NCBI GenBank assembly: GCA_003153555.1
Contig: PLZS01000064.1
Span: 92,105-156,104 of the forward strand
DNA: 64,000 nucleotides
DNA from: Candidatus Melainabacteria bacterium
GTDB taxonomy: Bacteria; Cyanobacteriota; Vampirovibrionia; Obscuribacterales; Obscuribacteraceae
Reading direction: 5' to 3'
In this document: in pieces, positions 1-64,000 of the stretch
How positions within the stretch are numbered: the stretch's first letter is position 1
Layout of the letters: every line of letters begins with the position of its first letter
Position numbers and translations under genes: made by a program
The notes under the pieces: generated by a model
Seen by the model: only the letters and a program-made list of their open reading frames with translations
What the model was told of the DNA's origin: nothing
Database searches by the model: none

Positions 1-3
1 CAA

Positions 4-966
4 TCACTGAAGCAAATAAGCAGATTTGTAAATCAATCGGTCGTTTTCAAAATTGCAGCACAAACTAGACCCATTGGCATTCTGCCATAGCCAAGTTTGA
101 CTGCCCACGCCGTGAAAATTACTGTGCGAAATCATAACGCCTTGAGATGCCAAAATTTTTCTAACTTCAGGCAGCATCATGTCAGCTTTCAACGACTGTG
201 CCTGCTGATTGGTCACGGAATGGGCTGCGTGTTCAGGAGCAGAATGTGCGGGTTGCAGACATCTGGACAGCGTAAACCAATCACCTTTGGCGAGCTTACC
301 CCCCGTTACTGTAGGCGTTTCACCCTCAAGCCGGAGCTTGCACATCGTCATTTGATCGCTCGTTTTCCCACTCACTGGTTGCTCATAAAGCACACGAATA
401 TGACAGTTCGGCTTGATTCGAGGCATCTTCTGATTCTTCAACAATTGCGCGTAATTCTTATTTTCGAGAGCCAAACTTTGCGACAAATTCGACAACTCAT
501 CTGCGGTTTTAAACAAGGGAGCACCATCACCTTGATCTGGGGCCACGATCGCATCATTCATGTCGCTGATCCGCACACCAATTTTACCCTCGCCGTTTGG
601 TTTCAAGCTTAGTGAGATGGCTTCGGCACCTCGCTTAAGCGACAAACTCGTCAACGCATCTTTATGGAGGTGAATTGCTCTTATTGCCTCTTCTGACCGT
701 GACACCACTTCATTATCGACAGTGACTAGCATGTCACCAGCTTTGATACCAGCCGCCTCTGCCGCTAGTTTTGGAAAGACTTCGATAATTACGGGAAGCT
801 GCCGCGCATTCTTCTCGCCAGGCTTGCTAAGACAGCGCTGGGGTACAGCTGAGCAGAGGATGCACAGCGTAACTGTAAGCAACTGGACCTTTTTTCCGGG
901 ACCTTCGTTCAAAAAAAACGCTTCCAGAATAACCTCAAGTCTTACTGACGGAAAGTATTCCCCCAC
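4..966 (-). CDS. Secreted PDZ-domain protein
   Basis: The protein is predicted to be exported: a Lys-Lys pair is followed by a hydrophobic stretch ending near a Cys/Ser-rich region around residues 25-47. A PDZ-like domain follows at about residues 55-125, with the typical pattern of a hydrophobic strand, 'AGIKAGDMLVTVDNEVV' and a later 'SLSLKRG' strand. No protease domain is visible, so it is probably a peptide-binding adaptor rather than a HtrA-type enzyme. The C-terminal 190 residues are not recognised and contain several cysteines. The given start is a GTG that overlaps the upstream gene by 25 nt and lies too close to its AAGGAG. A TTG at 912 would give a cleaner signal peptide, so the start is uncertain. 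It is co-directional and probably cotranscribed with the upstream thioredoxin-like gene. Confidence 0.7.
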   Translation of the reverse strand: MGEYFPSVRLEVILEAFFLNEGPGKKVQLLTVTLCILCSAVPQRCLSKPGEKNARQLPVIIEVFPKLAAEAAGIKAGDMLVTVDNEVVSRSEEAIRAIHLHKDALTSLSLKRGAEAISLSLKPNGEGKIGVRISDMNDAIVAPDQGDGAPLFKTADELSNLSQSLALENKNYAQLLKNQKMPRIKPNCHIRVLYEQPVSGKTSDQMTMCKLRLEGETPTVTGGKLAKGDWFTLSRCLQPAHSAPEHAAHSVTNQQAQSLKADMMLPEVRKILASQGVMISHSNFHGVGSQTWLWQNANGSSLCCNFENDRLIYKSAYLLQ

Positions 967-1940
967 TCCTTGCTGTTATTTTCGGTGCCTGCTTTCTTGT
1001 GATCCTGAGCCTTTCCGATCGAAGGCATGTTGGCCGCTTTCTCATGATCTACACGTCCATCAGCCTGCATTGCATCTTCATGTTTGTCGTATCTTTGTTT
1101 TCCATAATCAGAGAATGCAGCAACGTTAAACCGATCGTATTGCTCAAATGGATGCGCGACGATGCGTTCATGCATTACTTCATCTGCTGTCTTGAAAGCA
1201 GAAGCCGGCAAATGCTGACCGCTTGCCAAACTTACTGTGCTGGCATTGCGGATGAAATCTGAAGTATGCAGCTTATTTTCAGCTTCATACATGGCATCGA
1301 AACCTTGTAGATGACTGCGACGCACCATCTCTGCAGGGTGCTGGCTGATGTGATCAAGATGCATTTTCTTGAACAAATAATCTTTCTGTTGCCGCGAGTA
1401 TTGAGGGCTTTGCCAAACGCGATTAAGCCGACTCGCAAGCTGCATTTCTAAGACTAGATCCTGCGGTGCCCAATACCCGGGCAAACAATTAAGAACAACT
1501 CCATCAGGAGAGAGCATGAATAGCTGCAGATTGTGACCTCCGGCACCGTTTGTCGTAACCACGGCATTGCCGAAATTATCGTGCATACCAGACTCGCCCG
1601 CATAAGGCTCGTTGGTTATATCCTTGGTTCCACAAACAAAATGGTTCTTTAGAGCGGAAAGGGCTGGTTCCTGCGAGAGCGACACGGCTCTCAAGCTATT
1701 TCCGGCACTTCACGTGCCGCCGCTGATGTTGCCCAACATATGGACCCAAAAGACAAGCTTGCCTTGTTCGCGCGCACTGCCCTCTGCTTGAGCCAAGGAG
1801 GTGTTCCAGTGGACCTGAGAGGTGAGCTGGGTAATTCTGTCATGAGCAGATTGACCGCCAAGATAGGCAGGGGCGCGCGATTGCGCCGGTGTAGTCAATG
1901 CCACAAGTGCCGCCAGACAGAGTAGAGACTTAACTTTCAT
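942..1940 (-). CDS. Thioredoxin-like secreted protein, candidate selenoprotein with in-frame TGA (Sec77)
   Basis: Two open frames (1713-1940 and 942-1709) are in the same phase, separated only by one TGA at 1710-1712. Read through, they give a 332-residue protein: signal peptide (about 1-23, MKVKSLLCLAALVALTTPAQ), a beta-strand 'KLVFWVHML', the TGA at residue 77 in 'GGT(U)SAG', then an intact thioredoxin-fold-like continuation ('FVCGTKDIT', 'NLQLFMLSPDG'). The TGA falls where a redox-active Cys would be expected in this fold. A perfect 6-bp hairpin starts 17 nt downstream of the TGA with G in the second loop position, as in bacterial SECIS elements. The alternative is a simple nonsense mutation. 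A C-terminal charged tail of about 70 residues is not recognised. It overlaps the PDZ gene downstream. Confidence 0.6.
1675..1692 (-). promoter_or_regulatory. Candidate bacterial SECIS hairpin
   Basis: On the minus strand GAGAGC pairs perfectly with GCTCTC around a six-base loop CGTGTC, starting 17 nt after the in-frame TGA at 1710-1712. Spacing and a G at loop position 2 followed by U match what is known for bacterial SECIS elements, which sit within about 16-37 nt of the UGA. Function is inferred from position and shape only. Confidence 0.5.
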
Positions 1941-2067
1941 GACGAATTACCCGCAAAGGATTTCATGCCCTATAGATAGATATACCTCTTATCCACGGAA
2001 AGGTCCATGCTCCTATTCCATGACATACAAGCCTGAAATTGCTTGCGGCGCCTTCAGGTGGCAGCTT

Positions 2068-4584
2068 TCAGTATATTGCACACACCAACGCCACTGGATC
2101 GATGTCCTCCAAAACCACTTCAACGGGATCCACGTGCCAAATGTGCTCGCAATACTCATGGATGGCTCTGTCCGAGGAAAACTTACCCATTCGCGCCACA
2201 TTGAGAATCGACATTTTCGTCCAGTTATCCTTGTTTTTAAAGGCTTCACTAACCTTTTGCTGCGCATCAATAAAGGCTTGATAATCAGCAAGCAACATCC
2301 AGTCATCGTGATTAAGAAGTGAATCGACGATTGGACGGAAAAGCTCAGTATCTCCATTCGAGAAGTGTCCATCAGCGATCTGATCTATCACCCGCCGAAG
2401 CATAGCGTTGGTTTCATAGAATTCACGCGGACGATAGCCATTTGCTTTCAGTCGTTTAACTTCGGCATCAGTCAGACCAAACAGGAAGAAATTCTCGCCG
2501 CCGACCTCTTCTCGAATTTCGATGTTAGCACCGTCCAAGGTGCCTATGGTCAATGCACCATTGAGCGCAAACTTCATGTTTCCTGTTCCAGAGGCTTCCT
2601 TTCCGGCAGTTGAAATTTGTTCAGACAAATCTGCAGCTGGATAGACTTGCTGCCCTAATTTGACATTGTAGTCAGCCAGAAACACGACCTTAAGCTTTTC
2701 TTTGATGACGGCGTCATTATTGACGACATCACCAACCGAGTTGATCAATTTGATGATCAACTTAGCCATGAAGTATGCAGGAGCGGCCTTGCCGCCGAAG
2801 ATGAACGTGCGTGGCGAAACATCCAGATTAGGATTGTCTTTCAGCTGATTATAGAGCGTAATGATATACAGCACATTCAACAACTGGCGTTTGTACTCAT
2901 GCATACGCTTGACTTGAATATCAAAAATCGACTCAGAATCAACGAGCACTGTGTTGTGCATTTTGATGTAATCAGCAAGTTGCAATTTAATTGTGCGTTT
3001 GATGTCGGACCAATCTTTTCGGAATTTTGGATCATCAGCAAATTTCTCTAACTTTTTCAGCTGCCTCAAATCGCGAGTCCAACCGTCTCCGATAGTGGCT
3101 GTGATTAGTTCGCTCAGCCCAGGATTAGCGACCAACATCCATCGTCTAGGCGTGACACCATTTGTCACATTACCAAATTTCTCCGGCCACAATTCATAGA
3201 AGTCCCGCAGTACATCTATGGTCAAAAGATGAGAATGTAACTCAGCCACACCATTTATTGAATGACTGCCAACACTGGCTAAATGAGCCATACGAACGAA
3301 TTTGCTACCCGATTCGTCAATAATAGAAAGCCGTTGAATCTTGCCTTCATCGTTCGGATACTTGGCACGCACTTCGGCAAGAAAACGACTATTGATTTCC
3401 AGGATTATTTCAAGATGTCGCGGCAGCAATGACGCGAACAAATCGTATTCCCATCGCTCCAGCGCTTCCGGCAACAAGGTATGATTGGTGTATCCGAATG
3501 TTTGCTCTGTGATTTCCCAGGCCTTATCCCAGTCCATAGCGTGAACATCGACAAACAACCGCATCAATTCTGCAATACCGACGGATGGATGAGTATCGTT
3601 TAGCTGAACAGCAAACTTTTCATGAAAAGTATTGAGCTGCTGTCCATTGGCAAAATGGAATCGAACCATGTCTTGCAGAGAACAAGACGTAAAGAAATAC
3701 TGTTGCTCCAAACGCAGCTGTCTGCCTTGAATCGGCTCATCATTTGGATACAACACTTTCGAAATATTCTCAGAGAACATTTTCTCCTGCACCGAACCAA
3801 TGTAATCGCCCGTGTTGAATGCTCTGAAGTTGAAAGATTCAGGTGCTTCTGCTTTCCATAATCGCAGTGTATTCGTGTTGGTTGTTTTGTAACCAGAGAT
3901 AGGTGTGTCATATGGAACACCGTTGATCACACGCTCTGGAATCCAGCTGACCGCGTACCGACCTTTGTTGTCCGTTGTGCCTTCAGTGTGTCCACCGAGT
4001 TTGACCTCGAAGGTATGTTCCGGTCTGGCGATTTCCCATGGATTTCCATAGTGCAGCCATTTATCAGTAATTTCGACCTGCCACCCATCTTTTATAATCT
4101 GATCAAAGATTCCAAATTCATATCTAATTCCGTAGCCAATCGCCGGTATATTCAACGTCGCGAGCGAGTCCATGTAACACGCAGCCAGACGACCCAATCC
4201 ACCATTGCCCAGCCCAGGCTCTTCTTCTTGGTCTACAAGAACATCAAATTCCAATCCAATTTCTTCGACTGCCTCTTTTACGCTTGGAAGAATGTCTAAA
4301 TTGATCAGGTTATTGAGCAAATGTGGTCCAAGCAAAAATTCAGCTGATAAGTAACAAACTACCCGGCAGTCCTTTTTGATAAAAGATTTGGTTGTTGCCA
4401 GCCATCGATGCACAAGTCGGTCTCTGACGGTATAAGCCAGCGCCATATATTGATCATTTCTGGTTGCCACGTCAGGAAACTTTCCCTGAATATAGAACAA
4501 ATTGTCGGCGATCGCCCGCTTCAAAGTTTCTACAGATGTACCGGTACGATCATCTTCAACCACAATGTTCGGATTCTTTTCCAC
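2068..4584 (-). CDS. glgP: Glycogen/maltodextrin phosphorylase
   Basis: Phosphorolyses alpha-1,4-glucan to glucose-1-phosphate with pyridoxal phosphate (EC 2.4.1.1) in the cytoplasm. The family-typical sequences are all present: 'GNGGLGRLAACYMDSLAT', 'QLNDTHPS', 'RMHEYKRQLLN' and the PLP-lysine motif 'EASGTGNMKFALNGALTIGT'. A longer frame opens at 4686, but that start lies inside the phosphoketolase coding sequence. The GTG at 4584 is preceded by GGGGA seven bases upstream and gives 838 residues, the usual family length. The gene directly follows phosphoketolase on the same strand with about 28 bp between, so the two probably form one operon that feeds stored glucan into the phosphoketolase route. 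Confidence 0.93.
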   Translation of the reverse strand: MEKNPNIVVEDDRTGTSVETLKRAIADNLFYIQGKFPDVATRNDQYMALAYTVRDRLVHRWLATTKSFIKKDCRVVCYLSAEFLLGPHLLNNLINLDILPSVKEAVEEIGLEFDVLVDQEEEPGLGNGGLGRLAACYMDSLATLNIPAIGYGIRYEFGIFDQIIKDGWQVEITDKWLHYGNPWEIARPEHTFEVKLGGHTEGTTDNKGRYAVSWIPERVINGVPYDTPISGYKTTNTNTLRLWKAEAPESFNFRAFNTGDYIGSVQEKMFSENISKVLYPNDEPIQGRQLRLEQQYFFTSCSLQDMVRFHFANGQQLNTFHEKFAVQLNDTHPSVGIAELMRLFVDVHAMDWDKAWEITEQTFGYTNHTLLPEALERWEYDLFASLLPRHLEIILEINSRFLAEVRAKYPNDEGKIQRLSIIDESGSKFVRMAHLASVGSHSINGVAELHSHLLTIDVLRDFYELWPEKFGNVTNGVTPRRWMLVANPGLSELITATIGDGWTRDLRQLKKLEKFADDPKFRKDWSDIKRTIKLQLADYIKMHNTVLVDSESIFDIQVKRMHEYKRQLLNVLYIITLYNQLKDNPNLDVSPRTFIFGGKAAPAYFMAKLIIKLINSVGDVVNNDAVIKEKLKVVFLADYNVKLGQQVYPAADLSEQISTAGKEASGTGNMKFALNGALTIGTLDGANIEIREEVGGENFFLFGLTDAEVKRLKANGYRPREFYETNAMLRRVIDQIADGHFSNGDTELFRPIVDSLLNHDDWMLLADYQAFIDAQQKVSEAFKNKDNWTKMSILNVARMGKFSSDRAIHEYCEHIWHVDPVEVVLEDIDPVALVCAIY

Positions 4585-4612
4585 TACTTGATCCCCACAG
4601 ATTTGAACGATT

Positions 4613-7000
4613 TTAATAGGGCCATTTCCAGTCACGTATTTCCGGCATGTCTTCGCCGTGTTTTGTAATGTAATTCTTGTGGTCAATTAGTTTATTTCGA
4701 AGATATTGCTTACCGCGAGCAGCTTCATATTTCAAACTGGCCACGCGCTCAAAGACATCGCCAGCGAGATTGAAACGATCCATTTCGTTCATAACACACA
4801 TGTCGAATGGCGTTGTTGTGGTCCCTTCTTCTTTATAGCCACGCACATGAATATTGTGATGGTTCAGGCGTCGGTAAGTGAGTCGATGAATCAACCACGG
4901 GTATCCGTGATAAGCAAAGATCACAGGTTTGTCTTCGGTGAAGATTGAATTGAAGTCAGAATCGTCTAGCCCATGCGGATGCTCGCTGGTTGGTTGCAGC
5001 TTCATCAGATCAACGACATTGACCACTCTTATCTTCAGTGTCGGAACCAGGTTACGCAATATTGCCACTGCAGCTAGTATCTCCAATGTCGGCACGTCGC
5101 CTGCACACGCCATAACGACATCCGGCTCGGAGCCCTGATCCGAACTAGCCCAATCCCAAATTGATATCCCGGCTGTGCAGTGCTTAATTGCAGCATCAAT
5201 ATCCAGATATTGCAGAGCCGGTTGTTTGCCAGCGACGATAATATTGACGTAGTTTCGACTACGCAAACAGTGGTCGGTCACGGATAGAAGTGTGTTGGCA
5301 TCCGGCGGCAGATATACACGGATCACGTTTGCCGACTTGTTTACGCAATGATCGATAAAACCGGGATCCTGATGGCTAAACCCGTTGTGATCTTGGCGCC
5401 ATACATGAGACGTCAACAAGTAATTCAGCGATGCGATCGGTTTGCGCCAGGGAATCTTCTTGGTCACCTTCAACCATTTGGCATGCTGATTGAACATCGA
5501 ATCAATGATATGGATGAAAGCTTCGTAACAAGAAAAGAATCCATGTCGACCGGTCAGCAGGTACCCTTCCAACCAGCCCTGACACAGGTGCTCACTCAAA
5601 ACTTCCATGACCCGACCGGTGCGACTGACATGATCATCGCTTGGAAGAATTTCGCCATAAGACATTCTTTCGGTAACTTCAAAAACATCTCCCAATCGAT
5701 TAGATGCAGTCTCATCTGGACCCATCAACCTGAAGTTATCCGGATTTTTCTGGATGATATCGCGCAGAAAACTGCCCATGACTCTGGTTGCTTCGCCTTC
5801 AATTACCGCCGGCTTATCCACCTGCACTGCATAGTTCCGGAAATCAGGAAATTTCAACTCTTTAAGAAGAACGCCACCATTGGCATGCGGATTTGCACCC
5901 ATTCTTCGTTCGCCCATTGGAGCCAATTCTGCAAACTCAGCATTGAATGTTCCGTTTTTGTCGAATAGTTCTTCAGGCTTGTAGCTACGCATCCAATCTT
6001 CCAACATCTTCAGATGCTCGGGATTTGTTGCCAGCCCCGTCAGTGGCACCTGGTGCGCTCTGAACGTTCCCTCGATCTGAATGCCATCAACTACTTTCGG
6101 ACCGGTCCAGCCCTTGAGAGTGCGCATTACAATCATCGGCCATTGCGGACGACTCTCGACATTATTTTCCCTAGCATCTTTTTGGATCTGGGCGATTTCA
6201 CCGTATATGGTATCAAGAGTCTGCGCCATTGTTTGATGAACTGTATTGGGATCATCACCCTCCACAAAATATGCTTTGTAACCATAACCACTAAACAGAT
6301 CAGTCAGCTCAGCATCACTTAAACGCGCCAAGACAGTTGGTCCTGCGATCTTATATCCGTTCAAATGCAGAATTGGTAACACGGCACCATCTCTAGCTGG
6401 ATTCAAAAACTTATTCGAATGCCAACTAGCTGCAAGCGGTCCAGTCTCAGCTTCACCATCACCGATAACGCAACAGACGAAAAGATCGGGATTATCAAAG
6501 GCTGCACCGAAAGCATGAACGAGCGCATAGCCCAATTCACCGCCCTCGTGAATCGAACCTGGAGTTTCAGGGGCAACGTGACTGGGAATTCCGCCTGGAA
6601 ATGAAAATTGCTTGAATAAATGCTTCATTCCATCTTCATCTTTAGTGATGAGTGGATAAAACTCAGTGTACGTTCCTTCTAAGTAAGTGTTGGCTACCAG
6701 CCCCGGTCCACCGTGACCGGGACCGGTGACGTAAATCATGTTTAAATCATGCTTTTTGATCAGCCGATTCATATGAACGTAGATCAAGTTAAGACCGGGA
6801 GTAGTGCCCCAATGTCCCAAGAGTCTTGGTTTGACATGTTTCAGTTCCAGCGGCACTTTGAGCAGCGGATTGTCCATCAAATAAATTTGACCGACAGACA
6901 AATAATTGGCAGCTCGCCAATAAGCGTTCATCTTGAGGAGTTCTGCACTGGACAAAGGTCCCTGCGTCTTAGTCAGAGCATCTTGAGTTGCGGACATCAT
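4613..7000 (-). CDS. xfp: Xylulose-5-phosphate/fructose-6-phosphate phosphoketolase
   Basis: Thiamine-diphosphate enzyme that splits xylulose-5-P (and/or fructose-6-P) with phosphate to acetyl-phosphate plus glyceraldehyde-3-P (or erythrose-4-P). The 795-residue length matches the family. Visible signatures are '[18 protein letters not shown]', 'GPGHGGPG' and the TPP-binding '[20 protein letters not shown]' near residues 155-190, plus the C-terminal '[14 protein letters not shown]'. The gene starts with ATG-ATG after an AGGTG. It is first in a two-gene operon with glycogen phosphorylase and divergent from the kinase gene, with a 197-bp shared upstream region. Substrate preference cannot be decided from the sequence. 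Confidence 0.95.
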
Positions 7001-7212
7001 TGCACCTGTATTGAGCGAAGCAAGAAAAAGGTATTACAGGCTACTTGGAGCCCTGGTAATCTCAACATTAACGCGAATTATTTTCGCAGGTAAAAGAGCC
7101 CACGTCCAGTCTTTACGGACTTTTGTTTGCAAGATCGCTTGACAATTGGGCCGGCTGGTCAAGTTCTCCTCCGTAATTTGGGCATAACTAGGACACAATG
7201 AGGAGTTCGGGT

Positions 7213-8289
7213 ATGCAAAGCTGGTCAAAAATCAAATCCATGTTAATCGATACTGTTGACACTCGACCAAGTCCTGAATCGTCGAAATACGACGAAAAGA
7301 TTTGCCCAGCTTGCCGCAGAACCTTTTCCAAAAAACTGGTGGTTTGTAAAAGTGACGGCACCCTTCTAATCAGCCTACTCAACGTAAGCTTCGCTCATCG
7401 CCGCTTAGCAAATGACATGGGCAATGGTTTGGCCGAGAGCCAGTACAAGATGCAAGGTATGCTCGGAGAAGGTGATTTGACAACAGCTTTCAACGCATTC
7501 GACGTTGAAACGAAGTCTTCTGTTGTGATCAAAGTGATTAAATCTCACGTCCTTGGAAATTCAAGAAGGCTGCACCGTTTCGCCAAAAGTCTGGAGGAAA
7601 CAATTGGCTTAAGGCACGAAGGAATCGCTAAAGTAATCGACGTAGCGATAACGAGAGACAGAAATAGCAGCTATTCCATTTCACAACTTTTCATAGTCAC
7701 AGAAAAACTCAACGGCATGAACTTGAAGAGAATCCTCTCAGACTTTGGCATCTTAGCACCATATGTGGTGATTGAAGCGATGATTCAGGTATGCGAAACG
7801 CTAGCTTATGCAGCCAATATAGGTTGGCTACACAAGGATCTTAAGCCAAGCAACATCTATCTTTCTGTCAAAGACGATCAATTACTAGTAAAAATTTGCG
7901 ACTTTGGAGTTGCCGATAGATTGTTCAGTAACTGCGAATGGGAAAGCAAAGGCACCAAAACAGGAAGCCTTTACGGAAACGCCGCCTACATGTGTCCAGA
8001 TGTAATTTTCGGTGGCGAGCACTCTGTAACTTCGGAAATTTACTCGCTTGGTTGCGTCATGTATCACCTTTTGAAAGGCATGCCACCATTTGAAGGTCTG
8101 AACGACTTCGGTACACTCATGAAGCATCGGGACGAAGAGGCGCGACCGTTTGCCCCTGAGCTAAAAATTCCTGCCGAGTTGGAGACTGTCGTGATGAAGT
8201 GCCTGCAAAAGCAACAAGAGAACAGATATCAAAGCTTCGATGACCTGGCAAAGTCCTTGAATGCGATCAAGAACATTTCTGCGAGCTGA
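7213..8289 (+). CDS. Serine/threonine protein kinase with N-terminal CxxC element
   Basis: Hanks-type kinase. The N-terminus carries a zinc-ribbon-like 'ICPACRRTF...CKSDGTLL'. The kinase domain has the catalytic lysine region 'VIKVIK', the catalytic loop 'HKDLKPSN', 'DFGVAD', an activation segment ending 'GNAAYMCPD' and the helical C-lobe 'EIYSLGCVMYHLLKGMPPFEG'. The glycine-rich loop is reduced ('GEGDLTTAF', third Gly missing). HRD appears as HKD, so the Arg that contacts phosphorylated activation loops is replaced. No transmembrane segment follows, so it is likely cytoplasmic. ATG at 7213 has GAGGAG upstream; an ATG at 7198 with weaker AGGA is possible. It is the last gene before tRNA-Leu and the integrated element. 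Confidence 0.85.
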   Translation: MQSWSKIKSMLIDTVDTRPSPESSKYDEKICPACRRTFSKKLVVCKSDGTLLISLLNVSFAHRRLANDMGNGLAESQYKMQGMLGEGDLTTAFNAFDVETKSSVVIKVIKSHVLGNSRRLHRFAKSLEETIGLRHEGIAKVIDVAITRDRNSSYSISQLFIVTEKLNGMNLKRILSDFGILAPYVVIEAMIQVCETLAYAANIGWLHKDLKPSNIYLSVKDDQLLVKICDFGVADRLFSNCEWESKGTKTGSLYGNAAYMCPDVIFGGEHSVTSEIYSLGCVMYHLLKGMPPFEGLNDFGTLMKHRDEEARPFAPELKIPAELETVVMKCLQKQQENRYQSFDDLAKSLNAIKNISAS

Positions 8290-8417
8290 GTTACGGCAGC
8301 TTTCAAGAGCTGATCGCGAATTCCTCATCAGTTAAGCCTATCGGCGTATGTCCTCTTGAATGCCAAACTTAAACCGATCGTGGTATTCTTTCATATGCCT
8401 CCTTGCAAGACCACTTT

Positions 8418-8497
8418 GGGCGAGTGGCGGAATTGGCAGACGCGCTAGACTTAGGATCTAGTCCGCAAGGGTCAGGGTTCAAGTCCCTGCTCGCCCA
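8418..8497 (+). tRNA. tRNA-Leu (anticodon UAG)
   Basis: Acceptor stem GGGCGAG (8418-8424) pairs with CTCGCCC (8490-8496), followed by discriminator A; CCA is not encoded. The D-arm contains AATTGGCAGA. The anticodon stem CTAGA/TCTAG encloses loop CTTAGGA, giving anticodon TAG. The T-arm is CAGGG-TTCAAGT-CCCTG. The 3' part from 8446 is duplicated at 50756, marking it as an integration target. Confidence 0.95.
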
Positions 8498-8506
8498 ATC
8501 AATCAG
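8446..8506 (+). repeat. Left attachment-site core (attL), overlaps tRNA-Leu 3' end
   Basis: 61 bp identical to 50756-50816, running from the anticodon stem of tRNA-Leu to ten bases past the mature 3' end. The sequences diverge upstream (C versus A at the base before) and two of the next three bases after the repeat differ. Confidence 0.92.
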
Positions 8507-8510
8507 AGTT

Positions 8511-8536
8511 TCCGCCGAAAGGCGGATTTTCTTTTT
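8511..8536 (+). terminator. Rho-independent terminator after tRNA-Leu
   Basis: TCCGCC-GAAA-GGCGGA hairpin with a stable GNRA-type tetraloop followed by TTTTCTTTTT. A near-identical copy follows the right-hand tRNA fragment at 50821. Confidence 0.9.
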
Positions 8537-8551
8537 AGAGCTGTTGATGCA

Positions 8552-8574
8552 AAAGGTAACACAGGAGTAACAAA
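8552..8574 (+). promoter_or_regulatory. Putative integrase arm-type binding site, left end
   Basis: A 23-bp sequence with two GTAACA units matches 50598-50620 at 22 of 23 positions in the same orientation. It lies 46 bp inside the left core, as arm sites of tyrosine recombinases do. The role is inferred from position and repetition. Confidence 0.55.
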
Positions 8575-8773
8575 GATAGAAATCAACGTCTCCATCAGGG
8601 AGCGAAAATTCATCGCTGCGAGTGAGGGACGACCTGTAAAATCGTCTTAAATCCGTTTACGGACCAATATTCAATCCAGGGCTATTTTCAGTAATTATGG
8701 AAACCGAGTACTAGCATTGATTCAGTAGTTGCCGCCAGCAGTATCACGCATCTTGAACTTAGGGGACGTTGAA

Positions 8774-10219
8774 ATGGATCAACAGAGTTTGTTCGCCGAG
8801 TTCGAGGTTGCTGGGATATGGTGGGTTCCTGGAAGCGAACATAAAGTTAAAGGCAAACTGCACTATAGCCCGACATCAGTGGCGACGTTAAAAATGGATG
8901 GTGTCCTCGAAGCTTCGGATCGAGATACCATGCTTGATGGCATGATAGTTGTTCACGGCGAAGACAGAAGCAGAAAACCTTGGACACTTCTCAAGGCGTT
9001 CGAACAAACCTTTAACCCGGAACGTTTCGACGGAAATCACACCACTTCCACAGTAATAGCAAGCTACTTAGTAAGCGGGGTGCACCTGCTGTCACTTGCA
9101 GATCTCAAAGTAGACTTGGTTGAACTGTCATTTCCAGGACTCGCCAAATCACTAAAACAAGGTTCCAATATAACTTCGGATCTCTCGGAAATACACGATC
9201 AGATAACAATCAAATGGCAGCGTCCATCCGAATTCGCGCTGCGTTTGGAAGGCTCGAAGGTTGTTCTCTCTTCGCACTGGTATCCAACATACAGCGGTTC
9301 ATCAAAAGAAACGTCCCTCCGCGAATGCCCTATTTTGCGCCTGAAATTTGATGAAGCCACAAGTTATGAATTGATCCAACCGCTTATCATGCATCTTCGA
9401 AACCTGCTGATCACGCTCCACGGTATGCCCTGCCCAATTTTAGATCTATCGATTGAAAACCCGCTTGGACCCGGAAATCCCGATATAAAAGCCTTTTTTG
9501 GACAAAGTTGCTCTTCGAACTTTCCGACCGATCCTTTGTGGATCAATATGCTAGTGCCGTTATTCAAAATTTCGCCAGAAACTTTTGATTCTGTCATTAC
9601 GAAATGGTTTGAGCTGTCGTCTGAGACGAAGTTTGCGGTCAATTGGTTTTGTGGATTAGTTCTGTTGCCGACGCCTTACAATCACATCGATTTTGTAAAT
9701 CTAGTTCAATCGCTCGAATCCCTCCATCGCTCCTTTAATGGCGACGAATTTCTGACAAAACAAGAATTTAAACCAGTTAAAAATGCACTCAGAGAAAGAC
9801 TTGCTGAATTGAATCTGTCCGATAGCCACAAAGAATATATCAGCACCACAATTGGCACCGCAAACCGGTATCCACAAAAGGGTCGCCTGGTTGAATTATT
9901 CAACTATCTGCCTGGTGAGCTTGGCTCTCAAGTAGCGCTTAGTCCTGAGTCTTTTGCACAACTGGTGGTGAATACAAGAAACTACGCGACACACCTGGAT
10001 CCAAAGGCAGAAAAGAAGTCGATGACAGCCGAAGAGGTAACGTTCGCCAACTTTGGCTTAAAAGTCTTTTTTCGTATGCTGCTTCTAAATGCCATTGGTA
10101 TTGATTCAAAGACGATCTTGGAAGGGCTTAAGCATCACGCTGATTTTCAACATTTTCGATCTTGCGTGCCGTGGGATAAACGAACGCTTGGCGAAAAGGA
10201 CGAATGCGAAACACATTGA
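8774..10219 (+). CDS. apeA: ApeA-like HEPN anti-phage protein
   Basis: The N-terminus resembles the ApeA N-terminal domain: 'FEVAGIWWVPGSEHKVKGKLHYSP...LKMDGVLE', a beta-rich start typical of this family. The C-terminal region has the HEPN ribonuclease motif Rx4H as 'RNYATH' (about residues 401-406), followed by a helical segment ending 'FRMLLLNAIG'. Known ApeA proteins are single-gene abortive-infection effectors thought to act as RNases. ATG at 8774 is preceded by AGGGGA at good spacing; an upstream TTG at 8729 has none. It is the first gene inside the element, 57 bp before the STAND ATPase gene, so it may act alone or with the next two genes. Confidence 0.75.
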   Translation: MDQQSLFAEFEVAGIWWVPGSEHKVKGKLHYSPTSVATLKMDGVLEASDRDTMLDGMIVVHGEDRSRKPWTLLKAFEQTFNPERFDGNHTTSTVIASYLVSGVHLLSLADLKVDLVELSFPGLAKSLKQGSNITSDLSEIHDQITIKWQRPSEFALRLEGSKVVLSSHWYPTYSGSSKETSLRECPILRLKFDEATSYELIQPLIMHLRNLLITLHGMPCPILDLSIENPLGPGNPDIKAFFGQSCSSNFPTDPLWINMLVPLFKISPETFDSVITKWFELSSETKFAVNWFCGLVLLPTPYNHIDFVNLVQSLESLHRSFNGDEFLTKQEFKPVKNALRERLAELNLSDSHKEYISTTIGTANRYPQKGRLVELFNYLPGELGSQVALSPESFAQLVVNTRNYATHLDPKAEKKSMTAEEVTFANFGLKVFFRMLLLNAIGIDSKTILEGLKHHADFQHFRSCVPWDKRTLGEKDECETH

Positions 10220-10276
10220 TCGAATAGTTGCTCAACCAGATTTTCACGGAAGCACATGAAAACGAAGAGAGATTGA

Positions 10277-12616
10277 ATGGGCAATTCAGCAAAGTCATCA
10301 CAAACTAAAAGGGCGTCCAGTCGCGGTGGACAAGCCATGCAATCTGGTGCCGACTATCAGGCACGAGTAGCGGCGTGGCTGGCAGTCAGGTCACTCGCAG
10401 AACGTTCCATCGCTGAAAAAATCGACTGCCCAAATGCATTCTTCGTGGAGAGTTTATTCTGTGAAGCTCCCGTCGCAGTCGATGATACGATCGCCGAGTC
10501 AAACGATGGTGATGTCTCCTACTGGCAGGCTAAGCATACAATCAATTTCAGTGAAGCGCCATCCTCAGACTTTCGAAAAACCATCGATCAGTTTGTTGAC
10601 CAGTTCGTTGCGGGCAAAAGTGGCACTAGTAGATTTGAGCGTCCTCTGGACTCGCAGAGGGATCGATTTATTCTTGTCACTTCGAGTAGTGCGTCCGGAA
10701 CAATAACTGGAACTATTAGGAAAGCCCTGAAAAAGTTGGCAGCCGTGCCAATTGGAATGAGTCGTACAAAGTACCTGACCACAACCGAGAGAAGCTACAT
10801 CGCAAAAATTGAGAAAGCAATTCGTGCTCGCTTCAAACTGTTAAAGTTTAGCCCTGATGCGGCTGATCTTCAAACAATTCTTTCCCTCACTCGCATTGTA
10901 ATCTTAGATCTTGACGATGATCAAACTGACTATGAGTATTGCGAAGACCTGTTAACTCAACTGGTTGTATCGTCACCGCAACAAGCCAAAGCCGCGCTTT
11001 CAATTCTTTTTCAGAAATCAATGACCTATGCGAAGCAGGGCACGGGTGCGTCATTATCAGGATTGCAGGATTTGCTGTTCTTAGCAAACATAGAGATAAA
11101 GGCACGTCCTTCATTTCAAGCGGATGTCGAAAAACTTAAAGCTTACACTACCTCGGTTTTGTCGCGACTAAAACTGCATTCTCATTTCATTCATCGGGGA
11201 ATACCAATCAAACTGAAACGGGGCTGCGATAAAGAGCTGCTGGACTTTGCCCAAACGCGCTCTTGCTTAGTCATAGGGGAACCTGGAATAGGAAAGTCAG
11301 CAGAATTATTCGAGTTGTCCAAGCAACTGGATGATGCCGGTCACAACGTGTTTCTTATCGCTCTGGATACGCTAGACTGCTCTTCGACTTCGTCGCTAAA
11401 AACAGAACTTGACGGATTAGAACACGACTTACCTGAAATTCTAAGAAATTGGAAGGGCATAAAACCTGGCATATTTCTGGTTGATTCACTCGACTCGGCT
11501 AAATCCGAGCCATCGCAAAGAATAATTCGAGAAACAATTGAAGCAATCCTGAAGCACTGCCCGCAATGGCACGTAGTCGCATCCGTGCGAAAGTATGATT
11601 TGCGTTATGGATTCGGATTTTCAAAGATATTTGCTGGGATTCCGAATGCGTCATTCAACGATCCTGACTTTAGTAACGTTGTACACATCAATATTCCTCG
11701 CCTGGAAGATTCTGACCTAGACCAACTAGCTAGCGATAATCCAGACTTTGGTGCAGTCCTGTCGAACGCAACCTCAAGTTTAAAAGATCTTTTGAAGGTC
11801 CCATTCAATCTACACCTTTTGTTCGAAATACTGGGAGGTGATACCCCCGCGTCTGAATTACATGCAGTTCGTTCACAAGTTGAACTTTTGGAAAAATTCT
11901 GGTGTAAGCGAGTCGTGGGAACAGATATTGGCGTTACCAATGTAAGAGAACTAGCCCTCAAGAACGTCGTCAACGAAATGATGAAGGTTAAATCATTGCG
12001 CGCAGACCGCTTGAAAGTGTTCAGCGACAGCGCTTTGAGTCAGACTTTGCCTCATTTACTAAGCTGTGACGTGTTAAATTACTGGCGTTACAAGTCGCAA
12101 ACAGTGCCCGATCAGCGATTTGTGACTTTCGGGCACAATCTCCTCTTCGACTTTACCGTCAGCAAAGTTTGGTTGGAAGCAGACTGCGCGCAACTCACGA
12201 TTCAATTACACAACGACCGACAAATTGCCCTATTCGCAAGAAACGCTCTTTGTTTTTACTTTCAAAGTATTTGGCTCGCTGATATAGAAATGTTTTGGCG
12301 AGACACACTAAAAATCGAATCAGATCCTGCGGTTACAAATTTGGCTAAAACGGCTCCACCGGCGGTGGCAGCTGTTAGCGCATCGACAATTTCCGATCTA
12401 GAGCCTCTCGTTTTGATGCTGGACAACCCTACAGAAACTATTTACGCAAAGAAAATTTTGAGGCATTTGACGAGGGCACTTCTAGCGGATGGACAAAGAG
12501 GACCTCTATGGCAACGGAAACAGCTTTGGCTTTCATTCGTGCTCGAAATTTCAAAGAACGCTGATCGCCACGTACTATTTGAAGCGACAAGCCTTTTGAG
12601 GGAACTTTATGTCTAA
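10277..12616 (+). CDS. Nuclease-STAND ATPase (Cap4/Avs-like N-terminal nuclease)
   Basis: 779 residues. The N-terminal region has the restriction-nuclease pattern of Cap4/DUF4297-type domains: 'GGQAMQSGADYQARVAAWL' then 'VDDTIAESNDGDVSYWQAKH', where the acidic residues and QAK fit the (D/E)...(Q/E)xK core. A STAND-type NTPase follows, with Walker A 'GEPGIGKS' (about 334-341) and a Walker B-like 'GIFLVDSLDS' near residue 400. The rest is alpha-helical. Start ATG follows GAGAGATTGA. The stop overlaps the next start by 8 nt (ATGTCTAA), so the two are coupled. This layout fits NLR-like phage sensors in which ligand binding activates the nuclease; the trigger is unknown. Confidence 0.75.
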   Translation: MGNSAKSSQTKRASSRGGQAMQSGADYQARVAAWLAVRSLAERSIAEKIDCPNAFFVESLFCEAPVAVDDTIAESNDGDVSYWQAKHTINFSEAPSSDFRKTIDQFVDQFVAGKSGTSRFERPLDSQRDRFILVTSSSASGTITGTIRKALKKLAAVPIGMSRTKYLTTTERSYIAKIEKAIRARFKLLKFSPDAADLQTILSLTRIVILDLDDDQTDYEYCEDLLTQLVVSSPQQAKAALSILFQKSMTYAKQGTGASLSGLQDLLFLANIEIKARPSFQADVEKLKAYTTSVLSRLKLHSHFIHRGIPIKLKRGCDKELLDFAQTRSCLVIGEPGIGKSAELFELSKQLDDAGHNVFLIALDTLDCSSTSSLKTELDGLEHDLPEILRNWKGIKPGIFLVDSLDSAKSEPSQRIIRETIEAILKHCPQWHVVASVRKYDLRYGFGFSKIFAGIPNASFNDPDFSNVVHINIPRLEDSDLDQLASDNPDFGAVLSNATSSLKDLLKVPFNLHLLFEILGGDTPASELHAVRSQVELLEKFWCKRVVGTDIGVTNVRELALKNVVNEMMKVKSLRADRLKVFSDSALSQTLPHLLSCDVLNYWRYKSQTVPDQRFVTFGHNLLFDFTVSKVWLEADCAQLTIQLHNDRQIALFARNALCFYFQSIWLADIEMFWRDTLKIESDPAVTNLAKTAPPAVAAVSASTISDLEPLVLMLDNPTETIYAKKILRHLTRALLADGQRGPLWQRKQLWLSFVLEISKNADRHVLFEATSLLRELYV

Positions 12617-15098
12617 TTCCGCGCATGACGCAGTTGCAAATCACGCAGCGCGGCACCTATTAAAGCGGGCTCGAACGCTAAACGTAAACAACATGTGGCT
12701 CATGTCTTCGTTGATAAAAACTATTACTAGAACTTATCAGGCCTGCCCCGTAGAGTCACTGGAGATAATCCGCCAATCTCTTAGACCTCCTGAGCTTCCG
12801 GTGTCTGGATTTTTGGAACTTGAGTGGCTGGTTGATGATTTAAAGATTTTACTGAACGCGAATCCCACATTAGTTGCCGAAATTTATCAGGCGGCCTTTT
12901 CATTCGAAGTGACTAGCGATGAGCCGTTAGCATTTGGAGCCAGTATTCTATTACCTCTATCATCGACTCCACAACAAGTCTTCAATATGACGCGTCGACA
13001 GTTAATCGATGGCTTCGGAGACTTTTTAATTAAGGAACCCGAACTAGCTACGCTGGTCATGCTTTCGATAATGACAAATTATATCGAGGCTGAGCACACG
13101 CTCGACAGGACGAACAAATGGTATCAACCAAGAACATGGGCAACACCGGGTGAAACTCACACCCTGAAACCAGATTTGTGCGCAATCTGGGGAACGCTGC
13201 ATAGTCATTACTCGCCACCAGCACTTGGCGATATATTCGAAAAGAAGCTCCTGTCCATGATTGAAGAAGGAGGTGCCGGTGCCGTTGTTACCATATTATT
13301 ATCGTTGATGAAAAATGCCGAATATGCATATTTCTGGCGAATCATTATACGAACTGCACTGCACCTTGATGTCGAAAAAATTTCCGACTTAAAAATTCTC
13401 GAAGCACTTCCGCTTCTTTTATGTGACGACACTCTGGTACCAATGTGTAACTTGATAGATGCAATCTACGAAAAAATAGATAACGGCACAAAAGTACGGA
13501 TAGAGAAATATTTGCTTGAATCAAGTGCAGATGAGGTCGAAAAGACGCAAAAGAACAAAGTCGAAATACGCTTTCTGGGACAAATTGGAGCGAGATTATT
13601 CACTGATGAGGCAAAAACAAAGTGGCACCAGCCAACTAACAAACAAAGCTCACTATCTAAACTGACGGCTCCCTCTTCGTTCTTTGAAAATTCTTTAGCA
13701 AGTTCAAACGAACTTCCGAAAGAGATTTTTGACTTACTTGGAACTTTGCGCTCTTATAGTTTCGGTCACACAGACATTGAGCAGACTCGGCTTTTTAGTT
13801 CTTTCAAAACATTATACGATTTCGCATCAAATGAAAAAAATAAAGACGAGCCAAAAGAATCTGTTCTGTCGGCGTTGGCATTTGCTGGACAGAAGGCTGC
13901 TAAGAATGTGAATGAGCTAGCCTCGACAGATCAGCGTCAATTGTTAAAACGATTACTAATTCTTACAACAACTAGCAAATTTCCTAAAGCCGATACGAAC
14001 GATGTCATAGACCTTGCGACAGGAACTCGAATTGATGCCGTCGAAGGGTTGCTAGCGATGGGACGAACGAAGGAGTTGGTCGATGAGGAATATCTCCAAA
14101 CAATTGAAAGACTGCTGACTGATCCAAACAGCAGTGTCAGATCCCGCGCCTTCTATTTCCTTTGGAATTTGTTTGAATGTGAACGCGACTTTGTTATTGC
14201 CAAACTTTCCCTGGCGACTGTCACCGAACCAAGCGAACTCGTGCTGAGCCAAATGGTGAATTCGTTTTATGTACTATGTGGCATGGAGCCAGATTGCATT
14301 CTGAGATTAACCAGATGCGTTTGGCATCGGATACGCTATACAGAGTCAGCAAAAGATGGAAGGCATGGTTGCATGGGAATTTTTCTCGGTCTGGCACTAG
14401 GGCGAAATATGACTTCTGGTACTAACACACTTCATTACATCAATCACCGAATAGTAAGCTTTATTGATGATATTCAATTTCTTCTTGCAAATCTTTCTGA
14501 AGGTTTAGCGCTTCGATTTCAGCCTGAAGGTTTCAACCGTGCAGAAATGCAAAACAACACCATCGACTTTGCACTACAGGTGGTGACACATGTTGAAGAC
14601 GAGTTTGCGAAATTGTCCGAAAGTAACTTTGGTGACAAAGAATTGACACGAGCGTTAGCAAGCTGTTCCATGAACCTAGCACTTTCCATCTCGAACGCAT
14701 TGGACTTGTTTCGTCAAGATCAGGAAACCTTTGCTCAGAACACAACGGAATTGCTTCTAAAACTTTCGCCGGTCATTGAAACACTCGCAAGACTTGGATT
14801 TCCAGAGACAGTGCATTACATCATCGATACTCTTTCGCCAGTAGTTGAGTTGCTGCCGGAGCAGATACTAATTTGGATTGCGGAGTTCGCCAAATCTGCC
14901 GAAAAATTTGGCTATCAAAATGACCGCCTTGCAGCGGATCAAATAATTGCACTCTTACATCGCTACTTAGCTGACTTCCGCCACATATTCCAGGAGCAAG
15001 TTGAATGCCGAGATGCTTTGCTTGACATTCTGGACACGATTGTTGGTTGGCCCGAATCGAGAACCCTCGTACATCGACTGGACGAAGTTTTCAACTAA
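12609..15098 (+). CDS. Large helical-repeat protein coupled to the STAND ATPase
   Basis: 829 residues, almost entirely predicted alpha-helical, with HEAT-like stretches such as 'LLTDPNSSVRSRAFYFLWNLFE'. No catalytic motif is recognised. Its ATG lies within the last codons of the STAND gene (8-nt overlap, different frame). The opening reads like a natural continuation of the STAND protein's helical C-terminus, so the two may together equal one long STAND-plus-sensor protein. Role as ligand sensor or regulatory arm is an inference from that arrangement. No gene follows on this strand for 248 bp. Confidence 0.65.
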   Translation: MSNSAHDAVANHAARHLLKRARTLNVNNMWLMSSLIKTITRTYQACPVESLEIIRQSLRPPELPVSGFLELEWLVDDLKILLNANPTLVAEIYQAAFSFEVTSDEPLAFGASILLPLSSTPQQVFNMTRRQLIDGFGDFLIKEPELATLVMLSIMTNYIEAEHTLDRTNKWYQPRTWATPGETHTLKPDLCAIWGTLHSHYSPPALGDIFEKKLLSMIEEGGAGAVVTILLSLMKNAEYAYFWRIIIRTALHLDVEKISDLKILEALPLLLCDDTLVPMCNLIDAIYEKIDNGTKVRIEKYLLESSADEVEKTQKNKVEIRFLGQIGARLFTDEAKTKWHQPTNKQSSLSKLTAPSSFFENSLASSNELPKEIFDLLGTLRSYSFGHTDIEQTRLFSSFKTLYDFASNEKNKDEPKESVLSALAFAGQKAAKNVNELASTDQRQLLKRLLILTTTSKFPKADTNDVIDLATGTRIDAVEGLLAMGRTKELVDEEYLQTIERLLTDPNSSVRSRAFYFLWNLFECERDFVIAKLSLATVTEPSELVLSQMVNSFYVLCGMEPDCILRLTRCVWHRIRYTESAKDGRHGCMGIFLGLALGRNMTSGTNTLHYINHRIVSFIDDIQFLLANLSEGLALRFQPEGFNRAEMQNNTIDFALQVVTHVEDEFAKLSESNFGDKELTRALASCSMNLALSISNALDLFRQDQETFAQNTTELLLKLSPVIETLARLGFPETVHYIIDTLSPVVELLPEQILIWIAEFAKSAEKFGYQNDRLAADQIIALLHRYLADFRHIFQEQVECRDALLDILDTIVGWPESRTLVHRLDEVFN

Positions 15099-15239
15099 TC
15101 CCTAGTGTGCGTGCTTGAACCGTTCATGATTATGGACCACTACTTTGCGAGACCAATTCATTTGACAGCCACCAACTTGTCACGCAGCAAAGATTGAAGG
15201 TCACGAGCAAAGTTTCGCTGGAAGATGAAAAGTGCCAAT

Positions 15240-15281
15240 TTGACAACCCGGCTTAGGTATACTAGTGCCCCTAAAAGCCGG
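15240..15281 (+). promoter_or_regulatory. Possible operator/promoter upstream of the restriction-modification operon
   Basis: A TATACT box (15258-15263) lies inside a 7-bp inverted repeat, CCGGCTT (15248-15254) and AAGCCGG (15275-15281). A TTGACA at 15240 is only 12 bp from the box, too close for a standard sigma-70 pair. The inverted repeat could be an operator. Weak evidence. Confidence 0.25.
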
Positions 15282-15346
15282 TTTAAGCGGAGTCGAGATG
15301 ATCGGCTGCAATTTTTGGCAGAACCTAGATAAGAGGCCTAGATTGA

Positions 15347-18300
15347 GTGGAAATCATTGACAACATCAACTCTTTGCTGGGTGATGATCTGAAGACTTCT
15401 ATAAAGTCCAAAAGCCGAATAAAGGTCGCAGCATCATGCTTTTCGATTTACGCTTACGAGGCGCTGAAATCCGAACTAGCCAAGATCGAGTCCCTGGAGT
15501 TTATTTTCACAGCACCCACTTTCGTGCCGAACGAGGTCACTGATAAGCTTCGAAAGGAGAGTAGAGAATTTTTTATTCCTAAGTCCAAACGAGAACGTAA
15601 TTTATATGGTTCCGAGTTTGAGATTCAACTTCGTAATAAACTGACCCAGAGAGCCATCGCTCGCGAATGCGCGGAGTGGATCCGGACCAAGGCCAAGTTT
15701 CGGTCTAATAAAACGAAATCCCCAATGCAACAGTTCGCCTGTGTCCTAGGGTCAGCCTCCGATGTCGCTTATATGCCACTCCATGGCTTCACTGCCGTGG
15801 ATTTGGGCTATCAACGAGGGGACGCCTTTTCCAATATCGTAAATCGATTTGATGAGGCGACGTTTACTTCGACATACCTGCAGCTTTTTGACCAACTTTG
15901 GAATGACCCCGGTAAGCTCGAAGATGTCACCTCAACTATTTGTGAGCATATTGCTTCGGTCTATCAAGAAAATTCTCCTGAGCGAGTTTACTTTCTGATG
16001 CTATCTAACATCTTCGGAGAATTTCTAGAAGATGTAGATGAGGACCTCTTGCCTAACGATCAAACAGGTTATCTAGAGACGCTTGTTTGGAAAAAGTTGT
16101 TCAATTTTCAGCGCGATGCCGCAATCGGTATAATCAACAAATTAGAAACTTACAATGGCTGTATTCTTGCCGACAGTGTTGGTTTAGGAAAAACCTTCAC
16201 TGCCCTAGCTGTTATCAAATACTATGAGCTGAGAAATCGCTCAGTCCTCGTACTGTGCCCCAAAAAGCTTGCGGATAACTGGAACAATTACAACAGCAAT
16301 CTTACGACTAATATTTTTTCGAAAGATCGCTTTAATTATGACGTTCTCTGCCATACGGACTTATCCCGAACTACTGGCGAATCATTTGGGATCCCACTAA
16401 ATCGCATCAACTGGGGCAACTATGACCTTATCGTGATCGACGAATCGCATAATTTTCGCAACAACGAAGCAGTAAGAGATCGAGAAACACGCTATCAAAA
16501 ATTGATGAATAATGTGATTCGCCAGGGTGTCAAAACAAAGGTATTAATGTTGTCCGCCACTCCGGTTAATAATCGATTCAATGATCTGCGCAACCAACTG
16601 GCACTCGCTTACGAAGGAGACTCTGAAAATCTTCGCAAAAAGCTTCGCTCTGGAAAGGCGGTGGAAGAAATATTCCGAAATGCTCAAACCGTCTTTAATC
16701 AATGGTCTCGACTACCGACGGAAAATCGCACAACCAAAGCCATCCTTGATTCTCTCGATTTCGACTTCTTTGATTTATTAGATAGTGTAACCATCGCTCG
16801 CTCACGAAGACACATACAGTCCTTTTACGACACAACAGAAATTGGTCGGTTCCCCGAGCGCCGCAAACCGCTGTCTTATCATTGTCCACTCACAAATCGT
16901 GATGACGTTCTGAATTTCAACGACATTTTCGAACAGCTGTCGTCACTCAAGCTTTCTGTCTACGCGCCCATCAGTTATATCCTGCCGAGCCGACGCAAAA
17001 GGTATGAGGACTTATACGACACCTCTGCCAAAGGTGGTGATGTCAGATTTCGACAACTTGATCGCGAACGAAGTCTTCAGGCTTTAATCACTACCAATTT
17101 GCTCAAACGTCTCGAAAGTTCTGTAGAGGCGTTTCGTTTAACTCTTCAAAGTTTGCAAGAAAATCATAATCGCACACTCGGCAGAATTGAACTATTTAAA
17201 ACGAAGGGCGCAGATGGTGCTGCTGTTGCTGACTGGACTCAAAATTTTGACGATCTCGACACGGAAGAGGATCTTGCTTCCGCTTATTTAGGTGATACCG
17301 ATACTGGTGGCAAGGTAAAAATTGAGCTGGCTGACATGGATCTTCCATCTTGGGAGCATGACCTGAAAAGCGATTTGCAAGTCATCAGCGCCTTGTCAGA
17401 CTCAATGGCGCTGGTTACTCCAAAGGATGATGCCAAACTCCAGCACCTCAAGGCTCTTATCCTAAAAAAGATTGAAACCCCTATTAACGAGGGTAATCGA
17501 AAAATACTACTGTTCACTGCGTTCGCCGATACGGCTGACTATTTGTACACGAATCTTGCTGATCACTTGCTTGGCACAAAGGGCCTGCACACTGGAAAGG
17601 TAACCGGAACGAATGTACCTAAATCAACTCTCGGCAAGAGTTATGATTTTCAATCACTTCTGACGTTATTCTCACCACGGGCAAAGGAGAAAAGCCTGGT
17701 TTTACCGGATGAGAAGGCCGACTTAGATCTTCTCATTGGCACAGATTGTATTTCAGAAGGGCAAAATCTGCAGGATTGCGATTACGTTATCAACTACGAC
17801 ATACATTGGAATCCTGTACGGATCATCCAACGATTTGGTCGTATAGATCGAATTGGCTCAACTAATGAGACGATCCAACTGGTGAACTATTGGCCGGACA
17901 TTTCTCTGGATGAATACATCAACCTGAAGGAACGAGTTGAAAACCGTATGGTTATTGCCGATGTTACTGCCACCGGTGACGACAATGTCCTTACTGCCAA
18001 AAGCAGTGACGTGTCCTATCGCAAGGAGCAATTGAGGCGACTTCAGGATGAAGTGATCGAACTTGAAGATTTGAAGACTGGAGTGTCCATAACAGACCTG
18101 GGACTAAACGAGTTTCGAATGGATTTGCTTAATTATGCGAAAACGAATGGTGACTTCAGCATGCCCAACGGCATGCATGCAATTGTTCAAGCCAAGCCAG
18201 AACAAGGATTGCGCCCAGGTGTAGTATTTGCGCTGCGCAACCTTGATCAATCTATCAACATCAATCAGCAAAATAGACTGCATCCCTACTATCTGATTTA

Positions 18301-18625
18301 TGTAGCAGAAGATGGGAAGGTCATAGCAGATCACACAGAAGTCAAATCGATTCTAGATCTTGTGCGCTCAAGTTGCAAAGGTCAAGGCGAGCCGCTCCAA
18401 TCAGTATGTAGAATTTTCAATCAGCTCACTTCTGACGGGCGTGACATGAAAATCTGCTCCGATCTCCTCAACTTTGCGATTCGTTCGATAATCGACGTCA
18501 AGGAACAAAAAGATCTCGATAGTCTGTTCTCAGGCGGTAAGACCACGGCGCTCTTAAACACGATCGCGGGACTAGACGACTTTGAACTTATAGCCTTTCT
18601 CGTAGTGCAGGAAGAGAAAGAATGA
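15347..18625 (+). CDS. SNF2-type helicase with N-terminal PLD-like region
   Basis: 1092 residues. An N-terminal region of about 230 residues resembles the PLD/HKD-like domains that precede SNF2 helicases in defence loci, but no clear HKD motif is seen. The helicase core has Walker A 'DSVGLGKTFTA' (about 275), 'DESHNFRN' (about 364), motif III 'LSATPVNN', and the C-lobe 'TDCISEGQNLQDCDYVINYD' and 'QRFGRIDRIGS' (about 828). It likely translocates on double-stranded DNA. GTG start with AAGAGG ten bases upstream. The stop overlaps the DUF4391 start as ATGA, making it the first gene of a tightly coupled operon with methyltransferases and Res. Confidence 0.85.
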   Translation: MEIIDNINSLLGDDLKTSIKSKSRIKVAASCFSIYAYEALKSELAKIESLEFIFTAPTFVPNEVTDKLRKESREFFIPKSKRERNLYGSEFEIQLRNKLTQRAIARECAEWIRTKAKFRSNKTKSPMQQFACVLGSASDVAYMPLHGFTAVDLGYQRGDAFSNIVNRFDEATFTSTYLQLFDQLWNDPGKLEDVTSTICEHIASVYQENSPERVYFLMLSNIFGEFLEDVDEDLLPNDQTGYLETLVWKKLFNFQRDAAIGIINKLETYNGCILADSVGLGKTFTALAVIKYYELRNRSVLVLCPKKLADNWNNYNSNLTTNIFSKDRFNYDVLCHTDLSRTTGESFGIPLNRINWGNYDLIVIDESHNFRNNEAVRDRETRYQKLMNNVIRQGVKTKVLMLSATPVNNRFNDLRNQLALAYEGDSENLRKKLRSGKAVEEIFRNAQTVFNQWSRLPTENRTTKAILDSLDFDFFDLLDSVTIARSRRHIQSFYDTTEIGRFPERRKPLSYHCPLTNRDDVLNFNDIFEQLSSLKLSVYAPISYILPSRRKRYEDLYDTSAKGGDVRFRQLDRERSLQALITTNLLKRLESSVEAFRLTLQSLQENHNRTLGRIELFKTKGADGAAVADWTQNFDDLDTEEDLASAYLGDTDTGGKVKIELADMDLPSWEHDLKSDLQVISALSDSMALVTPKDDAKLQHLKALILKKIETPINEGNRKILLFTAFADTADYLYTNLADHLLGTKGLHTGKVTGTNVPKSTLGKSYDFQSLLTLFSPRAKEKSLVLPDEKADLDLLIGTDCISEGQNLQDCDYVINYDIHWNPVRIIQRFGRIDRIGSTNETIQLVNYWPDISLDEYINLKERVENRMVIADVTATGDDNVLTAKSSDVSYRKEQLRRLQDEVIELEDLKTGVSITDLGLNEFRMDLLNYAKTNGDFSMPNGMHAIVQAKPEQGLRPGVVFALRNLDQSININQQNRLHPYYLIYVAEDGKVIADHTEVKSILDLVRSSCKGQGEPLQSVCRIFNQLTSDGRDMKICSDLLNFAIRSIIDVKEQKDLDSLFSGGKTTALLNTIAGLDDFELIAFLVVQEEKE

Positions 18626-19317
18626 GACAAATACTCTTCGATTATCCGAAAAATGCGGTGTTCGGACGCGTATTGCCTAAAAGTAAGATCTATCAACATA
18701 CGAATCCTAAAACAGCTCTTAAAGAGTTGTTTATTCGACAGGTGGAGCAAGTTGTTTGGCAGTACAAACTGGCGCCGGAAACCATAAACCTGAGCCCCTC
18801 GCCGACGGTCAGTGAGATTCAGATTTTTACAGTCACTCTCAAAACAGGTGATATTCAACATGACGTACTGGAATGCATAGATCAAGCAATTACGCATCCC
18901 ATTGTGTTCGAGTTGTATTTTGGAGAAAAGGTAAAGGCTATTGCAGCATTTAAGAGTACGAAAAATCCAAACTGTCCAATTAAAATCGTGAGTAACTATT
19001 TTGAAAGCACCTGGATGCCGCGCGAAACAACGCGAATCCCATTGCCTATGGTGCTTGATTTCGATCTGTTATATTCGAGCATTCTCGCCCCTCTATTGCC
19101 GTTTCCAGCTCGCCCTGGCGAACGTTTGGACGAACGCGTGGATAGAATGGAGCAAATTCGCTCCAAACAGCGTGAATTAGAAAAATGCGAAATCTGTCTT
19201 CGTAGAGAAAAACAGTTCAATCGAAAAGTTGCATTGAATGCAGCGCTACGGAAATTGAAACAGGAAATTGAAATTCTTACTCAAGAACAGTACCAACACT
19301 GCAAGGAACAACCATGA
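18622..19317 (+). CDS. DUF4391 domain protein
   Basis: 231 residues matching the DUF4391 pattern: N-terminal 'VLPKSKIY', 'VEQVVWQYKLAPETINL', a central beta region, 'LDFDLLYSSIL', and a C-terminal coiled coil (about 180-223) with 'EKQFNRKVALN'. The biochemical role is unknown; the domain is commonly seen between an SNF2 helicase and a type III-like methyltransferase. It overlaps both neighbours by 4 nt (ATGA at 18622 and at 19314), so it is made in step with them and is probably a subunit. Much of its pattern recurs at the C-terminus of the 1424-residue protein four genes downstream. Confidence 0.85.
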   Translation: MRQILFDYPKNAVFGRVLPKSKIYQHTNPKTALKELFIRQVEQVVWQYKLAPETINLSPSPTVSEIQIFTVTLKTGDIQHDVLECIDQAITHPIVFELYFGEKVKAIAAFKSTKNPNCPIKIVSNYFESTWMPRETTRIPLPMVLDFDLLYSSILAPLLPFPARPGERLDERVDRMEQIRSKQRELEKCEICLRREKQFNRKVALNAALRKLKQEIEILTQEQYQHCKEQP

Positions 19318-21311
19318 TGGAAAAGTTGAAAATGCACTCTCCGAACTTGGTACGGGACAATGTGTCTGTTATTCAGAATCACTTTCCTGATTGCGTAAAG
19401 GAAGTTCATAGCGAAGACGGCACTATAAAACTTGCAGTGGACTTTGATCAACTACGACAAGAGTTATCGGAATCTATTGTAGAGGGTCACCAGGAGCGAT
19501 ACCATCTCGATTGGCCGGGGAAGCGGGATGCGCTTCTAACCGCCAATGCCCCAATCGCTAAAACACTTCGTCCATGTTTGGAAGAGAGCGTTGACTTTGA
19601 TACTACGAAGAATTTATTGATTGAGGGCGACAATCTCGAAGCGCTAAAATTGCTGCAAGAAACCTATCTCAACAAAGTCAAAATGATCTACATCGATCCA
19701 CCCTACAACACACGCAACGACTTCATATACAACGACGACTTTGCTGAAGACGTTGAAGCCTACTTCAAACGTTCCATGCAACTGGACGAAAGTGGAAATA
19801 GGCTCGTGGCAAACACCGAGTCCAATGGAAGATTCCATTCAGACTGGATGTCTATGATTTATTCGCGTCTAAAACTGTCTAGAAATCTTCTCCGTGATGA
19901 TGGGGTAATTTTCGTATCTATAGGCGATGATGAGCAGGCCAATTTGAAAAAAATCTGCGACGAGATTTTTGGGCAAGCTAACTTTCTTGGGTGTGCCTGC
20001 CGGGTCTCAAAGAAAGCTAACAATCAAGGCGATTATTGGGCTCCGAATTTTGACTATGTTTTGAGCTATGCAAAGAACAGGCTTGAGTGCCTACATTTCT
20101 TCGGCGGCGTCAATTACAAAGCATACAAAGAGGTGGACTCTGAAGGTGCGCGAGCAGGCGAACAATACCAACTTCTTCGTCTATACATGACTAGCTTGGA
20201 TCCGATGAGAGGTTGCACAAATCAAAGGTATTACATAAAGGCGCCAGATGGAACACTCTTAATCCCGCCAGGAAATGTTTTTCCGAATGAGTTAGAGGAC
20301 GGTGCCGGTGTTCCGCCGAAAACCGGTGAAGATAAAGTTTGGCGATGGAAGGCTGAGAAGTACAAGACTGAACAGGACAGGATAGTAGTACAACGAGTAT
20401 CTTCGTCCAATTTAATTGATTCAAATGGAAACTCAGTTAAATGGAACGTTTTCACAAAGACTTATCTGAACGACGTTATTAAGAATGCCACCGCGAAACC
20501 TAACAGCTTGATCGAGAATCATATTAATCAAAATAGCTCTCACGAGTTGGGCAAACTGGAGATTCCGTTTAGTTTCGCAAAGCCGTCTTCCCTAATCAAA
20601 TTTCTTTGCGAAATCTCTGGTGTCAAAGGCGATGACATAGTGATGGATTTCTTTGCAGGATCAGGCTCAACGGCCCACGCAGTGTTAGACCTAAACGCCT
20701 CTACATCGTCTAACGTGCGATTCATTCTGGTCCAGGTCGCCGAAGAACTGCAATACGATGATAAGAACCAAAAGGCAGGATTTATTTTTTGCGAAAAAAT
20801 GGATTTCAAAAAAACAATTCCGGAGATAACAAAAGAGCGAATTCGTCGCGTTGGAACAATGATTCGAGCAGAGAACCCAGACGACGAACATACTAAAAAG
20901 TTAGACGTAGGTTTTCGGGTACTGAAGCTTGACTCATCGAATATGAAGGATATTTTTTACACACCAGATGCTATTGAGCAGGGACAATTAAAAATCTTCA
21001 CGGATAACATCAAGCCAGACCGAAGTCCAGAGGATCTGCTTTTCCAGGTGCTACTGGATTGGGGAGTTGATCTGTCACTACCAATTCGCCGAGAAATCAT
21101 CCAAAACAAGTCGGTTTTCTTTGTGGATGATAACGCTCTGCTGGCTTGTTTTGAAGCCGATACAAACGAAGAGTTCTTTCGATATTTGGCTCAATTTGCA
21201 CCACTTCGCGTCGTCTTACGCGATAGTGGTTTTAGTTCAGATTCAGAGAAAATCAACGTAGAACAAATCTTTAAACAACTGTCCCCAGGTACAGAGGTGA
21301 AGTCAATTTGA
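19314..21311 (+). CDS. Type III-like DNA adenine methyltransferase, copy 1 (Mod1)
   Basis: Beta-class N6-adenine methyltransferase with catalytic 'IYIDPPYNT' (DPPYN, about 127-131) before the AdoMet motif 'DFFAGSGSTAHAV' (about 446-452). The region between them, about 215-430, is the target-recognition segment. N- and C-terminal thirds are closely similar to Mod2, for example '[14 protein letters not shown]' and '[16 protein letters not shown]'; the middle is unrelated. ATG at 19314 overlaps the DUF4391 stop. It should protect sites from the Res nuclease. Confidence 0.93.
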   Translation: MMEKLKMHSPNLVRDNVSVIQNHFPDCVKEVHSEDGTIKLAVDFDQLRQELSESIVEGHQERYHLDWPGKRDALLTANAPIAKTLRPCLEESVDFDTTKNLLIEGDNLEALKLLQETYLNKVKMIYIDPPYNTRNDFIYNDDFAEDVEAYFKRSMQLDESGNRLVANTESNGRFHSDWMSMIYSRLKLSRNLLRDDGVIFVSIGDDEQANLKKICDEIFGQANFLGCACRVSKKANNQGDYWAPNFDYVLSYAKNRLECLHFFGGVNYKAYKEVDSEGARAGEQYQLLRLYMTSLDPMRGCTNQRYYIKAPDGTLLIPPGNVFPNELEDGAGVPPKTGEDKVWRWKAEKYKTEQDRIVVQRVSSSNLIDSNGNSVKWNVFTKTYLNDVIKNATAKPNSLIENHINQNSSHELGKLEIPFSFAKPSSLIKFLCEISGVKGDDIVMDFFAGSGSTAHAVLDLNASTSSNVRFILVQVAEELQYDDKNQKAGFIFCEKMDFKKTIPEITKERIRRVGTMIRAENPDDEHTKKLDVGFRVLKLDSSNMKDIFYTPDAIEQGQLKIFTDNIKPDRSPEDLLFQVLLDWGVDLSLPIRREIIQNKSVFFVDDNALLACFEADTNEEFFRYLAQFAPLRVVLRDSGFSSDSEKINVEQIFKQLSPGTEVKSI

Positions 21312-21407
21312 GCAAACACAAAATCTCTGAACTCGGGTTGCTTCGAGAGGAAGCAAGTACGTGAAATTTTTCACCCACTAACACCAATGCTTCAAAGGAC
21401 AAATTTG

Positions 21408-23276
21408 ATGGAAAAGTTGAAAGCGCACTCGTCCAACCTGGCACAGCAAAACGTTTCTCGCATAAAAAACATTTTGCCGAACTGCGTCGTGGAAGCTCGC
21501 GATGAACATGGCAACATCAAGCTGTCCATCGATTTTGATCAACTTAGACAGGAACTGTCCGAGTCGATAGTAGAAGGTCCTCAAGAGCGTTACCATCTTA
21601 ATTGGCCCGGAAAGCGTGAAGCCCTCGTTACCGCGAACACTCCCATCTCAAAAGTTCTTCGGCCCGTCCGTGCAGAGAGCGTAAATTTTGATACCACAAA
21701 AAATTTGTTTATTGAAGGCGACAATCTAGATGCGTTGAAACTTCTTCAGGATACCTACCTTGGGAAGGTCAAAGTAATCTACATAGACCCACCGTACAAT
21801 ACGGGTAACGACTTCATCTACGAGGATAATTTTGCGGAAAACAACGATGCCTTTTTAAAACGAACTGTGCAAAAGGATGACTTGGGAAATAAGCTCGTTT
21901 CAAACACCGAAAGCAATGGTCGCTTTCATTCGGATTGGCTGAGCATGATGTATCCAAGGCTCAAATTGGCAAGGAACTTATTGCAGGACGACGGAGTAAT
22001 TTTCATCAGCATAGATGACAACGAAGTGCCAAACCTGAGAAAAATATGCGACGAGATTTATGGGGTAGAGAATTTTGTCGCTGAGTTTATTTGGAAACGA
22101 CGGGTCTCATCTGCGATGGCAGATAACAATGTTTCTGCAGACCAAGATTATGTCATCTGCTATCAAAAGGGACTGTTAGAGGGCTTCCTGGGTATCGGAA
22201 AGGACTTTAAAAAATACTCGAATCCCGACAATGATCCAAGGGGCCCGTGGATTTTGGACAACCTTACGGTTGGAATGAATTCCTCAATGCGCCCGAACCA
22301 GGCTTATGATTTAGTTGATCCTTCCACAGGAAAAGTCTACCCTTTCAACCCGAATAGAGTATGGGCGTTCATCCCTGAATCAATGAACAGAATGATTAAA
22401 GAAGGGAGAGTTATCTTTCCAAACGATGAATCAAAACGTCCTATGCAGAAACGATTCCAGAATGAACTCAAAAGCAATTACAATCCATTTTCTACGCTCA
22501 TGTTGGATCTGGTAGGTATGAACACCGAAGCGACCCGCACCATTCAAGATTTGATGGGCGGAAATATTTTTGACTACTCGAAACCAGTTTCTCTTCTAAC
22601 CACGTTGATCCCGCAAATCACTACTGGTTCGGACATTATCTTTGACTTCTTTGCGGGTTCCAGCTCAACGGCCCATGCTGTAATACAGCTTAATTCTGAA
22701 GATGGTGGCAATCGGAGATTCATCATGGTTCAACTTCCAGAAGATTGCCCAGAAAAATCTGAAGCCTTCAAGCAAGGCTACAAAAATATTGCCGAACTTA
22801 GCAAAGAGCGTATTCGCCGAGCTGGCAAAAAACTTTTGGACGGCAACCATCACGAAGACTGGAACAAAGACATTGGTTTTCGAGTGCTGCGGGTTGACAC
22901 ATCCAACATTGCCGACGTTTACAGCACACCAGATGAACTTGACCAAATGAAAATCACGTTTCACGCTAATAACATTAAGGCAGATCGTACCCCGGAAGAT
23001 CTGCTTTTTCAGGTGCTTCAGAGCTGGGGCGTAGATCTGTCATTACCTATCAGAACAGAAAACATTCAGGGCACGCCTGTTTTTTTCGTAGACGATAACG
23101 CCCTAATTGCTTGCTTTGCGTCGAACGTCAACGAAGAGTTGGTTAAAACCTTAGCTCGATTCGGGCCACTGCGTGTCGTCTTTAGCGACAATGGGTTTGA
23201 ATCCGATGCTGTCAAAATTAACGCTGAACAGATCTTGAAACAATTGTCACCAGCCACTGAAGTGAAGTCGATTTAG
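21408..23276 (+). CDS. Type III-like DNA adenine methyltransferase, copy 2 (Mod2)
   Basis: 622-residue paralogue of Mod1. DPPYN lies in '[13 protein letters not shown]' (about 127) and the AdoMet motif is '[13 protein letters not shown]' (one Gly of the usual GSGST replaced by Ser). Start chosen at 21408 because AAGGAC precedes it and the protein then begins '[17 protein letters not shown]', aligned with Mod1; an ATG at 21387 would add seven unaligned residues. The central recognition segment (about 215-400) differs completely from Mod1, so a second DNA sequence is probably methylated. It is separated from Mod1 by 96 nt and followed 10 nt later by Res. Confidence 0.92.
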
Positions 23277-23286
23277 GGAGCACGGT

Positions 23287-26200
23287 ATGAAACTTAAGTT
23301 CAAAAACCAGCTTTTCCAGACCAACGCAGTTGAATCCATTGTTGAATGTTTCGCAGGCCAGGTAATTTTATCTGGAATCCAATACCGCATCGATCCCGGT
23401 AAGCAAGCCATTCCGCTAGAGTACACAGGCTTCAAAAATGCTGATATACAGATGACCGATGCTCAACTGCTAGAAAATATACGCGCTATACAGCGTCAGC
23501 AAAATCTTCCACTATCGGACAAGTTAGTGTTTAGTGCTGGCTGCAAAGTCAACCTCGATGTAGAAATGGAAACTGGCACAGGTAAGACGTATTGCTATAT
23601 AAAGACCATCTTTGAAATGAACAAACGCTATGGATGGAGTAAGTTCATTATCGTGGTGCCAAGTATCGCTATCCGTGAGGGTGTATATAAAACGCTGCAA
23701 GACACTGCAGATCATTTCACCGAAAGCTATGGCAAAAAAGCACGCTTTTTTGTGTATAACTCGAAACAACTTCATCAGCTGGAGAGCTACTCATCGGATG
23801 CTGGAATAAATGTTATGGTCATCAATATTCAAGCGTTTAATGCGACTGGCGCGGACAACCGCCGGATTTACGAAGAACTTGATGACTTTCAGTCGCGACG
23901 ACCCATCGACGTCATAAGCAGCAATCACCCAATCGTAATTTTGGATGAACCGCAAAAAATGGAGGGCGCCAAAACATTGGATGCGCTGTCCAAGTTCAAA
24001 CCAATAATGATTTTAAGGTACTCGGCTACACACCGCACCACGCACAACAAGGTTCATCGCCTAGATGCCTTAGATGCCTACAATCAAAAGTTGGTTAAGA
24101 AGATTGCGGTACGCGGTATTGCTATCAAAGGATTGGCTGGTACGAACGCTTATATGTATTTAGAGGCAATTGAGATTTCGAAGAAATCTCCCGTGGCTCG
24201 ACTAGAGTTAGAAGTGCGCCAAGCCGGCCAAATCAAACGTATCGTAAAACGTCTTGAGAAAGGCAGAGACCTTTTCATTGAATCGAACGAACTTGACCAG
24301 TATCGAGGTTTTATCATCGCTGAAATTGACGCGGTTAAGGATACAGTCGCTTTCACAAACGGGGTTGTGCTAACGGCAGGTGATGCCATGGGGGACGTCA
24401 CTGAGTCAACAATTCGCAGGATTCAAATCCGCGAGACAATTAGAGCGCATATGGAGAAAGAGGACTCGCTTTTTTCACAGGGGATCAAAGTGCTTTCGCT
24501 GTTCTTTATTGATGAAGTAGCAAAATACCGCGACTATGGTCAGCCTGATGAGAAAGGCGAATATGCGAGATGTTTCGAAGAAGAGTATGAGCAATTAAAA
24601 ACCGAGTACCTGAGCCAGCTTCCCTTGGAAAGCAAGAAATACCGAGACTATCTCGCAGAGATTCAGGTGAGTCGCACACACAATGGCTATTTCTCAATTG
24701 ATAAAAAGTCTAATAGACTCACGAATCCAAACGCCAAGAAAACCGGAGAAGACAAAGGGCTATCCGATGATGTGGATGCCTATGACCTGATCTTAAAAAA
24801 TAAGGAGCGATTGTTATCGCTTGAAGAGCCAGTTCGATTTATCTTTTCGCATTCAGCTCTGCGCGAAGGATGGGACAATCCAAATGTTTTTGTGATGTGC
24901 ATGCTCAAGCACAGCGAGAACACGATTTCACGCCGTCAGGAAGTAGGACGCGGCTTGAGATTGGCTGTAGACCAAAATGGCGATCGCATGGATCATGCTG
25001 CCACAGTTCACGACATAAATATTTTGACTGTTGTGGCAAGTGAAAGCTACAGAGTTTTTGTGGACAACTTGCAACGCGAGATCAGAGAAGCCCTCGCAGT
25101 GCGTCCACGAAAAGTAGAAGAAGCCTATTTCAAAGGCAAAGTTATTGCAACAGAGTCAGGCGAATTGGAAATCACCTCTAAGATGGCGAAGGAGGTCCTC
25201 CGATACATGGTCAAGAACGGCTACACTGACAGTGATGACCAATTAGTCGACGACTATCACCAGGCCAAGCTCAGTGGCACGTTAGCGGCTCTAACACCGG
25301 ACCTCGCGCCGTTTTCAAAGCAGATTTTCGAGTTAATTGACAACTTGGTTAGCGAATCACAACTGCCAGAAGTCGGAAATGATCGCAAGCCCAAGACTAA
25401 TTACTTGAACAACAATTTCGACAAGAAAGAGTTTAGGGAACTATGGGCTCGTATAAATCGGAAAGCGATTTATCGAGTTGAGTTCGATTCAATTGAGCTT
25501 ATCCATAACACCATTCGTGCACTAGATAAGGAACTGCGGGTGGTACCACTACAATACACAATTCAGAAAGGCGTACAGGCTGATGTCGCAACCTACGATC
25601 AGTTGAAGTCAGGTCAGAGTTTTGAAATCAAAGAAACAACGATAGAAAACTTCAACGACTCGGTCCAATCTACCGTTAAATACGATCTCTTGGGAAAACT
25701 TGCAGAGAATACAAAACTGACCCGCAAGACTATCGCTGAAATACTGAGTGGCATTCAACCGAATGTCTTCCAGCTCTTTAAACAAAACCCAGAAAACTTC
25801 TTGGCCGAAACATCCCGTTTAATTAACGAACAGAAGGCATCAATTATCATCGAGCGCTTGACCTACGATGAAATAGCAAAGCATTACGATATAGATATTT
25901 TCACAGCAGCACAGCGAAAGCAAGACTTCACCAAAGCCAGCCAGAAACTGAAAAACCATGTTTATGACCACGTGATTGCTGACTCAAAGATCGAGCGAGA
26001 GTTTGTCGAGGAGCTAGATAGCTGCAAGGACGTTGTCGTATATGCAAAACTGCCTCGTGGCTTCCTGATCCCTACACCTGTTGGTGATTACAACCCTGAC
26101 TGGGCGATTTCCTTCAGAGAAGGGACTGTCAAGCACATTTATTTCGTAGCAGAGACTAAAGGCTCGATGTCCTCCTTAAAACTGCGGGAAATCGAAAATA

Positions 26201-26334
26201 AGAAGATCGAGTGTGCCCGAAAATTCTTTGAAGAAGTCAATCGGAAGATCAATCCAGAGAACGTGAAATACGATGTAGTCACTAGCTTTGGGCAATTGAT
26301 GGAGATTGTAGGAGTTGGGAACGTGTTAAAGTGA
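23287..26334 (+). CDS. Type III-like restriction subunit Res (helicase-nuclease)
   Basis: 1015 residues. SF2 helicase with Walker A '[18 protein letters not shown]' (about 95), 'VILDEPQKM' as the DExx box (about 220), 'RYSATHRT' as motif III, and '[16 protein letters not shown]' and '[14 protein letters not shown]' as motifs V-VI. The C-terminus has a PD-(D/E)xK nuclease core: 'DYNPDWA' and 'YFVAETKGS' (about 955). All expected catalytic residues are visible, so it is probably active. Ten bases separate it from Mod2. The pair of Mods and one Res implies that the nuclease can be directed to two sequences, or that Mod2 is regulatory. Confidence 0.92.
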
Positions 26335-26463
26335 CGCCACCATATATAGTGGCACAACGAATCAGAAATTTCTTATGGGTCAAGCGAATGGAGTAGCAAT
26401 GAAAATTCCTTCAACTCCTGTCTGACAAGCAATCATAAACAATCGTCATTGTGAGGGGGCGTT

Positions 26464-29400
26464 TTGCAACTGCTGGATGGAAAACCGAGGTTCTCTCCGT
26501 CGGACCTGACTAACTTCATGGAAAGCCGTTTTGTTAGTTACATGGATCGACTTTACTTAATTGGAGATGAGAGAGCAAAAAAGGATCCAGTCGATGAGGG
26601 AATGAGCATTCTCCGCGAACGGGGACTTGCTCATGAAGCGGCTTATTTGAATCTTCTCCGCGAGTCTGGTGTGGATGTTGCAGTGATAGAAGCCGATGGT
26701 ACCAACGGGATAGACCTTACTCAGCAATCCATGCGCGAAGGCAGACAAGTTATCTATCAAGCTCATCTTGCGCATGGTGAGTTTTTTGGAAAAGCTGATT
26801 TTCTAGTGCGAGTCGATGGTCACCATTCTCCGGCGCTTGGAACTGACTACGTTTATGAACCGCTTGATACGAAGCTTGCGTTGACACCAAAGCCGTACTT
26901 TGCAATTCAACTTTGCTGTTATGCTGAAATGCTGGCGTCAATTCAAGGCATTCTACCTGAGTCGTTCTTTATCGTGCTAGGCAACGGATCTTCAAAATCC
27001 TTTCGCACGGAAGATTTTTACTATTTTTATCGACAGCTAAAATGCGAATTTCTTGATTATCACTTGAGCTTTAATATCGATGAAATTCCAGAATTCATTG
27101 AACTCCCGCCCTTTTGCAGCTATCGCGAAGTTGGGAAGGAGATTCTCGAAAAGCGAGACGATCTATCGCGTGTTGCCAACATTCGCAAGAGTAATATCAT
27201 CAAATTTAAAAAGGCCGGAATCACGACGCTTGCCGATCTCGCACAGAGCGAACAGCACAAGATCCTAGGTATGAGCGACGAAACGTTCGATAATCTCAAG
27301 CAGCAAGCGTTACTTCAACTGCGTTCTAGCAACCTACCAAAACCGCTGTTCGAGATAATTGAACCTCGACCGGATGACTTTAGACGAGGATTGGCGTTAC
27401 TGCCGCCACGTTCACAAAACGATGTTTGGTTCGACATGGAGGGCTATCCTCACGTAGAAGGTGGACTTGAGTATTTGTTTGGAGCCAGCTATTTAGAACA
27501 TGACGAACTTAAGTTTTTTGAGTGCTGGGCGCACGATGAAGTTCAAGAAAAGCGGGCCTTTGAAGAATTTGTCGATTGGGTTTTCAGCCGTTTCATGCAA
27601 GATCCAGACATGCACATTTATCACTACGCCGCTTACGAACAGACCGCGCTTCGACGATTGATGGGTAAGTTCGGCTCACGAGAAGCAGAGATTGATCAGC
27701 TATTGCGCCACAACGTATTTATTGATCTTTTTACGATTGTTCGACAAGCGATTAGGGTCGGGGAGCCTAGCTACTCGATCAAAAATATCGAACATCTCTA
27801 TCGTGGGATGCGCACTGGGGAAGTTAGTACAGCTCTTGATTCAGTGGTTTCTTATTACAAGTGGCTCGAATGCAGAGATGGTGAAGATGCGCAGTCGTCA
27901 AGCTTACTTGCGTCTATACGCGACTACAATAAGGAAGACTGTGATTCCACATATGAGCTGTGCACCTGGCTTCTAGCGCTTCAAAAAGAACGAGCAGAAT
28001 TCGCATATATAAAGGCGCCGGAGCCTGGCGATTCAGCAGAGCAAGAGGACGAAACATCCATTCTCGCTAAGCAAGTTCTTGAATTGCACGGCGATGGCGC
28101 ACTGCCAACCATATTGTCGCAGCTATTGCACTTCCATAAGAGAGAGGACAAACCGATCTGGTGGGCGATCTTTGACAAGCGCTCCTGGTCGTCCGATGAA
28201 CTATTTGGGGACCTTGAAAGCATTGCAGAACTCACCGCAACGACACGATGGAACGAGACAATCGGGAAATCAAAGCTTTACGAGTTTGCCTTTGATCCAG
28301 ACCAGGAAACCAAAATCGACATCGGCGACAGCGTATGCTTTTTCTTAGCCGATGGTGGTTTTGCCAACATGACAGTAAAAGAACTTGATTTAGATAACGG
28401 TCGAATTGGGCTAAGTTCGATGAAGGTGACGCCGCCCCGGCGCATGGACATTGTGAAGAAAGATCTTACTGGCATCCCAACTATTCGTAACTCAATATTT
28501 AGGCTGGTATCGGAATACTGCCAGGGGATCGATTTGCCGCCCGCAATAGCTCAGTTTCTTGAAAGGGGAGCACCTCGGATTAAGGATCACGTGGACGGCC
28601 AGCCAATTATCTCAAGACCAAACGAATCACTTCTTCCGCAAGTTATCGATGTAATCAAAAGACTTGATGGGAGTACGTTATGCATTCAGGGTCCACCCGG
28701 TTGTGGAAAGACTTACACTAGTGCTCACGCCATCCTCGCTTTACTCTCAGACGGTATGCGAGTTGGCATTACGTCTAATTCTCACAAAGCGATTGAGCTA
28801 CTTTTGCACACGGTTGCCGAAATCGCACTCACTCAAGGTGTTAGTTTGGATGGCGCTAAAATCGGCATGGATAGTAAAGAACGAGAGCCCCCGATATTTA
28901 AGCATCCAGGAATAGTTTATAAAAGCGATGCAGGAAAAGCCCTAGGCAAATATCAGCTAGTTGGAGGAACAGCTTTCGCCTTCAGCAGAGAAGAAGCAAC
29001 TGATACGTTGGATTATCTATTTGTAGATGAAGCCGGTCAGGTCTGCTTAGCCAATCTCGTTGGTATGTGCCGCAGTGCAAAAAACATTATATTGCTTGGC
29101 GATCAAATGCAATTAGATCAGCCGATTCGAGGTGCTCATCCTGGCGACAGTGGACTATCCACGCTGCAATATTACTTGGAAGACTATTCTGCAACTCCGC
29201 CGGACATGGGCATACTTCTTAGTGTAACAAGAAGGCTACCACCAGATTTATGCTCTTTTATTTCCTCCGCAGTCTATGCAGGTCGGCTTACGAATTCAGC
29301 CAATACTGCCGAACGCAAGCTAATCAACCGGGTGCCCCGGCAGATCGTCCGCGATACCGGGTTGCTTTTTGTGCCCGTAAAACATCAAGGTTGTGTTCAA

Positions 29401-30738
29401 TCAAGTGAGGAAGAAGCAACAAAGATTCTGGAATTGATTGATGAACTAAAGACCTGTCATCTCTCAATCGACGGCACGACTGTACCATTCGTGCCACTAG
29501 ATCACATTCTCATCGTAGCTCCATATAACAAGCAGGTTAGGCTTCTAAAGCGGCTCTTACCGGGAATTGAAATCGGCACAGTTGACAAGTTTCAAGGCAA
29601 AGAAAAGCCGGTCGTTATCGTTTCCATGGCGGAGAGCGATTTAAGTGAATCAGCTAGGGGGATAGAATTCCTTTTAAGTAAGAATCGACTTAATGTCGCA
29701 CTGTCACGAGCGCAAGTACTGGCAATTGTCGTAGCGAATTCGTCGTTAGCATACGTAGACTGTGGCTCCTTAAAAAGCATGTCGCTGGTGAATCTCTTTA
29801 GTCGAATTGTTCAATATGGTTCTACAGCCAGAGAACCTCGAGTAGAAACAGCACCGTTACCTGTAATTGAGCCCGCGGCTTTCGAACAAGAATTAAAAGT
29901 CGAGATGGCACCATCTGTAGTGCCTATGCAAAGGGGTCCATACGGTGCTGGACAAGAAAAAGCGAAGTTGGAGCTTATAATCGATTTCCTCTCACTTCCT
30001 GCAAATGCAAGAGTCGACCAGCGTGTTCCAAAAACCAAGTTAATGGAGAGAGGAGCAAAGACGGCTGCGGATAAGCGGTTGATCCAAGAAGAAATAGAAG
30101 AGCTTACATGGATTGCGTCGTTAGAGTCTGCCAATATTGGAGTTCCTTCTTTCCAAAACGTCGAGAGAGAGTACCTGGAGATAATTATACTGAGTCTGGT
30201 TTTGCGGGGCGGAACCAAGCTGCCACGCATCAGCGAATTGATTCACCGATCAATTCCTAATCCGGTGTTACTTATTGCAAAACACGGGGTGAGCGCCAGC
30301 GTATCGCTTGCGCACAAACGCTGGTCTCAGGATCACTCCAAAGTTCTTATAGACAACGTTCGACGTGCAGACATCTTGCATCCCGAGTCGCCAACTTCAT
30401 TAGAGACGGACTTCCTGAAAAGCCTCTCCCTTCCTGGACTGCCTTGTCTCGATCTGTTCGCAACTTATCAAGGAATGATAGAGAGAATAATGGCTTTCGA
30501 GGCGGCAAAGATTTTCGGCAAATTTATTTTGCCCGATTCGAGTCAGCGAATGACCACGATTGCAACCGCGCTTGAAACTTACACCAGGCTTAGATCGGCA
30601 TTAAACACATTACGAAGTAAAATGGCAAGAGAAAAGCAGTTCAATCGTCGAGTGCTTCTAAACACCGAGATTAAGCGCATTGAAAATGAGCTGGCGACGA
30701 TCGCTGCCGGACTCGCTTCTCAGGAGACGGATTTATAA
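26464..30738 (+). CDS. TM0106-type nuclease-SF1 helicase with C-terminal DUF4391-like domain
   Basis: 1424 residues. Domains in order: RecB-like PD-(D/E)xK nuclease ('GKADFLVRVDG' about 109, 'YEPLDTKLA' about 131); a helix-hairpin-helix-like segment; a DEDD/RNase H-type exonuclease ('FDMEGYPHVEGG' about 323, 'HYAAYEQTALRRL' about 387, 'YNKEDCDSTYEL' about 488); an SF1B UPF1-like helicase ('GPPGCGKTYT' about 743, 'VDEAGQ' about 855, 'VDKFQGKEKPVVIVSM'). The last 240 residues resemble the DUF4391 protein encoded at 18622, including the tail 'EKQFNRRVLLNTEIKRIENE' (1390-1409). TTG start follows GAGGGGG. It lies 130 bp downstream of Res on the same strand, and the shared domain suggests it belongs to the same defence system. 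Confidence 0.88.
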   Translation: MQLLDGKPRFSPSDLTNFMESRFVSYMDRLYLIGDERAKKDPVDEGMSILRERGLAHEAAYLNLLRESGVDVAVIEADGTNGIDLTQQSMREGRQVIYQAHLAHGEFFGKADFLVRVDGHHSPALGTDYVYEPLDTKLALTPKPYFAIQLCCYAEMLASIQGILPESFFIVLGNGSSKSFRTEDFYYFYRQLKCEFLDYHLSFNIDEIPEFIELPPFCSYREVGKEILEKRDDLSRVANIRKSNIIKFKKAGITTLADLAQSEQHKILGMSDETFDNLKQQALLQLRSSNLPKPLFEIIEPRPDDFRRGLALLPPRSQNDVWFDMEGYPHVEGGLEYLFGASYLEHDELKFFECWAHDEVQEKRAFEEFVDWVFSRFMQDPDMHIYHYAAYEQTALRRLMGKFGSREAEIDQLLRHNVFIDLFTIVRQAIRVGEPSYSIKNIEHLYRGMRTGEVSTALDSVVSYYKWLECRDGEDAQSSSLLASIRDYNKEDCDSTYELCTWLLALQKERAEFAYIKAPEPGDSAEQEDETSILAKQVLELHGDGALPTILSQLLHFHKREDKPIWWAIFDKRSWSSDELFGDLESIAELTATTRWNETIGKSKLYEFAFDPDQETKIDIGDSVCFFLADGGFANMTVKELDLDNGRIGLSSMKVTPPRRMDIVKKDLTGIPTIRNSIFRLVSEYCQGIDLPPAIAQFLERGAPRIKDHVDGQPIISRPNESLLPQVIDVIKRLDGSTLCIQGPPGCGKTYTSAHAILALLSDGMRVGITSNSHKAIELLLHTVAEIALTQGVSLDGAKIGMDSKEREPPIFKHPGIVYKSDAGKALGKYQLVGGTAFAFSREEATDTLDYLFVDEAGQVCLANLVGMCRSAKNIILLGDQMQLDQPIRGAHPGDSGLSTLQYYLEDYSATPPDMGILLSVTRRLPPDLCSFISSAVYAGRLTNSANTAERKLINRVPRQIVRDTGLLFVPVKHQGCVQSSEEEATKILELIDELKTCHLSIDGTTVPFVPLDHILIVAPYNKQVRLLKRLLPGIEIGTVDKFQGKEKPVVIVSMAESDLSESARGIEFLLSKNRLNVALSRAQVLAIVVANSSLAYVDCGSLKSMSLVNLFSRIVQYGSTAREPRVETAPLPVIEPAAFEQELKVEMAPSVVPMQRGPYGAGQEKAKLELIIDFLSLPANARVDQRVPKTKLMERGAKTAADKRLIQEEIEELTWIASLESANIGVPSFQNVEREYLEIIILSLVLRGGTKLPRISELIHRSIPNPVLLIAKHGVSASVSLAHKRWSQDHSKVLIDNVRRADILHPESPTSLETDFLKSLSLPGLPCLDLFATYQGMIERIMAFEAAKIFGKFILPDSSQRMTTIATALETYTRLRSALNTLRSKMAREKQFNRRVLLNTEIKRIENELATIAAGLASQETDL

Positions 30739-30836
30739 TCAACGACAACGTTTTTGAACCGCGCAAAGTTGATTTCTAATTGATCATGAACTGCAACAAA
30801 ACAGAAATTATCGCAAGGTAAAAGCTTCGAACCGAA

Positions 30837-32009
30837 CTACGGTCGCGGAGAAATCGGTGCATTGATAATCTGCCTATAACCGTCGCATAGCTCCTCAAGC
30901 AGTGTCCTATGCAAATCTGGAAAACCCGCACCGGAATCGAGCCCGAGCCTCTCGTAACAGTATTTCATCATCTTCCGAGATTGTTCCGACCCCTTATGTG
31001 ATGTCACTAGCCTCAGATCATAAAGTACGAAAAAAGGATTGAGAGTTTCAGCGCCCAGTCCTGCGAATGCGATTCCCATCAGTTTTTCCAAAAGTTTCAA
31101 ACCCTTCAGCCCTTTAATTTCGTCAGCCGTGTACATTCGCACAACCTGTTTCAAACCCTCAACGTTCAAAGACTCCACCAGCACATTATTCATCGAACGC
31201 CACACATGACCCACTTCTTTTAAAGTCCAGAGCGCAGGCTCAGCAAAAGCTTTTAAATGTTCTGTTGTTTCTAAATCGTATTCGCAAAGACGACAGCCGA
31301 ATTCTGCCCAAAACCGCTCGGACAGCTCGTTATGCAATTCCAATAATTCGCGCTCTTTAGACTCATAGTCCCACTCTACATCAATTTGCCCGCGATAGAA
31401 ATCAGACGCAAGATCATGATCAGAGTGGACATTTTCTGATCGCAAATAGCTGATCTCGTCTTCTGGCAAATGGGCTACATCACCAAGCCACATGATCACC
31501 AGATCGTTCCTGTTGATGCCGAAAGGTATGTGATTTCCAGGAGGAATTACTACGGTGCCATAGGTATTTGATGTATAGTGCAGATCATACTGGGGATCAG
31601 ATTGGTACCGATGCAAAACCCTACGTCTGAAAAATAATGGTGTGAGAGCCCCGTCTTCATTTGGACGCCACAGTCCGGGAAAAAACATATAGTCGATTGG
31701 AGAGAATTTAAAAGGTGGGTATGCGCTGTAATCGATCGATACGCCATCATGCCTGAACTTGGCAGTAAATGTCCCTTTAAGTTGCGCATTTTGGATGACC
31801 TCTTTTACCAGGTATCTCACATTTCCAGGAATGGCCCAATTTCCACATTGGGCGCAAAGTAAGATAGGGAAGCCCTCGCAAAAAGCTTTCCTTCGGTAGT
31901 GTAAATCGCGGAACACCAGCGCGCGAGCAGATTTGCAAAGCTCGCAAGGAAGAAGGACGTGTCCCTCTCTATCCACCTCGGTCTGTGGTATCTCTAGTCG
32001 TTCTGACAA
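30837..32009 (-). CDS. Zinc-ribbon protein with HEPN-like C-terminal motif
   Basis: 390 residues, not assigned to a known family. Two CxxC pairs at C22/C25 and C52/C55 form a likely zinc ribbon, so a metal-binding N-terminus is well supported. The C-terminal third is helical and contains 'LRLVTSHKG', which fits the HEPN catalytic pattern Rx4H, at about residue 335. If correct, this could be an RNA-cleaving effector. It starts with TTG at 32009 preceded by GAGA, and is convergent with the nuclease-helicase gene (98 bp between stops). It is downstream of the serine recombinase gene on the same strand. Confidence 0.6.
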   Translation of the reverse strand: MSERLEIPQTEVDREGHVLLPCELCKSARALVFRDLHYRRKAFCEGFPILLCAQCGNWAIPGNVRYLVKEVIQNAQLKGTFTAKFRHDGVSIDYSAYPPFKFSPIDYMFFPGLWRPNEDGALTPLFFRRRVLHRYQSDPQYDLHYTSNTYGTVVIPPGNHIPFGINRNDLVIMWLGDVAHLPEDEISYLRSENVHSDHDLASDFYRGQIDVEWDYESKERELLELHNELSERFWAEFGCRLCEYDLETTEHLKAFAEPALWTLKEVGHVWRSMNNVLVESLNVEGLKQVVRMYTADEIKGLKGLKLLEKLMGIAFAGLGAETLNPFFVLYDLRLVTSHKGSEQSRKMMKYCYERLGLDSGAGFPDLHRTLLEELCDGYRQIINAPISPRP

Positions 32010-32120
32010 GGTGCTATCTCGTTAGTTAATTTTAGACCGATTATCAATTCAAGTAAGTTCGGATTCGTGGCACGTTGACACCACGAACGGTGACAACCAA
32101 ACACATGAATGTGGACTTCT

Positions 32121-32753
32121 TTAAACGAGCTTTGTCGCACTGTCGCCGACCTTATTCGAATTGCGTTTAACGATGGCACTGACTGTCGACTTACTGATCT
32201 GCATCTTATGACTGATCCATCGATAAGTTCGCCCGTCAGCAACATGTGTCAGAACAAGCTTTGAATACTTGTCACTAGGATTCTGCCCAGGTTGTCGTCC
32301 AAGTTTTTTGCCTCTAGCCCTTGCCGCTGCAAGCCCCGACCTTGTCCTTTCTGATATAAGGTCACGTTCGAACGCAGCAAGAACAGACAAGACTCCCGCA
32401 ATCATCTTACCTTGCGCGGTATCGAGGTCAAACTGATTTCCTGCTTGAGCTATCATCGACACACCTTGGACGTTTAGATCATGAAGCGTGTTTAGCAGGT
32501 CAACTGTGCTACGTCCCCACCTTGTAAGCTCCGTAACGAGAACCGCATCTATTTTTCGGGCTTGAGCAAGTCTCAGCACTTTTGTCCGTTCGATACGCTC
32601 GGGCCTTGCGCCTGATGCTTTCTCTTCAAACACCGCAATCACGTCGTAACCTGCACGCTGTGCAAATGCGTGAAGATCATTCCGTTGCCGCTCGCAACTT
32701 TGATCATCAGTACTGACACGGCAGTAAATTGCAGCTTTCTTTTTTTGTACCAT
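32121..32753 (-). CDS. Serine recombinase (resolvase/invertase family)
   Basis: 210 residues. The N-terminal catalytic domain has nucleophile Ser14 in 'YCRVSTDDQ', then 'ELTRWGRSTVDLL' and 'LSVLAAFERDLISERTRSGLAAARARGKKLGR', the standard resolvase signature. A short C-terminal helix-turn-helix ('ISHKMQISKSTVSAIVKR') binds DNA. It probably resolves dimers or inverts or excises a segment within the element. Upstream lie repeated TTGTACC sequences that could be its binding sites. Two sites 62 bp apart would fit a res-like locus. Confidence 0.92.
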   Translation of the reverse strand: MVQKKKAAIYCRVSTDDQSCERQRNDLHAFAQRAGYDVIAVFEEKASGARPERIERTKVLRLAQARKIDAVLVTELTRWGRSTVDLLNTLHDLNVQGVSMIAQAGNQFDLDTAQGKMIAGVLSVLAAFERDLISERTRSGLAAARARGKKLGRQPGQNPSDKYSKLVLTHVADGRTYRWISHKMQISKSTVSAIVKRNSNKVGDSATKLV

Positions 32754-32840
32754 TTGAACGTACTCAAATTTTGATCACGCAATGGTGCATCATATCACTT
32801 TGATTATTGTACCATATAAACGGATGACTAAAGGGTACAA
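32745..32840. promoter_or_regulatory. Candidate resolvase binding region (TTGTACC repeats)
   Basis: TTGTACCATTTGAACG (32745-32760) and TTGTACCATATAAACG (32807-32822) match at 14 of 16 positions in direct orientation. GGTACAA at 32834-32840 is an inverted copy of the first seven bases. They span the start codon and upstream region of the serine recombinase gene, where resolvases usually bind and repress themselves. Confidence 0.4.
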
Positions 32841-33154
32841 ACCGATTTTAACGAATTGATGACCGCAACTTTGTCAATGCAACATATCGAGGCTCAACAG
32901 ATAGCGTTGAATTCTCCCTTAGCACTAAGGCGAAATTGCTGCACCAGAGCGAGTGGGAATTTTGATCTCCGGATCTGAGCATCAACGAGTGGTGGATCGA
33001 ATTTTATTTATGTGACACATTCAAAGCAATCTCGACTAACGTCTTTCTCGATTTGATTGTGACATCATATATGGTGATTCTGTCGCTAAGAACAGTAACC
33101 GCACAATCGAAGATCGAACAATTAGTGCCGACTAAAGCAGCCGATGACCAGCCA
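32841..33154. other. Intergenic region without recognised gene
   Basis: This stretch between the putative resolvase sites and the end of the HEPN gene is AT-rich and broken by stops in all frames. No RNA gene, terminator or convincing short coding sequence was seen. Confidence 0.5.
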
Positions 33155-33550
33155 CTAAATCTTCGATTTGATCTCATCGATGATTACTTCAGGCATGTTG
33201 TTAACAGACTTTAAAGTCTTTTCAGCGCGCTGCAAGGATCTCCCAGCAGAATCATCTAAATCGCCGTCGAAAACACAGTCATAATCAGCAGAGTTCCGAA
33301 CGATTTTCTCCCGCATTAACGCCTTCGAGATTTCTTGACTGTCGTAATCTCTACTAAGAGCATAGAGCGCTGGTACTCTATCGTGTGCTTCGCCAGTTCT
33401 CGGAATGTAGACGCCACTTTTGGTTAGTCTGTCTCTCGCCGAGCAAAACGCTGCGTAATACGCGCGGCTTATGGCGCTTCGCTTGCTGGACTCATCCCCG
33501 CCGGAAAGATTGTTGGCAAGGTCCAGAAATTTCGACCAATCGAAGCTCAT
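33155..33550 (-). CDS. HEPN domain protein
   Basis: 131 residues, nearly the full length of a small HEPN protein. 'RSAISRAYYAAFCSAR' is the characteristic first helix pair, and 'REKIVRNSADYD' corresponds to the family's 'R..ADYD' helix. Such proteins often pair with a nucleotidyltransferase antitoxin, but none is here. Its start overlaps the stop of the preceding 163-residue gene by 4 nt. It ends a chain of four coupled genes (small protein, TIGR04255, unknown, HEPN), which makes it the likely effector of that operon. Confidence 0.8.
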   Translation of the reverse strand: MSFDWSKFLDLANNLSGGDESSKRSAISRAYYAAFCSARDRLTKSGVYIPRTGEAHDRVPALYALSRDYDSQEISKALMREKIVRNSADYDCVFDGDLDDSAGRSLQRAEKTLKSVNNMPEVIIDEIKSKI

Positions 33551-34038
33551 GTACGCCTAACGTCTATACAGATTTTCTTGTTGGACGGAATCCAGGATCT
33601 TGACAGCCACCAGCATCGATCGAAGCCCTCTAAGAGCTTCTCCGACTCCTGCCAACACAGATTGCAGTAAATCGAAACAAGAAGCACGTCATTCGTGCCT
33701 TCTGGATCGGGTCGTACTTCCAGTCCAACCCTGGATGTTTCGAAGTGCTCGCGGATCACAGCTTCTGCATCCACCAGGAGTTCAGCTATTTGGTCATTCA
33801 AAAACAGAAAAACTTGCTCGGGATTTGAGATTGTGTAGAGTGAACGTAGCTTAGCGAGAACGTTCCAATTAGCGGGTCCGGTAATGCTGTTCGCTTGTAC
33901 GGTTGGCAGGGCAGCCGCACAGTCTAGCTGTTCTGGCTGTTGTACATCCTGGTTCTGACACACGGTGATCGCGTTCGAGCCAATCGTCAGGGTCATGGCT
34001 GGAGGTAACGGGGCTATGGCATTACTGTTGCTAAACAT
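33547..34038 (-). CDS. Hypothetical protein between TIGR04255 and HEPN genes
   Basis: 163 residues, not recognised. The first 50 residues are low in charge with many Pro, Ala and Gln; the rest contains an alpha/beta-looking stretch with two Trp-rich segments ('NLCWQESEKLLEGFDRCWW'). It overlaps both neighbours (1 nt with the TIGR04255 stop, 4 nt with the HEPN start), so it is real by context and probably a subunit or antitoxin of the same system. No catalytic motif is seen. Confidence 0.6.
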   Translation of the reverse strand: MFSNSNAIAPLPPAMTLTIGSNAITVCQNQDVQQPEQLDCAAALPTVQANSITGPANWNVLAKLRSLYTISNPEQVFLFLNDQIAELLVDAEAVIREHFETSRVGLEVRPDPEGTNDVLLVSIYCNLCWQESEKLLEGFDRCWWLSRSWIPSNKKICIDVRRT

Positions 34039-34802
34039 CAGTTGAGTCTCCCGAATGTCTCGCGTAGCTTATCCGTAATGCATCCTTCAAACATTTTGAC
34101 TATTTCCAAATGGGCTCGATCCATCCAGTCGTATATACCCTGCATGCCAATGTCTGTCGCCGTCCCCGTGGAGGATTTAATGTCTAGCACGATGTCCAGC
34201 TCTTGCGCTGAGGAGAAGGTGCCATTGAGTTGTGTTTGGATCGAGTCTTTGTTTTCATTCATTGGAAACTGGGCAACAACCATGAACGGCCCATGAGGCG
34301 GAAGCCCAATACCTGTATGAGGATAAAACTGCAGGTAGTCCCCAAGTTCCAGAGTTTGGTCCTTGGTAGCCGGTAGCTTAATTTGATTCACGTACTGTAG
34401 GCCAACTGAGACGATTTTGCAGTCTCCGACGACGCTATTGTAGTTTTCGAGAACGGTTCTGATCACGGGAAGGAATTCCCTCCACTCTGTGTACATCTTG
34501 ACGTTGTTAACAACCAATAAATTGGGAGCAATTTGCACAATGATTTTTTCATCCTTTCTAACAAAATAAATTCGATCCATCCTCGGCGGAAAGGGATTCG
34601 GCACCAGCATCTGTTTTCCCATGAATTGCATTGAAGCAGGAGTTGGCAGTAAAAGCGCAGGATTGCTGGGCATACGCCTCACTGGGAAGTCATCTTTGAT
34701 CCTTTCGAATACCAACCCTGGAATGGCAAGGTCCCAATTCGATGGCTTAAAGACGAACTCAGCGACTACCTCGGAGACAGGTGGGTTTTTATATGTTGTC
34801 AT
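34038..34802 (-). CDS. TIGR04255 family protein
   Basis: 254 residues starting 'MTTYKNPPVSEVVAEFVF', the typical opening of the sporadically distributed TIGR04255 family, followed by 'IVQIAPNLLVVNNV', 'GLQYVNQI' and a C-terminal 'AHLEIVKMFEGCITDKLRETFG' helix. The molecular function of the family is unknown; its members are patchily distributed and often lie in accessory regions. It is the second of four overlapping genes and is coupled by ATGA to a 65-residue upstream gene. Confidence 0.82.
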   Translation of the reverse strand: MTTYKNPPVSEVVAEFVFKPSNWDLAIPGLVFERIKDDFPVRRMPSNPALLLPTPASMQFMGKQMLVPNPFPPRMDRIYFVRKDEKIIVQIAPNLLVVNNVKMYTEWREFLPVIRTVLENYNSVVGDCKIVSVGLQYVNQIKLPATKDQTLELGDYLQFYPHTGIGLPPHGPFMVVAQFPMNENKDSIQTQLNGTFSSAQELDIVLDIKSSTGTATDIGMQGIYDWMDRAHLEIVKMFEGCITDKLRETFGRLN

Positions 34803-34996
34803 GAGCTCACTTTGTTATTTGTCGGATTGAGGGAATGATAGCTGATTCCCATAAAAGCTGGCAGTTCGTTACCGCGCTCTCCTCGACTGGGCACCATCGC
34901 AGCAAGAGCTATATGCCCACCATCGGCTGCGACGATTTGCGCTTGTTGCATACGCGAGCTGAATCCGGCGGACACTATGGTTGTTGGATTGTTCAT
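34799..34996 (-). CDS. Small protein leading the TIGR04255-HEPN operon
   Basis: 65 residues. AGGA lies seven bases before the ATG and the stop overlaps the TIGR04255 start as ATGA. The sequence is not recognised and has no membrane segment or metal motif. Support comes only from ribosome-binding site and coupling. Confidence 0.45.
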   Translation of the reverse strand: MNNPTTIVSAGFSSRMQQAQIVAADGGHIALAAMVPSRGERGNELPAFMGISYHSLNPTNNKVSS

Positions 34997-35084
34997 TCAG
35001 TCGATCCTGTGGGATGTCCTATTGGTACAAGTTCAAAAGAATGTTTTGATTGATATGTTCGTGGAATGGTGAAGTTACTTTCGC

Positions 35085-36482
35085 TTGTGGACGCTCGACG
35101 CCTCGATTCGCTTCTGGCTTGATAGGTTGCGTAATTTGAAAATTGACAAAATTCCCTCACTCTCTACTCTTCTAATTGATTTCAATAATGAAATGATTGA
35201 TATCCAATTGCAGGCGCGTTTGCGGTTGGCGAAAGTGAATTTGGAAGAGTTTGTTCTCACGTGTAATTATTCGGAAGCTGCGAAACCATCGATACAGGAA
35301 TACGTTTCAAAACTACCTGAAACGGTAGACGGCTTTAGCAAGAGCGGTGAACAAACGGATGCTGTTATTGACTTAGGACGCATCGAGGTGCGTTATCTTA
35401 AAGTGCAAGACAAAGCTGCTGTTGTCACAAAGCCTGAACTTCCAAAATCAACAGAAGGCGACGATGTAGATGCAACCCCTAAGACACCACCTACAGTAAA
35501 GCCGCTGCCGGTTGAGAATCGAGAAAAATTCTGGACTTCAGGGCCAACCTTTGTAAAAGCAGCTTCCGGAGAAGGTGATACGCAATCGATCGAGCGTTCG
35601 ATATTAGAAACTCGCAGTCAAGTATCGGATTCCGCATCAACTATCAAAGTCCCCAAAGCTTCTTACGAGTCATTCATTAACCAATTTAATCTTCTTTGCG
35701 ATGGAGACATCAGAGAAAGGAAATTTTCAGTCTTACAGGCCGGAAGATGGTTCACCTCGTACGAAAAAGCGTGGAAACTTTTGATCGTTCCATTAACGCG
35801 ACGCATCCTACTGATGCCGAATATTCATTGCTATGAAATATCGATTCGTCCTAATGTTTCCAAGCATTTGCAGTTGATGGCGCAATTTCATTACTCTATG
35901 ATGAGAAGTCTTACACTGGCCGAAAGTAAATTGAACACCAATGTTGATGGTGCATACGCTGAATTCTTTATGCACTTAGAAAATGCTTTTGAGCAGGCTG
36001 AATTGTTCTTGTTTATGTGGTGCCTAACGTTTTTACGTCCTAGACCGGCGGTGCTTAGAAAAATCGGCTTGGGACATCCCTCCTTACGATTACGGGACGA
36101 GAGAAAGACCATTCTTAAAGGACTATTAGGCTGCAACGAGCTTTCGGAATTTTATTTAGTCCACGGAAATACGCAGGTAATACGAGACTGTTTGCTCCAT
36201 GGACCATCTTTTTTCACGCTTGCAACGGTCGATGGCGATCTGGTTCCCAACATTAGTTCAATCGCGCAATCAACCGAAAGAAGTCCACAATATTGGTATA
36301 ACCTCAATAATCTAGCGCCTATAAGTGGCCAGTTCGTCTATGAAGAGATCCATAAAAAAAGACATTTTGAACGTGCGGTGAAGAGTTTCGATGCGCTTTG
36401 GGCCGCGCTGCTTCCGGAATTCAAACAACGATTCTTTGATAACACAAATTTGGCGTCATACGCAATTAATTTGGAGATTTAG
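35085..36482 (+). CDS. Hypothetical protein divergent from the TIGR04255-HEPN operon
   Basis: 465 residues, not recognised. An N-terminal helical part (about 1-100) is followed by a low-complexity Pro/Lys/Thr/Ser linker (about 115-200) and a C-terminal region of about 265 residues that looks globular and helical, with several Trp and aromatic clusters. No catalytic motif is evident. The only in-frame start near the 5' end is TTG at 35085 without a clear ribosome-binding site. It stands alone, divergent from the four-gene operon, and could be a regulator or an independent defence gene. Confidence 0.55.
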   Translation: MWTLDASIRFWLDRLRNLKIDKIPSLSTLLIDFNNEMIDIQLQARLRLAKVNLEEFVLTCNYSEAAKPSIQEYVSKLPETVDGFSKSGEQTDAVIDLGRIEVRYLKVQDKAAVVTKPELPKSTEGDDVDATPKTPPTVKPLPVENREKFWTSGPTFVKAASGEGDTQSIERSILETRSQVSDSASTIKVPKASYESFINQFNLLCDGDIRERKFSVLQAGRWFTSYEKAWKLLIVPLTRRILLMPNIHCYEISIRPNVSKHLQLMAQFHYSMMRSLTLAESKLNTNVDGAYAEFFMHLENAFEQAELFLFMWCLTFLRPRPAVLRKIGLGHPSLRLRDERKTILKGLLGCNELSEFYLVHGNTQVIRDCLLHGPSFFTLATVDGDLVPNISSIAQSTERSPQYWYNLNNLAPISGQFVYEEIHKKRHFERAVKSFDALWAALLPEFKQRFFDNTNLASYAINLEI

Positions 36483-36871
36483 ATTGGAGACTGCGAAGCT
36501 AGCAAGGTAACATACTTGGTGGATTCCGCACAGATTGCCGAGTGGAAATTTCATCGAGTAAGCTCATCGGCAGCCATTCTGTCTTCATTATCAACCCCAT
36601 GTGGTAGCGCAAGTTGCGGATGCTCGACGACGCGCACCTTATCTCCTGGATGCCATAATTTAAGAAGAGAAAGTTCTGTCAGCCCAATCTAAGTGTTGGT
36701 CATAGATTCCGTCACCGCGCACGGTGCCGATGTGCCGGTCATGCTTATTCTAAATAGAGCGCCTTGTCTTTGCCTGTCTGCTGACGAATCAATTCGTCTC
36801 CAATTCTCTTGGTTGCCAAACCAGCCACTGAAGTGTGCTTGAATCAGTTTGCCAAAATGTCCACAATCATT
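36483..36871. other. Intergenic region without recognised gene
   Basis: 389 bp between two convergent genes. No frame is open for more than short runs and no hairpin with a T-run was seen. It may hold decayed sequence. Confidence 0.45.
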
Positions 36872-39340
36872 TCAGTTAGAAATGACACCATGAGTAGAGC
36901 GTGACGACCTGTTGGTATCATCGAACTTAAATATTATCTCGATATTTTCTTCTGATCCTGAAGGCAGTGGTCTGAACGGCGATGCATTTTCTACCGCTTT
37001 GAGAGCCGCTTGATCATCTATCGACGAGCCCGAAGAATCCTTTATTTCGAGATCAGAAAGCGCTCCACCTTGGTGAACGCGAAATTTTACCGTCATGGTT
37101 TTTGGCTCCTCGAATTTTGGTGGAAACCATGCCCTCTTAATTCGTCGCTCTAGATCTTTCATGAACGCCTCATAATCGATTTTAGGTGAAGGACTGGACG
37201 AGGCAAAAGGATCATTGGCATTTGGTACACCATTTCCGTCGGCGTTAGCAGAAGGCTTGATGGCAACCGTTGATCCACCACCTGAGCCACCGCCAGCACT
37301 GCGACCAACGCGCGTCGGTGCTGATGCTGGCACCGACATACCATCACCATGGGTTGGCGCACCGGAAGAGGCGCCCGCTGCAGACGGTCCGTGACTCAGT
37401 CCCGGCAATGATGAAACTTTGCTGAGAGCTATGCTGCCCGCCTCATGAAACGCGGGATCGTCATCTTTAGCAAGAGATTCTAGAAAATTAAGCGTTTTAC
37501 CATTTGAAACCCTGTATCCAACTAACAAGGCTGACACGGCTTTGTCTTGTTCTCCCGTTTTTGCAAATACAAGTCCTAGATCACCCCATGCGACTGCCCG
37601 TGTCGGGTCCGATGCAATGGATAAATTAAGATGTTTTCGGGCGGCATTCAAGTTACCAACGTTCATCTCCGCAAATCCAAGATTGCTAAGCAGTTTGGCA
37701 TCTGAGGGATCAGCATTCGAGGCTGATTGGAAATAGGTTACCGCAGTTTGATATTCTTTTGTTTTGAGCGCTTGAAGACCGATCTTATTCAGTCGAGTCG
37801 CCTCAGCACCATCCCCTGGCACCGGTTTTGGTATCGCTGTTAGGCGAGTTTTAATTTCGTTTATTGAGGATTCGTCACTCCCCTTCTCTGCTTCCAATAT
37901 CTTGTCAATCAAGGCTGCTGAATCGCTCGCAGTTGCTTGTACATTTGACCTGACGGGCACCGAGGATGGTTGCGCTGGATTAGGCTCACTGTGCGAAGAA
38001 CGTAGAACTTGCTCCGGCGGCATAACAGCTCTGGTCTCAGTCAACATGTTCAATGACATCCAGCCAGACCCACGACCATCAACAGCCATACTTCCTGAAA
38101 GTACTTCTACTCGTGCACATTTGCCCCTTTTTTCTAGTATGCGCACCTTCGCACCTTTGGCTAAACTATCCGTAGATGTCCATTTCCCCTTTATTTCACT
38201 GATTGCATTTACGTTAGGAGCATTCCACTGGTTGTCGGTGTCGTATGCTGCACACGCTGTCTCACTATCGAAAACTGTGGTGTAGTCATCGGTTACTGTG
38301 TATACATCCTTTTCATTAGATGACCGCGAATTCGTTTCCTGCTCGGTTGATTGACTGATCGCAGGAGTCCTTGAAGTATCAGCCTCCGCAGTCTCTCTTC
38401 CGTTCGTCGCCGAGAACTCGAGCATTGGTGGATCATTCCTAGTAAATGCAACGTATTTAAATCCATTTTTCTCTGTCACAGAATTCAAATTCTTCAAGTC
38501 AGGTTTTCGACCTTCACCACCAACGATACCGAGTGTAGTTACTAGCTCCTTCGTTGAATCCTTAGTCATCAGCGGATCTAATGACTGTACTACAAAATAA
38601 ATTGCTTCAAGCCAGCGAAACACACGAGTTACCATGACTGAGCTACCGCCCTCATATTGTCTTGCCATTATCAGCTTGATCGAACGTATCTTGTTACTTG
38701 CAGTCGTAACACCGCTCATCCTTATGCCATCAGCAACATCACAATTAAATTCATTTTGTTCAGTGGTGGGTCGCTCCATAGATAATCCGTCGACTTCAGA
38801 TGCAAACACGTTGAACTTTGTTCTTAGCTCATCCGGCGTTAAAGAAGGAGAAGAAGAAAATTGTTTCTCAGCCTGTGGCTCAGTTGCAGTGGTTGGTACA
38901 GATGTCTGGCTCTCGGCACTACTATGATTCTGATCTCCATGCCGAGATGAGAAGAAACCGGTCAGAGCTATACCGATTACTGCCGCGATGGCGATGCCAC
39001 CCATGACCAAAACACCAAAGGGTGCGGAAGATCGAGCTGGAGTTGTTGGTTCTGCAACTGCCAGCTTCGCATTTTTCTTGCTTCCAGTATCTGTCGCATC
39101 TGCTGATTGAAGCCGGCCTTGAGGCCCCTGGTGACTTTGATGCGACTCTACAACCGTGTTGAGAATTCCAACTTCTGGCGACGGTATCTTTGGTTCTGGC
39201 AATACACCCGTGCTTAGTCTGCTTTCTTTACTGGGCACGATATTCGTGTGGCAATGTTTACAGAATATCGCCTTCCGCTTGATTGGCTCAGCACACAATG
39301 GACATTTCTTCAGGTCGTCCGGATTCGTTTGATCGGTCAT
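36872..39340 (-). CDS. Zinc-ribbon, transmembrane, SH3-like, TPR and TonB-C protein
   Basis: 822 residues. In order: zinc ribbon ('CPLCAEPIKRKAIFCKHC', about 13-30); a linker and one membrane helix ('GVLVMGGIAIAAVIGIALTG', about 108-128); a periplasmic region with a bacterial SH3-like segment ('LAKGAKVRILEKRGKCARVEV'); three TPRs ('LNKIGLQALKTKEYQTAVTY' onward); a Ser/Gly/Ala-rich linker; and a C-terminal TonB-like domain ('MKDLERRIKRAWFPP...SPFRPLP'). It is a likely inner-membrane-anchored envelope protein. It is paralogous to the 42047 gene, sharing the zinc ribbon, TPR block and SH3-like part but not TonB-C. Confidence 0.75.
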   Translation of the reverse strand: MTDQTNPDDLKKCPLCAEPIKRKAIFCKHCHTNIVPSKESRLSTGVLPEPKIPSPEVGILNTVVESHQSHQGPQGRLQSADATDTGSKKNAKLAVAEPTTPARSSAPFGVLVMGGIAIAAVIGIALTGFFSSRHGDQNHSSAESQTSVPTTATEPQAEKQFSSSPSLTPDELRTKFNVFASEVDGLSMERPTTEQNEFNCDVADGIRMSGVTTASNKIRSIKLIMARQYEGGSSVMVTRVFRWLEAIYFVVQSLDPLMTKDSTKELVTTLGIVGGEGRKPDLKNLNSVTEKNGFKYVAFTRNDPPMLEFSATNGRETAEADTSRTPAISQSTEQETNSRSSNEKDVYTVTDDYTTVFDSETACAAYDTDNQWNAPNVNAISEIKGKWTSTDSLAKGAKVRILEKRGKCARVEVLSGSMAVDGRGSGWMSLNMLTETRAVMPPEQVLRSSHSEPNPAQPSSVPVRSNVQATASDSAALIDKILEAEKGSDESSINEIKTRLTAIPKPVPGDGAEATRLNKIGLQALKTKEYQTAVTYFQSASNADPSDAKLLSNLGFAEMNVGNLNAARKHLNLSIASDPTRAVAWGDLGLVFAKTGEQDKAVSALLVGYRVSNGKTLNFLESLAKDDDPAFHEAGSIALSKVSSLPGLSHGPSAAGASSGAPTHGDGMSVPASAPTRVGRSAGGGSGGGSTVAIKPSANADGNGVPNANDPFASSSPSPKIDYEAFMKDLERRIKRAWFPPKFEEPKTMTVKFRVHQGGALSDLEIKDSSGSSIDDQAALKAVENASPFRPLPSGSEENIEIIFKFDDTNRSSRSTHGVISN

Positions 39341-39419
39341 ATCATCCTCTCAGCACCTGTCGAACCATTAGGCTTTTCACGCTTTGATGCCAGGCGAGCC
39401 AATGCTGGTTGCCACCTCC

Positions 39420-40070
39420 TTACGATACAACTGCCTTTAACGCACGCATAGCATTAGTCGCTACATCCTTGTTGTATTCTCTAATCAACCCTGGCAGTCT
39501 GAATGCATCAATGAGCCACCAGCAAAACAACCCGCCCGAAGTTATCCAAAATAGAATTTGCATTCCCCATCGCCCGAGATAAACATAATGCCAGCCGAGC
39601 AGAATCCAAACCACATAGGCAGTGCCAACCGACTTTGCTTTTCGGCTGTACTCTTCCAAAAATTCTTCCTGTTGTTCCGGAGACAACCGCGAAAGTTCTG
39701 ACCTAACCATCGATGGCAGAATCTCGGCGACGTTAGCGGGAATCACGAGCCTTCCCCTTGGCTCAAATACTTTTTGTTGAGCGATTTCTGGCTTCGTCGT
39801 AGAGGCTGATGGTGGCATCATGCTTTCGGCGATTTCTGGCTTCGACTTAGGGGCCGATTGTGCCATCAAACTTTTTGCAATTCCTTCTGCCGAGACATCA
39901 GAGCCACAGTGCTTACATTTTATGGCTTGTGCCTTGATTACCTCAGCACAGAAGGGACACTCCCTTAATTCGCCGGTTTGCGCTACTGATTTTTCTCCGC
40001 AACTGTTGCAGAATTTTGCGTCCTGCTTCACAGGAGTCTGACAGTTTGTGCAGGGTTGCTCAGATATCAT
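39420..40070 (-). CDS. Double zinc-ribbon protein with TM2 domain
   Basis: About 216 residues. Two zinc ribbons open the protein ('CTNCQTPVKQDAKFCNSCG' and 'CPFCAEVIKAQAIKCKHCG'). A Ser/Lys/Pro linker with a short internal repeat ('KPEIAESMMPPSASTTKPEIAQ') follows, then a TM2-type domain with two membrane helices ('VGTAYVVWILLGWHYVYLGRWG' and 'LFWITSGGLFCWWLIDAF'). The function of TM2 proteins is unclear. ATG at 40070 is preferred over a TTG at 40103. It is divergent from an XRE regulator 49 bp away and downstream of nothing else on its strand. Confidence 0.72.
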   Translation of the reverse strand: MISEQPCTNCQTPVKQDAKFCNSCGEKSVAQTGELRECPFCAEVIKAQAIKCKHCGSDVSAEGIAKSLMAQSAPKSKPEIAESMMPPSASTTKPEIAQQKVFEPRGRLVIPANVAEILPSMVRSELSRLSPEQQEEFLEEYSRKAKSVGTAYVVWILLGWHYVYLGRWGMQILFWITSGGLFCWWLIDAFRLPGLIREYNKDVATNAMRALKAVVS

Positions 40071-40119
40071 GCTCTGTTCTTTCGGCTCCTTCAATCTAAA
40101 CAACTTTTATTCAAGAAAA

Positions 40120-40455
40120 ATGTCCAAAATCCAAAACCGGCTTAGAGTTTTCCATTGTTTCAGTATACGTTCGTGTATCGACAGAGTCAAAAATGTCAAA
40201 TTTAATGTCCCTCATGGAAGGGCAGTTAGGAACTTTGGAGAGGCTGTTCGCGTTATACGAGCGAGCAACAATTGGTCACAAGCTGAATTAGCCGCGAGAG
40301 TTGGTTGTTCCGCTGGCTACGTTTCTTTGATTGAGCGCGCTCAGAAGGATTTGAGCCTTGAAACCGCTGCCAAATTCGCGGATGCTTTCGGGCTAGATCT
40401 TATGTTTGGCAGCTATCGGCTTACAGCGAAAGCCGGTTCCATAAAGATCGATTAG
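40120..40455 (+). CDS. XRE-family helix-turn-helix regulator
   Basis: The C-terminal 75 residues form an HTH_3 domain: 'FGEAVRVIRASNNWSQAELAARVGCSAGYVSLIERAQKDLSLETAAKFADAFGL'. The N-terminal 35 residues are atypical and the start is uncertain; ATG at 40120 has only a weak ribosome-binding site. It is likely a repressor of its own promoter and the divergent zinc-ribbon gene. Confidence 0.75.
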   Translation: MSKIQNRLRVFHCFSIRSCIDRVKNVKFNVPHGRAVRNFGEAVRVIRASNNWSQAELAARVGCSAGYVSLIERAQKDLSLETAAKFADAFGLDLMFGSYRLTAKAGSIKID

Positions 40456-40773
40456 AACTTTTGGGCCATAAACATGCTGAACTCTTCAGACCGACGAAAT
40501 TCAATTTCACCGGCGGCGGTACTGCTCATTTGGATCATCGGACCTGGTCCTCTGGGGGTGGTGACAAAGCTATAGCGACGGGCACACTGCATGCCAATGA
40601 CTGTGTCCCAGATTGTGCCGACGGGACATTCCACGCGTACCCGGCAAAGGTCATGCTGTCAGTCCCAAGCAAAACCGCACAGGGATTCGTGTTCACATCG
40701 ATGCATATAGATGCTCCGACGATCCGACAGATCCGAATGGTGGCGGCGAAGATTACACGATTCCGCGCTGAAC
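40456..40773. other. Region between two XRE regulators, no firm gene
   Basis: A 60-codon frame with GTG start on the minus strand (40452-40634) and a longer plus frame crossing into the next regulator gene are open. Neither has a ribosome-binding site or recognisable motif, so neither is called. Confidence 0.35.
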
Positions 40774-41061
40774 TTACATTGCTGCGACGCTCGTATCTCG
40801 AACAGAAAGCGCATCATTGTCGTTTACCCCTCCTCCGCTGGGTTGGCAAATCCCGGAAGAGATCCGCGATTGAATTCCAAGCGCATCAGCTATTGCAGCA
40901 ATGTTTTTCAGAGTCGGATTTGCCATGCAACGTTCTATCCTTCCATAGTAACTTCGATCAATCTCGCACTCCTGAGCGAAAGCCTCTTGGCTATCCCCAT
41001 GTTTAATCCGCAGGTCTCTTATGCGGGCCCCAAATGCAGCGATAATGTCGTCGTATTTCAT
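40774..41061 (-). CDS. XRE-family helix-turn-helix regulator
   Basis: 95 residues from ATG at 41061. HTH_3 domain: 'FGARIRDLRIKHGDSQEAFAQECEIDRSYYGRIERCMANPTLKNIAAIADALGI'. AAGGAGG lies twelve bases upstream of the ATG; the frame stays open further upstream (to 41271), but that part shows no homology and overlaps the divergent zinc-ribbon gene. It probably controls the divergent gene at 41185. Confidence 0.78.
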   Translation of the reverse strand: MKYDDIIAAFGARIRDLRIKHGDSQEAFAQECEIDRSYYGRIERCMANPTLKNIAAIADALGIQSRISSGICQPSGGGVNDNDALSVRDTSVAAM

Positions 41062-41184
41062 ACCGGTTACTGTCCTCCTTGGGTAGCTGACAGTCCACGG
41101 CGTCCGCGCCAGGTTAAAATAGCCTTTGAAATAATCATCCACAGTTCGACACTCTGAATAATATGCAGTGTATGCGAGGATAAC

Positions 41185-41979
41185 ATGACAGATCAGACCG
41201 TTGCAAAACAAGAACGGGATTGCCCATTTTGCGCAGAATCCATCGAGAGTAACACACAGATTTGTCACCATTGTGGATCAAGACTGAACAGCGCCGAGCA
41301 TCCGGATCAGTCTGTCACGCCCTCCGCGCCGATAATGAATGCAGGGGAAAAGTTTTGTACTAACTGCGGCGGTCAAGTAGATCGGAGTGCTGTAGCATGT
41401 ATTGCATGTGGTGCCTCCCCTCAGTCTCACAAGAAATTCTGTCGTACTTGTGGCATTGGAGTTCAGCAAGAACAGGTAGTGTGCTTAAACTGTGGTTCTG
41501 GTTTGCCTACGGTTGCGGCACCGGCAGTTTCACCATCGCAATCTACCGGGCCAAAATACTGTACCAATTGTGGTCAACAAGTCGATCCGAGTGCCGTAGC
41601 TTGTACTAGCTGTGGTGCAGAGCCGCGTACCCACAAGAAATTTTGTTTCAACTGCGGAACCGGCGTGCAGTTGGAGCAAGTGATCTGCTTAAAGTGTGGT
41701 GTTAGCCTTGCGAAGAGCTTTGGCGGAAAAATGAATCTGCTTGGCGGAAAAATGAATCTGCTAGCACCAACCAGCGGCATCAGTATAAGTACCGCCTTAG
41801 GTATAGGAGCCGCTTGCGTAGCAGGGTTTGGATTTATTGAACCCCTATTCGTGACTTGGTTTTTGACTCCGCTTGCTTTAGTTCTCGCGCTTTTTGGGCT
41901 TGCGAAAGGAGATAGATTGGCCAGCATTGTTGCGATGGTTATTTGTCTTTTGAGTTTCATACGAATTGTGGCGAGATAG
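41185..41979 (+). CDS. Multi-zinc-ribbon membrane protein
   Basis: 264 residues with five zinc-ribbon-like CxxC...CxxC units over the first 175 residues, including a duplicated block (FCTNCGGQVDRSAVAC and YCTNCGQQVDPSAVAC). A perfect duplicated heptapeptide 'GGKMNLL' follows, then two or three membrane helices ('ALGIGAACVAGFGFIEPLFVTWFLTPLALVLALFG' and 'SIVAMVICLLSFI'). It is likely a membrane protein with cytoplasmic metal-binding fingers. It belongs to a set of four related zinc-ribbon proteins in this part of the element. Confidence 0.75.
   Translation: MTDQTVAKQERDCPFCAESIESNTQICHHCGSRLNSAEHPDQSVTPSAPIMNAGEKFCTNCGGQVDRSAVACIACGASPQSHKKFCRTCGIGVQQEQVVCLNCGSGLPTVAAPAVSPSQSTGPKYCTNCGQQVDPSAVACTSCGAEPRTHKKFCFNCGTGVQLEQVICLKCGVSLAKSFGGKMNLLGGKMNLLAPTSGISISTALGIGAACVAGFGFIEPLFVTWFLTPLALVLALFGLAKGDRLASIVAMVICLLSFIRIVAR
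41721..41762 (+). repeat. 21-bp perfect tandem duplication inside the zinc-ribbon gene
   Basis: Two adjacent identical 21-bp units (41721-41741, 41742-41762) encode a duplicated GGKMNLL and keep the frame. Perfect identity suggests a recent slippage event. Confidence 0.85.
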
Positions 41980-42046
41980 GGTGGGAAAAGGTTCGACCAC
42001 CAATTAATAGAGTCGGGCGCTATCGAATGACTACCCAGAGGGAACG

Positions 42047-43531
42047 ATGACAAACCAAACAAACGCAGGCGATTTACGCAAATGTCCTCATTGCGCCGAA
42101 TTGATCAAAAAGAGGTCAGTGTTGTGTAAACATTGCCGGTCAGAGGTTCCGCCCGAAGGTCACAGCGCTGACAGTGCCACGCACGATAATACAGGTGGTG
42201 CGCCACAGCTACCACCAAGCGAATCCCAGACCACAGCTGTCCCGGTCCACGACCAGCCTATGAACTTACACCCAGGAGGTAAGGATCAAGGACAATTGAA
42301 CAGCCGTAGTGCAGATAAAATTTCAAAACCTGCACTCATGTCCGTGATCGCAGGCGGTTTATTGCTCTTTGGCACTATTGGCGGATTATTGTTCTTTGCT
42401 CAGTCGCCTCGACCGTCACTAAAGACTCCCAGTGCTGCTACGACCCCGCCGTCATCGGAAACAGGAGCTGTTGAGTCTTCAGGTAGATCACCGACTCAAT
42501 CAATTATCGGGACTGATCCAACAGCTTTAATTGAGCAGATGTTGCAAGCAGAAAAAGCAAATGACGAGCCCGCGTTGAATGAAGCAAAGTCTCTTATTGA
42601 AGCGATACCAAAAGCAGTGCCCGGGAATAGCGATGAGGCCACTCGATTTAATAAGTCTGGGTTAGAAAATCTGAAAGCGGAGAAATATCAGGAAGCAGTA
42701 GCCGATTTTCAATCGGCGTCAGCTGCGGATGCTTCTGACGCAAAATATCTCAGCAATCTTGGCTACGCTGAGATTTATGCAGGGAATTTAGATGTCGCAA
42801 AAAGGCATCTTTATTCATCTTTAGTATTGGACCCCACACGATCAGTTGCATGGGATGACCTGGGAATAGCACTTGCAAAAAATGGGCTGCAAGACAAAGC
42901 CGTATCGGCACTGCTTGTGGGATACAGAGTTTCAAATGGTACAACGATGGAATTTCTCCAGCATTTATCTGCTAATGAAGCTAACGACGTTAACGTCCGC
43001 ACAGCTGGTAGCACCGCCCTGGAAAAGGTTCGATTGTTGGCTCAAAATTCATCCGCTCGAACTCCCTCCGCATCTGTAATCAATGCAGAGTCAACAAAGA
43101 TACGCACCAACGATTCGCAGGAGATTGACCAGAGCAAGGCGCACGCTGCCGAAGCAAGCAACATTAGAACAATGCATGGTGGTAGCACTTGGATGATGGA
43201 CGATAGTTCACTAGTCATTCGTCCACCTATGATGCGTATCCCCGAATGGTACTCACATCAAATAGACGTAGTATCTGGTGAATCCAATCAGCAACTTGGG
43301 GCTAAGGTAGAAATTCTCGAAACTCGAGGTAATGCCTGTTTCATAGAAGTTGTATCTGGCAGTGATCATGATAAATGGAATTGGGGAGTACATAGGCTAC
43401 CATCACAACATAATAGGGGTTGGATAGCCTTGGATAGTTTGAAAAATGCCGGTTATGTTACAGATGAAGAAAGAGAAAAGGATGCAATAGACTTAAATTC
43501 TATTATCAAAAGGACAACAAAGAAACAATGA
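42047..43531 (+). CDS. Zinc-ribbon, transmembrane, TPR and SH3-like protein
   Basis: 494 residues. Zinc ribbon 'CPHCAELIKKRSVLCKHC' at the N-terminus, one membrane helix ('LMSVIAGGLLLFGTIGGLLFFAQ', about 98-120), three TPRs ('FNKSGLENLKAEKYQEAVADF' onward) and a C-terminal SH3-like part ('GAKVEILETRGNACFIEVVSG'). It is a shorter paralogue of the 36872 gene, with matching phrases such as 'DKAVSALLVGYRVSNG' in both, but it lacks the TonB-C domain and has the SH3-like part after the TPRs instead of before. It follows the multi-zinc-ribbon gene by 67 bp on the same strand. Confidence 0.75.
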   Translation: MTNQTNAGDLRKCPHCAELIKKRSVLCKHCRSEVPPEGHSADSATHDNTGGAPQLPPSESQTTAVPVHDQPMNLHPGGKDQGQLNSRSADKISKPALMSVIAGGLLLFGTIGGLLFFAQSPRPSLKTPSAATTPPSSETGAVESSGRSPTQSIIGTDPTALIEQMLQAEKANDEPALNEAKSLIEAIPKAVPGNSDEATRFNKSGLENLKAEKYQEAVADFQSASAADASDAKYLSNLGYAEIYAGNLDVAKRHLYSSLVLDPTRSVAWDDLGIALAKNGLQDKAVSALLVGYRVSNGTTMEFLQHLSANEANDVNVRTAGSTALEKVRLLAQNSSARTPSASVINAESTKIRTNDSQEIDQSKAHAAEASNIRTMHGGSTWMMDDSSLVIRPPMMRIPEWYSHQIDVVSGESNQQLGAKVEILETRGNACFIEVVSGSDHDKWNWGVHRLPSQHNRGWIALDSLKNAGYVTDEEREKDAIDLNSIIKRTTKKQ

Positions 43532-43678
43532 GTAAGCCAACTAAATTCGAGGAGATCCTAAAACAGCCATTCTCCAATCGGCACCCTTCGGCGGCTAACC
43601 TTGAGCAGGAATAAAACGCCGCTCTTAAACTGCACATTGTTTCTCCTATAGTCCTCGAGCTTGAACATCATCTTCGTT

Positions 43679-44233
43679 CTATTGTGCCTGTGTCTTCTTC
43701 CCCAGAATTTCGTCTCGTACCAATTCCAGAACTAAAGCCTCTGCCTCTTTCTGGATTAGCATGTCTTCTTCATCGCCATCGCCATCGACAGCCTGATCCA
43801 GATCCTGGATCAGGTTTAAGCGATCGAAAACATCATGCTTCAACTGCGCCAACTTGGTGACAGCATTTGTCAGGGCGCTGAACGCGTTTGCGCCGTTGTA
43901 AGCCCCTGTCGTCCCCTTCCGCAGCTCAATGATCAACTTGTTTCGAACTATGGACTCGACGCTTTCGAGTTCACGAATACGCAACAACTCATCTCTGATC
44001 TCGGTCATCGGATCAATCTGTCCTGGGCGCGAGATTCTGTGCGGGACACCTTCAATCTGTCTCTGCCAAGAGAACAACAGGCTAGGCTGTATGTTGTGCT
44101 TACGGGCGACACCACATATGGTTCCGCCCGGTTCCAAGGTCTCGTCGAGAATCGCTCGCTTTTCGGCGACGGTCCATTTGCGTCTGCTTCGCATCGGCGT
44201 GACCACAGTGTCTTCAGGCAAATGATCGGTCAT
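43679..44233 (-). CDS. Transposase-type helix-turn-helix protein
   Basis: 184 residues. The N-terminal 'RRKWTVAEKRAILDETLEPGGTICGVARKHNIQPSLLFSWQRQ' (about 17-60) is an HTH_Tnp_1 domain as in IS66/IS3 OrfA proteins. The rest is helical and acidic and unlike any transposase, and no inverted repeats or partner transposase flank it. It is therefore more likely a repurposed DNA-binding protein of the element. Its start overlaps the stop of a 63-residue upstream frame by 4 nt. Confidence 0.6.
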   Translation of the reverse strand: MTDHLPEDTVVTPMRSRRKWTVAEKRAILDETLEPGGTICGVARKHNIQPSLLFSWQRQIEGVPHRISRPGQIDPMTEIRDELLRIRELESVESIVRNKLIIELRKGTTGAYNGANAFSALTNAVTKLAQLKHDVFDRLNLIQDLDQAVDGDGDEEDMLIQKEAEALVLELVRDEILGKKTQAQ

Positions 44234-44421
44234 GGGCTCAAATCCTTGAGTGGTACCACCACGATATCATGAGAGTTACGTCTATGCGTAACTCTGTCGT
44301 GAGCAAGGAGCCGGTTTTCCCCTAGACGCCCCCCGTATTCCCATGCGTTTGGGTCCTCTATTCGAACGCGCAAATCTACAAGGTCTAAGACTACAGTGTG
44401 GTGGCGTAGACGATGCTTCAT
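44230..44421 (-). CDS. Small basic protein coupled to the HTH gene
   Basis: 63 residues rich in Arg and His, unrecognised. It ends in an ATGA overlap with the HTH gene; AAGGAG lies rather far (about 16 nt) upstream of the ATG. Supported by coupling only. Confidence 0.4.
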   Translation of the reverse strand: MKHRLRHHTVVLDLVDLRVRIEDPNAWEYGGRLGENRLLAHDRVTHRRNSHDIVVVPLKDLSP

Positions 44422-44488
44422 GCATATGATTTGGTTGCTCCTTCTTCAGGTCGTGTATCCATGGGTCACCGCTGGTGCATGTCGATGC

Positions 44489-45007
44489 CTACCTGACCGT
44501 CGATATCGACGGTCTGTAACGCAGTTCATCCAGGAAGAGTTCCTCCACCTCCTTTGCCGTCGCCGGTCTTATGCCGATGCAGCGTCCGTAAGAGACCACC
44601 CGCGTATCGTGCGGGGTGAGGTGCTGCGATCTCTGCTGTTCATCCAAACGCTCCGTGATCTCTCGAAACGTGTCGGACAATCCTGGAAACTTGATGTAGT
44701 CGAGATCGACGACGATCAGATTTCGGCAGGAACCATCGTCGAAGGAGCGATGCCAAAAAGTTCCGTTCACAGAATCGATAGAACAAAGCAGTTCCAACAA
44801 TTCGGCAATGCTGTCGACACCTTGAAATTCAACGATCGCCAAATCATCATCACCGCCGATGTAACAGATCCAATTTCTGAATTCTTGATTAGCGGTCATT
44901 CGATCTCGTTTATCGTCCCCAACGTTTTTGATGGGTGGCTTCAAGTCCTCGGCGGGCGAAAATCCGCAGCGAGGGCAAGAAGTGTTGGTTTGAGTTTGTC
45001 GGTTCAT
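44489..45007 (-). CDS. Hypothetical protein with N-terminal CxxC
   Basis: 172 residues from ATG at 45007, which has AAGGAG six bases upstream; an ATG at 45064 lacks one. 'SCPRCGFSP' near the N-terminus is half a zinc ribbon with no second pair visible. The remainder looks alpha/beta and acidic. Not recognised. It follows the UvrD-type helicase gene by about 130 bp on the same strand and may belong to the maintenance module. Confidence 0.6.
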   Translation of the reverse strand: MNRQTQTNTSCPRCGFSPAEDLKPPIKNVGDDKRDRMTANQEFRNWICYIGGDDDLAIVEFQGVDSIAELLELLCSIDSVNGTFWHRSFDDGSCRNLIVVDLDYIKFPGLSDTFREITERLDEQQRSQHLTPHDTRVVSYGRCIGIRPATAKEVEELFLDELRYRPSISTVR

Positions 45008-45136
45008 GTGGTTCTCCTTGTGTGAGTGTTGTATGTAGTCGATTTGAAGGTTGGCGGTTGCCAATCTCTTTCAAGCGGGAAAGTTTCATTTTGCGGTCTG
45101 TGACTCTGAACGCATAATCAGGTAGTATCAGACTCA

Positions 45137-47137
45137 TTACGAACTTGAGACTTCCCATTTCTCGAATAGCTCGGATGGCACTTCCGTGACAAAACGTGAT
45201 GGCCGTTGCAATGTTTCTGCACCCTTGAAATCACGAAACCGAAGCGGGTAGCACAAGTACAGGTGGTCCTCAGCCCGAGTTACTGCGACGTAAAATAGGC
45301 GCCTTTCTTCCTCCACGCCGCTGTCTTCACTCAGAGAGCGTGAGCTGGGAAAATTGCCCTCGCTTGCCGATATGACAAACACAGCTCTCCATTCGAGGCC
45401 CTTGGCTTGGTGGATCGAACTCAGCACCAGTGGAGCTTCCTCCTCCTCATCTGAGCGCAATGTGTCCACTCCAGTTAGTGATCGCTTAGCGTTTTCCGCT
45501 GTAACCAGAGAGAGATCGGCCAGGAAGGTTTCAGTGGAATCAAACTTTTCGGCATAGTTGGCCAGCTCCTGGATGTCCTCAATCCGGGAATCTGCGTTGT
45601 CATAATTGGCGCTCAGATAGTCATTGTAGGGGGACGATAAAACTGACTCGATCTGCAAAGCCGGTCGAGAATCAATGCGTAGTTGATCGACTAGTTGGGC
45701 AAACCGGGACAAATGGATGCTGTATTTGTGCGCACCAGCGGCGGCGAACTTAAGCTCCTGAATTGGATCTTCAGCACCATTCAAACGAAGCCATAATTGA
45801 TTTGCAGTTGCCTTACCCACGGCGGGCAACATCTGGAGGGTCCGCTTCCAAGCGAGTTCATCTTTCGGATTGTCCACCAGTCTCAGAAAAGCCGCAACAT
45901 CTTTGATGTGTGCCTGCTCGAAAAACTTTATGCCCGATCGAACTTCATAGGGAATATTGCGTCTCTTCAGTTCCAATTCCACTTGCAGAGCATTTGAGTG
46001 CGCCCGATAGAGTATTGCCGTCTTTGAAAGAGGGATGCCCTCATCTCTCAGCTCGAGAATCCTGGTAGCGACAAATTGCGCTTGTTGTGTCACGTCAGTA
46101 AGAGGTACCAGGGCTGGTTTCAGACCAACGCTCTTCCGATGTGCAGTCAGATTCTTGTCAAATTGATTCTTGTTGTTTTTTATTGAACTACATGCTAGTT
46201 CGACAATTTCGGGTGTGGATCTGTAGTTGATCTCAATCGGAAAAATCTGTGCATCTGAATAACGTTCCGGAAACTTGAAGATGTTAGCGAAATTCGCACC
46301 ACGCCATTTATAGATCGATTGAGCATCATCGCCAACAACCATCAAGTTTCTATGCCGAGATGCCAAATGATCCACTAAATTTGCTTGTAGTAAATTGGTA
46401 TCTTGGTACTCGTCGACAAGGATATGCTTGAATTGGCTGCACCAATATTTCTCGCTTGTTGGGTGCTGCTTGAGCAATCTGAGCCAGTTGATCAACAGGT
46501 CGTCGTAATCCATCAAATTACCTTTCAGCTTTCTGATGCTGTACGCTTCTGCAAGAGCCGAGATTGACTCTGTATGGTGTTGGAATTGATGGTATTTTCG
46601 TTGGATTACGTCAGGGATGTTGACTCCGGTATTGATTGATTCACTGATGATCGACCTCAGAAGATCAGATTTCGGAAACCGATTGTCGGTAACTCGGATG
46701 CCTTTTTCATCGACGCAGGCACTGATCAAGTCTTTGGCGTCTTCAGGATCTATGATGGTGAAATGTTTGTCATAGCCCAGAAGGTGTGCATCACGGCGAA
46801 GAATGCGGTTCCCGATGGAGTGAAAGGTTCCACCCCAAAATTGCCGATGATCAATGTTGGTAAGGTCCTGCACCTTTCGGGTCATTTCTCTTGCGGCTTT
46901 ATTAGTAAATGTGACCAGGAGGATGCGATCTGGCGACACCCCCAACTCGATCAGGCGAGCCACTCGGTACGCGATCACCCGCGTTTTTCCTGATCCCGCA
47001 CCGGCATTAACTAACGTGTGGCCGTTCGGCGCATGGACTGCCTCAAACTGCTGGGGATCAAGATCTTTGTCATAGCTGATCGGAAAACTCGAAAACTTAG
47101 ATCCAGAATCGTGCTTTAGTTCGTACTTTCTGTTCAT
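45137..47137 (-). CDS. UvrD/Rep/PcrA-type SF1A DNA helicase
   Basis: 666 residues. Motifs: 'LDPQQFEAV' Q-motif, Walker A 'AGAGSGKTRVIAYRVARL', 'TFTNKAAREM' (Ia), 'VDEYQDTN' (II), 'GDDAQSIYKWRGA' (III), 'INYRSTPEIV' (IV), 'LSSIHQAKGLEWRAVFVI' (V), 'ERRLFYVAVTRAEDHLYL' (VI). It is a 3'-5' ssDNA translocase. ATG at 47137 has AAGG upstream; an ATG at 47203 overlaps the Rep stop as ATGA and may also be used. Gene order directly after a rolling-circle Rep gene matches the known need of such replicons for a PcrA-like helicase, so this is probably the element's own replication helicase. Confidence 0.93.
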   Translation of the reverse strand: MNRKYELKHDSGSKFSSFPISYDKDLDPQQFEAVHAPNGHTLVNAGAGSGKTRVIAYRVARLIELGVSPDRILLVTFTNKAAREMTRKVQDLTNIDHRQFWGGTFHSIGNRILRRDAHLLGYDKHFTIIDPEDAKDLISACVDEKGIRVTDNRFPKSDLLRSIISESINTGVNIPDVIQRKYHQFQHHTESISALAEAYSIRKLKGNLMDYDDLLINWLRLLKQHPTSEKYWCSQFKHILVDEYQDTNLLQANLVDHLASRHRNLMVVGDDAQSIYKWRGANFANIFKFPERYSDAQIFPIEINYRSTPEIVELACSSIKNNKNQFDKNLTAHRKSVGLKPALVPLTDVTQQAQFVATRILELRDEGIPLSKTAILYRAHSNALQVELELKRRNIPYEVRSGIKFFEQAHIKDVAAFLRLVDNPKDELAWKRTLQMLPAVGKATANQLWLRLNGAEDPIQELKFAAAGAHKYSIHLSRFAQLVDQLRIDSRPALQIESVLSSPYNDYLSANYDNADSRIEDIQELANYAEKFDSTETFLADLSLVTAENAKRSLTGVDTLRSDEEEEAPLVLSSIHQAKGLEWRAVFVISASEGNFPSSRSLSEDSGVEEERRLFYVAVTRAEDHLYLCYPLRFRDFKGAETLQRPSRFVTEVPSELFEKWEVSSS

Positions 47138-47199
47138 GATTACTACCTTGCTGTCGTTATGCTGATGAAGTTGCCTGTTTGTGAATGAAAACTTTTCTG

Positions 47200-48003
47200 T
47201 CATTTCCCGGTATGGGATTTGTTTCGGTTGAGTTGTTGGTGCCTGATGGACTTAAACAGCCCAGTGAAGGTAAGTCTGCGACTGTTGTGCAGTTGGTCCG
47301 CCAAATGGATACCGACTTCCGGCTTGCTCTCAAACTTCTGAGCCTTAGAGATGTAAGAAAAGGCTCTTAGGAAGTGTTGAATGACTTCATCCTTATTTCG
47401 GCCTTGCAATTTTTGAATGTTTACTGACGGTAGATAGGTCAGCTTGAATTGCTTTCGAATCAGGTCGCGCCACTCAGGCTGCGTGAGATAGTTACCTCGC
47501 TTGAAGTAATCATGGTGCACTCCAACAAAGGCGTGGATATTGAAGTGGATCGACCCGTCATCCGCGATAGTGAACTCGCGGCCGGTAGCACATCCCAAAC
47601 CGGGCCATTTCTTCACGCGATGAATTCTCCTGAATCCGTCGATGATCGCTTGCAACTGACTTCTCGCGTCATCGACGTCCACATTCTGGAAGCCGATGCT
47701 CAGGAAAAGAAAAGCAGGGTCGTGAGCATCAATAAGTTGCGGTAACCAGATCCTTGTCTCTCTCAGCCATAGGCGTTGGTGCCTTCGCTGACAGCGAGGA
47801 CAAGCTCGCACATCACAATGATGAACGTTGTGGTGCACTTCTCCCGTCTCCAGATCTGTCCGTTCCACTGGACTACCACAGAGTTGCAACCTGTCAGCTA
47901 CCCTTTGGTGCTGGGAAGTGGGTGATTGTCTGTAAGCATCGATTAATGCGGCTAATGCCGCCTGAGTCGATTGGTGCCGGGAGGTGGGTGCGGATGGTGT
48001 CAT
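47200..48003 (-). CDS. Rolling-circle replication initiator (Rep_1-like)
   Basis: 267 residues. The N-terminal 'HHCDVRACPRCQRRHQRLW' is the zinc-like CxxxxCxxC opening of Rep_1 plasmid initiators, followed by 'FLFLSIGFQNV' (motif 1) and 'IHFNIHAFVG' at the place of the metal-binding HUH motif. Here the first His of HUH is Asn (NIH). 'AFSYISKAQKF' matches the YxxK catalytic tyrosine motif. It would nick the element's origin and start rolling-circle replication. It is coupled to the UvrD-type helicase gene. Activity is uncertain because of the HUH change. Confidence 0.75.
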   Translation of the reverse strand: MTPSAPTSRHQSTQAALAALIDAYRQSPTSQHQRVADRLQLCGSPVERTDLETGEVHHNVHHCDVRACPRCQRRHQRLWLRETRIWLPQLIDAHDPAFLFLSIGFQNVDVDDARSQLQAIIDGFRRIHRVKKWPGLGCATGREFTIADDGSIHFNIHAFVGVHHDYFKRGNYLTQPEWRDLIRKQFKLTYLPSVNIQKLQGRNKDEVIQHFLRAFSYISKAQKFESKPEVGIHLADQLHNSRRLTFTGLFKSIRHQQLNRNKSHTGK

Positions 48004-48132
48004 TATGTTGTACTGTTGTCTCCCCGATCAATAAATAAAAGAAGTAATGGAGGCTTGTGAGAATGCTAGAAAAGAGCGACAGAAATCGAACTCATCGAGT
48101 CGATTGCAGTTGTTCATAGCTGAGTAAACCGA

Positions 48133-48468
48133 TCAGTCCCCTGACGGAACCGCAGAATTAAGTGATTTGTTGCGCCTGTTCAGCAGTGCTTTTTCCCTGG
48201 ACGCTGGAAGATGTGCGTAACGGTTGCCACGTTTTTCCAGAGAGAGTTCTGCGGTGCTGTTAACAAGCCGAAGACTTAACCATGCGAGTATGCCTGACTC
48301 AGGATAAAGAACTTTTCCATTGTGGACCACGAAAGGAGGTCCACAACCATCCTTGCGATGTCGGCACTGAGTTGGACGAGAGATCTTATATCGCGCCTCA
48401 TACTCAACAGTCGTCAGAAACAGCTCGCCGGGCTGTAGTTTGAATGATTTAACAGTTAAGTCCGACAT
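48133..48468 (-). CDS. Excisionase-like winged HTH protein
   Basis: 111 residues. 'FLTTVEYEARYKISRPTQCRHRKDGCGPPFVVHNGKVLYPESGILAWL' is the HTH_17/AlpA-type winged helix used by excisionases and related regulators. The C-terminal 45 residues are basic. Placed between Rep and integrase genes of the element, it is a plausible recombination directionality factor. Confidence 0.7.
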   Translation of the reverse strand: MSDLTVKSFKLQPGELFLTTVEYEARYKISRPTQCRHRKDGCGPPFVVHNGKVLYPESGILAWLSLRLVNSTAELSLEKRGNRYAHLPASREKALLNRRNKSLNSAVPSGD

Positions 48469-48634
48469 TGCGAATCCTCACTAAAAATGCGAGCCATTGA
48501 GTACGAATCTCAAGTAATGAAATTAGTTTCTCAGCAAAGTCCGCAAAATGCGAACAGAAAACCGACCCCTGTTAGTGGTTGAGTTTTCTGATCTCTGACT
48601 ACTTAGCAATCTCAATTGAGGTCTCAACGAAGAT

Positions 48635-49276
48635 TCAATCCAGCAGTCCGTCCTCTCCTTGATCAAGCCTTGCAGTTAGCTCTTTCACTTGAGCCCACGC
48701 ATTTCGGACCGCTTGGGTGGTTGGTTTTTCCGTAAGTCCTATTTGTTTTAGAACGATGTCTAGGACGTCTGTAGTCTGTCTTTGTGTAACCTTGCCTGTC
48801 CAAGTGTGCAGCTTAACTGCGATTGCAACCACCAGAAATTTCAATCCTTCTGCCGGTCTTCCCTGTCGAATTTTTCTTGTCTGAAGCGCTTGCTGGAGCG
48901 CTCTGAGTTCACGTTCTAGATTACGTCGTCGCCTTGAAGAGCCTCGCGTACCATCACTGAAGAGTGCATCAATCTCAAACTGAAATGAAAAGTCGAGTTC
49001 AGAAATTTGATCAACTAGGCTAGCAGTTGTTATGGAAAGTTTTTTGAATTTTGAATTCGCCTCACTTTGCGAATTCAAATTTCCCTTCACTAGTTTGGAA
49101 AATTCCCATCTGATACTGGATTCCAAACTGCCTATAGCCTCGTCAGGCAAATCACCAAAATATGGACGAAGGAATTCCTTAGTCGTCCCGCTAAACTCGA
49201 AGTTGGTGCCCAAATTTAGTAGATCTAGACTTTCAGTTTGTTTATTTGTTTTCGAATTTTTAGAATTCTTATTCAT
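48635..49276 (-). CDS. Hypothetical helical protein next to the integrase
   Basis: 213 residues, strongly charged and helical, with an Asn/Lys/Ser-rich N-terminus and a central Arg run ('SSRRRRNLERELRALQQ'). No family recognised. It shares strand and spacing with the integrase (63 bp) and excisionase-like genes, so it probably takes part in control or replication of the element. Confidence 0.6.
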   Translation of the reverse strand: MNKNSKNSKTNKQTESLDLLNLGTNFEFSGTTKEFLRPYFGDLPDEAIGSLESSIRWEFSKLVKGNLNSQSEANSKFKKLSITTASLVDQISELDFSFQFEIDALFSDGTRGSSRRRRNLERELRALQQALQTRKIRQGRPAEGLKFLVVAIAVKLHTWTGKVTQRQTTDVLDIVLKQIGLTEKPTTQAVRNAWAQVKELTARLDQGEDGLLD

Positions 49277-49339
49277 CTGATGGGGTACGAAAGGCTGACT
49301 TGTTGTTCGTTATGGTCATGTTTCTGTTACGTTCTCAGA

Positions 49340-50575
49340 TTAGTTAGCTACTGTCTCCTGTTTCTGAGCACGGCTCAGTAGATATTCTTCGACGAGCGCG
49401 AGCGGCTCTTTAAGATCATCGACCTGCCAGGGCGTGTAGTGAGCATCCGTGACGTCACTGCTTGCAAGATGGTTCAGCAGTGCTTTTCGTTCAGAGTCAC
49501 CCAACCGTACTCTCGCTGCTGCATAACTGAACGTCCTTCGCAGGGCGTGCGGCGTAAATTGGATCTTAGATGCTTCAATCACCTTGCCTTGGAAATGGCT
49601 AACATCGTAGATATGTCCGCGAAAGTTATCGTAGGGAAAAACATATTCGCTGTCGCCTTTTACATGCGCTCTATGTTCAAGCAAATCACGAATAAAATCC
49701 GTCATAGGCAGCGTGTGGTCACGCCCATTCTTGGTATTGCGGACAGTAAAAACGCCACGATTGAATTTTACATCAGCCCATTTAAGACTTCCGGCCTCAC
49801 GTTTTCGTAAGCCCGTGACGAGTAAGAAAGTAAAGTAATCGCGGAAGTCTTCGCTGTCCAAATTTGAGACCGCTTGATACCACGGCGCAAGGTCATCGTC
49901 GGCAATCATGTCATCTCGACTTTGCACAGATTGCCACTTCTTGCGTTTTGATAGCACCGACACTGGGTTCGATGGAATGAAAGGTTTGTCCGGTGCAACT
50001 TCGTATTCAAGCATGGCCCAACTGAAAAGCCTCCTTAAGGCTCTAAAACAATTGTTGGCACTTGAAATTGTTTGATCGGCTATTGCGTTATAGCGCTTGG
50101 ACACCATCTCTGGTGTTACATCGCAAATCGGTATATCCAACCAATCCTGCAGGTGTTTATACAGAACTTGGCGGTAGAGCCTCTTTGTGCTCTCTTTTGT
50201 CTTGCGCTCATCTGCAGTCCATGCCATATAGACATTTCTTATGGTTAGGCTCTGACGTAAGTCTTCGGCATTGCATTGCGCCACCTTAGCCGCTTGAGCT
50301 TGCTTTCGTTCCTGTCCATCAATCCGTGGATCGACTCCAGTTTTCATCAAATAGAGCACTCTCTGGGCTTCATCCCGTGCCTGTTTCAGAGTCCATGGTG
50401 AACCATGCTTGCCAATGGTGTAACGGACCAGGCCTAATCCTCTAATCCGTCCTTGGACCTGATAGCTTTTAATTCCGCTATCAGAGACCTTGATGACAAA
50501 CCCAAGAAGCTTGTCGTCCCTGTATTCCCCAGGTGATTGTAGACCATTGAGGAACTCTGTAGTGATATTTGCCAT
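49340..50575 (-). CDS. int: Tyrosine integrase of the tRNA-Leu element
   Basis: 411 residues from ATG at 50575 (AGGAG eleven bases upstream). An N-terminal arm-binding domain ('FLNGLQSPGEYRDDKLLGFVIKVSDSG') is followed by a SAM-like core-binding domain and the catalytic domain with Arg in 'TGLRKREAGSL', Lys in 'TKNGRDHTLP', HxxR in 'PHALRRTF', His in 'LLNHLASSDV' and the nucleophile Tyr in 'AHYTPW'. All catalytic residues are present. It lies about 180 bp from the right attachment core, with a putative arm site directly upstream of the start, which suggests autoregulation through Int binding. Confidence 0.95.
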   Translation of the reverse strand: MANITTEFLNGLQSPGEYRDDKLLGFVIKVSDSGIKSYQVQGRIRGLGLVRYTIGKHGSPWTLKQARDEAQRVLYLMKTGVDPRIDGQERKQAQAAKVAQCNAEDLRQSLTIRNVYMAWTADERKTKESTKRLYRQVLYKHLQDWLDIPICDVTPEMVSKRYNAIADQTISSANNCFRALRRLFSWAMLEYEVAPDKPFIPSNPVSVLSKRKKWQSVQSRDDMIADDDLAPWYQAVSNLDSEDFRDYFTFLLVTGLRKREAGSLKWADVKFNRGVFTVRNTKNGRDHTLPMTDFIRDLLEHRAHVKGDSEYVFPYDNFRGHIYDVSHFQGKVIEASKIQFTPHALRRTFSYAAARVRLGDSERKALLNHLASSDVTDAHYTPWQVDDLKEPLALVEEYLLSRAQKQETVAN

Positions 50576-50597
50576 GCTAAAATCCGCTCCTGGAGCC

Positions 50598-50620
50598 AAA
50601 GGTAACACAGAAGTAACAAA
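50598..50620 (+). promoter_or_regulatory. Putative integrase arm-type binding site, right end
   Basis: Matches 8552-8574 at 22 of 23 positions in direct orientation, with two GTAACA units. It lies between the integrase start and the right core. Confidence 0.55.
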
Positions 50621-50755
50621 TTTTCTTCTATGCGATAATTCTAGCAGCAATAGATGAAACGATGCAATCTAATTCAAACGCTTTCTCTATGCAGCTTTCA
50701 ACAATAGCCAACAACTAATGAAATCAAAACACAATAGCTGAAATCTCAAATTTAA

Positions 50756-50816
50756 TAGACTTAGGATCTAGTCCGCAAGGGTCAGGGTTCAAGTCCCTGC
50801 TCGCCCAATCAATCAG
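50756..50816 (+). repeat. Right attachment-site core (attR), tRNA-Leu 3' fragment
   Basis: Identical to 8446-8506. Contains the anticodon stem 3' part, variable region and T-arm of tRNA-Leu without the 5' half, so it is not a functional tRNA gene. Confidence 0.92.
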
Positions 50817-50820
50817 GGAT

Positions 50821-50847
50821 TCCGCCGAAAGGCGGATTCTTCTTTTT
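50821..50847 (+). terminator. Rho-independent terminator, displaced copy
   Basis: TCCGCC-GAAA-GGCGGA followed by TTCTTCTTTTT, nearly the same as the terminator at 8511. This is probably the original terminator of tRNA-Leu moved away by integration. Confidence 0.85.
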
Positions 50848-50985
50848 ATAGATAATTTTTGACTAGGCTACCTATGGGCTACTCAGCTATGACTATTGCC
50901 TCGCCATCAAATACGATGCTTCCAAGATTGATTAAAGTAATCGGTCAGTGTGGAACAATACTGATGTAGCACTCAGAGTTTTGCC

Positions 50986-52080
50986 GTGTCGCAACAAGAT
51001 CAAGAGCTTAAAACCATGGCGGTTGTTCGGTTGATCGGACAAGCCCCAGATTCGCATGCAATTCCTGCAGACGTGCTTATTCGCACGCTGTATGGATTAC
51101 AGAGATTGGTTTACCTAGTGGCATCTGACAGCGAAAATAAGAAATTAGGACAACGTTTTCGAGTGGCGGATAGCATCGAGCGGCAGTATAAGCTAGTGTG
51201 CAAATTACCACAGCCGGGCAGTTTTGCCGTTCCTTTGACCTTAGAAAGAGATGACCCGCAGCAGCTCAATATCCTGTCAGATATCTCCTATGTCAATGTC
51301 TTTCAGAAAGTGGAGGACTTATTTCAGGCTATTCAGACAGGTGCAAAAGATGGGATTAGTAATATCTTTTCGGATCGCACGTTCGCAAAGCGTGCGTTGA
51401 TCGAAGTACGGAAATTGCTGCCCAATGCAGACGATTCGTGGAAGCTTGGCTTTACTTATGAAGAAACTCCCGAACCATCAGAAGTCATGCTGACTAAAGA
51501 ATCGGTGAAGCATATCGACGATTGGCTTACACAAGAGTCGCCTTCCGAATCCGTTATTACCATTACTGGCGAGCTAATCAAGATTGACTTTGATGAGCGC
51601 AAGTTGTATTTGAGGTACCCTCCTTCACGTCAAGTTATAGAGTGCATATACTCCGACGAGATGGAAGACACCATGATTGAAAACCGTCGCCAGTATGTTC
51701 AAGTGACAGGCGAATTTACCGTCGATGCCGATGGTAATCCGATCAAACTTACCGATGTGACGCGCATTGAGCCGCTCGATCTTTCTCCAATTGTGCTGCG
51801 CGAAGTGACATATAAAAAGCGGATGTTTTTGTTCACAGAACCCCTTCAATTTGCACCACAATTGGACGAAGAAGGCAAACAATTGCTAGTGATCGATAAG
51901 CCGGATCTAGGATTGAATGTGTTTGCGCGGACGAGAGAAGAGCTCGTGGAGGAAATTAGCGAACAAGTGGCCTTCTTATGGGATGAGTTCGCGCTAGCCG
52001 AAGAGGATAGCCTGACACCAGAAGCGCAGAAACTTAGGAACGCTATCCTTAAAGCTGTGAAGGCGCGAGATGCCGCTTGA
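50986..52080 (+). CDS. Hypothetical protein upstream of HicA-like gene
   Basis: 364 residues, not recognised. A helical N-terminal part ('IPADVLIRTLYGLQRLVYLVASDSEN') is followed by alternating beta-rich segments ('VITITGELIKIDFDERKLYLRYPP', 'YVQVTGEFTVDADGNPIKLTDVTRIEP') and an acidic helical C-terminus. GTG start at 50986. Its last 11 nt overlap the next gene, so it probably acts with it, perhaps as antitoxin or partner. It is the first gene beyond the right border of the element. Confidence 0.65.
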   Translation: MSQQDQELKTMAVVRLIGQAPDSHAIPADVLIRTLYGLQRLVYLVASDSENKKLGQRFRVADSIERQYKLVCKLPQPGSFAVPLTLERDDPQQLNILSDISYVNVFQKVEDLFQAIQTGAKDGISNIFSDRTFAKRALIEVRKLLPNADDSWKLGFTYEETPEPSEVMLTKESVKHIDDWLTQESPSESVITITGELIKIDFDERKLYLRYPPSRQVIECIYSDEMEDTMIENRRQYVQVTGEFTVDADGNPIKLTDVTRIEPLDLSPIVLREVTYKKRMFLFTEPLQFAPQLDEEGKQLLVIDKPDLGLNVFARTREELVEEISEQVAFLWDEFALAEEDSLTPEAQKLRNAILKAVKARDAA

Positions 52081-52384
52081 TCGAACAGATGTTGAAGCTG
52101 CTTTGCAGCAGAAAGGATTCCAGTGCGAATCGGGAAAGGATCATAGATATTTTACCTATTACACCACTCAGAACAAAAAGTCATCTATATACACTAAGAC
52201 CAGTCATGGCACAAAGTACAAAAAATTGGGCGATGACTTAGTGAGTCAGATGAGCAAGCAATGTAAGCTATCGACTAAACAGTTCAAGGAATTGGTGACG
52301 TGCACGTTGAGTCGTGACAGCTATGAAGCATGCCGTATAGCAGATCATCACGTCACCCTTGATAAACCCGAGAATGGGAATTGA
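52070..52384 (+). CDS. HicA-like small protein
   Basis: 104 residues. 'VEAALQQKGFQCESGKDHRYFTYY' and 'SSIYTKTSHGTKYKKLGDDLVSQMSKQCKLSTKQF' follow the pattern of HicA-type dsRBD-fold mRNA interferases (a GF strand, an internal His in 'SHG', and a closing helix), but it is longer than classical HicA. No HicB is seen; the coupled 364-residue protein would be the partner. Assignment is tentative. Confidence 0.55.
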   Translation: MPLDRTDVEAALQQKGFQCESGKDHRYFTYYTTQNKKSSIYTKTSHGTKYKKLGDDLVSQMSKQCKLSTKQFKELVTCTLSRDSYEACRIADHHVTLDKPENGN

Positions 52385-52581
52385 CAAAATATGCTCCGGT
52401 TGTTTCTCGTGCCGATGACTTGCTCAAATTACTACAAGACTACAACTTGATTGGAATGTCTCGAAAACAAATAAACGAAGTGATGAGCCCCCTCATTTCG
52501 GTCCAAAGGGGAACTGCTTGTAGACGATTAACTGCCCGCACGAAATACCTAATGACATTCTGCCAACGACATCCGATTTGA
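52381..52581 (+). CDS. Short coupled frame of unknown status
   Basis: 66 codons with TTG start overlapping the previous stop (TTGA). The first 35 residues look protein-like ('DDLLKLLQDYNLIGMSRKQINEVM'), but the 3' part overlaps the convergent SAF gene by 89 nt. Possibly a truncated gene. Confidence 0.25.
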   Translation: MTKYAPVVSRADDLLKLLQDYNLIGMSRKQINEVMSPLISVQRGTACRRLTARTKYLMTFCQRHPI

Positions 52582-52837
52582 TACTCAAAGCACCAGCAGG
52601 GATCTTGCTTCGTTCTATGACGGTCTCTGCTAAGTCGTCATCCGAAATAATCGTGCCTGGTGTAATGTTTCTACGAGCATAAACAACTGATTGCTTCTCA
52701 TCTGCTGGCTTTGCAGAAAAGCACCAGAAGTAGCTGAGACCAAACAATACGCACAATAGCAATGCATTCGTGGGTGAGAATCGTGCCAATCTTTTCTGAA
52801 TCGATTTCATCCCTTGCATCAGCTTGACTCGCATCAA
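52493..52837 (-). CDS. Membrane-anchored SAF-domain protein
   Basis: 114 residues: a membrane helix ('NALLLCVLFGLSYFWCF', about 24-40) and then an SAF domain ('VVYARRNITPGTIISDDDLAETVIERSKIPAGAL' to 'GQLIVYKQF'). SAF domains occur in CpaB/FlgA-type pilus and flagellar assembly proteins and antifreeze-like enzymes; alone with an anchor, its target is unknown. ATG at 52810 is an alternative start. It follows the S2 homologue gene by about 47 bp on the same strand. Confidence 0.7.
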   Translation of the reverse strand: MMRVKLMQGMKSIQKRLARFSPTNALLLCVLFGLSYFWCFSAKPADEKQSVVYARRNITPGTIISDDDLAETVIERSKIPAGALSIKSDVVGRMSLGISCGQLIVYKQFPFGPK

Positions 52838-52884
52838 CCGTTAGACAATAGCACCACCTGGCTCGATGCCCCGTGTCTCTGATT

Positions 52885-53682
52885 CTAATTGTCGGAATCG
52901 TGGTCTCCGCTACCAAAATCAGGCATGCTAAGTACCGCTTGTTCCTCTCGGCCATTGGGCATAGGCCTCTTTGGTACACGAGATGGATGTATGTCTGGTC
53001 CGTCAGGATCATCGTCATCTTCGGATGAACCTTCATCATCTCCAAGAACGGCATCCGCCAGCAATCTCGTAATTAACCCTATAGACCGCCTAGAGTCGTC
53101 ATTTGCTGGAATTACAAAATCAATACCATCTGGATTGCAATTAGTGTCGATGATTCCTAGAGTGGTGCAACCGATTTTTAAAGCTTCACGCACTGCAATG
53201 GATTCTCTTGTTTGGTCGACGATGATCAAAACATCGGGACGTCCACGCATACGTTTCATGCCGCCTAATGATTTCTCGAGCTTGACCAATTCGCGATTCA
53301 GTTTTGCAAGTTCCTTCTTCGGTCGACGGTAAAATTCACCCGTATCCCGCATCAAGTCCAGCTCATTCAACCGATTAATACGCAAGCGAATGGTGTCGGA
53401 ATTTGTCAGCGTGCCTCCCAGCCAGCGACGGTTGACGAAGTAGGACCGGCAACGTCCGGCCTCCTGTTCGACAATTTCGGCAGCTTGTCTTTTCGTGCCT
53501 ACAAAGACGATGTTTTTCCTCTCGTGAGCTGCATTGCGTAAGTAGTCACAAGCCTCTTGAAGCCTATGCTGCGTCTGGACAAGATCGATAATGTGAATCC
53601 CATTGCATGGACCAAAGATGTACGGCCGCATCTTTGGATTCCATCTTTGTGTCTGGTGCCCGAAGTGCACACCGGCTTCCAT
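52885..53682 (-). CDS. rpsB: Ribosomal protein S2 (uS2) homologue, N-terminus shortened
   Basis: 265 residues with clear uS2 signatures: 'EAGVHFGHQTQRWNPKM', 'VFVGTKRQAAEIV', 'RRWLGGTLTN', 'LEKSLGGMKRMRGRPDVLIIVD' and 'IIDTNCNPDGIDFVIPANDD'. It starts about seven residues late: upstream codons read ATG TGA CAA CTA ATG, that is, the conserved 'M-x-QLMEAG' lead is broken by a TGA where relatives often have Arg. An acidic tail of about 55 residues is added ('DDEGSSEDDDDPDGPD'). The usual tsf neighbour is absent; an SAF gene follows instead. It may be a second, specialised copy. No strong ribosome-binding site is visible. Confidence 0.85.
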   Translation of the reverse strand: MEAGVHFGHQTQRWNPKMRPYIFGPCNGIHIIDLVQTQHRLQEACDYLRNAAHERKNIVFVGTKRQAAEIVEQEAGRCRSYFVNRRWLGGTLTNSDTIRLRINRLNELDLMRDTGEFYRRPKKELAKLNRELVKLEKSLGGMKRMRGRPDVLIIVDQTRESIAVREALKIGCTTLGIIDTNCNPDGIDFVIPANDDSRRSIGLITRLLADAVLGDDEGSSEDDDDPDGPDIHPSRVPKRPMPNGREEQAVLSMPDFGSGDHDSDN

Positions 53683-53840
53683 TAGTTGTCACATCGATGG
53701 TCGCAAATCAATCTCCCAGCTGCTGTCTTCATTGCATTGTTATGCCCATCCGGTAGGAGCTTCATCCCTAACCCGTTCAGACATTGTTCAGCCGCACTGC
53801 CAGCCCGCGGGCCGGCCAGCTTGACCTATACTGAATTGAT

Positions 53841-54233
53841 ATGCTCAGCGAAACTGAACTTGATGCGATCTTGGAATCCATAGCAGTGCTGCCCGACGTT
53901 GTCGGGTCGGTCGTTTTATCGTTCGAAGCCAAAGTGATTCGGTCTAACTTTAAAACTGGTGACCAATCTGAAGACATTGCTTATTGGTCTCTAGGCTGTT
54001 TCATGGCGTCAGAGATGGTGGCAAAAAAGGCACCGCCTTACTATGCACAACTGCAACACATAACATTGATCACGACTGAGGGCAGTTTTTGCATCGTGTG
54101 GGCTGACATATATTTGATCTCGACACTTACAAAAAGCGCCAACGCCCTAGACGTAGCAGTGCTTGCAAACACGATCGCGCGATTGCTGTTGCTCAAATCA
54201 GGCGAGAACACCTTGGATTTTGAACCGTGCTGA
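53841..54233 (+). CDS. Roadblock/LC7-like small protein
   Basis: 130 residues with the roadblock pattern: N-terminal helix 'ELDAILESIAVLPDVVGSVVLSFEAKVIRSNF', a helix, then 'LQHITLITTEGSFCIVWADIYLISTL' and a final helix. Such proteins usually partner small GTPases such as MglA; none is in the window. Divergent from the S2 homologue. Moderate confidence in family. Confidence 0.5.
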   Translation: MLSETELDAILESIAVLPDVVGSVVLSFEAKVIRSNFKTGDQSEDIAYWSLGCFMASEMVAKKAPPYYAQLQHITLITTEGSFCIVWADIYLISTLTKSANALDVAVLANTIARLLLLKSGENTLDFEPC

Positions 54234-54313
54234 TCGGTCAACTTATAAATTCCGGTTACGACAGTTATTGAATCTGAACGATAATAGAGCTTATGAGACA
54301 CTCGGAATAAGAA

Positions 54314-54820
54314 ATGCCTGTTTTAGATGGTGCACTATACACAAGCTGCATTGAGGTCCTCGGCAACGCCAGAGACCACATTTCGTTTCAGCAACTGGTT
54401 GAAAAACTACAACAAGAACCAATTCTCGGACTGGAGAACGACCATGTCATCTATTACTATTTTCATGATTACGGTATCGGACTGATTTACAAAAAGTATC
54501 GTCAATCCTTTGGCGGAGCTGTGTTTTTAGTTGATTCACCGAATGTGAAACGGGGCGAAATGCAGCGGTATAAAGGTGGGTTTCAAACCAACGTTACACC
54601 CGATGATTCGATGCTACAGATCGAAAGCAAAATACCATTGGTACCGATAGGTCGATACCAGGATTCCAACGGGTCTGGGCTTTATTATAAATTTCAAGAC
54701 CATCAAGTAACCTTTCACTTCGATGGACCTGGTCAACACCTTCAACTTGCATTGGTTCAACTCAAACAACCGTCTAAAAAAGAAACGCATGTTGGCGCCG
54801 CTTCGACACTCAGTCTTTGA
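54314..54820 (+). CDS. Hypothetical protein
   Basis: 168 residues, unrecognised. Aromatic-rich alpha/beta-looking middle ('HVIYYYFHDYGIGLIYKKYRQSFGGAVFLVDSP'). It lies 80 bp after the roadblock-like gene on the same strand and may be cotranscribed. Confidence 0.55.
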   Translation: MPVLDGALYTSCIEVLGNARDHISFQQLVEKLQQEPILGLENDHVIYYYFHDYGIGLIYKKYRQSFGGAVFLVDSPNVKRGEMQRYKGGFQTNVTPDDSMLQIESKIPLVPIGRYQDSNGSGLYYKFQDHQVTFHFDGPGQHLQLALVQLKQPSKKETHVGAASTLSL

Positions 54821-54965
54821 ACCCCGCATGGCTGCCAACGCCGGCTTGCTCGAACGATGTCGCAATATCAGAGGTCGGGATCATCGTCACGGAGAAAAGT
54901 TCTTCTCGCCGAACAAATGCCTTCGGTGAGCTATCATATGCAAAAGTTGTTTGGGATAGGAGACG

Positions 54966-55496
54966 ATGGTTAAGAAGCAGAGCAAGACCGACATCACGGT
55001 CCTAACCTCAGGTGTTCTACTCAAAGATCTTCGCGAACTAATAGAGCAAGAGCGAAGCCGTGTTGCTCGACATATTAATACTGACCTCGTGTTACTGAAT
55101 TGGAATGTTGGAGACCGCATCCGTAGAGAGATACTGCGAGAAGAAAGGGCAGAGTACGGAAAGCAAGTCGTCGAAGCTTTGGGCGTGGAGCTGAGCAGAG
55201 AGTACGGTAGAGCATTTGAGCGCTCCGCTCTCTTTAGGATGGTTCAATTTGCTGAGATCTTTCCCGATGAAAAGATTGTCGCTACACTGTCGCGACAATT
55301 AGGCTGGAGTCACTTCAAGGAACTGTTGCCAATCCAGCACGATCTCAAACGCACTTTCTATGCGGACATGTGCCTCATTGAAGGGTGGAGTGTGCGAACG
55401 TTGAAGGACAAAATACGACGTATGTTGTTCGAACGCACACGCCATCTTAAAAACAAGGCTAAGTGGCTTAATGCAGAATTGAGCCACTTTCTTTTT
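54966..55496 (+). pseudogene. DUF1016 (YhcG-like) nuclease, truncated
   Basis: The first 155 residues match the DUF1016 N-terminal domain: 'LIEQERSRVARHINTDLVLLNWNVGDRI', 'EYGKQVVEALGVELSREYGRAFERSALFRMVQFAEIFPDEKIVATLSRQLGWSHFKELLPI' and 'LKDKIRRMLFERT'. The C-terminal PD-(D/E)xK nuclease part of this family (total about 340 residues) is missing; the frame runs straight into a rho-independent terminator at 55461 and then unrelated residues to a stop at 55586. It is a 3'-truncated remnant, so nuclease activity is not expected. Confidence 0.8.
55461..55496 (+). terminator. Rho-independent terminator inside truncated DUF1016 frame
   Basis: AAGTGGCT (55461-55468) pairs with AGCCACTT (55482-55489) around a 13-nt loop, followed by TTTCTTTTT. 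Confidence 0.8.
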
Positions 55497-55863
55497 GGGG
55501 TGGCTTTTTTGTTACGTTGCTACGTTTTGGCTACGTTGCCGGAACCTCATGGTGGGTCTAGCTTTCCAACCTTCTGGTCCCTCTGAAATTGTAAAGTCGG
55601 ACGAAAGGTTTCAGCCAAGCCGCTCCCTTAAATTCAACTGGCAATTCAACAAGCACCATATACAGTGCGAAACAATTGAGAATTTAAATCAAATTGAAGT
55701 CAACAATAACGTGGCACCGAATGTGGTGACGCTCGAAGATGCAGATCGCAAGTTCGAGTCAAATCTACACCACCGCTCTTCAAGGCAACAGATTATGTCA
55801 ACCAGCTTGTGCAACCTGGTGTACCATCGGTAGTATCGCGGCGTTGTCAGTTTTCTGAACAAA
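55497..55863. other. Region after truncated DUF1016, no gene
   Basis: Begins with three tandem-like (C/T)TACGTT units at 55510-55540 just after the terminator, then unremarkable sequence with no convincing coding frame. The repeats could be old recombinase sites. Confidence 0.4.
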
Positions 55864-56316
55864 CTAATCGATATCTGCCAATTCAGGTCCAAGATGTTTC
55901 CAAATTTGATACGTTGAGCGTCGCTCCACAAGATCAAGCTTTGAGGCGGCATTTTGCTTTGATGGCGTAAGTAAGTCGAAGTCGTCCACGGTGAAATCAT
56001 CCCGATCAGGGATAATAAAGCCCCATCTGAGTCCTAACCCAATTCGGTACAGCGGCGGCACTTCTGCGCGTCGTAAAATTGACATTGCATCGCCGATCGA
56101 AAGACTATTAAAGTGCTGCTTATATCGCCTCCGAAGCCAAAATTCATTGAACGTAAACCACCACGGAGCATCGGCTAAACCTGAACGATCTAGTTCGGGA
56201 CCACCACCACTTTCTGTGCCAATAGCCGTCCTCGGTTTCTTACCAGCACCTCCGCCAGAAGAATATTCAAGCTGAAGCTTTGGCTTGTTTGATTCTTGAC
56301 GCTCTCGCTCAAACAC
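55864..56316 (-). CDS. Hypothetical protein
   Basis: 150 residues, unrecognised. N-terminal third is low-complexity and Gly/Pro/Lys-rich; the rest has Trp-rich helical segments ('APWWFTFNEFWLRRRYKQHFNSLS'). No ribosome-binding site was identified with certainty. Confidence 0.45.
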   Translation of the reverse strand: MFERERQESNKPKLQLEYSSGGGAGKKPRTAIGTESGGGPELDRSGLADAPWWFTFNEFWLRRRYKQHFNSLSIGDAMSILRRAEVPPLYRIGLGLRWGFIIPDRDDFTVDDFDLLTPSKQNAASKLDLVERRSTYQIWKHLGPELADID

Positions 56317-56511
56317 TGCGGATAACCTATCTTAGAAATATCGAACGCTTACCAAGTAAGTTATCATGCCCGAGAGTTCGATAGGAGGGCAATCCATCGG
56401 AGCGGACATGCGCAGCTCGTTGGTTCACATCTGCACTCCCTTCAAACACTCTGCCACGAGTCGGCAACTGAGTCAAATCTTGGTAAATTTAGACCATTGA
56501 GAGGATAAGTC

Positions 56512-56820
56512 ATAGCTTTCAAACCTGAAAAATTATCGCTTGAGCAACTGCTTCGCCTTGTTGACCAACTACCTCCAGGCAAGCAGGAAGAGTTGCGAAT
56601 CAAGCTTAACGACATGGCGAAGAACCAAACTTCGTTAACCTCCGCGCACCCATTTATGGACTCGCACATCAACATTGACTCACTGGCTGCTGAGCAGGGA
56701 GTCCCAAAGAGAACGACGGTTAAAGGCTTGAAGGGCGATTTCTGGCCGCCAGATGAGGATTTGGATGAATTCGTAACCACTTTGCGGCTTTGGCGCCAAG
56801 AAAGCAGCGGGCGAAAATAA
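56512..56820 (+). pseudogene. Antitoxin of a VapBC-type pair, start codon lost
   Basis: The reading frame opens after a stop at 56506 with 'AFKPEKLSLEQLLRLVDQLPPGKQEELRIKLNDM' and continues for about 100 residues to 56820. The opening looks like a natural antitoxin N-terminus, but no ATG, GTG or TTG precedes it. At the expected start, after GAGAGGATAAGTC, the codon is ATA (56512), one base from ATG. Translation from a TTG at 56593 would lose the opening helix. The PIN-domain gene follows after 3 nt. Confidence 0.5.
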
Positions 56821-56823
56821 GAG

Positions 56824-57039
56824 ATGGTCGAAGAACGTGTTGTTGTGGATACGGATGTGATTTCGTTTGTCTTCAAGGGTCACAGCCTCGCAGCCGCGTA
56901 TGCTTCGGATCTTGATGGCAAACAGTTGGTAGTCTCATTCATGACTGTTGCAGAACTAAAAAGATGCTGGCTAAGAGCTTGTCCGATGGCAAGACCGATG
57001 ATCGATGTTTTGTACCGGCTACAATCCGATCGGACTTAG
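56824..57039 (+). pseudogene. PIN-domain toxin remnant (VapC-like)
   Basis: The first 43 residues match a PIN domain: 'VVVDTDVISFVFKG' with the first catalytic Asp, and 'VSFMTVAELKR' with the catalytic Glu. After this the frame changes character and stops at 57039, whereas a complete VapC needs about 130 residues with two further acidic positions. It is truncated or frameshifted and inactive as read. Directly follows the antitoxin-like frame. Confidence 0.65.
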
Positions 57040-57427
57040 CTTCAGCCGATCCAATTCACCGCCAAGTAGTCGCCGAACTGATCTTCTCCGGCGGCTCCGT
57101 ACTCGTCTTCGATGGTATCGGTGCTGATACATTGCGAACTCTTGTGCAGTCGCTATCCGTCGCTGCCCGATTTCTTCAAAACTAGCTTGCCACAATGCTT
57201 TGCCTAATTCAATAACTTGCTTGAATTCACTTTCATCAATCGGAGACACTTGATTGCGGATACCGGTGGTAATATCATTTCCGCTTCGGTCGCATGGCAG
57301 CATCGGCAAATTAGCTAAAACACCACATCATTCATCCACTGTCATCGTGATCGCAAGCGGCTGCGCCAGTTTCTCTTCAGCCTATGCCAAATAGCTCACC
57401 AAAAAAAACTGCCATCAATTTGCGACA
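57040..57427. other. Region after PIN remnant, no firm gene
   Basis: Short frames on both strands (56964-57185 plus, 57019-57309 minus) have no start signals or recognisable motifs. Probably decayed DNA. Confidence 0.4.
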
Positions 57428-58396
57428 TCACATATGGTGACTAATTGATTGTGGTTGTTCCACTTTTGTCGGTTTAAAGCTGTGTATCCATCTCAAGTCA
57501 TCTGCTGTATATCGGTCTTGGCTCGCTTCTTCGTGCTGCCCAAGTTTCTCTAAAATATCCGCTCTTTGACTGAAAGCTTCAGCCTCGAATCGGTGAAATT
57601 GAATATGTTGTTCAGCAGCTGGTAAAGCACGTTCGTACTGTCCCAGGTTGTAGTAAACTTGCGCCAGTGCATGCTGCGCCTGCCCATCTGCCGGATTTAA
57701 TTTAACCGCGGTCAGAGCTGCGGTTAAAGCTTCCTCTCTTTTGTGCATGCCATTTAATGCCCAAGATTTCGATGCATATGCTGAGGAATCAGCAGGATCA
57801 AGACTCAGTGCGTTGTCCGCATCGAGAATTGTATTGTCGAACTCGTGCTTAAAGTTGTGCACGTCTGCCAGTGCCTCAAACGCTTTTTTCATGCGCGGAT
57901 TTAAATATACTGCTTGATTGAGATGGCTGAGCGCTTCCCTATATTTGCCTTGTTGAAGCAATACTTCGCCCTCAAGGTACTGCGCTTGTGCGACTGTGGA
58001 AGCGACATATAAGGCAAAAAATGGAATCGGAATAACCAAAGCTGAGGTGCGCAGGAAATTTTGCACTCGTCTGGTCAATCTAATATCTAGATCGGCCGAA
58101 TGTAATTCGCCCTTGTATAGCTTGATACATGCTCCGAATGCAAGTACTGAAAAGACTGCCGCGATAACCCAAATCGCCGGCAAGTTATATACTTGCGCAA
58201 CTAAGGTGACTACAATAGCACTGCCAAAAAAGTACACAGCGTTGAACGCTTGTTTTAGTATGTCTTTTTTCTGCACAAGCCCATCAAACTTGAATTCACT
58301 TTGATTTCTGATTTGCATTCTTCTGCGAGCTCCAATATCTACAAGTAGTAAAAGGTCATGTAATCTGTTAGAAAAATTGCGCACCGTAAGTGGCAA
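57428..58396 (-). CDS. Membrane TPR protein
   Basis: 322 residues. Two membrane helices near the N-terminus ('NAVYFFGSAIVVTLVAQVY' with 'LPAIWVIAAVFSVLAFGACI') and a third ('SALVIPIPFFALYVASTVAQAQ', about 122-145) precede four to five TPRs: 'LEGEVLLQQGKYREALSHLNQAVYLNP', 'AFEALADVHNFKHEFDNTILDADNALSLDP', 'AYASKSWALNGMHKREEALTAAL', 'AQHALAQVYYNLGQYERALPAAEQ' and a last half-repeat. TPRs are probably periplasmic or cytoplasmic protein-binding arms. No partner is evident nearby. Confidence 0.75.
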   Translation of the reverse strand: MPLTVRNFSNRLHDLLLLVDIGARRRMQIRNQSEFKFDGLVQKKDILKQAFNAVYFFGSAIVVTLVAQVYNLPAIWVIAAVFSVLAFGACIKLYKGELHSADLDIRLTRRVQNFLRTSALVIPIPFFALYVASTVAQAQYLEGEVLLQQGKYREALSHLNQAVYLNPRMKKAFEALADVHNFKHEFDNTILDADNALSLDPADSSAYASKSWALNGMHKREEALTAALTAVKLNPADGQAQHALAQVYYNLGQYERALPAAEQHIQFHRFEAEAFSQRADILEKLGQHEEASQDRYTADDLRWIHSFKPTKVEQPQSISHHM

Positions 58397-58752
58397 TTCT
58401 GGTCCTTATTTCAGGCGAAACTATTTTAAAAAGTGCCAGGTCTATCAACGTATAACCGATGCTGTGTCAAAGCTGTGGCATAGGCGTAAGATCTTTGGGT
58501 TGGGGTAAATTGAAGCTGTGGTCCGAAAAAGGGAAGCTGAATTGTTAGAAGAGCGGTTTCCAGATGCACTTCGACAATTTCGGCCAAACTCATTTGCCCC
58601 AAAAGGTGAACCTGAGGAGCAAGTTTTTCAAGTATTGACCAGGTGATCGACTATCCATTCAGGCAACAGAAGCCGGAGCGCTGTTGAAGAAGTAGTGAGA
58701 CAATGGATTGTAGCGGGCTTACAGCGGCAGCAACTGGAGAAGGAGAAGCTAT
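58397..58752. other. Intergenic region with one doubtful 43-codon frame
   Basis: A GTG-started frame at 58518-58646 reads 'LLEERFPDALRQFRPNSF' and looks protein-like, but there is no ribosome-binding site; it may be a gene fragment. Nothing else was seen. Confidence 0.3.
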
Positions 58753-58956
58753 ATGAGTTTTTTGCGCAAATCTTATAAGAGATACAGTCTGGGCCTGGTT
58801 ATAGCCTGGGCAATTTGTCTCAGTCTCACTTGGTTGCTTAAGGGTAGTGCACAGTTTCATATCGCATCTTTAGTCTGCATGGGATTCTTCCTGGGTTGGC
58901 TATCAACGACTATCGCGCGAAATGTATATCCCAAACAACCAGGACTGCTCGGTTAG
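58753..58956 (+). CDS. Small two-helix membrane protein
   Basis: 67 residues with two hydrophobic helices ('LGLVIAWAICLSLTWLL' and 'IASLVCMGFFLGWLSTTIA'). AAGGAG at good spacing before the ATG. No family recognised. Confidence 0.6.
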   Translation: MSFLRKSYKRYSLGLVIAWAICLSLTWLLKGSAQFHIASLVCMGFFLGWLSTTIARNVYPKQPGLLG

Positions 58957-59035
58957 ATAGGTCTTCCGCCCCTGAGTCAGAAGCACTGGTGTTACTCTCC
59001 AGCCCCTGAAAGCTTATCCGAAGCAAGTAGGTAAT

Positions 59036-59329
59036 GTGCTTTTGACACGCTCTATACCTCCATCTGTGTTGTATCGGTATCCAGGCATTTTCACCGACGC
59101 GGAACTAAATTCTCAGCAAAATATCAAAGCTCTGAAGATATCTATGTTCGATATGAAGCTTGAAAAACAACCAGGACATTTTGCCCAAGTCGTACGCAAC
59201 AAGAAAGTCATTGAGCGATATAGGGATTGGGAAAATTTCGAAAGAAACCAGCGGATTGCAACAAAAACTCAAATTTTGGATTTTGAAAAGATGATCAATG
59301 CCAAATATGCTGAAATATTCAAACAGTAA
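59036..59329 (+). CDS. Hypothetical small protein
   Basis: 97 residues, GTG start after AGTAGGTAAT. Charged, helical C-terminal half ('VIERYRDWENFERNQRIATKTQILDFEKMI'). Not recognised. Confidence 0.45.
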   Translation: MLLTRSIPPSVLYRYPGIFTDAELNSQQNIKALKISMFDMKLEKQPGHFAQVVRNKKVIERYRDWENFERNQRIATKTQILDFEKMINAKYAEIFKQ

Positions 59330-59578
59330 AATCGAGACAGCGGTGATTCGGCATTCATTTTCGATCTTAATTTGCGTATGTTCCAGTATTTTGCTGATCT
59401 TACACTTGAACTCTGGTATCACTGGTAGTGTTTATTTTTTCCGGATATGCACGCTCATTCTTCAACCCCACTTTCGCAAAAGCGAAGCCTCATAGTTACC
59501 CGTACAACGGGTTCATAAGCAAGTTTTTGGGTATATAGGTGACACTGCTCCACTGCCTTGCTTGTATCGGAGTCGCGA

Positions 59579-59920
59579 ATGAAGAACATCGGTAACTTGA
59601 TTGTAAGCGTCATTTTGCTTATTATTGGCATGGTGAAGACGCCTAACAATCCGACCATCATTTACATTTTTACAGGTTTTGTAATCGTCAGCCTAGCAGT
59701 ATTTTTTGAACGTCAATTCCCGCATATCAAGCAGATTGTCATTCCTTTGTTGTTTGCTTTTGCGCTAGGTCATTACATGACCATACTTGGATTCCAGAAT
59801 CTTATTGCGAGCCTTCTGGTTGGAGGCTTTTTTCTCTGGATGCTGTACATCGCTTTCTGTAGTATCGTGGTAACCCTGAGCGAAAAAGGCTTTTTGCAAA
59901 AGAGGGGCGCCCCTAAGTGA
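59579..59920 (+). CDS. Small multi-helix membrane protein
   Basis: 113 residues with four hydrophobic helices: 'LIVSVILLIIGMV', 'TIIYIFTGFVIVSLAVFF', 'IVIPLLFAFALGHYMTIL' and 'LLVGGFFLWMLYIAFCSIVVTL'. GGAG lies seven bases before the ATG at 59579; an in-frame start at 59558 is less likely. Family unknown. Confidence 0.6.
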   Translation: MKNIGNLIVSVILLIIGMVKTPNNPTIIYIFTGFVIVSLAVFFERQFPHIKQIVIPLLFAFALGHYMTILGFQNLIASLLVGGFFLWMLYIAFCSIVVTLSEKGFLQKRGAPK

Positions 59921-59961
59921 AAATGTGACCTGCAAGATCTAAAATCTTTGCTCCTCCTGCA

Positions 59962-61596
59962 TTAAGCCAGGTAGCGCCTGAGCACATCGCAAATATTTTT
60001 TTGCAGAGAGTCTCCGTGAGCGGGATGTGCTGATAGAGCCTCAACTTCAGAAGCAATCGGCATGCCTTGGCCAGGGTACAAAAGCGCTGCGTATTTAATT
60101 TCTCGCTCTCCTCCGGGGTCTCTCAACAGCTCTATGCAGCGGAGAAGTTCGTCGATATCTTCTTTCAGTGGCTCAATGGAGCTGACCATTTCTTCTAGTT
60201 CGTTTTTGGCAGCAATTGTTTTTGCCTCTGTTTTCTTTGCCGCCTTGGTGGCGCTCTTCAAAGCGACCTTGTATTTGGGATTGAACAATAGGACCACAAG
60301 GGGTTTGACCGGAGTTTCAATGGCGATGGCTAAGGCCATGGGTCGTTGCAGATTGGAAATATTTTGACTTTCGTAGCCTGGTCTCCAGGGTATGAGGCTG
60401 ACGTGCGTTCCTGTAGTTGGGCTGGATAACTGCACTGCTGCCTTGTCATCGTTCATTACCTGAATGAAGGTTCCTTTTCTGTATGACTTTACCCAGTGAT
60501 GACTGACGCATCGATAGCCTGATTCGGCGCAGACTTGGAGCATTGCGCTCAGTACCCTCAAGTTTACCCAAAGCTGATAAAGAAACGGAAATTTGTTCAG
60601 CGGAGCATTAAGCGCCTGTTCTTCCAACGTTATCAACGATTGCTGATTGAGCGCGAGATAACCCTCAAGCACCGCACGGTATGCAGGATTCTTCAAAAGG
60701 ACCATGGTAACGCGTTCTGCCGAAACCGATGGACGTCTCACTTTCCTCAAAAAGCTTGCTCGCACGCAGGCCAGATGGAATTCGTTAGCCAGAGCGTCTA
60801 ACTCACTTGCCAGCGCCGGCGGTGCCAGCTCCGCTTTCACTTTAGCTTGTAGTCTCGACAATTGACTTCGCAATGCTTGAACGTATGTCTTCACAAGTTG
60901 ATTTTCATATGTTTCGAAGGACTGTTCGACAGTCACGTCGAACATTTGATACAGCTCATCGTTTGAAACCATATTTCCAGGCATGGAGATAGCTTGAGGC
61001 AATTTTGACATTTCAGGCCTTCTTATTTTGTCTGCACTGCGAACTTCAAGCCGAGGTAACAAAATCTGGTGGCATTCACGTTGGATGATTGGAAGAATTT
61101 GCAGCAACCCCAGTTTCTCTTTCGTGCCCGTAATAGCCTGACGTAATCTGAGCCACTCGTCCTCTATGGACGATTTTTGCTCACGCGCCTGCTCAGTGCC
61201 TAGTTGAGCGCCACATTGACGCAATTTCGATACGATTGACTTTGGCAGGAGATCCGTTAAATCGTTGATCATGGAAGTGAAATCAGTCTCCGTGAAATAC
61301 TCAGGCATCACCGTGATAGTCCGGTGCTCGCGAATGGTACCGCAGGAGAGTGACAGATCGTAATGCCCTGGACCGCTTGCAGGCCAGACCGAGTACGCGC
61401 ATGTTGCCGCTTCCTCTGTATGCACTGGAAGTGAAATCGTACCTAACTTCAATGAGATGTCCGAGTGGAGTTCCTTTGGAACATCAATGACGATGTCACA
61501 CTTGCGTCCCTCGACTGGGCAAGCGATCTTTGCTCCAGATTCGTCGTAGAAGTTAAGCCTAGAAGAAAGAAACGATGCCATTGGTATGAAAACCAT
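59962..61596 (-). CDS. McrC-like DUF2357 protein, partner of McrB-like ATPase
   Basis: 544 residues. N-terminal beta-rich part (about 1-110) is followed by a long helical region ('VEQSFETYENQLVKTYVQALRSQL', about 215-245) and a C-terminal nuclease-like domain; this order matches DUF2357/McrC-type partners of McrB AAA+ proteins. The expected nuclease 'DxKYK' core appears as 'VVLLFNPKYKV' (about 435-442), with Asn where the catalytic acidic residue belongs, so cleavage may be lost or use other residues. A coiled-coil segment rich in Lys and Glu follows. The start overlaps the McrB-like gene by 38 nt; ATG at 61581 is an alternative. Confidence 0.65.
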   Translation of the reverse strand: MVFIPMASFLSSRLNFYDESGAKIACPVEGRKCDIVIDVPKELHSDISLKLGTISLPVHTEEAATCAYSVWPASGPGHYDLSLSCGTIREHRTITVMPEYFTETDFTSMINDLTDLLPKSIVSKLRQCGAQLGTEQAREQKSSIEDEWLRLRQAITGTKEKLGLLQILPIIQRECHQILLPRLEVRSADKIRRPEMSKLPQAISMPGNMVSNDELYQMFDVTVEQSFETYENQLVKTYVQALRSQLSRLQAKVKAELAPPALASELDALANEFHLACVRASFLRKVRRPSVSAERVTMVLLKNPAYRAVLEGYLALNQQSLITLEEQALNAPLNKFPFLYQLWVNLRVLSAMLQVCAESGYRCVSHHWVKSYRKGTFIQVMNDDKAAVQLSSPTTGTHVSLIPWRPGYESQNISNLQRPMALAIAIETPVKPLVVLLFNPKYKVALKSATKAAKKTEAKTIAAKNELEEMVSSIEPLKEDIDELLRCIELLRDPGGEREIKYAALLYPGQGMPIASEVEALSAHPAHGDSLQKNICDVLRRYLA

Positions 61597-62497
61597 AACT
61601 GAGCTGCTGAATTTTGTAATTGCTCCGGGGGAACTGGTTAGCGGTTATGTCATTGAGCTTTTGGAGCATGACACCAATTCTGATATCAGTTCCCTTTACC
61701 CGCGGCAAAATCTTTTGAATGATCTGATCATCGAACGCCTCTTCCCACGGCAGTCCGATCCGAGCAGCTTCAGCAACGTATCTGTTGATCTCATCAACCA
61801 CGCGGATGGAAAATGGCATTACGTCGGCAACTGCATCCCAAATAGCCATCAGCACATCTCGTATTTCCGGCAATTGAATGCGAGACGCCACTTCCTTTCT
61901 CTCGTGTGTCACCTCAATCACTTGCGCACGGTCATAAATCTTGTCGGCAAAACCCTGGGTCGTTTCATCGACGTTGACTGTGCCAACAAAATATAAATTC
62001 GGAGGCAAGTCGACTACGTCCGGTCCGGACATTGTCACCTGCGCCTTACCAGCACTTGTGAGAACTTCCATTCCAGACAAAAACTTAGCAAAGTAGTATT
62101 CCACGCGGGCCAAGTTCATTTCGTCCAGAACAAGGTGGAATGGCTCAGGCTGCTTTTCGACATTTATGGCAGATTTATGCGCCCGCGACGCTTGCCTGAG
62201 AAACTTGCTGAAGTCGGTGTCGTAATACTGCTTGCTCAAGGGATTGTAATAGCCCAGGAGGTCTTCGTTGGTCGTCCAGTTGGGAGCGACCGGCACCAGG
62301 CAATACTCGGCCTTAACCGCGTCAGCGTACATGCGCGTGAGCAAAGTCTTACCGCTACCACTCACCCCGCAGAGGATTACAAACCTTCTAGTCTTCAAGG
62401 AGAGATGGTAGCGTCGCAAAAGATCTGGGCTGTAAACGGCGCCAGACAAATCGATGGCTTGACGGATAGCATCAAAACCAGGTTCTACATAGGACAT
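61559..62497 (-). CDS. McrB-like AAA+ ATPase
   Basis: 312 residues. Walker A 'GVSGSGKTLLTRMYADAV' (44-51), Walker B 'FHLVLDEMNLARVEYYFAKFLSGME', and 'YFVGTVNVDETTQGFADKIYDRAQVIEV', the McrB-type sensor/GTP-specificity region (variant of NTxD). The N-terminal DNA-recognition domain of classical McrB is absent, leaving only the motor. It pairs with the overlapping DUF2357 gene downstream and would form a type IV-like, modification-dependent or otherwise triggered restriction complex. ATG at 62497. Confidence 0.85.
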   Translation of the reverse strand: MSYVEPGFDAIRQAIDLSGAVYSPDLLRRYHLSLKTRRFVILCGVSGSGKTLLTRMYADAVKAEYCLVPVAPNWTTNEDLLGYYNPLSKQYYDTDFSKFLRQASRAHKSAINVEKQPEPFHLVLDEMNLARVEYYFAKFLSGMEVLTSAGKAQVTMSGPDVVDLPPNLYFVGTVNVDETTQGFADKIYDRAQVIEVTHERKEVASRIQLPEIRDVLMAIWDAVADVMPFSIRVVDEINRYVAEAARIGLPWEEAFDDQIIQKILPRVKGTDIRIGVMLQKLNDITANQFPRSNYKIQQLSYGFHTNGIVSFF

Positions 62498-62570
62498 GGA
62501 AGCGTGCCCCCTTTCTCCCGTGCATCACAACAGGTGGAACCCCTGAGGGAGCTTCAGGATATCACAGCCT

Positions 62571-62819
62571 GTGCGCGTAAGGTTACTCGAGACGCCAGAA
62601 TCGCAAGCAGCCCTCTCTGAGTTGGGTGCACGCCCGGTGACCGAAGGCGCTAATTTGGCAATCATCGATGCCAAATCTGAAGGAGAATTGTTGTTTCGGA
62701 ATCAAATCAACAACATTTGGTTGGCAAGCCCAATACAAGTTTATCTAGACCTGCAACGTGGCGAAGGACGATCTCTGGAAATGTCTGAGCATCTGCGCAA
62801 AGAGAGGATTGGTTTCTAG
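62571..62819 (+). pseudogene. AbiEi-type antitoxin C-terminal remnant
   Basis: 82 codons. 'VTEGANLAIIDAKSEGELLFRNQINNIWLASPIQVYLDLQRGEGRS' matches the C-terminal part of AbiEi-family type IV antitoxins/regulators (SPIQxYLDL motif). The roughly 200 N-terminal residues with the winged helix are missing; the divergent McrB-like gene begins 73 bp upstream. Likely a 5'-deleted remnant, consistent with the AbiEii-like fragment that follows. Confidence 0.6.
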
Positions 62820-62920
62820 TGCCAAAGCCCGCTACTAGACCCTAGAAGAAAATCTCAAAAAGATGAGTTAAATTTAGACACCAGCTGCGGTGCCCCCAAA
62901 TCGAATCCTTGAAACACTAA

Positions 62921-63225
62921 ATGAGTAGCAAGTCATTGCAAGAGATTGATAAGTCTCTCAAAAACATCGCAGCCAGGATCGAGAAAAGCGTTCCAGATGC
63001 AAAGGTGCGACCGTTAGTCTTGCAAGGCACGGACCGGCGGTCAAGCTTGTCGTTAGTACGAGAGATGTTCAAATAAAAATCGAAGTTACGCCAGTTCTGC
63101 GCGGAACAGTTTTCCCCCAGCAGACTCGCGCAGTCTCGAAGAGAGTGCAGAGTGAATTTGGGTTCGCCGAGATCGCCGTAGGATTTCCGGCTGGTGTGAC
63201 ACCGCGAGGGAGCTTGGCAGATTGA
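62921..63225 (+). pseudogene. AbiEii-type nucleotidyltransferase toxin remnant
   Basis: Two frames join into a family-like sequence only with a frameshift near 63030: ATG 62921 gives 'MSSKSLQEIDKSLKNIAARIEK', and another frame continues 'ARHGPAVKLVVSTRDVQIKIEVTPVLRGTVFP' then 'FGFAEIAVGFPAG', ending at 63225. 'IEV.PVLRGTV' is characteristic of AbiEii/MenT-like toxins (about 300 residues), of which only the middle remains. It is inactive as read. Confidence 0.55.
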
Positions 63226-63367
63226 GTTGTTTTAGTATTGAGCTTGCTCATTTTAGCAGCGCGGCGATCAGCCGAGGACCCAATCAGTTAAAATTCGGCA
63301 GTGAGATCAATTGGTGATTGTTTAGCTTTCACCATATGACGCCAAGCAAACTTATGGAGTGTATGAA

Positions 63368-63622
63368 ATGAAATTGAACAAGAGTTTGATCCTGTGCTCA
63401 TTAGTAAGTCTGGTAAGTGTTTCTGCAATGACCAATCTTCCAGCCACCGCGAAAGACTTGGCTGCCGACGAAGCCAAACATGAAGCGAAAGCAGCAGCAG
63501 ACACCGCTAAGGCGAACAAAGAAATAACCAAGGGAAACTCTCGCAAAGCAGGTCGAGCAGCCAAAAAGGCTGAAAAAGAGCAGGAAAAGAGTGCCAAAGA
63601 TCAAAGGAAGATGCAGCGGTAG
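63368..63622 (+). CDS. Small secreted Ala/Lys-rich protein
   Basis: 84 residues. Signal peptide 'MKLNKSLILCSLVSLVSVSAMTNLPATA' is followed by a highly charged helical tail of Ala, Lys and Glu ('KHEAKAAADTAKANKEITKG'). GGAG nine bases before the ATG at 63368. No family; may bind the cell wall or nucleic acid by charge. Confidence 0.6.
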   Translation: MKLNKSLILCSLVSLVSVSAMTNLPATAKDLAADEAKHEAKAAADTAKANKEITKGNSRKAGRAAKKAEKEQEKSAKDQRKMQR

Positions 63623-63764
63623 GCACTCGGTTAACTGCGCTACGCGCGCGACAATCTAAGCACAAAGAGTCATGGAATTGGTGGTCCAAAACTGCTCGCG
63701 CGTAACGCCTAATATTTGAAGTTTCGCCGTTATCCCATTGTAGAGCGAGACAAAGGAGAGACAT

Positions 63765-64000
63765 ATGAAGGTGACTACCAAAGGCATGTTGCTATCACTC
63801 TTGATAGTTGGAGGAGTTCCGCTTAACGCGCTTGCAAAGCATGCAACAGTGGCGCCGGAAAATCAGAATGGGGCTGTGATTCTTGGAATGGCGGGTGAAT
63901 CTTATCCGATATATGGAGCCGGTGGAATTCGAGTGAGCGGCGGGCACCATGGGTTCTTTTCCAGCAACATGAAGAGCTCTCAAATCGAGATTGATGGCAG
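63765..64000 (+). CDS. Secreted protein, 3' end cut by the window
   Basis: AAAGGAGAGACAT precedes the ATG. Signal peptide 'MLLSLLIVGGVPLNALA' (ending about residue 24) is followed by a Gly-rich stretch ('MAGESYPIYGAGGIRVSGG'). Only 78 codons are visible and the family is not recognised. Confidence 0.65.
   Translation, partial: MKVTTKGMLLSLLIVGGVPLNALAKHATVAPENQNGAVILGMAGESYPIYGAGGIRVSGGHHGFFSSNMKSSQIEIDG

What the first reader, a model, noticed from the sequence alone, without database searches (positions are those of the whole stretch)
30010..30738. DUF4391-like domain fused to the C-terminus of the nuclease-helicase
The last 240 residues of the 1424-residue protein follow the free-standing DUF4391 protein feature by feature: PK(S/T)K(I/L) start, (V/I)E(Q/E)xxW, a beta region, an LxxDLF/LDFDLLY-like segment and the tail EKQFNR(K/R)V. 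Over a 20-residue tail window 10 positions are identical (196-215 in the small protein versus 1390-1409). This links the large protein to the Mod/Res operon and suggests DUF4391 is a docking or recognition module used twice.
Basis: partly seen in the sequence, partly recalled or inferred. Interest (0 to 1): 0.85.

Follow-up and report, generated by a model that had tools for sequence, protein, structure and literature searches.

The report
Docking domain fused to DNA-degrading helicase
A large bacterial protein predicted to unwind and cut DNA ends in a domain (DUF4391) that is also a separate small protein in the same restriction gene cluster; in a related genome the fusion is present and no separate protein was found, so the domain likely works as a plug that would couple the enzyme to an anti-virus restriction system.

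Summary
Residues 1176-1410 (window 29989-30693) of the 1424-residue TM0106/SF1 protein match Pfam DUF4391 end to end (203 bits, cut-off 29.9); the core matches without the coiled coil (158 bits). The tail is not a copy of the neighbouring DUF4391 gene (21% identity): it belongs to another subfamily, whose nearest free-standing plasmid relatives (41-44%) sit in SNF2-DUF4391-Mod-Res operons. In 22 of 22 loci examined with a full-length free DUF4391, an SNF2 helicase gene is directly beside it. In a second genome (G424/L012) the fusion lies beside SNF2, Mod and Res, and no free DUF4391 was found. None of 19 TM0106 loci without this tail has these partners. The SNF2 proteins lack the HKD motif that their database label implies. 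Best reading: DUF4391 is an adaptor (inferred) that plugs a nuclease-helicase into an SNF2/type III restriction system. TM0106 is also fused, near the same junction, to BrxL and BrxF of BREX, suggesting a portable cartridge. In the window the fusion sits in an operon of the other subfamily, so it may serve a non-cognate partner or be an orphan.

The parts
15347..18625 (+). SNF2-family helicase (1092 aa), first gene of the operon; PADLOC model C3a139 'HKD+Snf2', but no HxK/R-x4-D motif in its first 250 residues
   Evidence: motif scan (0 of 23 SNF2 proteins have it, window included)
18622..19317 (+). free-standing DUF4391 protein (231 aa), start overlaps the SNF2 stop by 4 bases
   Evidence: PF14335 186.7 bits; overlap
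19314..21311 (+). type III DNA methyltransferase Mod, copy A (665 aa), start overlaps the DUF4391 stop by 4 bases
   Evidence: PADLOC MTase_III 690 bits
21387..23276 (+). type III DNA methyltransferase Mod, copy B (629 aa)
   Evidence: MTase_III 775 bits
23287..26334 (+). type III restriction subunit Res (1015 aa) with C-terminal endonuclease domain PF19778
   Evidence: REase_III 1108 bits
26464..30738 (+). fused TM0106 nuclease / SF1 helicase / DUF4391 protein (1424 aa, TTG start that matches the start of its homologues)
26506..27972 (+). TM0106 RecB-like region (residues 15-503): RecB-type residues H57 D112 D135 K137 Q149 Y153, and RNase_H_2 domain (321-503) with DEDDy-type residues D324 E326 Y488 D492
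   Evidence: TIGR03491 215.5 bits; the named residues are identical in 12 of 12 proteins compared; the motif names are recalled
28654..29742 (+). SF1 helicase part (AAA_11/AAA_12 and related, about residues 731-1093), Walker A K749 and Walker B D855 E856 present
29827..29988 (+). linker (residues 1122-1175); five TM0106 proteins without a tail end at the equivalent of residue 1121-1124
29989..30693 (+). fused DUF4391 domain (residues 1176-1410): alpha/beta core, then two long helices with the EKQFNRRV motif

Best explanation
Residues 1176-1410 of the 1424-residue TM0106-type protein are a full-length DUF4391 domain, which likely acts as a docking adaptor that would tether this predicted DNA-degrading nuclease-helicase to the SNF2 helicase of a type III-like restriction operon. 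Shown: the domain identity, the fusion in seven protein clusters, the SNF2 neighbour of free DUF4391 in 22 of 22 loci, and in G424 a fusion beside SNF2, Mod and Res with no free DUF4391 found. Inferred: that the fusion replaced the free gene there; that DUF4391 binds the SNF2 protein (or the SNF2-Mod-Res assembly); that the fused enzyme is thereby delivered to DNA found foreign by Mod/Res and unwinds and degrades it; and that it supplies a nuclease to an SNF2 motor whose own N-terminal 'HKD' domain lacks the HKD motif. In the window the tail comes from a different DUF4391 subfamily than the local SNF2 protein's partner, so there the coupling is either cross-subfamily or lost.
For: DUF4391 in both proteins. 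Free DUF4391 directly beside SNF2 in 22 of 22 loci: 19 of 19 plasmid loci fetched (checked by phmmer), G349 and G216, and the window; some plasmid loci are near-duplicates (L039/L040, L041/L052, L049/L050). Mod found in 19 of 19 and Res in 18 of 19 plasmid loci. G424/L012: SNF2 | TM0106-DUF4391 | Mod | Res, with the fusion as the only DUF4391 match in the genome. Distances among DUF4391 domains track those among SNF2 partners (r 0.945, 0 of 5000 permutations, 23 pairs); partial correlation with SNF2 given Res 0.55, with Mod given Res 0.26, with Res given SNF2 0.08 (20 loci). The tail clade {7 tails, OLGA172, Acetobacter} (100/99) matches the SNF2 clade {G424, OLGA172, Acetobacter} (100/100). 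19 TM0106 loci without a DUF4391 tail: none has SNF2 of this family, Mod, Res or DUF4391 in the stretch scanned. A DUF4391-like domain also forms the N-terminus of type IIG enzymes near SNF2 (hhalign 95.6%, E 1.2e-8; control region 0.1%). The named RecB, DEDDy and Walker residues of TM0106 are identical in 12 of 12 proteins.
Against: No physical interaction was tested. Only two fused loci have a readable neighbourhood; five of seven clusters do not. In the window the tail fits the G424 SNF2 pattern (0.94) and not the window's own SNF2 (-0.38), and no second SNF2 of the family was found in G000 (genome 87% complete). G424 is 93% complete, so absence of a free DUF4391 is not absolute. Operon genes share history (SNF2-Res r 0.97), so correlated distances do not prove contact. 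In G424 the SNF2 gene is divergent from the fusion. In the window a 129-base gap separates Res from the fusion, so co-transcription is not shown. The alpha/beta core gave no clear match to a known fold, so no function can be read from structure. The type IIG link is weak by Pfam (1 of 4 over the cut-off) and by a shallower profile (19%).
Confidence: 0.6

Rival explanations
1. The fused protein in the window is an orphan or a self-standing defence gene: it came in from a system of the other subfamily and now works without the local SNF2/Mod/Res proteins.
For: Tail and local SNF2 belong to different subfamilies; no second SNF2 of the family in G000 and no Res match other than the window's own, 38% identical to G424's; three unfused plasmid TM0106 genes lie near other defence genes, and TM0106 loci without a tail lack these partners.
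Against: The tail is kept intact, with its conserved residues; the gene follows Res on the same strand; the fused subfamily keeps the tail in all seven clusters found.
Confidence: 0.25
2. DUF4391 is a DNA-recognition or DNA-sensing module, not a protein dock; each copy steers its host protein to a DNA structure such as a Res-made end or unmethylated site.
For: The N-terminus of type IIG enzymes carries a related domain, and those enzymes act on DNA; conserved Lys/Glu residues (small-protein K20 and E65 in 28 of 28 rows, K111 in 26 of 28) could be a nucleic-acid site.
Against: DUF4391 distances follow SNF2 more closely than Res or Mod, and in 22 of 22 loci it is beside SNF2; no DNA-binding fold was recognised, though the core is barely tested.
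Confidence: 0.2
3. DUF4391 is a restraining subunit that keeps the helicase or nuclease inactive until phage attack, like an immunity or regulatory domain.
For: It overlaps the SNF2 stop codon by 4 bases in the window, as tightly coupled partners often do, and no enzyme family matches it.
Against: Fusion to the nuclease in cis is unusual for a releasable inhibitor; no toxicity data.
Confidence: 0.1
4. Chance or coiled-coil similarity only.
Against: The core without the coil scores 157.6 bits, five times the curated cut-off.
Confidence: 0.01

Closest known systems
PF14335 DUF4391 (free-standing proteins of SNF2-DUF4391-Mod-Res operons)
   Same: Full-length profile match, shared order of predicted secondary structure, shared conserved residues and EKQFNRKV-type motif
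   Different: Here it is the C-terminal domain of a nuclease-helicase; the free protein has no enzyme attached
TM0106-family RecB-like nuclease with SF1 helicase (TIGR03491)
   Same: Residues 1-1121 align with unfused near-full-length members at 43-50% identity in the same order and up to 67% in metagenomes over residues 300-1120; same named catalytic residues
   Different: Five unfused members compared stop at residue 1121-1124 and lack the tail; 7 of the 120 best-scoring clusters listed carry DUF4391
TM0106-BrxL (G410, L118) and TM0106-BrxF (P0182) fusions
   Same: Same kind of nuclease-helicase, partner at the C-terminus near the same junction, partner is a named BREX protein
   Different: Partner is not DUF4391; both sit apart from the DUF4391-fused clade in the TM0106 tree; no PglZ was found in G410 and P0182 has no readable neighbourhood
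Type IIG (Eco57I-like) enzymes near SNF2 helicases
   Same: N-terminal domain related to DUF4391 and an SNF2 gene of the same family beside it or one gene away
   Different: Domain is N-terminal, partner is a methylase; the Pfam score passes the cut-off in only 1 of 4 tested
HKD-endoDNase + Swi2/Snf2 (SF2) helicase effectors of Type-2 BREX-related and CxC-ABC systems (PMC12839542, PMC10853773; passages read)
   Same: Restriction-type systems with an N-terminally extended SF2 helicase plus a methylase
   Different: Those papers describe an HKD nuclease in the helicase; the 23 SNF2 proteins here lack the motif

Membership tests
DUF4391 (PF14335) | whole-protein score above the curated cut-off (29.9 bits) | tested here: met
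   203.2 bits fused, 186.7 bits free
DUF4391 (PF14335) | coverage of the whole profile, core included, not only the coil | tested here: met
   profile 1-232 of 232; core alone 157.6 bits
DUF4391 (PF14335) | same fold as the free protein | tested here: inconclusive
   12 of 12 listed elements of the free protein's model recur in order in the tail, which has 2 more; the models were not superposed and their alignments overlapped
DUF4391 (PF14335) | gene neighbour of SNF2 helicase (empirical, from 22 loci here) | tested here: met
   adjacent in G424/L012; in the window the same operon, 7.8 kb away with free DUF4391, two Mods and Res between
TM0106 RecB-like nuclease (TIGR03491) | score above the curated cut-off (97.45 bits) | tested here: met
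   215.5 bits, residues 15-503
TM0106 RecB-like nuclease (TIGR03491) | nuclease and helicase catalytic residues kept | tested here: met
   H57 D112 D135 K137 Q149 Y153, D324 E326 Y488 D492, K749 T750 D855 E856, R1082 identical in 12 of 12 proteins; three other positions tested vary (E132 11 of 12, Q881 10 of 12, R923 8 of 12); motif assignment recalled
TM0106 RecB-like nuclease (TIGR03491) | nuclease and helicase activity | not testable with these tools
   no biochemistry
Type III restriction-modification system (the operon) | Mod and Res subunits present | tested here: met
   MTase_III 690 and 775 bits, REase_III 1108 bits, PF19778 endonuclease domain
Type III restriction-modification system (the operon) | methylation and restriction activity | not testable with these tools
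   no biochemistry
HKD (PLD-type) nuclease in the SNF2 protein (PADLOC C3a139) | HxK(x)4D motif in the N-terminal domain | tested here: not met
   0 of 23 proteins have HxK/R-x4-D in the first 250 residues of the open frame; no PLD family in Pfam for the window protein
BREX | PglZ in the genome | tested here: not met
   no PF08665 match in G000, G424 or G410; the window system is not filed as BREX

The most novel reading that the evidence does not exclude
TM0106 nuclease-helicases are a portable DNA-degradation cartridge that prokaryotic restriction systems load repeatedly by fusing its C-terminus to one of their own subunits: DUF4391 for SNF2/type III systems, BrxL and BrxF for BREX. DUF4391 is the socket that plugs enzymes (nuclease-helicase here, type IIG methylase elsewhere) onto a shared nuclease-dead SNF2 motor, and in the window one operon carries two sockets of different subfamilies.
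Probability: 0.4. Interest if true: 0.82.

Novelty: new variant of a known kind. Interest (0 to 1): 0.64.

Why it matters
DUF4391 is a domain of unknown function; in the paper library it occurs in one paper, as a table entry. The fusion, and the genome in which it stands without a free DUF4391, give a concrete, testable hypothesis: it is an adaptor for an SNF2 helicase. They also suggest that a widespread uncharacterised nuclease-helicase (TM0106) is added to different restriction systems by fusing its end to a system subunit. If so, the partner domain tells which system each such enzyme serves, and the roles of DUF4391 and of TM0106 could be settled by the same binding and phage-protection tests.

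Tried and rejected
Chance/coil explanation: rejected. Tail as duplicate of the neighbouring gene: rejected (21% identity; different clades). Second SNF2 partner elsewhere in G000: none of the family found (the two other matches are under 25 bits). Tail-only hit in G395: a caspase-type protein with a coil, dropped. Weak DUF4391 hit in a sigma-factor ORF of G071: not seen by Pfam, dropped, although an SNF2 gene of the family lies nearby. First genome-contig scan with the tail alone found no relative; a viral-contig scan with the fused proteins found none. Fold search: Foldseek had no match at E <= 0.001; the second-look rows cover mainly the coiled coil, so the core's fold is barely tested and I claim nothing from the absence. 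hhalign of a shallow DUF4391 profile with the type IIG N-termini gave only 19%; the more diverse profile gave 95.6%. BREX membership of the G410 BrxL fusion is weakened: no PglZ in that genome, and the contig ends just after it. Promoter/terminator scan between Res and the fusion: no promoter-like site, and no terminator-like site on the + strand. One search fetched a longer stretch round the BrxL fusion that I did not analyse further.

Not in print: searches gave no paper on DUF4391 function, on TM0106 nuclease-helicases or on these fusions, judged from the listings and from the papers named next; most of the 12 papers listed were not opened. The library lacks most subscription journals. PMC12839542 was read in passages and in part 1 (of 2) of section 35; PMC10853773, PMC2292703 and PMC7784981 in passages only.

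Full report
What was claimed and what is there. Pfam confirms it: PF14335 matches residues 1176-1410 with 203.2 bits (E 7.2e-60) and the separate 231-residue protein with 186.7 bits. Cutting the coiled coil away leaves 157.6 bits for the core, and the coil alone gives 37.6 bits. The two domains align at E 5e-12 with 21% identity; the 10-of-20 tail identity is as stated. In the AlphaFold2 models the 12 elements listed for the free protein (mean pLDDT 78.9) recur in the same order in the tail (91.9), which has two more (a short first strand and helix 140-148). The models were not superposed.

The host protein. Residues 15-503 are a TM0106 RecB-like nuclease region (TIGR03491, 215.5 bits against a cut-off of 97.45), with an RNase_H_2 domain at 321-503 and an SF1 helicase at about 731-1093. 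In an alignment of 7 fused and 5 unfused proteins, the residues that I recognise as RecB-type (H57, D112, D135, K137, Q149, Y153), DEDDy-type (D324, E326, Y488, D492), Walker A (K749, T750) and Walker B (D855, E856) are identical in 12 of 12; three other tested positions vary (E132 11 of 12, Q881 10 of 12, R923 8 of 12) (motif names recalled). The five unfused ones end at the equivalent of residue 1121-1124, so residues 1122-1175 are a linker and the rest is added.

How common the fusion is. A search by the tail found 7 protein clusters, the window's own included, all with PF14335 and with the tail aligned along its length. A search by residues 300-1120 listed the best 120 of 2782 clusters (7992 candidates scored); 7 of these 120 carry PF14335. 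In the order of the window's genome the fusion is in 2 of 53 genomes. In a tree of the nuclease-helicase part the seven fused proteins form one clade (100/99) nested within unfused ones, as one fusion event would give.

What DUF4391 keeps company with. Of the plasmid records with a match (40 for the free protein; 64 for the tail; the sets overlap) I fetched 19. In 19 of 19 the gene directly before DUF4391 is an SNF2 helicase of the window's family; Mod hits are in 19 of 19 and Res hits in 18 of 19. In L045 the stretch is cut at the end of the record before Res; in L037 only a 160-residue Res fragment scores; in L035 an IS element lies between two Res pieces. Some of the 19 are near-duplicates (L039/L040, L041/L052, L049/L050). 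Two genome loci (G349, G216) and the window agree, making 22 of 22 for SNF2. One further locus, G010/L025, is an oddity: a 260-residue ORF joins the first 159 residues of SNF2 to the last part of DUF4391, perhaps a deletion; it is not in the count.

The second fused locus. In G424 (record QKMZ01000001.1, Melainabacteria BJP_IG3402, locus L012) the order is SNF2 (reverse strand), TM0106-DUF4391, Mod, Res. The only DUF4391 match in that genome (93% complete) is the fused one. The fused copy thus appears to stand in for the free protein. This is the strongest single piece of evidence that the nuclease-helicase belongs to the system.

The control. Nineteen distinct loci of TM0106-helicases without a DUF4391 tail (20 fetched, L013 and L113 being the same; one of them is the BrxL fusion L118) were scanned in stretches of 9.4 to 23.7 kb. 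None has Mod, Res, DUF4391 or an SNF2 of this family; one (L014) has a distant SNF2 at 59 bits. One of these genomes (G443) has an SNF2 of the family elsewhere (693 bits). Against 2 of 2 fused loci this gives a one-sided Fisher value of 0.005, with the caveat that the loci are not independent and some contigs end near the gene.

Two subfamilies. The DUF4391 tree puts the seven tails with OLGA172 and Acetobacter (100/99), and the SNF2 tree puts G424 with the same two (100/100); the window's free DUF4391 and its SNF2 are both sister to Methylotuvimicrobium. The window's two Mods and its Res fall with the Methylotuvimicrobium side, and G424's with OLGA172. Distances agree: r 0.945 between DUF4391 and SNF2 over 23 pairs, none of 5000 permutations reaching it. 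The window tail's pattern fits the G424 SNF2 best (0.94) and the window's own SNF2 not at all (-0.38). Over 20 loci the partial correlation of DUF4391 with SNF2 given Res is 0.55, with Mod given Res 0.26, and with Res given SNF2 0.08. These are descriptive: pairs are not independent, and linked genes share history (SNF2-Res r 0.97). G000 has no second SNF2 of this family and no Res match other than the window's, but is only 87% complete with 7% contamination. So the window holds a complete system of one subfamily plus a fused enzyme whose tail is of the other.

Other fusions. DUF4391-like domains also form the N-terminus of Eco57I-type enzymes next to, or one gene from, SNF2 helicases in G087, G136, G109 and G035. 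One of 4 passes Pfam's cut-off; a profile comparison of 18 diverse DUF4391 sequences with five such N-termini gives 95.6% probability and E 1.2e-8, against 0.1% for a control region of three of the same proteins; a shallower DUF4391 profile gave only 19%. And the nuclease-helicase has other C-terminal partners near the same junction: a full BrxL in G410 (L118, NCBIfam 799.9 bits, cut-off 628.25) and BrxF in the metagenome protein P0182 (166.2 bits, cut-off 50). P0143 carries about 640 residues that look like helical repeats; Pfam, PADLOC and NCBIfam scans gave no family there. Unfused TM0106 genes lie in the same stretch as BREX genes (L124, three genes between), type I restriction and McrC genes (L125), and DUF4007 and cysteine desulfurase genes (L126) (3 of 3 plasmid loci fetched, picked from 203 records). 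Among 194 genomes of the class, 23 listed matches have an open frame of at least 1100 residues, and 3 of these exceed 1200: the two DUF4391 fusions and the BrxL fusion. Against this reading: no PglZ was found in G410, so a working BREX system there is not shown.

Mechanism. In 22 of 22 loci free DUF4391 sits beside SNF2, its sequence tracks that of the SNF2 partner, it is fused to a nuclease-helicase that in one genome stands without a free copy, and a relative is fused to a methylase near SNF2. The simplest account is that DUF4391 is an adaptor that holds enzymes onto the SNF2 protein. The two SNF2 proteins scanned (window and G087) match the PADLOC model labelled HKD+Snf2, but 0 of 23 SNF2 proteins have the HxK/R-x4-D motif in the first 250 residues of their open frames; attaching a nuclease-helicase would therefore give the motor a cutting partner. 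Binding, delivery and degradation are inferences.

Relation to what is known. Passages read in PMC12839542 and PMC10853773 describe HKD-nuclease/SF2-helicase effectors and backup nucleases in BREX-related and phosphorothioate-linked systems. The main text of PMC12839542 has 0 occurrences of 'TM0106' and 'DUF4391'. DUF4391 appears in one paper of the library, as a table row. I therefore rate this a new variant of a known kind: a type III-like restriction operon with an adaptor-fused nuclease-helicase.

Noticed in passing
L118:7540-13080 (G410 contig 119): TM0106 nuclease-helicase fused in frame to a complete BrxL (1846 aa); no PglZ found in that genome and the contig ends just after it.
   Followed up: partly
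P0182 (metagenome protein, 1290 aa), residues 1131-1275: TM0106 nuclease-helicase fused to BrxF of BREX-3.
   Followed up: partly
P0143 (metagenome protein, 1762 aa): TM0106 nuclease-helicase with about 640 extra C-terminal residues that look like helical repeats and matched no family in Pfam, PADLOC or NCBIfam.
   Followed up: partly
L024:4291-8169, L023:1152-4667, L030:4062-7775, L028:8467-10890: Type IIG (Eco57I-type) enzymes with a DUF4391-like N-terminal domain, each next to or one gene from an SNF2 helicase of the window's family.
   Followed up: partly
L025:558-1337 (G010 contig 170): A 260-aa ORF joins the N-terminal 159 residues of the SNF2 helicase to the C-terminal part of DUF4391; looks like an internal deletion or misassembly.
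   Followed up: no
window 19314-23276: Two Mod genes in tandem, both of the window's own subfamily and each nearer to the Methylotuvimicrobium Mod than to the other; perhaps two sequence specificities sharing one Res.
   Followed up: partly
the 23 SNF2 proteins: The family is labelled HKD+Snf2 in PADLOC, but the HKD motif was not found in any of the 23.
   Followed up: partly
window 8729-10219: ApeA-like protein with a HEPN domain (Pfam ApeA_NTD1 and HEPN_Apea), near a tRNA-Leu at 8417-8498.
   Followed up: no
window 10277-15098: Two adjacent genes matching mostly successive parts of the PADLOC candidate PDC-M54A, the first with a weak NACHT-like ATPase match: a further candidate defence system directly before the operon.
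   Followed up: no
window 32121-32753: Serine resolvase on the opposite strand after the operon, a possible sign of a mobile island.
   Followed up: no
L029:1256-3532 and 5385-8681 (G071): An SNF2 helicase of the family near an RpoD-like sigma factor ORF that gave a weak DUF4391 hit not confirmed by Pfam.
   Followed up: no
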